Assembly: GCA_003168265.1 (NCBI GenBank)
Contig: PMSV01000005.1
Location: forward strand, 1-32,782
From: Chitinophagaceae bacterium
GTDB taxonomy: Bacteria > Bacteroidota > Bacteroidia > Chitinophagales > Chitinophagaceae
Direction of reading: 5' to 3'
DNA: 32,782 nt
A program made the position numbers and the translations under genes. The notes beneath the pieces are model-generated. The model worked only from the letters and a program-made list of their open reading frames with translations, was not told the origin of the DNA and did not search any database. Positions 1-32,782 of this stretch are shown here, piece after piece (within the stretch, counting starts at the first letter, position 1; each line of letters starts with the position of its first letter).

Positions 1-3000
1 CTGCAACAAACAGCGTGAGCGCCACGATCACGGATGCCAATGGCAACCCCGTGGCCAATGCTTCAGTGACTTTTACGATTGCAAGCGGAACCGGAACAAT
101 CGTAGGTAGCTCAACAGTGACAACGAATGCAAGCGGAGTAGCGACAATTGACTTAACCAGTACAGTAGCCGGCAATGTGGGTCTCACAGCGACGGTGAAT
201 GGAAATAATATTACTAACGGGAGCCCAGCCACTGTTCAATTTGTTGCGGGTGCTCCGAGCACGACCAGTCCGGGTACGACCCTGACGGTAGTGACGACGG
301 GTGCTGTTGCGAACGGAACTGCAACAAATAGCGTGAGCGCAACGATCACAGATGCAAATGGCAACCCGGTTCCCAATGCTTCAGTGACTTTTACGATCGC
401 GAGCGGAACGGGAACCTTTGTGGGAAGCGCGACCCTGGCAACCAATGCGAGCGGAGTAGCGACCATTAGTTTAACCAGTACGGTAGCCGGTAATGTGGGC
501 ATTACGGCGACAGTGGGAGGCTCTGCCATCACTAACGGTAGCCCAGCCACAGTTCAATTTGTTGCCGGGCCCCCCAGTACGACTAGTCCTGCAACTAAAT
601 TGACGGTAGTGACGACGGGTGCTGTTGCTAACGGAACGGCAACCAACAGCGTGAGCGCAACGATCACGGATGCCAATGGCAACCCCGTGGCCAATACTTC
701 AGTTACTTTCGCCATTGCAAGCGGTACCGGAACAATCGTAGGTAGCTCAACAGTGACAACGAATGCAAGCGGAGTAGCGACAATTACCTTAACCAGTACG
801 GTGGTCGGCAATGTAGGTATCACGGCAACGGTCGGAGGGAATACCATCACCAATGGTAGCCCGGCCACTGTCCAGTTCGTTGCGGGGGCTCCGAGTACGA
901 CTTCTCCCGGCACAAAACTCAGCGTGGTGACAACGGGTGCGACGGCTAACGGAACGGCAACAAACAGTGTGAGCGCAACGATCACAGATGCCAATGGCAA
1001 TCCTGTTCCTAATGTTTCGGTAATCTTCACTATCGCAAGCGGATCGGGAACGATCGTAGGAAGCGAGACCGTGACGACGAATGCCAGCGGTATAGCGACA
1101 ATTGATATAACAAGTGTAGTCGCGGGTTCTGTAGGCATCACGGCCACTGTGGGGGGAAGCGCCATCACGAATGGCAGTCCCGCTACAGTATTGTTTGTAG
1201 CAGGTCCCCCCAGCACGACCAGTCCGACGACCAAATTAAGTGTTGTAACGACCGGAGCCATCGCCAATGGCACAAGCACCAATAGTGTAAGCGCAACGAT
1301 CACCGACGCCAATGGTAATCCTGTGGCAAATGTATCGGTGACCTTCGCTATTGCAAGCGGAACTGGAACGATCTCAGGAACTGCGACCGTGACGACCAAT
1401 GCAAGCGGAGTGGCAACAATTACTTTAACCAGCACAGTAGCCGGGAATGTGGGCATTACGGCGACAGTGAATGGTAATAATATAACTAACGGCAGTCCGG
1501 CTACAGTACAGTTTGTAGCAAGCTCCCCCAGCACTAGCAACCCCGGTACCAAGTTAACCGTGGTGACTACCGGAGCTCTCGCAAATGGTACTGCAACGAA
1601 TAGCGTAAGTGCAACCATTGTGGATGCCAATGGCAATCCTGTTGATTTCGCTTCAGTGACTTTTACTATTGCGAGCGGAACAGGAACCTTTGTGGGAAGC
1701 GCAACCCTTACAACCAATGCAAGCGGAGTAGCGACCATTACTTTAACCAGCACGGTAGCCGGTAATGTTAGTATTACAGCAACAGTGGGAGGCAGTTCCA
1801 TTACTAATGGAAGTCCTGCGACAGTACTGTTTGTAGCAGGGGCCCCCAGCACTTCGGATAGTTCAACCAAACTCATTGTGGTAACGAACGGAGCCACGGC
1901 CAACGGGACCTCAACCAATAGCGTTAGCGCAATCATCACGGATGCCAATGGCAACCCGGTTGACAATGCTTCAGTCACTTTTGCTATTGCAAGCGGAACC
2001 GGAACGATCGTAGGCAGTGCAACTGTCACGACCAATGCAAGCGGAGTAGCCACAATAACCTTAACCAGCACAGTAGCAGGTGATGTGGGTCTCACGGCTA
2101 AAGTAAATGGAAGTAATATTACCCATGGAAGCCCTGCTGTAGTGGAGTTTGTTGCAGGGGCTCCGAGTACCGGCAGCCCAACGACTAAGTTGACGGTGGT
2201 CAGGACGGGCGCTGTTGCGAATGGCACGGCCACAAACAGCGTGAGTGCAACGATCACGGATGCCAATGGCAATCCCGTTCCCAATGCTTCGGTGACATTC
2301 ACAATTGCGAGTGGAACAGGAACGATCGTAGGAAGTGGGACAGTTACAACCAATGCGAGCGGCCAAGCGAGCATTGGCCTAACCAGCACAGTAGCAGGTA
2401 ATGTCAGCCTAACAGCGACAGTTGGAGGAAATGCCATCACCAATGGCAGCCCAGCTACAGTTCAATTTGCAGCAGGAGGTCCAAGCACTTCGGATAGTTC
2501 AACCAAACTCACGGTGGTCACAACTGGCGCTCTAGCAAATGGAACAGCGACCAACAGCGTAAGCGCTACCATCACAGATGCCAATGGCAATCCGGTTCCC
2601 AATGCTTCGGTGACCTTTGCCATAGCAAGCGGTACGGGGACAATTGTGGGAGGCGCGACTCTTACGACCAATGCAAGCGGAGTAGCGACCATAACCTTAA
2701 CCAGTACAGTAGCTGGCAATGTAGATATTACAGCAACAGTCGGAGGCAGCCAGATTAGTTTTGGCAGTCCGGCTATCGTCTTGTTTGCGGCAGGACCTCC
2801 GAATACTGGATCACCCACTACTGCCTTGTCAGTAGTTACAAATAATGCAGTGGCCGACGGATCGGGGACCAACAGCGTAAAAGCTCATATAACAGATGCC
2901 AATGGCAATCCTGTAAGCGGAGCTACGGTGGTCTTTACGATCGCGAGCGGTGCAGGAACTTTTATAGGCAGTACTACGGTTACCACAGATTCAAACGGAA

Positions 3001-4370
3001 ATGCTATAATATCATTAACGAGTACGACAGCCGGAAACGTGGGTATAACGGCAACAGTGAATGGAAGCGCAATAACCAATGGGAGCCCTGCCACGGTAAC
3101 ATTTACAGCAATAGTTCCTTCGGTAAATGATAGCGCAACCAAATTGGTTGTGATCACAACCGGCGCTGTCGCTAACGGAATCGCCACCAATACTGTCGAA
3201 GCTCAGATTGCGGACGCAGACAGTCTTCCGGTATCAGGGGCAACCGTGGTTTTTACGATTGCAAGCGGCACAGGAAACTTTACAGGCAGCACAACAGTAA
3301 CAACAGATTCTAATGGATATGCCCTGATCAACCTGACCAGTACGACAGTGGGAACCGTGACCGTCACGGCTACTGTAAACGGAACACAGATCAAGTTTGG
3401 AAGTCCGGCTTCTGTCCAGTTTATAAAGGATACTGCTTCCGTGAATGACAGCGGCACCCGCCTGATCGTTGTAGCTACCGGCGCAGTTGCCAACGGAATC
3501 GCAACCGATAGCGTAGAAGTGCATGTCGCCGATGTGGACAGCCTTCCTTTATCCGGACAGACTATTGTCTTTACGATAGCAAGTGGTACAGGGACTTTTG
3601 CGGGTAGTGCGACGGTGACCACCGATGCCAATGGAAATGCCTTTATCGCGCTGACCAGCAAGGTGGCGGGTAATGTGAATATAACGGCAACGGTGGGTGG
3701 AACACAGGTCCAGTTTGGGAGCCCGGCAACTGTGGAGTTTGTGGCAGGACCTCCCTCGCTCACAGACGACTCGACCCAGCTCAAAGTGATTGTCAATTTT
3801 GCTTCGGCAAATGGCAGCGCGACGAATAGTGTCGAAGCCCATGTGGCGGACTCCAATGGCAATGCGGTATCAGGACAGCAGATCGTATTCGCCATCCTGA
3901 GCGGAGCGGGCACGATCGTAGGTTCGGAAACGGTCACCACGGACAGCAACGGAAATGCCATTATCCAGATCACCAGCAATACCGCTGATACCGTCAAGGT
4001 CGTTGCAACGCTCAATTCGTATCCGATTACCAACGGCAGCCCGGCTACAGTGATCTTTATAAATAATCCCAATGTTGTCAGTGACAGCACTTATCTGGCT
4101 GTGGTGGTCTATGAAGCTATTGCTGATGGCCAGTCTACCACCTCGGTGGTGGCGCATGTAGTGGATCAGAACGGCACAGCGCTTTCGGGGCAGAGTGTAA
4201 CGTTCAGCATTGATTCGGGAACGGCTACCATCGTTACTGCACAGCCTGTTATCACAGACAGTAATGGCAATGCGGTGATCCAGATCAGCAGCAGCAAGGC
4301 AGGCTTTGTTTTGATCACAGCAACAGTTGGCGGCAATTCGATCGTCAATGGCAGCCCGGCGAGGGTATTA
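1..4370 (+). repeat. Tandem 318-bp coding repeats of the adhesin, about 14 copies
   Basis: The repeat period is 318 bp (106 codons); for example, the same GTGACGACGG string recurs at 291 and 609. The first nine units are very similar at the nucleotide level and share interchangeable variants (PNASV, ANASV or DFASV; GTIVG or GTFVG). The last five, from about 2800 on, diverge progressively. This suggests recent homogenisation or expansion on the 5' side and older copies next to the sorting domain. Repeats like these are prone to copy-number change and assembly collapse. Confidence 0.9.
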
Positions 4371-4655
4371 TTTGCACCTGTCAATATATATGTGCCAAGG
4401 GTATTTACACCCAACGGTGACGGTACGAACGATATTTTGAAACCTATCCTGGTCGGAATTACCAGTTTCCATTATTTCAGCGTGTACAATCGCTGGGGGA
4501 ATCTTCTGTTTACGACGGAGAATGCGGCTAATGGATGGGACGGCACATTTAAAGGAGTGCCTCAGCCCGTGGAAACCTATCTCTGGATTGCCGAAGGAGT
4601 GAATAATCAGGGTAAGACGATCGTACAGAAAGGTATGGTATCACTGGTTCGTTAA
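1..4655 (+). CDS. Giant Ig-like-repeat adhesin with T9SS type B C-terminal domain (5' end outside window)
   Basis: This is the C-terminal part of a very long secreted surface protein, probably a SprB-like adhesin. The reading frame is open from base 3, and the first GTG (base 15) is only an internal valine in a repeat, so the true start lies before the window. About 1,450 residues form 14 Ig-like domains (the first partial) of about 106 residues. Each runs T-K-L-x-V-V-x-T-G-A, then ATITDANGNPV, VTFTIASGTG, LTSTVAGNV and TNGSPATV, which fits a bacterial Ig-like (Big/invasin) fold. The last ~90 residues, from NIYVPRVFTPNGDGTNDIL to GMVSLVR, are a gliding-motility-associated C-terminal domain (CHU_C), the T9SS type B sorting signal. 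A PorP/SprF-family gene follows, as expected for type B cargo. Export through T9SS is well supported; the adhesion role is inferred from architecture. Confidence 0.9.
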   Translation, partial: ATNSVSATITDANGNPVANASVTFTIASGTGTIVGSSTVTTNASGVATIDLTSTVAGNVGLTATVNGNNITNGSPATVQFVAGAPSTTSPGTTLTVVTTGAVANGTATNSVSATITDANGNPVPNASVTFTIASGTGTFVGSATLATNASGVATISLTSTVAGNVGITATVGGSAITNGSPATVQFVAGPPSTTSPATKLTVVTTGAVANGTATNSVSATITDANGNPVANTSVTFAIASGTGTIVGSSTVTTNASGVATITLTSTVVGNVGITATVGGNTITNGSPATVQFVAGAPSTTSPGTKLSVVTTGATANGTATNSVSATITDANGNPVPNVSVIFTIASGSGTIVGSETVTTNASGIATIDITSVVAGSVGITATVGGSAITNGSPATVLFVAGPPSTTSPTTKLSVVTTGAIANGTSTNSVSATITDANGNPVANVSVTFAIASGTGTISGTATVTTNASGVATITLTSTVAGNVGITATVNGNNITNGSPATVQFVASSPSTSNPGTKLTVVTTGALANGTATNSVSATIVDANGNPVDFASVTFTIASGTGTFVGSATLTTNASGVATITLTSTVAGNVSITATVGGSSITNGSPATVLFVAGAPSTSDSSTKLIVVTNGATANGTSTNSVSAIITDANGNPVDNASVTFAIASGTGTIVGSATVTTNASGVATITLTSTVAGDVGLTAKVNGSNITHGSPAVVEFVAGAPSTGSPTTKLTVVRTGAVANGTATNSVSATITDANGNPVPNASVTFTIASGTGTIVGSGTVTTNASGQASIGLTSTVAGNVSLTATVGGNAITNGSPATVQFAAGGPSTSDSSTKLTVVTTGALANGTATNSVSATITDANGNPVPNASVTFAIASGTGTIVGGATLTTNASGVATITLTSTVAGNVDITATVGGSQISFGSPAIVLFAAGPPNTGSPTTALSVVTNNAVADGSGTNSVKAHITDANGNPVSGATVVFTIASGAGTFIGSTTVTTDSNGNAIISLTSTTAGNVGITATVNGSAITNGSPATVTFTAIVPSVNDSATKLVVITTGAVANGIATNTVEAQIADADSLPVSGATVVFTIASGTGNFTGSTTVTTDSNGYALINLTSTTVGTVTVTATVNGTQIKFGSPASVQFIKDTASVNDSGTRLIVVATGAVANGIATDSVEVHVADVDSLPLSGQTIVFTIASGTGTFAGSATVTTDANGNAFIALTSKVAGNVNITATVGGTQVQFGSPATVEFVAGPPSLTDDSTQLKVIVNFASANGSATNSVEAHVADSNGNAVSGQQIVFAILSGAGTIVGSETVTTDSNGNAIIQITSNTADTVKVVATLNSYPITNGSPATVIFINNPNVVSDSTYLAVVVYEAIADGQSTTSVVAHVVDQNGTALSGQSVTFSIDSGTATIVTAQPVITDSNGNAVIQISSSKAGFVLITATVGGNSIVNGSPARVLFAPVNIYVPRVFTPNGDGTNDILKPILVGITSFHYFSVYNRWGNLLFTTENAANGWDGTFKGVPQPVETYLWIAEGVNNQGKTIVQKGMVSLVR

Positions 4656-4709
4656 TGAAGAACCCTTGAAAAATATTATGTATGAAAATCAGTTTAAGAT
4701 AATTAATAA

Positions 4710-5693
4710 ATGCACGGAAAGATGAGAAGATTTTCTTTCATATTGGTTTGGATGGCCATTGCCCGAGGAGCGGAAGGGCAGGATCTCAACTTCTCAAGGG
4801 TGCAGGATTTGACCATCTGGTATAATCAATCCCTAAAGACCGACAAAATGAACAGCCTCAAGCTGGACTTCAGGAATGTCGAATACGGAGGACAGATTGC
4901 CTATAACAGCGTAAGCGCGATGTTCGATATGCCCCTGCTTTCCAAGGAGGCTAAGGACAAGAACAATTCCGGTTATTTCAGCTTGAGCGCAGCTGCTTCT
5001 TCTGATAAATCGAACCAGGGCATTCTGACCACTACACTTGGCATGTTGGGCCTTTCTTATGCAGTGCCCATTTCCACAAACGAGACCTATATAGCAGCCG
5101 GTTTCCAGGTGGGGTATTACCAAAGCAGGCTAAATGTGACCGGAGTAGAAGGCGCATTCGGTGATGAATTCAACGGCTATGGCCCCATCGAGAATGGTAT
5201 CAGCAATGACCGACTGGCCAATGGTTGGGACTATGGACATTTTAATGTGAACGCAGGGGCTTCCATCTTCAATAATTCCAAAAATAATAAATGGTATTTG
5301 GGAGCTTCTCTTATACAACTGAATAAGCCTTATACGGACGAACTAAAAACCGATTCTTTGCGTTTAAAGATGGGAATAGGGATCCAGGGAGGATATCGTT
5401 ATATCACTTCCACGGATGATGAGGTCGGGATTTATATGATCATGAACTGGCAAGGCGGCGCTTACAGGCACTATTTCAATCTTACCTACCTTAAATACCT
5501 GGCCGATGTTCAGGGAGGGGCTGCGGTGGGAGTTGGACTCGGATATCGCTACGATGACGCCCTGGTGCCGGATGTGGAATTGAGATATCAGAAATTTATA
5601 TTTGCTTTGTCTTATGATATAAATATTTCTTCGATCGCGGCAGCGGGTATCAAGCGCAACGGGCTCGAGCTCTCCATGCGGATCGATTTTTAA
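4710..5693 (+). CDS. PorP/SprF family type IX secretion outer-membrane protein
   Basis: This is a 327-residue outer-membrane beta-barrel of the PorP/SprF family. It has an N-terminal signal peptide (MRRFSFILVWMAIARG, with Gln-Asp after the predicted cleavage region). The family pattern follows: F-S-R-x-Q-D near the mature N-terminus, 'WYNQSL', many alternating aromatic strands, 'GLSYAVP', 'AAGFQVGYYQ', and a terminal strand ending in 'LSMRIDF' with a C-terminal phenylalanine. SprF of Flavobacterium johnsoniae is needed to secrete the type B cargo SprB, so this protein is probably the dedicated partner of the adhesin 54 bp upstream and likely shares its transcript. The start could be ATG 4710 or ATG 4722; the latter gives a cleaner signal peptide (MRRFSF). 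No strong ribosome-binding site decides between them, which is normal in Bacteroidota. Confidence 0.85.
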   Translation: MHGKMRRFSFILVWMAIARGAEGQDLNFSRVQDLTIWYNQSLKTDKMNSLKLDFRNVEYGGQIAYNSVSAMFDMPLLSKEAKDKNNSGYFSLSAAASSDKSNQGILTTTLGMLGLSYAVPISTNETYIAAGFQVGYYQSRLNVTGVEGAFGDEFNGYGPIENGISNDRLANGWDYGHFNVNAGASIFNNSKNNKWYLGASLIQLNKPYTDELKTDSLRLKMGIGIQGGYRYITSTDDEVGIYMIMNWQGGAYRHYFNLTYLKYLADVQGGAAVGVGLGYRYDDALVPDVELRYQKFIFALSYDINISSIAAAGIKRNGLELSMRIDF

Positions 5694-5734
5694 AGTCCAA
5701 TTAAGTTGTACAGATTTGTAATCTGTTCATACTC

Positions 5735-7390
5735 ATGAAAAACTCAAAATTACGACCCATGACTAAGTTGCTGGTCTATGCAGCATCCCTGCTATTGACC
5801 TCTCATGTGCTGACTGCGCAGGATACTTCAAGGGCAGTCCGCAACCAACAACCTCAACACGATACGAGCAGTCATCCTTTCGACACTACGGGCAGGACGA
5901 TAACTGATACTACCAAAGCGGCCAAGCCTGCAAATGCAACGATGGCTTCTCAACATGACACAACGGCCCCTAAACAAAAGGACGATATAAAACTGATTGT
6001 CGATAAATCCACCCCCCCCCAGGTTAGTACAAATGAAGATTATGATCCCCGCTGGTTTATTTCTCCTCTGTTTAAATTTCAGTTGCAGGATTACGGCATG
6101 CTGGAAAAAAATCATTTCGGATACCTGAGCGACGCAAATGACCTGCCGATCCTGGATCGCAGCACGATATCTGCATCACTCTCCGCTTATAAAAACATTA
6201 CAGGACGCCTTTCCGCAAGCGCGGATATCGGGCTGGCCTACGGGCATGTGACGAGCACGGATGTATTGGTGGCTAGCACCCGCCCCCAAAGCTTTAACCT
6301 GCTTGACCTGACAGCTTATTATCACCTCCTGCCGGGTCGCTATAAATTGCAACCCTTCGTGTCGGTGGGGATACATGATCTTATCAACAACCAGTCTTAT
6401 TTGACGGTACCCATGAATGTCGGCGTGAAATTCCATTCCAGGAAAATCATGGCCCTGGTCCAGGCCGGATATGGCTATGGAGCATCCAGGAACAATGCAA
6501 GCACAGTTATGTATACGGCATGCCTCTATGTGCCTGTCAACTTTAAAAAGAAAAAACCCCAGGATGAAAGCCAATTATCCAAGTCGGATCCTTCGAGCCT
6601 GGCCAAAAAAGACAGCGATAAAACCAAGAAGACGGATAGCACGTCCAAACAAAATTCGGATAGCCTTTCAAAAGACTCTGCGGCTAATAACAGCCTGAAT
6701 TCCAAGAAGAATTCTTTGTCAAAGGCTCAGGTGGATAGATCGGGCTCCGATGCTCAGGATGCGAGGGATGCCAGCGGCAAACATGCCAGCAGCAAGAGCC
6801 TGGAAGATAACGATGTCAGTGGTGGCGGCAATGGGAAGGGATCTCATGCGAAAAAGAAGGATGACCGTTATGATGATGACCAATATAATAATGACGATCC
6901 GGATGGCGATAATGCCAACGGTTCAAAGAAAGGTCTGAAAGCATTTAATTACGATGATTTCAGCAAGGATGATTTTGAAATGGATACCGTCGATGGAAAA
7001 CCGATCGTCAAATTTGTGGTCTATTTCGAATTCAACCAATATGACCTGAATTCAAGCGCCTTTAGCCGGATCGATAAGGTCATCGCCAGGATGAGGAGGG
7101 ACCATGAGCTGCTGGTGAGCATCAAGGGCTTTACCGATGATGTGGGTACGCCGGATTACAATATGATGTTATCCAAGAAAAGAGCCCAAATCGTCTATGA
7201 TTATATGAATAGCCGCGGCATTCCTTCAGACTGTATGACCTCAAGGTTCTATGGAAAGGAAAATCCGGTTGCAGATAACAAGGACCCGAACACGGCCTGG
7301 TTGAACAGAAGAGCAGAGCTTTATGTTTATGAAAAGGGAACTCATTTGCCAAATGTGATCCTTCCTTCTGCAAGCAAATTAAGAAAATAG
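5735..7390 (+). CDS. OmpA-family outer-membrane protein with low-complexity linker
   Basis: This 551-residue protein probably anchors the outer membrane, or the neighbouring adhesin machinery, to peptidoglycan. Residues 1-29 are a signal peptide (LLVYAASLLLTSHVLTAQ). A Thr/Asp/Gln-rich stretch follows, then residues ~105-270 of strand-rich, barrel-like sequence. Residues ~270-405 are a very hydrophilic Lys/Ser/Asp/Asn linker (SKSDPSSLAKKDSDK). Residues ~424-535 are an OmpA C-terminal domain with the diaminopimelate-binding pattern GFTDDVGTPDYN...LSKKRAQIV. The gene lies 41 bp after the PorP/SprF gene and is followed by a good terminator, so it probably closes the adhesin cassette. A nine-cytosine run at 6012-6020 lies in frame (S-T-P-P-Q) near residue 93 and is a possible slippage site. 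The domain call is firm; the partner relation is inferred from position. Confidence 0.88.
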   Translation: MKNSKLRPMTKLLVYAASLLLTSHVLTAQDTSRAVRNQQPQHDTSSHPFDTTGRTITDTTKAAKPANATMASQHDTTAPKQKDDIKLIVDKSTPPQVSTNEDYDPRWFISPLFKFQLQDYGMLEKNHFGYLSDANDLPILDRSTISASLSAYKNITGRLSASADIGLAYGHVTSTDVLVASTRPQSFNLLDLTAYYHLLPGRYKLQPFVSVGIHDLINNQSYLTVPMNVGVKFHSRKIMALVQAGYGYGASRNNASTVMYTACLYVPVNFKKKKPQDESQLSKSDPSSLAKKDSDKTKKTDSTSKQNSDSLSKDSAANNSLNSKKNSLSKAQVDRSGSDAQDARDASGKHASSKSLEDNDVSGGGNGKGSHAKKKDDRYDDDQYNNDDPDGDNANGSKKGLKAFNYDDFSKDDFEMDTVDGKPIVKFVVYFEFNQYDLNSSAFSRIDKVIARMRRDHELLVSIKGFTDDVGTPDYNMMLSKKRAQIVYDYMNSRGIPSDCMTSRFYGKENPVADNKDPNTAWLNRRAELYVYEKGTHLPNVILPSASKLRK

Positions 7391-7418
7391 AAATCCCTTT
7401 GAGACTTGATAAAAGAAG

Positions 7419-7446
7419 AAGCCCCTTACTCCAGGGGCTTTCTTTA
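7419..7446 (+). terminator. Rho-independent-type terminator after the ompA-like gene
   Basis: The perfect 7-bp stem AAGCCCC / GGGGCTT encloses an 8-nt loop and is followed by the U-rich tail TCTTTATTT. It begins 29 bp after the OmpA-like stop codon and fits the end of the adhesin-PorP/SprF-OmpA transcript. Confidence 0.8.
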
Positions 7447-7488
7447 TTTAGAGGTGGATGCGAGTGACAATGAGCGAGGATGGTAATC

Positions 7489-7590
7489 GAAAGGAAGTCC
7501 TTTTGCAATTAGCAAGGACCCTAATGGGCCTGGTTGAACTTAGAGCTAAGCTTGATGTTTATGAAATGGGCTCATTTGCCAAATGTGATT
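7489..7590 (+). pseudogene. Decayed duplicate of the 3' end of the ompA-like gene
   Basis: This block aligns along its length to the last part of the OmpA-like gene (about 7254-7360). Shared words in the same order are GAAAGGAA, GCAA/GCAG, AAGGACCC, GGCCTGGTTGAAC, GAGCT/GAGCA, GATGTTTATGAAA and CTCATTTGCCAAATGTGAT. Relative to the intact gene there is at least one single-base deletion near AAGGACCC and a few small indels, so no continuous frame remains, although HLPNVI is still readable at the end. It is separated from the functional gene by the terminator. The simplest reading is the last trace of a former tandem OmpA paralogue. Confidence 0.7.
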
Positions 7591-7618
7591 CTAACATATG
7601 TTGAATACTAACAATGGG

Positions 7619-8782
7619 CTAACAATGATCTAAGGTCTGTAAGATATCCTGTAATATGTCTTCCCGATGTTCAAGCCCAACGGAAATGCGAATGAGTCCA
7701 GGGCTGATATTCACAGCCATCCTTTCTTCTTCTGTGAGCTTGGCATGGGTGGTGCTTGCCGGATGGGAGGCAATGCTTCGGGTATCTCCGAGATTGGCTG
7801 TGCGGGAGAGCATTTTCAGGTTGTCCATGAATTTGCGCCCGCTTTCCAACCCACCCTTTAATTCAAAACAAATAATCCCTCCGCCATTCTTCATTTGTCT
7901 GAGAGCAATGGCATATTGCAGATGACTGGGAAGATAGGGGTATTTAAGCCAGGATAAATGGGGATGGTTTTCGAGCTTTTCGGCTATATAGAGTGCATTG
8001 GAAGAATGTCTTTCCATCCTCACATCAAGGGTTTCCAGGCTCTTACTCAATACCCAGGCATTGAAGGGTGAAAGGGCCGGACCCGTACTTCGGCAAAAGA
8101 GATAGACTTCATGGATAAGTTCTTTTCTTCCCAGGATGGCCCCTCCAAGCACCCTTCCCTGTCCATCGATCCATTTGGTTGCAGAATGAACGATCAAATC
8201 TGCGCCATAATCGAGGGGTCGCTGGTTGACGGGTGTGGCAAAACAGTTATCGACATTGAGCAGGATTTTATTTTTCATGGCCAGTTTACCCACCCATTCC
8301 AGGTCAATGATATCCAAACCGGGATTTGTGGGTGTCTCGATATAGATCATTTTGGTATTGGGCCGGATGGCTGATTCCCATGCATCCTGATCACCGGTGG
8401 GAACATAGCTGTATTCGATCCCGAATTTGGGAAGGTATTTGGTAATGATGGTATGGGTGCTTCCGAATATTGCATTGCAACTGATCAGGTGATCCCCCTT
8501 TTTTAAAAAACTCAGGAAGGAGGCGAAGACTGCGCTCATGCCGGAAGCCGTTGCAAAACCGGCTTCGGCCCCTTCAAGGGCGCATAGCCTGTCTACGAAT
8601 TCCTGTACAGTGGGATTGCTGAAACGGCTGTATATATTGTCATCGTTTTCATCGGCAAAAGCTGCGCGCATTTCTTCTGCGCTGTCAAATACAAAACTGC
8701 TGGTCAGAAAGAGGGGAGATGCGTGTTCCATTTGCCGGGTCCTCTCTGTCTGAATCCGGATCGCTTCAGTAATTGGGTGCAT
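7619..8782 (-). CDS. metZ: Cys/Met-metabolism PLP enzyme, probable O-succinyl/O-acetylhomoserine sulfhydrylase
   Basis: This 387-residue, full-length enzyme belongs to the cystathionine gamma-synthase/MetZ superfamily. It probably makes homocysteine from an O-acylated homoserine and sulfide in the cytoplasm. Visible landmarks are YSRFSNPT (residues 51-58, cofactor phosphate-binding Tyr and Arg), ATASGMSA (78-85), IETPTNPGLDI (148-158), the cofactor-binding aspartate in VDNCFATP (D178), and the PLP lysine K203 in HSATKWIDGQGR. The SATKxxDGQG form is typical of MetZ-type sulfhydrylases rather than cystathionine lyases. SRTANLGDTRSIASHPASTTH near the C-terminus is the usual family motif. It lies 44 bp downstream of the osmC-like gene on the same strand, and metX is divergent just beyond, which supports the methionine assignment. 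Whether it prefers acetyl or succinyl substrate cannot be read from sequence; MetX next door suggests acetyl. Confidence 0.85.
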   Translation of the reverse strand: MHPITEAIRIQTERTRQMEHASPLFLTSSFVFDSAEEMRAAFADENDDNIYSRFSNPTVQEFVDRLCALEGAEAGFATASGMSAVFASFLSFLKKGDHLISCNAIFGSTHTIITKYLPKFGIEYSYVPTGDQDAWESAIRPNTKMIYIETPTNPGLDIIDLEWVGKLAMKNKILLNVDNCFATPVNQRPLDYGADLIVHSATKWIDGQGRVLGGAILGRKELIHEVYLFCRSTGPALSPFNAWVLSKSLETLDVRMERHSSNALYIAEKLENHPHLSWLKYPYLPSHLQYAIALRQMKNGGGIICFELKGGLESGRKFMDNLKMLSRTANLGDTRSIASHPASTTHAKLTEEERMAVNISPGLIRISVGLEHREDILQDILQTLDHC

Positions 8783-8826
8783 AATGAAATAGGTTTATGA
8801 AAAGCGGGATTTGAATTGAATACCGA

Positions 8827-9255
8827 TCATTCGGATTCATTTACCCGAAGTTCCCAACTCATTTCGCAGCCTGCTGCTTTGAGGATGGCTGCTACGGAAC
8901 AATATTTGTCCATCGAAAGCTCGCAGGCTCTCCAGGCTTTTTCTGCATCAATCTCTCCATTCAATTCGAAGACGATCTGTATTTTTTTCCAAAGGGAGGG
9001 CTCCTTTCCTGTTTCTCTTTCTCCGTCAATATGGATTTTGAATTTATCCACGGTTTGACGTTGCTTTTTTAAGATGGAAATGATATCAATGCCACTGCAT
9101 CCGCCAAGGCCCATCATCAGCATCTGCATGGGACGGACTCCGAAATTCTCGCCTCCCGATTCCGGACTGGAGTCCATTCTGACCTTATGGCCCTTCGAAT
9201 CGGTGGCTTCGAATCCATATTCGCCATTTATACGATCCACATCGATATGTATCAT
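8827..9255 (-). CDS. OsmC family protein
   Basis: This 142-residue protein has the OsmC/Ohr fold, a family of small thiol peroxidases that reduce organic hydroperoxides. Both reactive cysteines are present: C53 in LGGCSGIDI, at the start of the central helix, and C119 in DKYCSVAAIL. Length and spacing fit the YhfA-like OsmC branch. I chose the start at 9255 (MIHIDVDRING). A longer reading from 9294 adds 13 residues (MLVWITFAKKFTS) that do not look like the family and would crowd the metX promoter. It is the first gene of an apparent osmC-metZ unit, so it may protect sulfur metabolism from oxidants; that role is inference only. Confidence 0.82.
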   Translation of the reverse strand: MIHIDVDRINGEYGFEATDSKGHKVRMDSSPESGGENFGVRPMQMLMMGLGGCSGIDIISILKKQRQTVDKFKIHIDGERETGKEPSLWKKIQIVFELNGEIDAEKAWRACELSMDKYCSVAAILKAAGCEMSWELRVNESE

Positions 9256-9269
9256 TGAAGTAAATTTTT

Positions 9270-9302
9270 TTGCAAATGTAATCCATACAAGCACTTATTT
9301 TG
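9270..9302 (+). promoter_or_regulatory. Possible Bacteroidota-type promoter for metX
   Basis: Within the 72-bp divergent gap between osmC and metX there is a TTG at 9270-9272 and TTATTTTG at 9295-9302. The latter is one mismatch from the Bacteroidota -7 element TAnnTTTG, at a plausible spacing of 22 bp. The metX ATG follows 25 bp later. This is weak evidence from motif and position only. Confidence 0.3.
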
Positions 9303-9327
9303 CATCCTCAACTGCTGAATTTTCAGT

Positions 9328-10344
9328 ATGGAAATATTCGAGTATAAAGAACCTTTCAGGATGGAATGCGGGTTGGAACTGCCCGGCTTAAAGATTGCCT
9401 TTCATCGTTATGGGTACGAGGACCCAAAAGGGAAAAAGCTGGTCTGGATTTGCCATGCGCTCACGGCAAATTCCGAAGTGGAGGAATGGTGGAGGGGGCT
9501 GGTAGGAAAGGGGAGTTTTTTTGACCCGGCTGCGTATTATATAATTTGCGCCAATATACTTGGTTCCTGCTATGGGTCGAGCGGACCGCTGAGTCAGAAC
9601 CCTGCAACTGGGGGAGCTTATTTTAGCAAATTCCCTCCAGTTACCATCCGCGATATGGTCAGGGCCCATATCCTCTTGCGGGAGCATTTGGGTATACCGC
9701 ATATCGACCTGCTGATGGGTGGGAGCATGGGGGGATACCAGGCGCTGGAATGGGCTTTTATGGAGAAAGAAAGGATCGGATCTCTATTTCTGACCGCCAC
9801 TTCTGCCCGTGAAAGCGCCTGGGGCATCGCGATACATAGCGCCCAGCGTCTTGCCATCGAAGCGGATTGCAGTTGGAAGGATATGGATTCAAGGGCCGGA
9901 TACCATGGATTGAAGGCGGCTAGAGCCATGGGCATTTTGTCCTACCGGAATTATGGCTTGCTGGTGGATAAACAAACCGACCCTGACAAGGACAAGACGG
10001 ATGATTTTAAAGCCTCCTCTTATATCATTCACCAAGGCGAAAAATTGGCCGCACGATTTAATGCCTATAGTTATTGGCTTCTTACCAAATCCATGGATAG
10101 TCATAGTATTTCAAGAGGACGGGGATTGAGTGCCGCAGAAGCACTTAGACTTTTACCGCAGCGCACTCTGCTAATAGGGATCAACAGCGATATTCTCTGT
10201 CCAATAGAAGAAATGCGGTTCCTAAGAGAGAACATTCCGAATTCAATCCTGGTGGAGATTGATTCCGCTTATGGTCATGATGGTTTTCTGGTAGAAACGG
10301 AGAGCATATCCTTCCAACTGAAAGAATGGATGATGAAAAAATGA
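9328..10344 (+). CDS. metX: Homoserine O-acetyltransferase, MetX-type alpha/beta hydrolase
   Basis: This 338-residue cytoplasmic enzyme activates homoserine by acylation, the first committed step to methionine. Family landmarks are in order: CHALTANSE (oxyanion region, residues 42-50), ANILGSCYGSSGPLSQNPATG (75-95, the MetX signature), nucleophile elbow GGSMGG with catalytic S133, acid D288 in INSDILCP, and catalytic H317 in AYGHDGFL. The whole catalytic triad is intact and the length is normal. It is transcribed away from osmC-metZ, whose second gene supplies the next step (homocysteine formation), so the three genes form a compact methionine locus. The product ester (acetyl or succinyl) cannot be settled from sequence; acetyl is the default for MetX. 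Confidence 0.88.
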   Translation: MEIFEYKEPFRMECGLELPGLKIAFHRYGYEDPKGKKLVWICHALTANSEVEEWWRGLVGKGSFFDPAAYYIICANILGSCYGSSGPLSQNPATGGAYFSKFPPVTIRDMVRAHILLREHLGIPHIDLLMGGSMGGYQALEWAFMEKERIGSLFLTATSARESAWGIAIHSAQRLAIEADCSWKDMDSRAGYHGLKAARAMGILSYRNYGLLVDKQTDPDKDKTDDFKASSYIIHQGEKLAARFNAYSYWLLTKSMDSHSISRGRGLSAAEALRLLPQRTLLIGINSDILCPIEEMRFLRENIPNSILVEIDSAYGHDGFLVETESISFQLKEWMMKK

Positions 10345-10395
10345 TGGGCCGTTGAAACCAAGCCCACCATCTGTCTTCCTACTTCTGATTTTTAT

Positions 10396-11874
10396 CTACC
10401 AACTTAGTTTTCCCTGATAATAGTCCAGCACTTTTATACGCAGGATATAAATGTATTTTGCCTGAGCCAGGTTAATAGAGGCCCGGTCCAGGTTGTTTTT
10501 TGCTATCACGTAAAGGTCTGAATTGATCACCCCTTCATTGAAACGGATTTCCTGGGTACGGAAGGCTTCTGTGTAAGCGGCCACCTGGTCGATATAGGCT
10601 TTATATTGTTTATAGGCAGCGATCATGTTCTGATAAGCCAGTTCCACATTTTGCTGAAGAGTCATGCGTGCCGAATGTGCACTGTACTCGGAGTTTTGCA
10701 GATTGATCTTCGCTTGTTTGACATTGTTTCTTGCCTTAAAATAATTCAAGATGGGTATGCTGAGCGATAGTCCAACCTGGGTGTACATATTATTATTGAA
10801 CTGACTGCCGAAGGATGCCTGCTCTGAAGTTTCTGATTGATTGGGGGCGAGGACCGGATATTGAGTGCCATTTACATTGACAAAGGCCGATGTTGGCTGA
10901 TTGGTTACGGGGCCGAAAATCGTATTTGTAGCAAGGTTCGAATAATTGGAACTTAGGCTTCCATAAAGGGAAAGCACCGGATAATATTGCCCTCTGGTCG
11001 TTGCCAGGGCTTTTTGAAATGATTTGATATTCAGGTCGGCTGATTTTATCGCGGGGATGATTTTCAGGGCTCCCTGATAAATCGCATCTGCATCGAGGCT
11101 AGTGTCCTGCGCCTGCAAATCCGTCATTATTCTTTCGAATTGGACATTTCGGTTATATGAAATATTCATGAGCTGATAGAGTCCCACTTTTGCTGTTTCA
11201 AGGTTGTTGACCGCCGTAGCGATATTTGCCAGGTCCCCTGAATAAGCTCCTCTGAGATTGTAGAGATCGGAGAGAAGCAATAATGCGCCTTCCTGGTTTT
11301 GCCTTTCCAGGCGGTTTAGCTGCTTGAGATCGACATCGGCCTGTTCCCGTGATATATTTAGCAGATCCTGAGCGGTCAATACCTGCAAATAAGCATTGAG
11401 CACATTTATGGAAATAACATCCTTTTGTTGTTGCAGGTCCATCTTTGAAGCTTCATAGGCAAACTGTGTCTGCCGGATACCGTTCTGCACCTGGAGGCCA
11501 CTGAAAAGGGTTAGATTTCCCGAGAGATAGTAGCTTCCCACATTCTGTTCCTGGTTGATATAGGTATAAGTCGTCGGGTTGATACTTTTTCCAAAATTGT
11601 CTCCCTGACTGACGCCTGCACTGATAAGCGGAAACAGATATCCCATGGCCTGCAGGCGGTTGACAGCAGCCGATCGCATTTTGATGTCGTTCTGTTCTAC
11701 CAGCAGGTTGTTTTTTATAGCCAGGTCTACGCATTCCTTCAGATTCAACAGGGGGGCATTTACAGATGAATCATTTTGACCGTAGGCGCTGCCTGATAGG
11801 AAGGAAGTGTATAAAGAAGCCAGGAGCAGGACGAGGCAGGATTGCTTCAGGAATAGTTGTCGAGTGATTTTCAT
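10396..11874 (-). CDS. TolC family outer-membrane efflux protein
   Basis: This 492-residue outer-membrane factor forms the exit duct of a tripartite exporter. It has a signal peptide (residues ~1-33, ending in SGSAYGQ). Two OEP repeats follow, with long helical coiled-coil stretches such as LNLKECVDLAIKNN (family N-terminal motif), LQQQKDVISINVLNAYLQVL and, in the second half, LQQNVELAYQNMIAAYKQY. NSDLYVIAKNNLDRASINLAQAKY is the usual C-terminal helix. Length fits the family. The gene starts 16 bp after the ABC ATPase gene on the same strand, so the two are almost certainly co-transcribed. No permease or HlyD/MacA-type adaptor lies between them or next to them, which is unusual for such a pair. 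Confidence 0.88.
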   Translation of the reverse strand: MKITRQLFLKQSCLVLLLASLYTSFLSGSAYGQNDSSVNAPLLNLKECVDLAIKNNLLVEQNDIKMRSAAVNRLQAMGYLFPLISAGVSQGDNFGKSINPTTYTYINQEQNVGSYYLSGNLTLFSGLQVQNGIRQTQFAYEASKMDLQQQKDVISINVLNAYLQVLTAQDLLNISREQADVDLKQLNRLERQNQEGALLLLSDLYNLRGAYSGDLANIATAVNNLETAKVGLYQLMNISYNRNVQFERIMTDLQAQDTSLDADAIYQGALKIIPAIKSADLNIKSFQKALATTRGQYYPVLSLYGSLSSNYSNLATNTIFGPVTNQPTSAFVNVNGTQYPVLAPNQSETSEQASFGSQFNNNMYTQVGLSLSIPILNYFKARNNVKQAKINLQNSEYSAHSARMTLQQNVELAYQNMIAAYKQYKAYIDQVAAYTEAFRTQEIRFNEGVINSDLYVIAKNNLDRASINLAQAKYIYILRIKVLDYYQGKLSW

Positions 11875-11890
11875 TTCTTTTTGCTTCGAA

Positions 11891-12568
11891 TTAGGATTTG
11901 ATTTCTATCCGGCCGTCCAGCAGATCAATTATGCGAGTGCCATATTCGGCATTCTTTTCGGAATGTGTTACTTGTACAATCGTTACGCCTTCCTGGCGGT
12001 TCAACTCCTGAAATAGCGTCATGATCTCCTCTCCCTGCTTTGAATTCAGGTTGCCGGTGGGTTCGTCTGCCAGTAATAGTTTGGGCCGGGCCACAAGGGC
12101 ACGGGCAATTCCTACCAATTGCTGCTGTCCACCGGACAATTGCGAGGGAAAAAGGTCTTTTTTACCCACAATTTGGAATCGATCCAGCGCATCTGAAACA
12201 ATCGATTGCCGCGCGGAGGATTTGAGATTCTGGTAGATCAGCGGGGTTTCGATATTTTCATAAACCGTCAGTTCATCGATCAGGTGGTAGGCCTGGAAAA
12301 CAAAGCCGATATGTTGTTTATAAATCTGGGATCGTTGTTTCTCTTTTAACTGGTGTACCGGATTACCCAGAAAATGGTATTGTCCTTCGGAGGGCTCATC
12401 CAGCATGCCCAATACATTGAGCAGGGTCGATTTGCCGGAACCCGAAGGTCCCATGATGGATATGAATTCTCCCTGACTAATGGAGAGATCGATGTCTTTT
12501 AAAATAAAGGTCCTGATCCCGCCGATTGTTATCCATTTAGAAATATGTTTCAGTTCAATCATCAGCAA
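11891..12568 (-). CDS. ABC transporter ATP-binding protein, MacB/LolD type
   Basis: This 225-residue stand-alone nucleotide-binding domain would power a MacB/FtsX-type mechanotransmission permease. It has Walker A GPSGSGKST (40-48), Q-loop FQAYHLIDEL (Q92), ABC signature LSGGQ (144-148), Walker B LLLADEPTGNL (164-174) and H-loop VTHSE (H202). After the signature, the usual LSGGQQQRVAIARAL reads LSGGQQQLVGIARAL, with the common Arg replaced by Leu; catalytic residues are intact. The first ATG (12568) gives MLMIELKH; ATG 12562 is equally good. It is the promoter-proximal gene of the ATPase-TolC unit. Its missing permease may be one of the MacB-like proteins at 19.4-32.6 kb, whose middle unit carries a related upstream element. 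Confidence 0.9.
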   Translation of the reverse strand: MLMIELKHISKWITIGGIRTFILKDIDLSISQGEFISIMGPSGSGKSTLLNVLGMLDEPSEGQYHFLGNPVHQLKEKQRSQIYKQHIGFVFQAYHLIDELTVYENIETPLIYQNLKSSARQSIVSDALDRFQIVGKKDLFPSQLSGGQQQLVGIARALVARPKLLLADEPTGNLNSKQGEEIMTLFQELNRQEGVTIVQVTHSEKNAEYGTRIIDLLDGRIEIKS

Positions 12569-12696
12569 TTGTTATTTTTTGGTTAGCTGTCCCGGTGAAT
12601 TGAAGGCTTCCCCCCTCTAAGGTCGATTAATTTAATGTCCTGTTGCATTTGCTGTTTTAAACCGATGTTTTTTTGACGGATCAGTTGCCCTGCATG

Positions 12697-12884
12697 TTAC
12701 CTAATAATATACCGAAATCGAATAGCCTTGATTTACAAGGAGCTATATAGGTTTGTGGTCCCTGCCAGTCCGTTTCCGATACAGGAAGTGTACGCTTTTG
12801 GTACAGCATGACTCGTCCGGCTAAAGCTATACAGTTGAATGAATAAATCCTGGGAAGACTATACATAGTCGATAATTAAAGATA
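12697..12884 (-). repeat. Shared upstream regulatory block, copy 1
   Basis: This block aligns in order with 27957-28142. Shared elements on the plus strand are TAATAATAT/TAACTATAT, GATTTACA, GATACAGG/GTTACAGG, TGTACG-C/G-TTTTGGTACAG, GTCCGGCTA, CTATACAG, GAATAAATCCTG, ACTATAC and TTAAAGAT. It lies 130-315 bp upstream of the minus-strand ATPase gene. The other copy lies at a similar distance upstream of a minus-strand permease gene. Length is nearly equal in both copies. I read it as a conserved promoter/operator region, though a duplicated segment without function is possible. Confidence 0.65.
12789..12805. promoter_or_regulatory. TGTAC-N7-GTACA inverted repeat, putative operator copy 1
   Basis: Five-base arms TGTAC and GTACA are separated by GCTTTTG. 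The same element with seven-base arms occurs at 28043-28063. The centre lies about 229 bp upstream of the ATPase start. Symmetry and recurrence suggest a dimeric regulator site; the regulator is not in this window. Confidence 0.45.
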
Positions 12885-12907
12885 CTTGATTGTTTTTAGG
12901 CTTAAAA

Positions 12908-12944
12908 GGGGGACGGGGCCTTGACCTTTGGCGTAGCCGCCCCC
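12908..12944. other. GC-rich hairpin in the non-coding stretch
   Basis: GGGGG pairs with CCCCC; then, after one bulged A, CGG pairs with CCG. An inner GCC/GGC pair closes a short loop. It stands out from its AT-rich surroundings. A T-rich segment (GCTTTTTAG) follows on the plus strand. It could be a terminator or part of a small RNA; there is no further evidence. Confidence 0.35.
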
Positions 12945-13226
12945 GCTTCCTGCTTTTTAGTCCTCCGTGTTTTTTGTGAGACTGGCAGGGGGTTAGATTA
13001 TCGCTGAAGCCATGGAGTCTGATTTCATTACAGGCTGCTATGCTTTTTGCAATGCGCCGGCAGGCTTGTTCAAAGCTCTCCTAACTGATATAAAGATTAG
13101 GTTCTTCTTTGGTAATGCCGTTCATTCTGATTCGTCCGGCTATAGCTATTGGCCGGGTTAAAATATTTCTTCAAAGCAGGTCCGGCTAAATTATATTGCA
13201 GACCATTCCCTGAAAAAGGTTATGAT

Positions 13227-14261
13227 ATGATCTCGAAGAATATATTTTGGATAATACTGCTTTTGACGATGGCTTCCTGCCATTCTAATAAGGGCCGGCT
13301 GGAGGTCAGTAGTTTTTCCGGAAACGGGGTGATGCAGATGGCAGATGGCGGCCCAAAAGAGGCTGCATTTGCCAATCCGATGGGGATTGCGGCGGATGAT
13401 AGCGGAAATATTTATGTGGCCGACTCTCATAATAACAGGATCTGCAAGGTCAATTCCAAAGGAAGAGTGACAACCATCGCAGGGAGTGGTAAAGAGGGGT
13501 CTGAAGACGGGCAGGGAGCTGCTGCCAGCTTTTTTTATCCTACTGCACTGGCCCTTGATCATGCCGGGAATATATATGTGACCGATTCTCATAATAATCT
13601 AATCCGCAAAATCAGCCCAGGTGGTATGGTCACCACCTTGATCGGACGCAGAAAGGGCAGCGATACGGTGAGACTGGATAATCCGAATGGGATCGCAATA
13701 GATCAGCGCGGAAATGTCCTTTTTACGGATTATATGAATAATGTCGTCAGAAAGATCTTCCCTGATGGAAGGACTGTAATAGTAGCGGGAATCGTCGGGG
13801 ATCCAGGCATTGTCAATGGGGAGGCCGATTCAGCGAAATTTTACCTTCCCTGGGGCATAGCCGTTGATAAGTCTAATAATATTTATGTTGCTGATTCTTA
13901 TAATAATATGATAAGGCGTATCAGTTCCGATGGAAGGGTTTCGGTTCTGGCCGGGAAAATTAAGAAGGGCCATGCCGATGGAAGGGATACTACAGCTTCT
14001 TTCTTCCACCCTGCCGGACTTGCAACGGACCGGGATGGCAATATATATGTGGCTGACCTTGCCAATCAGAGAATCCGGAAGATCAACCCTGAAGGATGGG
14101 TCGAGACCATAGCCGGAAACGGAAAAAGAGGATCTGCCAATGACTTTGATACCCTTGCCAGTTTTGACAAACCCTATGGCCTTGCAATCGATAAGGCCGG
14201 CAATATTTTTGTCGCCGATTTCCTCAATAACCAGGTCCGGAAGATCAGTCCTGCCAACTAA
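13227..14261 (+). CDS. NHL-repeat beta-propeller lipoprotein
   Basis: This 344-residue exported protein carries six NHL repeats, enough for a closed six-bladed propeller. The start at 13227 gives MISKNIFWIILLLTMASC, a lipoprotein signal with Cys18 as the probable lipidated residue. Upstream in-frame codons (from a TTG at 13149) add only an implausible leader. The repeats follow the pattern D-x-x-G-N-I-Y-V-A-D-S-x-N-N-x-I-R-K-I-x-P-x-G-x-V-x-T-I-A-G, seen at DDSGNIYVADSHNN, DHAGNIYVTDSHNN, DQRGNVLFTDYMNN, DKSNNIYVADSYNN, DRDGNIYVADLANQ and DKAGNIFVADFLNN. Such proteins bind ligands or partners in the periplasm or at the cell surface; the specific role is unknown. It is transcribed away from the ATPase-TolC pair and stands alone. 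Confidence 0.85.
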   Translation: MISKNIFWIILLLTMASCHSNKGRLEVSSFSGNGVMQMADGGPKEAAFANPMGIAADDSGNIYVADSHNNRICKVNSKGRVTTIAGSGKEGSEDGQGAAASFFYPTALALDHAGNIYVTDSHNNLIRKISPGGMVTTLIGRRKGSDTVRLDNPNGIAIDQRGNVLFTDYMNNVVRKIFPDGRTVIVAGIVGDPGIVNGEADSAKFYLPWGIAVDKSNNIYVADSYNNMIRRISSDGRVSVLAGKIKKGHADGRDTTASFFHPAGLATDRDGNIYVADLANQRIRKINPEGWVETIAGNGKRGSANDFDTLASFDKPYGLAIDKAGNIFVADFLNNQVRKISPAN

Positions 14262-14405
14262 TTACTCCACTTAAGGCTTGAATCCCGGATTTAGAAATTA
14301 TTCCCGAAATAGGAGAATGTGTTTTCTCATTCTAACGCAATTAATTGTATTTCATTGAGTTAAATATTGGCAAGATAGTGGAATGTCTATGGAAAATCAT
14401 AATTT

Positions 14406-15071
14406 ATGAAAATAAATCGATCTACTAAAATGCTTAAGGCAAAGTCTATGCTTTTGATCTTATTCTGTTTACCGGCTTTTTGCTTAATTGCCGCAAACAC
14501 CCCGGTCCACGGTTCTTCTGAGGGTTCTGGACTGAATTCGGCCCTGAGTTCTTTTAACGCTAAGAAGGTGAATGAAAACTCGATCAGCCTTAGCTGGACT
14601 GCTATTAATGAAAGCGGGTTTAGTCATTATGAGCTTGAAAGCAGCCTGGATGGCTTGAACTTCCAACAGCATGGCCTGGTCATGACAGAGGAGAATAACA
14701 AGGATATGATCACTTATGCCTATACGGATCACTTGAAGACCAGCGCGAGCGGTCCTGTTTATTACAGACTTAAAGTGGTGGACATGAAAGGCAATAGCAG
14801 TTATTCAGCCATAGTTGTGGTCAATTCTTCTAAAGCAAGTGTGAATACAGACATGGTCAATGCCTATTCGAATTCGGACCAGGAATTTGCCGATAAAAAA
14901 TTTGATTTTGAGATCTATAATGCGAAAGGTACCGTGGTAAAGATGAAAACAGGTTTGAACCAAGAAAGCCTTCAGGGTCTTGATTTTTCTGAACTGGGAA
15001 TTGGTTCCTACCAGATGAAAACGATCTCGGGATCCAAGGTTTCATTTCAGAAATTCATAAGGTTGAATTGA
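14406..15071 (+). CDS. Secreted protein with fibronectin-like domain and probable T9SS type A tail
   Basis: This 221-residue exported protein has an N-terminal signal peptide (MLLILFCLPAFCLIAANT; the start could also be the ATG at 14430). Residues ~48-140 resemble the fibronectin-like unit common just before T9SS tails: ISLSWTAINESGFSHYELESS then YYRLKVVDMKGNSSYS. Residues ~165-221 look like a T9SS type A sorting domain: FEIYNAKGTVVKMKTG, then LGIGSYQMKTISG and the basic end FQKFIRLN. There is no recognisable enzyme domain, so this may be a remnant of a larger secreted protein or a small surface protein. It is a single gene ending at a strong terminator. Confidence 0.7.
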   Translation: MKINRSTKMLKAKSMLLILFCLPAFCLIAANTPVHGSSEGSGLNSALSSFNAKKVNENSISLSWTAINESGFSHYELESSLDGLNFQQHGLVMTEENNKDMITYAYTDHLKTSASGPVYYRLKVVDMKGNSSYSAIVVVNSSKASVNTDMVNAYSNSDQEFADKKFDFEIYNAKGTVVKMKTGLNQESLQGLDFSELGIGSYQMKTISGSKVSFQKFIRLN

Positions 15072-15129
15072 TCGAACCGACTCTTTGGTTCTCTATTCTT
15101 ATATTGGCTGTTTTTAATGTTGCGATTCG

Positions 15130-15155
15130 GCAGTGGAATTTTCCACTGCTTTTTT
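15130..15155 (+). terminator. Strong hairpin terminator
   Basis: GCAGTGGA / TCCACTGC forms an 8-bp stem around the 4-nt loop ATTT and is followed by six T (15150-15155). It lies 58 bp after the stop of the T9SS-tail protein. Confidence 0.88.
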
Positions 15156-15163
15156 GTTGGAGC

Positions 15164-15364
15164 CTAACGGGAGAGCTGCAATTCCTGATCCGCGAGTTGT
15201 TTTACTTCTTTTAACTCTTCTTCGGAATCCTGTTTGAAAAAATGGTGAACTTTCTTATAGTTGCCATTTACAATGGAGTAGATGTCCATTTTCTTGAAAT
15301 TGGGATATCTTTTCTCAAACTCCAGTATCATTGATTGAAGTCGGCCTTGAACCTGGGTTTCCAT
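15164..15364 (-). CDS. Small hypothetical protein
   Basis: This 66-residue protein is charged and mostly helical by appearance. From METQVQGRLQ it continues through EKRYPNFKKMDIYSIV to an acidic-basic C-terminal helix (EEELKEVKQLADQELQ). I chose ATG 15364; the same frame is open to an ATG at 15394, adding MYLIPSKFHT. I do not recognise a family. Amino-acid composition looks like a real cytoplasmic protein, and it sits just after a plus-strand terminator. It is followed upstream by another small minus-strand gene. Confidence 0.5.
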   Translation of the reverse strand: METQVQGRLQSMILEFEKRYPNFKKMDIYSIVNGNYKKVHHFFKQDSEEELKEVKQLADQELQLSR

Positions 15365-15464
15365 TGTGTGAAATTTTGAAGGGATAAGATACAATGAAAA
15401 CCCTTACCCGGGAGGGGATGGAATCCGGTCTTTCATTTGGGAATGCCAGGCCGAATCCCAGATT

Positions 15465-15662
15465 TTATTTGACTTTTTTCTTTTTTACCAGGTAGGGAAC
15501 AAAAAGCTTGCTTGCCTTTTCCAGCCTTTTTTTGAATTTTCTCTCTGATACTGAATCAGTTTTGAAGTCGGAAAGAGCGGTGGACAGCCTATCAAAAACC
15601 TCTTTTTTTGCCTCTTTCTTGCTGATATTTTCAGTCTTTTTCTTTTTTGTTTCTGTTGCCAT
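15465..15662 (-). CDS. Small lysine-rich hypothetical protein
   Basis: This 65-residue protein is very basic, with lysine clusters at both ends (ETKKKKTENISKKEAKK and LVKKKKVK) around a helical core (FDRLSTALSDFKTDSVSE, KFKKRLEKASKLF). No domain is recognised. The composition resembles small nucleic-acid-binding or histone-like proteins, but that is only a resemblance. The minus strand upstream of its ATG has an AT-rich stretch that could serve as a promoter. Confidence 0.55.
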   Translation of the reverse strand: MATETKKKKTENISKKEAKKEVFDRLSTALSDFKTDSVSERKFKKRLEKASKLFVPYLVKKKKVK

Positions 15663-16140
15663 ATTAACTTGTTTTATAATTTGATAGCCTAAATTTAATA
15701 CAAACTTAATATAGCCAATGTTAAGTTTTCGGGCGGAAGGCGGGGATTGAGGTCTTTATTTGCTATATCCCTTTTTACTCAATTCTGCAATAACCAACTT
15801 TTCCAAACTATTCTCAATGGTTGAGGAGCGTCCAAGATGCCTATCTGGTAGTTTATTTTGTCCAGCCTCCCAGGTCTTTTTGATGCAGATAGATCAAGAT
15901 GGGTTCCGCTGAGGCAAATGAGGAAAATGAATCTTCAGATTTTGAGGCTTTGAACCAGCATTGATGAATAGAATTCCAGGGAATAGGAATCTGCAAACAG
16001 GGAGGCTAGGGAGTCCAGACCTGGCGGGTTAAGAATATCCATCGCTTTTCAGGCAAAAAAAACGCCTGTATTAATTTTTCTGTAAATGAAATATAAACAA
16101 ATGATTGAATCGAATCAGGAACCTGGCAGAGCTGTTCCTT
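15663..16140. other. 478-bp stretch without an intact gene
   Basis: No ORF with a start is convincing. On the minus strand, 15756-15893 reads as 45 protein-like codons without an ATG (ending LEKLVIAELSKKGYSK and stop), perhaps the tail of a decayed gene. A CAGGC-N9-GCCTG hairpin lies at 16050-16068. The rest shows nothing I can name. Confidence 0.4.
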
Positions 16141-16449
16141 TTATTGAATGAGGCTATGGTTCTTTATGGAAAGCAGGTTCAGCAAATAAAAAATCACAGC
16201 CAGGGTGATGGAAAGGTAGAAGAGAACTTTTGTGCACATCAGGCAGCCAATCTCTAATTTTACCAGCGCCGACTTCGTGAGATCCCATTCGGCTTTGAGG
16301 TGATCGAACCTGATATTCCCATATCTGCTGCTGGTAAAGCGGTTCTTATACCTCAGTTTCAGTCTCTGGCTTTGCCAGATATTAAGCGCTTCGCTTATCA
16401 GGGCGATAACAATTGCAGGCACCCACCAGGAAGCCAAGGTAATGAGCAT
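16141..16449 (-). CDS. Hypothetical membrane protein with two hydrophobic segments
   Basis: This 102-residue protein has a hydrophobic segment near the N-terminus (residues 1-22, LASWWVPAIVIALISEALNI). A central basic, soluble-looking portion follows (RLKLRYKNRFTSSRYGN), then a second segment (residues ~75-93, VLFYLSITLAVIFYLLNLL). A CLMC pair sits just before the second segment and could bind metal or form a disulfide. No family is recognised. The layout suggests a small inner-membrane protein with two membrane passes. Confidence 0.5.
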   Translation of the reverse strand: MLITLASWWVPAIVIALISEALNIWQSQRLKLRYKNRFTSSRYGNIRFDHLKAEWDLTKSALVKLEIGCLMCTKVLFYLSITLAVIFYLLNLLSIKNHSLIQ

Positions 16450-16693
16450 AGTTTCAATGATTAATCAGACTAAAAAAATGGACCCCAAAAATTACTGAAA
16501 ATTTAGGAGATTTTCTTCTTGTTTGGAAATAATCAGAGATTGTTATTTGTTAAACGAACATTGATTACAAAGCCCACCGCATAACAGGGGGCTCAAGATA
16601 TGTTTTTATACCAAAACTCTACATGCTGCAATCTCAAGAGGGGTTTTTTAGACAGTCCAATCTGGTTTTGCACAAATGTGCATCCTGTCTGCA

Positions 16694-17256
16694 CTAAAGT
16701 TTTTCCCATTTCAGATAACCCAGGTTTAATTCGTCTACTTCAGGACATGGGATTGATGCCGGTTGAAGCCTGATTCGGTATTGGTTCTTGAATTTTTCGG
16801 GCAGAATGTCTTCAATGGCATAGAGGTCGTCCACATCCACTCCGTATTTATCATCGATATGGGATTCAGCACCCGGAAACCCAGCGTGTTTAAAGAAGGC
16901 GGACTCTTTACCCCTTCGTACGGCCTCCCCCTTATCCGGAGCGGCAATCAGGATTTTGTAGTGGAATTCTTCGAATTCCTGACTGCGATAACCGCCAAGG
17001 TTTAGAAAAAACAGCCTGGGAGCAACTGGGGAAGGGCCAATATCATTGCAAGGGCCTGTTATCCGAACCTCGTAACCATCCACTGTATTTACTTTACGCC
17101 ATGCGTCAAGATACAGTTTCCCCTCACTCTCCGGCCAAAAATCGAGCAGGTCGTGTTTGAGGGAGTTGATGCTTTCCCCGATTCCAAAAATACATCATGT
17201 TGTTCAATATTCCTTCCGAGTGGCATTGAGCCTAGAAGTACCATAAATAGGTTCAT
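16694..17256 (-). pseudogene. DUF1543 domain protein, broken by one frameshift
   Basis: Two minus-strand frames together encode one DUF1543-like protein of about 187 residues. The first frame starts at ATG 17256 (MNLFMVLLGSMPLGRNIEQHDVF), the usual start of this family. It then goes out of frame at a run of five T on the coding strand (A at 17186-17190 on plus). Restoring a sixth T gives HDVFFGIGESINSLKHDL, then FWPESEGKLYLDAWRKV and VDGYEVRI, continuous with the second frame, which ends LGYLKWEKL. Family function is not established. It is divergent from the LysE-type gene with a 73-bp gap. A single homopolymer deletion may be a real mutation or an assembly error. Confidence 0.8.
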
Positions 17257-17329
17257 ACCAAAGTTTTGGGCAAGATACAATTCATGCTGCCGTGAAAGAT
17301 TTTTTGGGAATTATCTTTATCTTCCATTG

Positions 17330-18151
17330 ATGATTGCATTGTTGACTTTATCATTGGTAGGCCTTTTCGTAGGCTTTGTTTTTTCCATGCCCATCGCGGG
17401 CCCTGTGAGCATCCTGATTACGACCCATGCCCTGAAAGGCCGCTTGAGTTTCTGTATACTGGCAGCCATCGGGGCCTCCGTGGCGGATTTCATTTATGTT
17501 TTTGCATCCGTCTTCGGACTGACACAATTCTATTCCTTCCTTAAACCCGCAATTCCCTATGTCTTGCTGGGCGGTATGTTTTTTCTTTTCTATATAGGTT
17601 ACCGGATTTCAAAAACCAGGCTGGACCTGGAAAAGTTCTCGCATGAAGGAGAAGGGACTGCGAATTCCCAAAACAGAAGGGGGTTTGTGATGGGTTTTTT
17701 GCTGAATTTTCTAAACCCTACTTTGTTTTTCAGTTGGATTACTTCTTCTTTTATCGTGATTTCCATAGTCTCTTCCTTGGGTTTCAGCACGGGAGGCCTT
17801 TCCAATACAGTGGACAATAGCTTCAATTCCATTAATAAGAAAGGAGAGGATTCAGCACTTAAGCAAAAGACCCTTTCCTACCTGCATATCGGGAAGAAGG
17901 ATGGATTAAAAAAGCTGCCTGTGGAAAAACCGGCTTCCTGGGGGCTTTCGCTTGTATCGAGCATCCTGTATGCATTTTTCCTTTCACTGGGAGGGGTGCT
18001 TTGGTTCGTCTATCTTTCCTATCTTCTCACGAGGAACCGACATAGGATAAATATCGGAACCATTAACTCGCTGATTCGTTGGCTGGGCTATTCGCTATAT
18101 TTTTTTGGGATCTTCCTGGGCTATCATGCCCTCACACTGTGGAGGTCCTGA
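17330..18151 (+). CDS. LysE/RhtB family exporter
   Basis: This 273-residue inner-membrane protein of the LysE translocator family exports amino acids or related small molecules by proton-coupled efflux. I start it at ATG 17330 (MIALLTLSLVGLFVGF), the expected first helix; the frame is open upstream to 17153, but that part is the antisense of the DUF1543 gene. Family marks are MPIAGPVSI after helix 1, GASVADFIYV in helix 2-3, and GFLLNFLNPTLFFSW in the middle. Between residues ~155 and 205 there is a hydrophilic insert (NTVDNSFNSINKKGEDS) that most ~210-residue family members lack. The last two membrane helices follow. Substrate unknown. Confidence 0.75.
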   Translation: MIALLTLSLVGLFVGFVFSMPIAGPVSILITTHALKGRLSFCILAAIGASVADFIYVFASVFGLTQFYSFLKPAIPYVLLGGMFFLFYIGYRISKTRLDLEKFSHEGEGTANSQNRRGFVMGFLLNFLNPTLFFSWITSSFIVISIVSSLGFSTGGLSNTVDNSFNSINKKGEDSALKQKTLSYLHIGKKDGLKKLPVEKPASWGLSLVSSILYAFFLSLGGVLWFVYLSYLLTRNRHRINIGTINSLIRWLGYSLYFFGIFLGYHALTLWRS

Positions 18152-18157
18152 AAAATA

Positions 18158-18175
18158 GAGGCGTTGCCGCCTTTC
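18158..18175 (+). terminator. Weak hairpin after the LysE-type gene
   Basis: AGGCG / CGCCT forms a 5-bp stem around TTGC, seven bases after the stop codon, with only TTT afterwards. It is a possible weak terminator. Confidence 0.35.
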
Positions 18176-18271
18176 CAAAATAGGCAAATGAAAAGATGCG
18201 GCTATGGTCAAGATGGAGTTTTGAGTGTAGAGCAGGCGTAGTTCTTTTTTCTAAATTCTAAATAAATCCCC

Positions 18272-19426
18272 ATGATTCGCCTGAACCGATTATTATGGCC
18301 GGCATTTTTCTTCCTGTCTCCTATTTTTGTTCAGGCCCAGAAAAACTATTATCCTGATTCGGCCTGGCAATCCCGAAAGCCTTCCGAATTGCATATGAAT
18401 GCTCATGCACTTGACAGCGCAATTAAGTTTGTTATGGCGCATGACAGCAAGACCAATTATAATTTGAAGATCGCCGATTACGAAGCCTACGCAGATGAGC
18501 CTAATTACCGGATAATGGGGCCAATGAAGGACAGGGGCAAACCGGCCGGCCTGATAATAAGGAATGGTTATATCGTCGCCCAGTGGGGGGATCCGGGCAG
18601 GGTAGAGATGACTTTCAGTGCGACTAAGAGCTATCTGTCCACAATGGCGGGACTAGCATTTGATCAGGGCCTGATCAGGGGCCTGGACGAGCCAGTTAAA
18701 AACTATGTAACGGACAATACTTTTGACGGAGAACATAACGGAAAAATAACCTGGAGGCATTTACTGACCCAGTCCTCCGACTGGTCAGGCTGCCTTTTCG
18801 ATATCTGCGACTGGGCTGACCGACCAGTTCCACATGGAGGCTCTATTGACCAATGGAAGAACAGGCAACTCTTCGAACCGGGCACGCATTTCAAATACAA
18901 TGATGTTAGGGTAAATCTTCTGGCTTTTTGCCTCCTGCAGGTTTGGAGAAAGCCCCTGCCGATGGTCCTGAAGGAAAGGATCATGGATCCCATCGGCGCT
19001 TCTTCGACCTGGCGTTGGTATGGCTATGACAATTCCTTTGTGAATATTGACGGGCTCATGATGCAATCCGTGAGCGGGGGAGGGCATTTCGGAGGAGGGC
19101 TCTTTATCAATACTTATGATCATGCGAGATTCGGATTGCTTTTCCTGAGGAAGGGCAAATGGAAGGACCGTCAAATTCTGTCGGAAAACTGGGTGAAGGC
19201 CGTGCAGCAACCTTCAGATGCCTTTAAATCTTATGGATTCATGTGGTGGCTGAATGCCGAAGGAATGTACAAGGACGCTCCGAGTAGTATCTATCTGGCG
19301 GAAGGTTTCGGAGGCAATTTCGTTGTGGTGGACAATGAACATGACCTTGTCATCGTAGCACGCTGGCTCGAACCTTCCAGCCTCAATGAATTCCTGAAAC
19401 TGGTCATCGCTTCGGTAGAGAAATGA
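18272..19426 (+). CDS. Exported serine hydrolase, class C beta-lactamase fold
   Basis: This 384-residue protein has a signal peptide (residues 1-23, ending FVQAQ). It belongs to the beta-lactamase/penicillin-binding-like serine hydrolases (Pfam Beta-lactamase), which act in the periplasm on amides or esters, often peptidoglycan fragments or unknown substrates. The nucleophile motif S-x-x-K is S116-A-T-K119 (FSATKSYLST). The second motif is Y209-N-D (HFKYNDVRVN). The third, usually KTG or HxG, is probably in LAEGFGGNFVVV. Family words RHLLTQSSDW and FGLLFLRKGKW are also present. It converges with the broken permease gene, with only six bases between stop codons. True beta-lactamase activity is unlikely for this branch but not excluded. 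Confidence 0.82.
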   Translation: MIRLNRLLWPAFFFLSPIFVQAQKNYYPDSAWQSRKPSELHMNAHALDSAIKFVMAHDSKTNYNLKIADYEAYADEPNYRIMGPMKDRGKPAGLIIRNGYIVAQWGDPGRVEMTFSATKSYLSTMAGLAFDQGLIRGLDEPVKNYVTDNTFDGEHNGKITWRHLLTQSSDWSGCLFDICDWADRPVPHGGSIDQWKNRQLFEPGTHFKYNDVRVNLLAFCLLQVWRKPLPMVLKERIMDPIGASSTWRWYGYDNSFVNIDGLMMQSVSGGGHFGGGLFINTYDHARFGLLFLRKGKWKDRQILSENWVKAVQQPSDAFKSYGFMWWLNAEGMYKDAPSSIYLAEGFGGNFVVVDNEHDLVIVARWLEPSSLNEFLKLVIASVEK

Positions 19427-19432
19427 GGGGAT

Positions 19433-21838
19433 TTATTCATTTCTCAGTCTTTGTGCAGGTGATTCGAAAACGGCTTTCGCGCTCTGCAATATGATCAATC
19501 CGGCAGTTAAAGTGAAAATGATGATGCTGACCGCAAGGTAAGGGCCCGGCCCCTGACTTATCCGGAAGGCAAATTCTTCCAACCAGCTCTGCGATGCAAT
19601 AAAGGCCAGTGGCCATCCGATTAAATTCGATAAGAGTATCAGTAAACCATATTCGCGGATAAAAAGCAGGAAAATATTTCCGGCATTGGCCCCCAGTACC
19701 TTTCTTAAGGCAATTTCCTTTGCCCTACGGTTCAGGGAGAAGGCAAGAATACCAAATAGCCCTGTGAACAGGATCAACAGGCATAGACCCGTGGCGATCT
19801 GTGCTGCTGATTTGAGTTCTTCTTCATTCTGGTACATCTTCCGGAATCATCATCCATGAACTTGTACTCGAATCCGGCTTCGGGGAAGATTTTGCTCCAG
19901 AGCTCCCCGATCGATGCGATGCTTTGGGAGGGGTTTTTCGTATTTAGCTTTAGCGAAAAATATCGGTAAGACCTCGTAAAGGGTTCATTCAGCCCTGCGA
20001 TAACAAGGGGATCGATGGATTGCTTCAATGACTCAAAATGAAAGTCCTTCACCATGCCTACAATTTTCAGCGGCATGCCAGCGAATGCTCCCAGATGAAT
20101 CGTCTTTCCAACAGGGTTTTCCCAGCCTAGCAGCCTGGCTGCCGATTCATTCAATACCACATTTCCGGGCGTGGGTTCTCCCTCCCTGCTCAGGAATATG
20201 CCTGATTCCAGAATGATATTATAGACTCTTGCATAATCCTGGTCTACTGCCAGCAAAAGCATGCTAATGGGCTGGGCGCCTTCTCCAAATACATTGATAT
20301 TGCCGGCGCTTCCCGAAGGAATATCGTAGGAGAGAAGCGGAACTGATTCCGGGAATTTGGTCGATCTCAGACTTGAAGCGCTCCATTTTTTCAACGCCTG
20401 CAGAATCCCAGATTCTTGGAATGGATGAGATGATCATGACCTGGTCTCGCTGATACCCCATATTCTCATGAAAAATATATTTCACTTGTCCGGAGATAAC
20501 AAGTGCGCAGATGAATACGAGGGCTGAAAGGGAAAACTGGACTAATAGGAGTACCCTGCGCAGTGTTAATGCCCCTCTACCGGAATCAGTTTTCCCCCTG
20601 ACTGATTCGACAATAGGATTGGCGCTTAAGAAGAAGGCCGGGTAGATTCCTGCGGTAAGTCCAAGGCCGAGGGTCAGCAGGATCAGGTAGCCTATTTCCT
20701 TCAATTCAAAATGGCTCAGCGAATCCAATTCCGTTTTTAATAATTGTTCAAAAAGCGGACGCAGGAGTTCATAGGCAACGAGGGAAATGATGAAAGCAAT
20801 TCCTGTCAATACCAGGGATTCTGCCAGGAATTGAAAGACCAGTTGGGTCCTGGCCCCGCCGAAAACCTTTCTCAATCCAATCTCTTTAAGACGACCTGCT
20901 GAAATTCCAATATGGATATTCACATAATTGATCACGGCAAGCAACAGGATAAAGGAGGCGATCCATTCCAGGGAATGGATCATTTTCAAGACTGAACGGT
21001 CATTGGCATTGAGCTGATAATCTTTTAGGGGCTCGAGTTCGGTGCGAAGATTTCCCCTGACAAAATCCGGCTGATATTTTTTCAATATGCTGGCCATCGG
21101 CGCATCAAGGTCGTCCGGTTTCACGCCGGGTTTCAGTTCGATCATGCTAACCATAAAAATATTGGCCCAGTTATCCCCCTGATCGCCGCCCTGGAAGTAC
21201 TTATTATTGTACATGGGAAGGAAGACCTGGTAAGGGGTTTTGGAGATCGCGAATGATGAAATATTGTTGAATGGCAACTTTTTCAACACCGCTGAAATAA
21301 AATAATCGTGTCTGGCTCCATCTGAAGGAGTTTGAATACTAATGCGTTCGCCCAGGGCATTTGTTCTGCCAAAGTATTTCAGGGCGAATTCTTCGCTTAT
21401 TATAGCTGACTGGTTGTTGGCGAATGGTTTTTCCGGATTTCCATAAAGAATGGGAAAACCATACATGGAAATAAAGCTGGTATCGCCTATTGAAATATCT
21501 TCCCTGAAATGCTTTCCGTTAACAGATACAATATTGGCTACCGGGTCGAAGCGGTAATAGTTGGCTACCAGTCCGGGATATTCTTCCATCAGTATTTTGG
21601 CAAGGGGACCCAGTGTGGTGATATCGATCCCCATATTTTGTTTCTTCCAAATGCTTTTGATGAGGAATTGGCGATCGATGTTCCGGATTTGCTTATTTAC
21701 TCCTTGCTGTTTGAGGATATAGACCCCGATCAGCAGGGAGAAACTGAGACCGGTTGCAAGACAGAGGATTTGAATTCCAGAGAAGAGCAAATGCTTCCGG
21801 AATTGCCGAACGGCGATGATAAAATAATTTCTGATCAT
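19433..21838 (-). pseudogene. MacB/FtsX-type ABC permease, broken by two frameshifts
   Basis: Three consecutive minus-strand frames add up to one ~800-residue permease like its neighbours. From 21838 (MIRNYFIIAVRQFRKH) the first frame covers the first MacB periplasmic domain and first FtsX domain (EIGLRKVFGGARTQLVFQF). It goes out of frame at the CT run near 20329-20336; adding CT restores ISSASLSYDIPSGSAGN, matching the ATTSYYKPAG of a paralogue. The second frame runs to 19845-19846, where adding one T gives FMDDDFRKMYQNEEEL. The last frame holds the second FtsX domain (EIALRKVLGANAGNIF) and ends RLRNE. Unrepaired, the product stops after 524 residues. Both lesions are deletions in short runs, so assembly error must be excluded. 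Confidence 0.85.
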
Positions 21839-21942
21839 GGCCTTTGTTATTGGGTAAGATGGATTAGGGCTAATCTATCCGTACTTTCAATATCCAAATC
21901 AAAATTCCATAATCCTTTTGAAATAGCATGGGGCATTTCAAA

Positions 21943-24360
21943 TTATTCCGTTCTCAAACTCTTTACCGGGTTGGCAATGGCCGCGCGAATTGCCTGGATG
22001 CTGATTGTAACCAGAGCCAGGATCAAGGCCATGAGGCCAGCAAGCGGGAATACCCACCAATGAAGACTGGTCCGGTAAGCGAAACTCTCGAGCCATTTGT
22101 TCATTCCCCACCAGGCGACCGGAAAGGCAAGAATGCATGAAATCAGGACAAGTAAAAGCAGGTCTTTGGATACCAGGCGGGTCAGTTCTGATACGCGGGC
22201 TCCGAGTACTTTACGGATCCCGATTTCGCGGGTGCGCTGTTCCACCGTAAAGGTGATCAATCCGAAAAGGCCCAGGCTTGCCACGAGAATAGTAAGGGAT
22301 GAGAAGATATCCAATATGGTTCCTGTCTTTTGTTCCGTGGCATAGGTCTTGTTATAGAGATCATTCATGAATTCATAGCTAAAGGGCTCGCCTGTGTTGA
22401 ATGCTTCCCAGGTTTTTTGCATGGACGCAATCAGAGCGGGCAGTTCAGCCGTTTTGATCTTTAGTATCAGGCCACTTTCAGGGTAAAGGTCCATGAGGAG
22501 GGGGCTGATTGTTTCATGCAATGACCGGAAATGAAAATCCCTGACAACGCCAATGATATGGTAGGGAATATTCGCGCCGCGATTGCTGTTTTGCTGAACG
22601 ATCGTTTTGCCTATTGCGCTTTGAACATTCCAGCCGAATGCCCGGGCTGCCGTTTCGTTTATGATCATGCCAGTGGAATCCGTCTGCATGTCTTTTGAGA
22701 AATTCCTGCCGGAGGCCATACTCAAACTGAGGCAGGGGATATAATTTTCATCAACATTGTATTCGAGGGCCTTCATGATCTGGTTGTCGTTGCCTAGTGG
22801 ATAAATAAGGGAATTGTTGTTTCCTGAAGGGCCGGCCGGTTTATAATAGGAAGTTGTGGCCTGCAAGACTCCCGGCAACCGGATTATTTCTTCCTTAAAG
22901 ACTTTTTCATTTTTTCCCAGTGTGTACGAATTGGGTATTGTCATCAAGTGGTCTTTGTCATAGCCGAGTTTTTTATTCCTTATATACTGCATCTGCTGGT
23001 AAACGACAATCGTAGCTATGATCAGGCTGACTGAAATGAAGAATTGGAGCACTACCAAAATACTTCTCAGGGTGAATTTGCCTGTAACCTGGCTGAATTT
23101 GCCCTTGAGGACCGACACTGCCCGGAAGGATGAAAGCACGAATGCAGGGTAGCTTCCTGCGAGTAAGCTCACGAGGATGCCCAATCCGAGAAAACCGGCA
23201 AGCGGTTGAGGACTGATCCGGAATGAGAGATTCTTGCCGGAGATATCATTAAAAAGAGGGAGGGACCATTTGATCATGGCAAAAGACAGCGCCATTGCAA
23301 TGGCCACAAGGAGGGAGGACTCAAAAAGAAACTGGATGATCAGATCGAACCTGCCTGAGCCGACCACTTTGCGGACTCCCACTTCACGGGCTCTCTTGAC
23401 GGCAGCAGCCGTGGAAAGGTTGATGAAATTGAAACAGGCGATGAGCAGCATGAAGATGGCAATCAAACCGAAAATATAGATATAAGAGGCATTCCCTCCA
23501 GGTTCCAACTCCGTGCTGGTGTCTGCATGTAAATGCACGTCTGTAAGCGGCTGAAGGCTGAAACCGAGTTCATTGCCCTTGGTGCGGAATTGTTCCAGAC
23601 TGAGGCCCATAGATTGCTGGATCTGGGGCCCCATGTATTTTTCTACCATGGCCGGAAAACGGGCCTGCAGTGCTTTCGGATCTGCGCCCGGTTTTAGCAG
23701 CAGGTAGGTGTGAAATCCTCCATACATCCAGGAATCGCTCAATGCAGGAGGCCAGCCGACCGTGGAACCGAACATATCGAAATGAATGTGGGAATTCTGA
23801 GGGAGATCATGTAACACCCCTGTTATTTTATCGATCGTCTGAAGATTATTGATCGCAATGGATTTGCCGATGGCGTCTTCAGTGCCGAATAATTTGCGGG
23901 CCATTGATTCTGTAATGACTACGGTATTGGGTTCAGTCAGGGCGGTTTCTGGACTGCCTTTTGAAAAGGGGAAGGAGAATAGTTTAAAAAAACCGGGGTC
24001 GACCAGGGCAAAGCCATTATCCCTGAATGAATCGTTCTTGTAAAAGACTTTTAGGTTTCCCATGGAATTCAGCCTAACAGCCTCCTGCACTTCCGGAAAA
24101 TCCTTTTTCATAGTGCCTGCAACAGGCGCCATGGAAACGCTTTCTTTGATCTTTCCACCGTTAATGCTGGCATTGAAAATTACCCGATAGATGCGGTCAG
24201 CATCTTTATTGAAGCGGTCATAGCTCCATTCGTCATGAACATAAAGCATTATGATAAAGCAAACCGTAATCCCTATTGAAAGACCTGCAATATTGATGAT
24301 GGTAAAGATCCTGTTCTTTTTCAGGTTGCGCCAGGCAGTTAGCAGGTAATTTCTAAGCAT
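21943..24360 (-). CDS. MacB/FtsX-type ABC transporter permease
   Basis: This intact permease of about 805 residues has the duplicated layout: N-terminal helix (MLRNYLLTAWRNLKK then INIAGLSIGITVCFIIMLYV), first MacB-type periplasmic domain, three helices with the FtsX motif REVGVRKVVGSGRFDLIIQF, a middle helix (SILVVLQFFISVSLIIATIVV), second periplasmic domain, and a last FtsX unit with EIGIRKVLGARVSEL. It ends KSLRTE. Such proteins couple cytoplasmic ATP hydrolysis to movements of the periplasmic domains, as in MacB efflux or LolCDE lipoprotein release. There is no ATPase domain of its own and none next to it. I start at ATG 24360, the family's usual M-L-R-N-Y; the frame also opens at 24375. 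It may share a transcript with the DUF4097 and permease genes upstream. Confidence 0.88.
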   Translation of the reverse strand: MLRNYLLTAWRNLKKNRIFTIINIAGLSIGITVCFIIMLYVHDEWSYDRFNKDADRIYRVIFNASINGGKIKESVSMAPVAGTMKKDFPEVQEAVRLNSMGNLKVFYKNDSFRDNGFALVDPGFFKLFSFPFSKGSPETALTEPNTVVITESMARKLFGTEDAIGKSIAINNLQTIDKITGVLHDLPQNSHIHFDMFGSTVGWPPALSDSWMYGGFHTYLLLKPGADPKALQARFPAMVEKYMGPQIQQSMGLSLEQFRTKGNELGFSLQPLTDVHLHADTSTELEPGGNASYIYIFGLIAIFMLLIACFNFINLSTAAAVKRAREVGVRKVVGSGRFDLIIQFLFESSLLVAIAMALSFAMIKWSLPLFNDISGKNLSFRISPQPLAGFLGLGILVSLLAGSYPAFVLSSFRAVSVLKGKFSQVTGKFTLRSILVVLQFFISVSLIIATIVVYQQMQYIRNKKLGYDKDHLMTIPNSYTLGKNEKVFKEEIIRLPGVLQATTSYYKPAGPSGNNNSLIYPLGNDNQIMKALEYNVDENYIPCLSLSMASGRNFSKDMQTDSTGMIINETAARAFGWNVQSAIGKTIVQQNSNRGANIPYHIIGVVRDFHFRSLHETISPLLMDLYPESGLILKIKTAELPALIASMQKTWEAFNTGEPFSYEFMNDLYNKTYATEQKTGTILDIFSSLTILVASLGLFGLITFTVEQRTREIGIRKVLGARVSELTRLVSKDLLLLVLISCILAFPVAWWGMNKWLESFAYRTSLHWWVFPLAGLMALILALVTISIQAIRAAIANPVKSLRTE

Positions 24361-24383
24361 AAACAAATATTTCAATTAAATGA

Positions 24384-24440
24384 TCATTCTGTTCTAAGGC
24401 TTTTGACGGAGTTGGCAGGGCTTGCTTTCAGGGCATGGAA
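24384..24440 (-). pseudogene. C-terminal scrap of a deleted MacB/FtsX permease
   Basis: On the minus strand these bases read FHALKASPANSVKSLRTE and a TGA stop, directly after the DUF4097 stop codon. Intact neighbours end FQALKAAISSPVKSLRTE, IQAIRAAIANPVKSLRTE and FQAIRAAMMNPVRSLRTE, so the match is unmistakable in position and sequence. It is the last 18 codons of a permease whose body is gone, and it now forms the gap before the next permease gene. Confidence 0.8.
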
Positions 24441-24454
24441 AAAAACGCGTTCCT

Positions 24455-25486
24455 TCAGCGAAAGGACAGATTGACCTTTCCGCCACTTGTTTGGGCATAG
24501 ATAGGGACTCCACCTCCATTGACAGTACCTTCAATTTTATTATCTTTCACTGTTCCGCTGAAATTATTCAAAGTGATATTCTTGTCAACCCCGTCTCCGT
24601 ATAATTTGAGATCATAACCTTTTCCACCAGGAATCTGCAGGTCGATATGGCCACCGGAATCCTTCAGTTTGACATATTTCCCGATTTCTTTTATGTCTGC
24701 ATTAATACTGCCTCCGCTTGTAGAAGCGTCCAGGCTGCAGGAGAGCGAGCGCAGGTTAATGCTTCCTCCGGAAGTAGTAGTGACCAGCTCGCCGCCAATT
24801 CCTTCCCCGTCGACAGAACCGCCACTGGTGGAGGCCCTGATCTCTCCATGCAAATCGTTTAATCCAAGCGAGCCGCCGGAAGTACTGAGCCGGATATTTC
24901 CGGAACAATGTTCTGCGTTGATTCCACCTCCACTGGTCTCCATATCGATGAGACCTTTCGAAGAAGAAATATGGATACTGCCACCGCTTGTGCTTCCGTT
25001 GATTTTGCCCGAAAGGCCATCGACGGTCAGGCTCCCTCCGCTTGTCCTGAAGTCTTCATCTCCTGATAATTTGCCGATGCTGATGCTTCCACCGCTGGTA
25101 GACAGTTTTGAAGAGAGGTTTTCAGAAACAAATATTTTGAATGATATACTGAGGGAATTGTTCCAATTGATTATTCTGTCCTTTGGAAGGGCTTTGGCCA
25201 GTAGTTTATGATCCGAGACGGAAATATCGAAATCGAAGTCCTTTTCCAACTTTGCCTTGATTTCCTCATTGGTAAGGTTCAGATGCCTGCCATTACCTGA
25301 AATATAGACTTCAATTCTTGCGTCCTGGCTATGGCCGCCGGTGAGTTCGATACTACCTCCAGAAGTCTTTGCCTCTACGTTTTGGATGTCTGAGGTGGAA
25401 AGGGATTTGGTCAGATATGGGATTTTCTGTGCAAGACCCAAGCCTGAAAGGCCAATCATCAATGCAATTAAAAAGATCTTTTTCAT
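24455..25486 (-). CDS. DUF4097 family beta-repeat exported protein
   Basis: This 343-residue exported protein has signal peptide MKKIFLIALMIGLSGLGLAQ. The mature part is a DUF4097-type beta-solenoid with eleven T/D-S-G-G motifs. In the middle, seven consecutive units have an exact 18-residue period, each starting TSGGS/G (TSGGSISIGKLSGDEDFR, TSGGSLTVDGLSGKINGS and so on). Residues ~55-120 are a less repetitive insert containing a lysine-rich helix (NEEIKAKLEKDFDFDI). The function of DUF4097 is not established; members often sit with envelope-stress genes. It starts 12 bp after the stop of the upstream permease gene on the same strand, so it is probably co-transcribed with permeases and may work with them in the periplasm. 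Confidence 0.82.
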   Translation of the reverse strand: MKKIFLIALMIGLSGLGLAQKIPYLTKSLSTSDIQNVEAKTSGGSIELTGGHSQDARIEVYISGNGRHLNLTNEEIKAKLEKDFDFDISVSDHKLLAKALPKDRIINWNNSLSISFKIFVSENLSSKLSTSGGSISIGKLSGDEDFRTSGGSLTVDGLSGKINGSTSGGSIHISSSKGLIDMETSGGGINAEHCSGNIRLSTSGGSLGLNDLHGEIRASTSGGSVDGEGIGGELVTTTSGGSINLRSLSCSLDASTSGGSINADIKEIGKYVKLKDSGGHIDLQIPGGKGYDLKLYGDGVDKNITLNNFSGTVKDNKIEGTVNGGGVPIYAQTSGGKVNLSFR

Positions 25487-25498
25487 ATAGTGTTTTTT

Positions 25499-27865
25499 TT
25501 ATTCTGTTCTTAAACTTTTCACAGGACTGGAAATGGCTGCTTTCAAAGCCTGAAAGCTGACCGTCAGCATGGAGATCAAAATGATCACCAGTGCGGCCAC
25601 GACAAATACAACCCATCCCAAAGGGACACGGTAGGAAAAACTCATGAGCCAAAGGCTCATGAGCCACATAGAAAGCGGAAAAGCCAGCAGCATAGCTATG
25701 AAAATCAGATAAAGGAAATCCCTGGAAAGCAATTGAAAAATATTGGATGAAGATGCGCCGACGATCTTCCGGATTCCGATTTCTTTTTGCCTGCGCCTCG
25801 CAGTAAAGGCAGCCAGTCCGAATAAGCCCAGGCAGGAAATGATGATGGCGAGCCCGGCAAAATATTTGGAAAGGATCGAAACCTTTTTCTCCGCGTCGTA
25901 TTGGGCCTGGTAGGCATCATCCAGGAAATTGAATTCGAAGGGAAAGTCCGGATTGAATGTTTTATACAGTGCTTCTATACTGGAAATCGTTTCTTTTTGA
26001 TCATTGGAACTGATGCGGACCATTATTTTATCCCAGGAATTGCCATAGGGATTCAGTGCAATATATAGCGGGACTACGGGCTGGTGCAAGGACTCAAAAT
26101 GAAAGTCTTTTACGACACCAATGATCTGCCTGTCAGCGCCGAACCATTTTACCATTCGCCCAACCGGGTTCTTCCAACCTATCGATCTGGCGGCTGTTTC
26201 ATTGATGATAATGCCTGTAGTGTCCAGGCCATAGCTCCTGGAATAACTTCGACCGGCGGCCATTTGCATGTTCATCGTTTCTATAAAATCATATCCTGCA
26301 TTAATGCCTTCGAAATAATAGATCCCGTTCGGGTCCCTGCCGGGCCAAATGATCATATCTCCGCCGTAATTCCTCCCAATCATGCCGTGGGTGGTATAAC
26401 TGGCATTGACGACGCCGGGGATCTTCTTCAATTCGGAAATAAAACCCTCTTCATTTTGAAGTATTCTTCCTTCTGCACTGAACCGAACTATATTGTCTTT
26501 ATTGAATCCCAGGTTGATATGCTGGATGAGTTCAAGCTGGCGATAAACGACAAGGACCGAGATGATGAGGGTGATGGTGATAGTGAATTGAAATACAACC
26601 AAACCTTTTCGTGCCCATATTTCCCCCCACAATGTCCGGAGCTTGTTCTTCAGAATACTGACCGGTTGGAATCCGGATAAGTAAAAAGCCGGGTAGCTGC
26701 CGGCAAGCAGACCTGTAATCAGGGTGATGGCGGCCAGACCGGAAAACAGGGTGGGTCCTAATCGAAAATGGAGGTTTTTACCTGTGATCTGGTTGAAGCT
26801 TGGTATTAGAAGCCAGGTTAAGAGTAGCGCAAATAAAGCGGCGATGAGGGAGAGCAGGAAGGACTCGCTCAGGAATTGAAATACCAATTGTCCCCGGTCC
26901 GCCCCGACGACTTTTTTGATACCTACTTCTTTTAGCCTCTTGGAAGCCTTGGCCGTTGAAAGATTCATGAAATTGATACAGGCAATGACCAGGATAAAGA
27001 TGGCGACCAAAGAAAACAAACGCACGTATTCTAAACGGCCTCCCACGCGAGCCCCATGTACAAAGCTGTTTTGGAGGTAGGCTCCTGAAAATGCCAGTGC
27101 AAAGACCTTCCGGGTTGTGTCTCCGCAATTTTCTGTTACCAGATTGGAGATTCTTCTGTTGAATGTATTGAGATCGGCGCCCAGTCTCAATTTTACAAAA
27201 TTGTGGGGACCACCATTACCCCAGTCCTCTACCCAGCCTGCTGTCTGGCCGTAGTACTCGAAAGGCATGACAAAGTCAAATTGTTGCGAAGAATTGGCAG
27301 GCAGGTCTTTAAAAATTCCGGAGACATGAAAGGTCGTATCATGTTGGAAGCGGATAGGTTGGCCGATCAGGCCTGTTGCTTTGCCGAATAATTTTTTGGC
27401 CACGCTTTCGGAAAGGACAATGCTGGTATTGATCTTAAGCAAGTTGTCACGATCACCTTCGATGAGGGGAACGGCGAAGATGTTAAAATAATCTTCTCCG
27501 GCATATTGGCCCCAGGCTTTGATGTTTTTATCTTCAACAGTCAGCGTGAATTTCTGAAACCAGTTGGGAGGGGCAAGTGCAGCCGCATATTCCACTTCGG
27601 AAACACGGGTCTTAACCGCTCTGGCAAGGGGCCCGGAAGATTCATCGCTGATGCCGGGATTCCCGGAATAGGTCCGGGTTTCCATTAATTGATAGATTTG
27701 CCCCAGGTCAGGATAAAATTTGTCCACACTGTATTCATCGGACACCCATAAATAGATCAACAGGGCGCAGGCTATCCCCGTGGAAAGGCCGACCAGGTTT
27801 AGCAGGGTGAATTGCTTGTCCCGAATCATATTTCTCCAGGCGATCTTCAAATGGTTTTTGAACAT
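25499..27865 (-). CDS. MacB/FtsX-type ABC transporter permease
   Basis: This intact 788-residue permease is the first gene of the minus-strand unit that continues into DUF4097 and the next permease. It begins MFKNHLKIAWRNMIRDKQF with helix VGLSTGIACALLIYLWV, then the first MacB-type periplasmic domain. FtsX domain 1 has KEVGIKKVVGADRGQLVFQF. A middle helix (FQFTITITLIISVLVVY) and second periplasmic domain (IIGVVKDFHFESLHQPV, a phrase conserved across the array) follow. FtsX domain 2 carries EIGIRKIVGASSSNIFQL, and the end is KSLRTE. It lacks an ATPase domain. The ~185-bp block shared with the ATPase-TolC locus lies just upstream, which suggests joint control. Confidence 0.9.
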   Translation of the reverse strand: MFKNHLKIAWRNMIRDKQFTLLNLVGLSTGIACALLIYLWVSDEYSVDKFYPDLGQIYQLMETRTYSGNPGISDESSGPLARAVKTRVSEVEYAAALAPPNWFQKFTLTVEDKNIKAWGQYAGEDYFNIFAVPLIEGDRDNLLKINTSIVLSESVAKKLFGKATGLIGQPIRFQHDTTFHVSGIFKDLPANSSQQFDFVMPFEYYGQTAGWVEDWGNGGPHNFVKLRLGADLNTFNRRISNLVTENCGDTTRKVFALAFSGAYLQNSFVHGARVGGRLEYVRLFSLVAIFILVIACINFMNLSTAKASKRLKEVGIKKVVGADRGQLVFQFLSESFLLSLIAALFALLLTWLLIPSFNQITGKNLHFRLGPTLFSGLAAITLITGLLAGSYPAFYLSGFQPVSILKNKLRTLWGEIWARKGLVVFQFTITITLIISVLVVYRQLELIQHINLGFNKDNIVRFSAEGRILQNEEGFISELKKIPGVVNASYTTHGMIGRNYGGDMIIWPGRDPNGIYYFEGINAGYDFIETMNMQMAAGRSYSRSYGLDTTGIIINETAARSIGWKNPVGRMVKWFGADRQIIGVVKDFHFESLHQPVVPLYIALNPYGNSWDKIMVRISSNDQKETISSIEALYKTFNPDFPFEFNFLDDAYQAQYDAEKKVSILSKYFAGLAIIISCLGLFGLAAFTARRRQKEIGIRKIVGASSSNIFQLLSRDFLYLIFIAMLLAFPLSMWLMSLWLMSFSYRVPLGWVVFVVAALVIILISMLTVSFQALKAAISSPVKSLRTE

Positions 27866-27878
27866 ATTTTTAAATAAT

Positions 27879-27896
27879 TTATTCCGTTCTTAAACT
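27879..27896 (-). pseudogene. Minimal C-terminal relic (SLRTE-stop) of a lost permease
   Basis: On the minus strand this reads AGT TTA AGA ACG GAA TAA, i.e. S-L-R-T-E-stop, the exact C-terminus of the array's permeases. About 20 bp match the end of the gene at 25499 with one mismatch. It sits 14 bp before the start of the next permease, where a tandem neighbour would have ended. Confidence 0.6.
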
Positions 27897-27956
27897 TTAT
27901 TTGAATGAGACGGCCGATATTTCGAAGGTTCAGGGTACAAATCCAGGTAAAGTCAG

Positions 27957-28142
27957 TCTAACTATATGCCGGAATGGAACTTAATGATTTACAGTGGGCT
28001 ATTATATGGTTATAGGGTTCCCAGTTCGCTTTCGTTACAGGCACTGTACGGTTTTGGTACAGTCTATACTAGTCCGGCTATACCTATACAGGTGAAAGAA
28101 TAAATCCTGATTAAACTATACAAGCTTCATTTTTAAAGATTA
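27957..28142 (-). repeat. Shared upstream regulatory block, copy 2
   Basis: This is the counterpart of 12697-12884, of nearly equal length and with the same order of shared words. It lies about 90-280 bp upstream of the permease gene that starts at 27865, in the same orientation relative to that gene as copy 1 has to the ATPase gene. The best conserved core is about 28040-28115, from the inverted repeat to GAATAAATCCTG. Confidence 0.65.
28043..28063. promoter_or_regulatory. ACTGTAC-N7-GTACAGT inverted repeat, putative operator copy 2
   Basis: Seven-base perfect arms surround GGTTTTG. It has the same spacer length and nearly the same spacer sequence as copy 1. The centre lies about 188 bp upstream of the permease start. 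It fits a site for a homodimeric repressor or activator. Confidence 0.5.
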
Positions 28143-28194
28143 TTCATAGTTTTATGTACCTGACTCATTCGGCTATAGCTATATTTCTCGTCTA

Positions 28195-30624
28195 TCATTC
28201 CGTCCTCAGAGACCGGACCGGGTTCATCATGGCCGCACGGATTGCCTGGAAGCTTACCGTGAAGAGCGCGATGGCTAATGCAATGGTTCCGGATAACAGG
28301 AATATCCACCAGCTCAGACTGGTCCGGTTAGCAAAATCCTGCAACCATTTGTTCATGAACCACCAGGCAAAAGGCGCTGCAATGATGAAGGAAATGGCGA
28401 CGAGGCGCATAAAATCACGGGAAAGCAATTGCACGATGCCGGAAACACTTGATCCGAGCGCCTTGCGGATCCCGATTTCCTTGGTGCGTTGCTCGGCTAT
28501 AAAAGTGGAAAGGCCAAATAATCCTAGGCATGCAATGGCGATCGCGATGGTGGAAAATATCAGTATGATCTTACCAATTCTCTGTTCGACCTTGTACATG
28601 TCGTTGAAGGCATTATCCATGAACCGATAACTGAAGGGCATGCCCGGAGCAAGATCCTTCCATTTGTTCTCCGCCAGTTTCACGATATCGGGGCTGTTGG
28701 CCGCATTGACTTTGAAGGAAACCAAGCCAGGATTTCTTCGGAGAAAGAAACCGAGTGGCCCTACATTCTGTTTGAGGGATTCAAAATTGAAATTCTTCAC
28801 TACGCCGATAACGGTATAGGGTCTGATACTGTTGTTATTTGCAAAATAACCGCTATATAGTTTCTGCCCCAATGGATCGGCTCCCTGGAAATAGCCGGCG
28901 GCCGTCTCGTTGATGACCACAGCACCGGAATCCGTTCCGAAACTTTTGGAAAAGTTTCTTCCTTTGATCAACTGCATTTCCATGGTTGGAAGATAATCTT
29001 CATCAATTCCCCAAACCTGCATGTCAAAGGAGTTTTTGGTATCCATTACGGAACTGAGACTGAAAACATCGTCGGAACGGTTGGAGCTGTTGACTGGTAA
29101 AAAACCTGAGATGGTACCCGATTTCACTCCTGTCATCTTGAGCATTTCTGTCTTGAATGCATCCACATTGGAACCGAGGGCGTCTGTTCCATTGATTATC
29201 AACACTTCATTTTTATTGAAGCCCAGGTTCTTGGTCTGGATATAATGCAGTTGCCGGTAGATGACAATGGTACCGATGATCAGGATGATGGATGTGGTGA
29301 ACTGAAAAACGACAAGAAGGCTTCGGAGGCTTCCACTCCCCCGGTTGATCCTCCCTTTTAGGACTGCGATGGGTTGAAAAGAAGAGAGGAAGAATGCGGG
29401 ATAACTCCCTGCCAGCAACCCTACTGCAAATGGAAGAACGATCAGCAAGGGAAGGAGCATGGAGGAGAACAGGCTGGAGAACCGCATGGATTTGGAGGCC
29501 ACTTCATTGAAGACAGGGAGGATCAGGGCAGCGATGCCAATGGCAAGCAACAGGGAAATAAAGACCATCAATGTGCATTCTACCAGGAATTGGGCGATCA
29601 GGTCCTTTTTTACGGTTCCCAATACTTTTCTGATGCCCACTTCCTTGGCTCTGTTTGCTGAACGTGCTGTGGTCAGGTTCATGAAATTGATGCATGCAAT
29701 GACCAGTATGAAGATCGCAACGGCTGAAAAAATATACACATACTGGATATCTCCACCAGGCCTGATTTCATATTGGAGGTTGGAATAAAGGTGAATTTTA
29801 GTGAGCGGCGTCAGATCGTATTCTATTTTGTCGCCCTGTTTCTGGAAATCCGCTATGCTGTTGGTATGCAGGATTTGCTTCAATTGAGGCAGACAGTATT
29901 TCTCAATATACTCAGTGAATTTTCCTTCCAGTTTTTTATAATCAGTTCCCGGCTTCAGCAAAAGATAGGTATGGAAATTGTGACTCATTATCTGCCCCCA
30001 GCTATAGCCCGCATTCTTCATGGAAAAATAAAAATCAGCGCCGAAATGGATATTTGGCGGGAGGTCCCTGATCACCCCCGTTACTTTGTATAAAGATTTA
30101 TTGTTGTCATTGGTTTCGATCAGTTTTCCCAGGGCTTGCGTGGTGCCGAAATATTTCAAAGCAGCCTTCTCCGTAATGACAACTGTATTTGGTTCATTCA
30201 GCGCATTTTTGATATCTCCAGCTATCACAGGTAAAGAAAAAATCCGGAAGAAAGTGGAATCAACATGACAGACCATGAATTCGTTGATGTATTGGGATCC
30301 TTTCCGGATCAGTTTGGATCCGTTAGAATTGTAAAACCTTGCATACTCTTCTATTTCAGGGTAATCCTTTTTTACAAGTTGCCCCATCATATCTGAAGTC
30401 AGGGCAAACTGCAGGTCCAATCCGTTGAAACGGATTTTGGAACTGATGCGGTAGATCCTGTCCGCATTGGGAAAGGATTTATCAAAACTGAGTTCATCCA
30501 ACACATAGAGGGAAATGAGGAGGAAGCAGGCCAGCCCAACAGCCAGTCCAAGAATATTGATGGCGGAAAATGTTTTGCTGCGGAGCAGGTTTCTCCACGC
30601 GATTTTGAGATAATTTTTTATCAT
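28195..30624 (-). CDS. MacB/FtsX-type ABC transporter permease
   Basis: This intact 809-residue permease has MIKNYLKIAWRNLLRSKTF and first helix ILGLAVGLACFLLISLYVL. A MacB-type periplasmic domain follows, with FHTYLLLKPGTDYKKLEGKF and the conserved LTKIHLYSN. FtsX domain 1 has KEVGIRKVLGTVKKDLIAQF. The middle helix is LLVVFQFTTSIILIIGTIVIY. The second periplasmic domain contains VVINETAAGYF and GVVKNFNFESLKQ. FtsX domain 2 has EIGIRKALGSSVSGIVQL, ending RSLRTE. The gap to the next unit downstream (329 bp) carries its own regulatory block, so this gene is probably on a separate transcript from the 27865 unit. There is no ATPase partner nearby. Confidence 0.9.
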   Translation of the reverse strand: MIKNYLKIAWRNLLRSKTFSAINILGLAVGLACFLLISLYVLDELSFDKSFPNADRIYRISSKIRFNGLDLQFALTSDMMGQLVKKDYPEIEEYARFYNSNGSKLIRKGSQYINEFMVCHVDSTFFRIFSLPVIAGDIKNALNEPNTVVITEKAALKYFGTTQALGKLIETNDNNKSLYKVTGVIRDLPPNIHFGADFYFSMKNAGYSWGQIMSHNFHTYLLLKPGTDYKKLEGKFTEYIEKYCLPQLKQILHTNSIADFQKQGDKIEYDLTPLTKIHLYSNLQYEIRPGGDIQYVYIFSAVAIFILVIACINFMNLTTARSANRAKEVGIRKVLGTVKKDLIAQFLVECTLMVFISLLLAIGIAALILPVFNEVASKSMRFSSLFSSMLLPLLIVLPFAVGLLAGSYPAFFLSSFQPIAVLKGRINRGSGSLRSLLVVFQFTTSIILIIGTIVIYRQLHYIQTKNLGFNKNEVLIINGTDALGSNVDAFKTEMLKMTGVKSGTISGFLPVNSSNRSDDVFSLSSVMDTKNSFDMQVWGIDEDYLPTMEMQLIKGRNFSKSFGTDSGAVVINETAAGYFQGADPLGQKLYSGYFANNNSIRPYTVIGVVKNFNFESLKQNVGPLGFFLRRNPGLVSFKVNAANSPDIVKLAENKWKDLAPGMPFSYRFMDNAFNDMYKVEQRIGKIILIFSTIAIAIACLGLFGLSTFIAEQRTKEIGIRKALGSSVSGIVQLLSRDFMRLVAISFIIAAPFAWWFMNKWLQDFANRTSLSWWIFLLSGTIALAIALFTVSFQAIRAAMMNPVRSLRTE

Positions 30625-30843
30625 ATTCCTTGGTTGAAGGATGATCGAAAAAGTCGCGGCATGGAAGGCCTTTAGCGCTTGGACGCGTAAATCGCTGCTA
30701 TTGTTACATCAACAGCTATTTATGCAGCAAATGGACAGTGGTTTACAGCATCTGATGGCTGAACAGGAACCGGCAAGAATTGGTTGCAGGTTTTCCAAAC
30801 TGATACAAGGTACAGGTAAGGGGCGGAAAGCCTGAAACTCTTT

Positions 30844-32649
30844 TTATTCCGCTCTCAGGCTCTTGACCGGACTGGTCCTGGCTGCACTCAGCGCATGCAT
30901 GCTTACCGTGATGGCAGCCAGCAAAATAGTGAGGGCTCCTCCAATCAAAAAGTTGATCCAGTTTATGTCGATCCTGTAAACATAGCCCTCCAGCCATTTG
31001 TGCAAGGCCCACCAGGAAAGAGGAAAGGCTATTATAATGGCCAACAGGGAAGGTTTTATGAAATCCATAGAAAGGTCTAAAACGATCTGCCGCATGGAGG
31101 CGCCAAGCACTTTCCTGATCCCAACTTCCCTGAAACGTTGTTGTGCGGCATAGGAAGATAATCCATAAAGGCCGAGGCAGGCGAGCAGTATGGCAATACC
31201 AGAAAACAGGTTCATTATCTTTCCCAGCCGGATTTCAGCGCTGTAGAGTTGGTTGTAGTCCTCTTCCATGAAACGGTATTCGAAGGGGCGGTCTGGAGCG
31301 AGTTCCTTCCATTTTGATTCAAGGTGGGAGAGGGTGACAGGCAGGTTCTGTCCGCTCATCTTTACAAGGATTTCGGTATTGTCATTATCAGTAAATCCTA
31401 CATAGGCTTTGATCGGGTCGTGCATGGACTGGAAATGAAAGTCCCTTACTACTCCACTTACATATCCGGGACGGGAATCGTCAAGGAACATTTTTTTACC
31501 GATTGCTTGTTGCGGTTTCCAACCTAGTAATTTAGCTGCCGATTCATTCAGGATAAAATGATAGGTCCTTTTTTTCCGGTCCGTGTCGGATACATCTTTC
31601 ATGTCCTGGTAGCTGATATCTTTTCCCGCCATCAAACGGAGGCCGACCGTCTTCACAAAATCCTCATCGATGTTGTTGGCTGTGACTGCGATGACCTGGT
31701 CATGGGGCATCTCTGCGGAACGCATTCCATATCCTCCTCCACCTTCAACTGGTGTGCGGTGGCAATTGCTAACACTGATCACGCCGGGATTGTCCATGAA
31801 TCTGGACTTGACCACCGAAAGGTTTTGAAGAAGGGATTGGGTTACAGGCAGGACCAGCACATGGGAACGATCATAGCCGAGGTCCTTGTGCTGGATAAAA
31901 TAGAGCTGTTTTTGAATGACGATGGTGGAGATAATCAGAAATACGGAAATCGCAAATTGAAAGATCAGCAGGGATTTACGGAGCCATTGTCCGGAAGCGG
32001 AGCTCTTAAATGCACCCTTGAGGACCCTGACGGGTTGAAATCCTGCCAGGATCAGTGCCGGATAGCATCCCGCCAACAAGATGATCAGGGCTGCCAATAG
32101 CAATACAAATAAAAGGAAGGTTGGTGAAAAAAGGGAGAAGAGGGTCATGTCCTTACCGGCAAGCTGATTAAATTGGGGAAGGAGCAAGGTGGCGGCTCCC
32201 AGACTTAGTGCAATCGCTATGAGACAGATCAGGGCAGATTCTCCGATGAACTGCCAGAACAATTGGCTTTTCTCTGCACCTACAACCTTTCGCACCCCCA
32301 CTTCTCTGGCTCTTTCGATCGACCTGGCCGTGCTGAGGTTGATATAGGTAGAACAGACAATGATCAGGATGAGCAGAGCTACAGCACCCAGAATATAGAC
32401 ATAACTGATATTGTTGTTGGGCTCGAAACCGGAATATGGGGAGTGCAGGTGGATGTCTCTAAAGGGTTCCAGATAGAAATTGACCGTTGCCCCCTGTCCT
32501 TTCATTTCCTTTTTCATGAAGGCGGGAAGTTTAGCCTGCAAGCCCGTAATGGAAGCGGTCTTACTTACAATCTGGGACAAGAACCAGATAAGTAACTGAC
32601 CGGCAATAAAATAAGGCATCTCAACAAATGCCGGGGTTTCAAACTTCAT
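30844..32649 (-). CDS. MacB/FtsX-type permease lacking its N-terminal quarter
   Basis: The open frame gives 601 residues, about 200 fewer than its paralogues. From residue ~32 (SITGLQAKLPAF, then FRDIHLHSPYSG) it matches the family: FtsX domain 1 (REVGVRKVVGAEKSQLFWQF), the middle helix, the second periplasmic domain (VSGVVRDFHFQSMHDP), FtsX domain 2 (REVGIRKVLGASMRQIVLDL) and the end KSLRAE. The first membrane helix and most of the first periplasmic domain are missing. The first ~30 residues (MKFETPAFVEMPYFIAG) do not match, and an in-frame TAA lies 24 bp before the ATG. In another frame, 32573-32593 reads TYLVLVP, like the TYLLLKP of paralogues. I think the 5' part is deleted and decayed, so the gene is probably non-functional. 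Confidence 0.75.
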   Translation of the reverse strand: MKFETPAFVEMPYFIAGQLLIWFLSQIVSKTASITGLQAKLPAFMKKEMKGQGATVNFYLEPFRDIHLHSPYSGFEPNNNISYVYILGAVALLILIIVCSTYINLSTARSIERAREVGVRKVVGAEKSQLFWQFIGESALICLIAIALSLGAATLLLPQFNQLAGKDMTLFSLFSPTFLLFVLLLAALIILLAGCYPALILAGFQPVRVLKGAFKSSASGQWLRKSLLIFQFAISVFLIISTIVIQKQLYFIQHKDLGYDRSHVLVLPVTQSLLQNLSVVKSRFMDNPGVISVSNCHRTPVEGGGGYGMRSAEMPHDQVIAVTANNIDEDFVKTVGLRLMAGKDISYQDMKDVSDTDRKKRTYHFILNESAAKLLGWKPQQAIGKKMFLDDSRPGYVSGVVRDFHFQSMHDPIKAYVGFTDNDNTEILVKMSGQNLPVTLSHLESKWKELAPDRPFEYRFMEEDYNQLYSAEIRLGKIMNLFSGIAILLACLGLYGLSSYAAQQRFREVGIRKVLGASMRQIVLDLSMDFIKPSLLAIIIAFPLSWWALHKWLEGYVYRIDINWINFLIGGALTILLAAITVSMHALSAARTSPVKSLRAE

Positions 32650-32672
32650 CTGTTGGGATGCCTGTTTTATTT

Positions 32673-32782
32673 ATGAAGAGAAAAAAAATGTTGGAAGCTG
32701 CAACTATTATGGTTGGAGTTTTTCTTTTTAGCATTTTGGGGTATTTATTAGGCAGGGGGATAAATTGCCTAATTCATCAATG
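32673..32782 (+). CDS. Start of a possible small membrane protein (runs off window)
   Basis: An open frame of 36 codons from ATG 32673 reaches the window edge. It begins MKRKKMLEAA and continues with a hydrophobic segment (TIMVGVFLFSILGYLLG), followed by a basic-polar stretch. A positively charged start plus one membrane helix looks like a genuine N-terminus. It lies only 23 bp from the ATG of the truncated permease on the other strand, as expected if a deletion joined unrelated DNA to that permease. Family unknown. Confidence 0.35.
   Translation, partial: MKRKKMLEAATIMVGVFLFSILGYLLGRGINCLIHQ

Follow-up and report, generated by a model that had tools for sequence, protein, structure and literature searches.

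Two upstream blocks in a Chitinophagaceae genome and their probable place in one sigma-54 regulon of modular exporter genes

The window analysed here is the entire contig C9 (32,782 nt) of a 4.30 Mb Chitinophagaceae genome in 24 contigs. It carries an ABC ATPase with a TolC-type channel and, some distance away, a group of MacB-type permeases, and both sets are preceded by a similar upstream block. The first-pass annotation proposed a dispersed exporter or envelope-stress regulon in which one ATPase and one duct serve several permeases. The reading favoured here, with good confidence, is that both blocks, called A and B below, are promoters belonging to a single sigma-54 regulon, which would serve a modular export system of MacB/ADOP-like type.

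The window and the anatomy of its two blocks

The minus strand reads through two permeases, block B, a permease, a DUF4097 protein, a permease and an interrupted permease, then approximately 6.5 kb of unrelated genes, block A, the ATPase and the TolC-type channel (Table 1). Because the window is a whole contig, the first of these permeases may be cut by the contig end. The interrupted permease has its middle part in a different frame from both ends, a break that decay and a sequencing error would explain alike. Positions 1-4655 hold a 1546-aa frame of 318-nt tandem repeats, with ten in-register copies of at least 62% identity to the first.

Table 1. Positions of the exporter genes, block elements and repeat copies in the window, and of the candidate activator gene on contig C7
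Feature	Position	Strand	Remarks
FtsX permease, probably incomplete	30844..32649	-	Near contig end; 57% identity to the permease of locus L172
Duplicated permease upstream of block B	28195..30624	-	
Copy of the ~73-nt repeat abutting block B	28068..28140	.	
Block B, putative paired 17-bp activator sites	28023..28061 (28045-28061 + 28023-28039)	-	
Block B, IHF-like element	27984..27993	-	TGTAAATCAT
Block B, sigma-54-like -24/-12 element	27958..27970	-	GGCAT-N4-TTAG; 91 bp from site 1 start
Duplicated MacB_PCD-FtsX permease, 788 aa	25499..27865	-	First gene under block B; ADOP model 318 bits
DUF4097 protein	24455..25486	-	Second gene under block B; PF13349
Duplicated permease, 810 aa	21943..24375	-	
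Interrupted permease	19433..21838	-	Pieces 20264-21838, 19774-20394 and 19433-19837, in two frames
Unrelated genes, ~6.5 kb	12885..19432	.	NHL, sorting-tail, LysE-like, beta-lactamase-fold; between permeases and ATPase-TolC
Copy of the ~73-nt repeat abutting block A	12811..12883	.	Contains TCCGGCTA
Block A, putative paired 17-bp activator sites	12767..12805 (12789-12805 + 12767-12783)	-	Upstream of ATPase-TolC
Block A, IHF-like element	12729..12738	-	TTGTAAATCA; between sites and promoter
Block A, sigma-54-like -24/-12 element	12701..12713	-	GGTAT-N4-TTAG; 92 bp from site 1 start
MacB/LolD-type ABC ATPase without adjacent permease	11891..12568	-	PF00005, E 1.9e-36
TolC-type outer-membrane channel (OEP)	10396..11874	-	PF02321, E 3.7e-46; directly after ATPase
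NtrC-type activator	C7:117216-118583		Outside window; PF00158 E 1.7e-61, PF02954 E 3e-15, PF00072 E 6.1e-20

Block A (query 12697-12900) matches 27985-28153 with 74% identity over 168 nt (E 3.5e-22) in a whole-genome search for which the reciprocal was run too. The likeness of the two blocks claimed by the first-pass annotation is therefore real, and both contain the TGTAC-N7-GTACA inverted repeat that it described (12789-12805 and 28045-28061). Each is also followed by a minus-strand gene as claimed, with approximately 130 nt from block A to the ATPase and 90 nt from block B to the permease.

In the direction of the genes, each block comprises two 17-bp sites, then an IHF-like element and lastly a -24/-12 promoter of sigma-54-like form. 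Inspection of the sequence ahead of 26 MacB_PCD genes in this genome gave a clear pair of sites before nine of them (eight outside the window and the one under block B). These nine promoters were aligned with block A and with the promoter beside a predicted activator gene on contig C7. The 17-bp site reads TGTATCRAAACCGnACA and occurs twice per block, the paired sites being 21-22 bp apart in the 11 aligned promoters; the exact TGTAC-N7-GTACA seen in A and B is its symmetric form. Between sites and promoter lies TGnAAATCA, which resembles an IHF site and in which TG and TCA are invariant in all 11. Measured from where site 1 begins, the GG of the GGCAT-N4-TTGG element lies 90-93 bp away in ten of the 11; in the eleventh (on contig C20) the distance is 71 bp as measured and approximately 92 bp after site 1 is re-registered 21 bp upstream. 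The sigma-54 promoter consensus is TGGCAC-N5-TTGC, whereas the -12 part here reads TTGG, TTGA or TTAG.

A larger alignment (A4) holds 66 hits at E<=0.001 from an input of the window and 71 of 80 ATPase loci, which contributed 64 of the 66. Its consensus is TGTATCAaAAcCGnAC / cTGTatCanAAgCGnAC / tTGataaTcA / TGGcATgTnaTTGA, and since the alignment was fitted to the model it leans towards that model. The GG is present in all 66 rows and the last motif is TGGcAT-N4-TTGA, which has the form of a sigma-54 -24/-12 element. Judged by its sequence, the layout of the block is that of a sigma-54 promoter with putative upstream activator sites.

Recurrence of the block in this genome and in relatives

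Scanning the genome for the exact inverted repeat, as the first-pass annotation had advised, returned three places, namely A, B and a site inside a 1074-aa frame (C8:95075), with one place for the backwards control. With one of only three places lying inside a frame, the exact repeat was discarded as the regulon motif.

A sequence-only model (R1) was instead built from nine promoters outside the window, eight of them before permeases and one before an adaptor gene. Its scan of the same genome gave 671 candidates, of which 150 were scored, the E-values of such models being rough. Eleven hits scored 46 bits or more and the next 22.4 bits. The eleven consist of the nine training promoters and the two held-out blocks, B (27958-28064, 53.9 bits, E 6.9e-14) and A (12700-12805, 46.0 bits, E 2.1e-11). 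All eleven precede permease, ATPase-TolC or adaptor genes, a count in which nine are training promoters and eight of these had been chosen upstream of permeases. The same-strand genes that follow comprise 13 intact duplicated permeases, one interrupted permease, two ATPases, one HlyD-type adaptor and one TolC. Counted by open frame, intact permeases of approximately 800 aa number 19 in the genome, of which 13 are under a strong block and six are not, one of the six following the 22.4-bit hit (C12:188108). Among the 19, C7:121214 alone has a window-ATPase match at a distance of 5 kb or less, and no ATPase match shows up in any of the eight units beyond the window that consist of permeases only. 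Four weak hits (C1:52500, C8:230972, C17:217096 and C12:175186; 17.5-21.5 bits) were rejected as noise; no exporter homologue was detected near them at tblastn E<=1e-6, and one of these stretches has a kinase match.

Among other genomes, all 23 same-genus relatives have R1 hits (3-33 each at E<=1e-3, from 95 scored candidates in every genome), and a single weak hit occurs in each of three out of 15 genomes from other families. Within the genus, G010 and G021 have three and five hits and G002 has 33, which suggests wide variation in the permease set. The strongest 26 of the 113 hits in G002, G007, G009 and G014 were inspected with no choice by gene. Permeases follow 19 of them, adaptor operons four and ATPase-TolC pairs two, and one (L293) is followed by none of the genes searched for. 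With the motif redrawn in this way, the dispersed exporter regulon with a common block proposed by the first-pass annotation passes the genome scan, with 11 of 11 hits before exporter genes in this genome and 25 of 26 elsewhere.

The block was also sought in loci encoding homologues of the window ATPase (75-88% identical), taken as the best 80 of at least 574 and mostly from Chitinophagaceae and Mucilaginibacter. A hit at E<=1e-3 is present in 67 of these best 80 loci and lacking in 13. There are 69 hits in all, of which 63 precede the ATPase by 14-269 nt, five precede a permease by 12-399 nt and one is further off. Of the 13 loci that lack a hit, six have a permease directly adjoining the ATPase, at no more than 60 nt. 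L188 and L210 show weaker hits at the corresponding position (17.6 and 12 bits).

A and B also share an adjoining repeat of approximately 73 nt with the core CAGGATTTATTC...CTGTATAG...GGACGAG, so that their likeness could in principle stem from recent local duplication or hitch-hiking on this repeat, with no shared regulation. The promoter part, however, recurs in nine other promoters of this genome and in the 67 of the best 80 ATPase loci, and the repeat is adjacent to the promoter in few cases only. Recent duplication as the sole cause is contradicted by this conservation across genomes, and the explanation as a whole is very improbable. The repeat itself has 18 copies in eight of 41 genomes searched, of which eight abut a block, one is cut at a contig end and nine have no block hit in their locus. 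It includes TCCGGCTA, which the first-pass annotation had taken as the motif core; this sequence belongs to the separate repeat just upstream and, being found also without the block, was dropped as the core of the regulon. One copy (G000:C10:5003-5075) adjoins the C-terminal part of a permease, and others are found in L336-L351. The repeat may be a mobile element or a second regulatory module.

The predicted activator and the possible sharing of parts

Contig C7 encodes a histidine kinase together with a REC-Sigma54_activat-HTH_8 protein, divergently from an adaptor-ATPase-permease operon and with a block in the intervening DNA. RpoN is encoded in the genome as well (PF04552 at C4:41731-42204, E 5.7e-52). 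This two-component NtrC-type activator is the likely regulator, with binding predicted from sequence. Orthologues were found in 22 of 23 same-genus relatives (69-83% identity) and in all 19 ATPase-carrier genomes searched (67-81%), the copy in G057 having an internal stop. These carriers were taken from 20 of the 80 ATPase loci, with L198 left out; G009 and G049 seem to be the same genome, which makes the two sets overlap by one. No orthologue was found in G003 (80% complete), despite its 16 block hits, or at E<=1e-100 in any of the 15 other-family genomes, including the three with a weak block hit. The block lies beside the activator in its own genome, in 21 of the 22 relatives and in 18 of the 19 carriers, the last two groups giving 39 of 41 loci. 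The two exceptions are L266, which ends at a contig edge, and L323 (Olivibacter), where the orthologue has no block. No block was found at ten paralogue loci (L325-L334), and a 51% paralogue (L324) has a hit of 24.7 bits. Identity of the HTH region is 89% among orthologues (median of 41) versus 45% among 17 paralogues, a few of which aligned only in part. The paralogous sigma-54 activators of L328-L332 (38-40% identical) adjoin permease homologues and have no block, and other activator-permease pairs without this block may exist.

The paired sites might alternatively be bound by some other dimeric regulator, with the C7 pair merely adjoining one target promoter. The link between site and regulator consists of position and co-occurrence, and this alternative would accommodate both the hits in G003 and the three other-family genomes, where no orthologue was found, and the blockless orthologue of L323. 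However, a -24/-12 promoter requires an enhancer-binding protein, the block keeps company with the orthologue and with none of the ten paralogues, and among the orthologues the HTH shows higher conservation than the remaining domains. Another regulator is accordingly improbable, and the C7 activator is retained as the candidate.

The gene order around the ATPase bears on how the exporter parts came to be separated. Of the best 80 of at least 574 ATPase loci, 63 have the C-terminal end of a permease upstream of the ATPase in the same orientation, 55 of them at a distance of 700 nt or less. TolC follows the ATPase in 77, and two of the other three loci end too early. An alpha/beta hydrolase, the downstream neighbour in the window, is kept in 14 of these best 80 loci, and in 11 of the 14 a permease precedes the ATPase by at most 700 nt. 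Homologues of the four genes that intervene in the window were found in none of the 80. As an upstream permease is common in related loci and the intervening genes are absent from all 80, the window is probably an ancestral permease-ATPase-TolC run split by the unrelated genes. No match to a permease remnant better than E 0.3 was found between 12.6 and 19.4 kb. The ATPase-TolC pair, called permease-less by the first-pass annotation, is so locally, but same-strand permeases lie beyond the intervening genes. L224 has the order permease-permease-DUF4097-ATPase-TolC, in which a DUF4097 homologue (52%) sits between permease and ATPase. Two relatives have a permease between ATPase and TolC (L194 5714-8113 and L204 5944-8337). 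A tblastn search of the best 80 loci at E<=1e-8 detected no counterpart of the C7 adaptor, kinase or activator. In 17 of these 80, two of them represented by stretches of approximately 1 kb or less, the stretch contains no upstream permease; the block is present in 15 of the 17, so ATPase-TolC pairs without neighbouring permeases recur under this promoter.

In the proposed mechanism, the histidine kinase and the response regulator (REC-AAA+-Fis HTH) of C7 would act through binding to the paired 17-bp sites approximately 100 bp upstream of the -24/-12 element. The DNA would be bent at the IHF-like site between them, and the activator would turn on the RpoN polymerase. Three kinds of target would be co-induced, namely the adaptor-ATPase-permease operon beside the regulator, the ATPase-TolC pair under block A and the permease-only units scattered over the genome (that of block B plus eight more). 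As the permease-only units have no ATPase of their own, they would most likely rely on one or other of the two co-induced ATPases, together with the adaptor and the duct. The number of genes under the block is compatible with such sharing, although two ATPases are under it rather than the one of the first-pass annotation. Taken alone, sharing of ATPase and duct has a slightly better than even chance of being correct. The suggestion of envelope stress found little to sustain it, its single hint being that the DUF4097 protein gives a weak LiaG-like match, with a score far below the cut-off.

A regulon may also be co-regulated with no parts held in common, each dispersed permease using an unlinked ATPase or none. 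The genome has 39 matches to the window ATPase, several of which are MacB/LolD-like (for example C10:62846, C10:64129 and C23:15744) and could serve the permeases. Against this, the block precedes no more than two of the ATPases found, 55 of the best 80 loci have a permease ahead of the ATPase at 700 nt or less, and of the 17 loci whose stretch contains no upstream permease, 15 keep the block at the ATPase-TolC pair. Regulation without sharing is thus a credible possibility with a chance well short of even, and sharing is preferred. A fuller form of the sharing model is a hub-and-spoke exporter, in which one two-component sigma-54 activator would co-induce a hub (two ATPases, adaptor and TolC) and a lineage-specific collection of a dozen or more dispersed duplicated permeases, each bringing its own specificity to a common motor and duct; its chances appear evenly balanced. 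If it is true, the set could grow by the placing of this promoter before a new permease.

Comparison with known systems

The exporter parts resemble MacAB-TolC in having MacB-type permease and ATPase domains and a TolC-type channel. They differ in that ATPase and permease are separate genes and no adaptor lies near the ATPase-TolC pair, and the MacB equivalog cut-off (NF007826, 966 bits) is missed by the ATPase (204.9 bits) and the permease (86.6 bits). The permease, adaptor and ATPase models of the darobactin exporter DarBCD all match, but below their cut-offs (DarD 242/375, DarC 139/450, DarB 103-137/700). Similarity to ADOP (TIGR03434) is seen in the duplicated MacB_PCD-FtsX architecture, full-length or nearly so, and in the 18 of 19 permeases without a window-ATPase match within 5 kb. 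The ADOP scores of 318.4, 309.4 and 244.3 bits (the first two from window permeases) are nevertheless below the cut-off of 622.3, and the genes are here found in Bacteroidota rather than acidobacteria and under predicted sigma-54 control. A precedent for one ATPase shared among ABC transporters is MsmK, presented in PMC4519317 as common to several sugar ABC importers; those are importers of Gram-positive bacteria, whereas the systems here are exporters for which sharing is proposed from gene content.

Regulons of the NtrC/AtoC/ZraR type likewise combine a REC-AAA+-HTH_8 activator and a kinase with paired sites approximately 100 bp upstream of -24/-12. The C7 activator misses the AtoC, ZraR and NtrC equivalog cut-offs, and its predicted targets are scattered exporter parts. 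No earlier report of this activator, site or regulon was found in searches of an open-licence literature library. PMC3162934 ties sigma-54 to the cell exterior, with the terms Bacteroid and permease absent from its main text. A related prediction comes from a PSSM survey of 2025 (PMC12316311), which predicts sigma-54 promoters upstream of the same permease family, the FtsX-like permeases (COG0577), in Bacteroidia and calls this the first evidence of its kind. No activator site, named activator or ATPase-TolC pair was encountered there, and the terms UAS, upstream activating, Chitinophag and Sphingobacter do not occur in its main text. Duplicated FtsX/MacB permeases without an adjacent ATPase are numerous, as the 18 of 19 in this genome illustrate, and a promoter signature tied to one activator would offer a direct way to group them. 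With the C7 protein and the paired 17-bp site, the 2025 prediction for COG0577 permeases gains a specific candidate activator and a candidate site.
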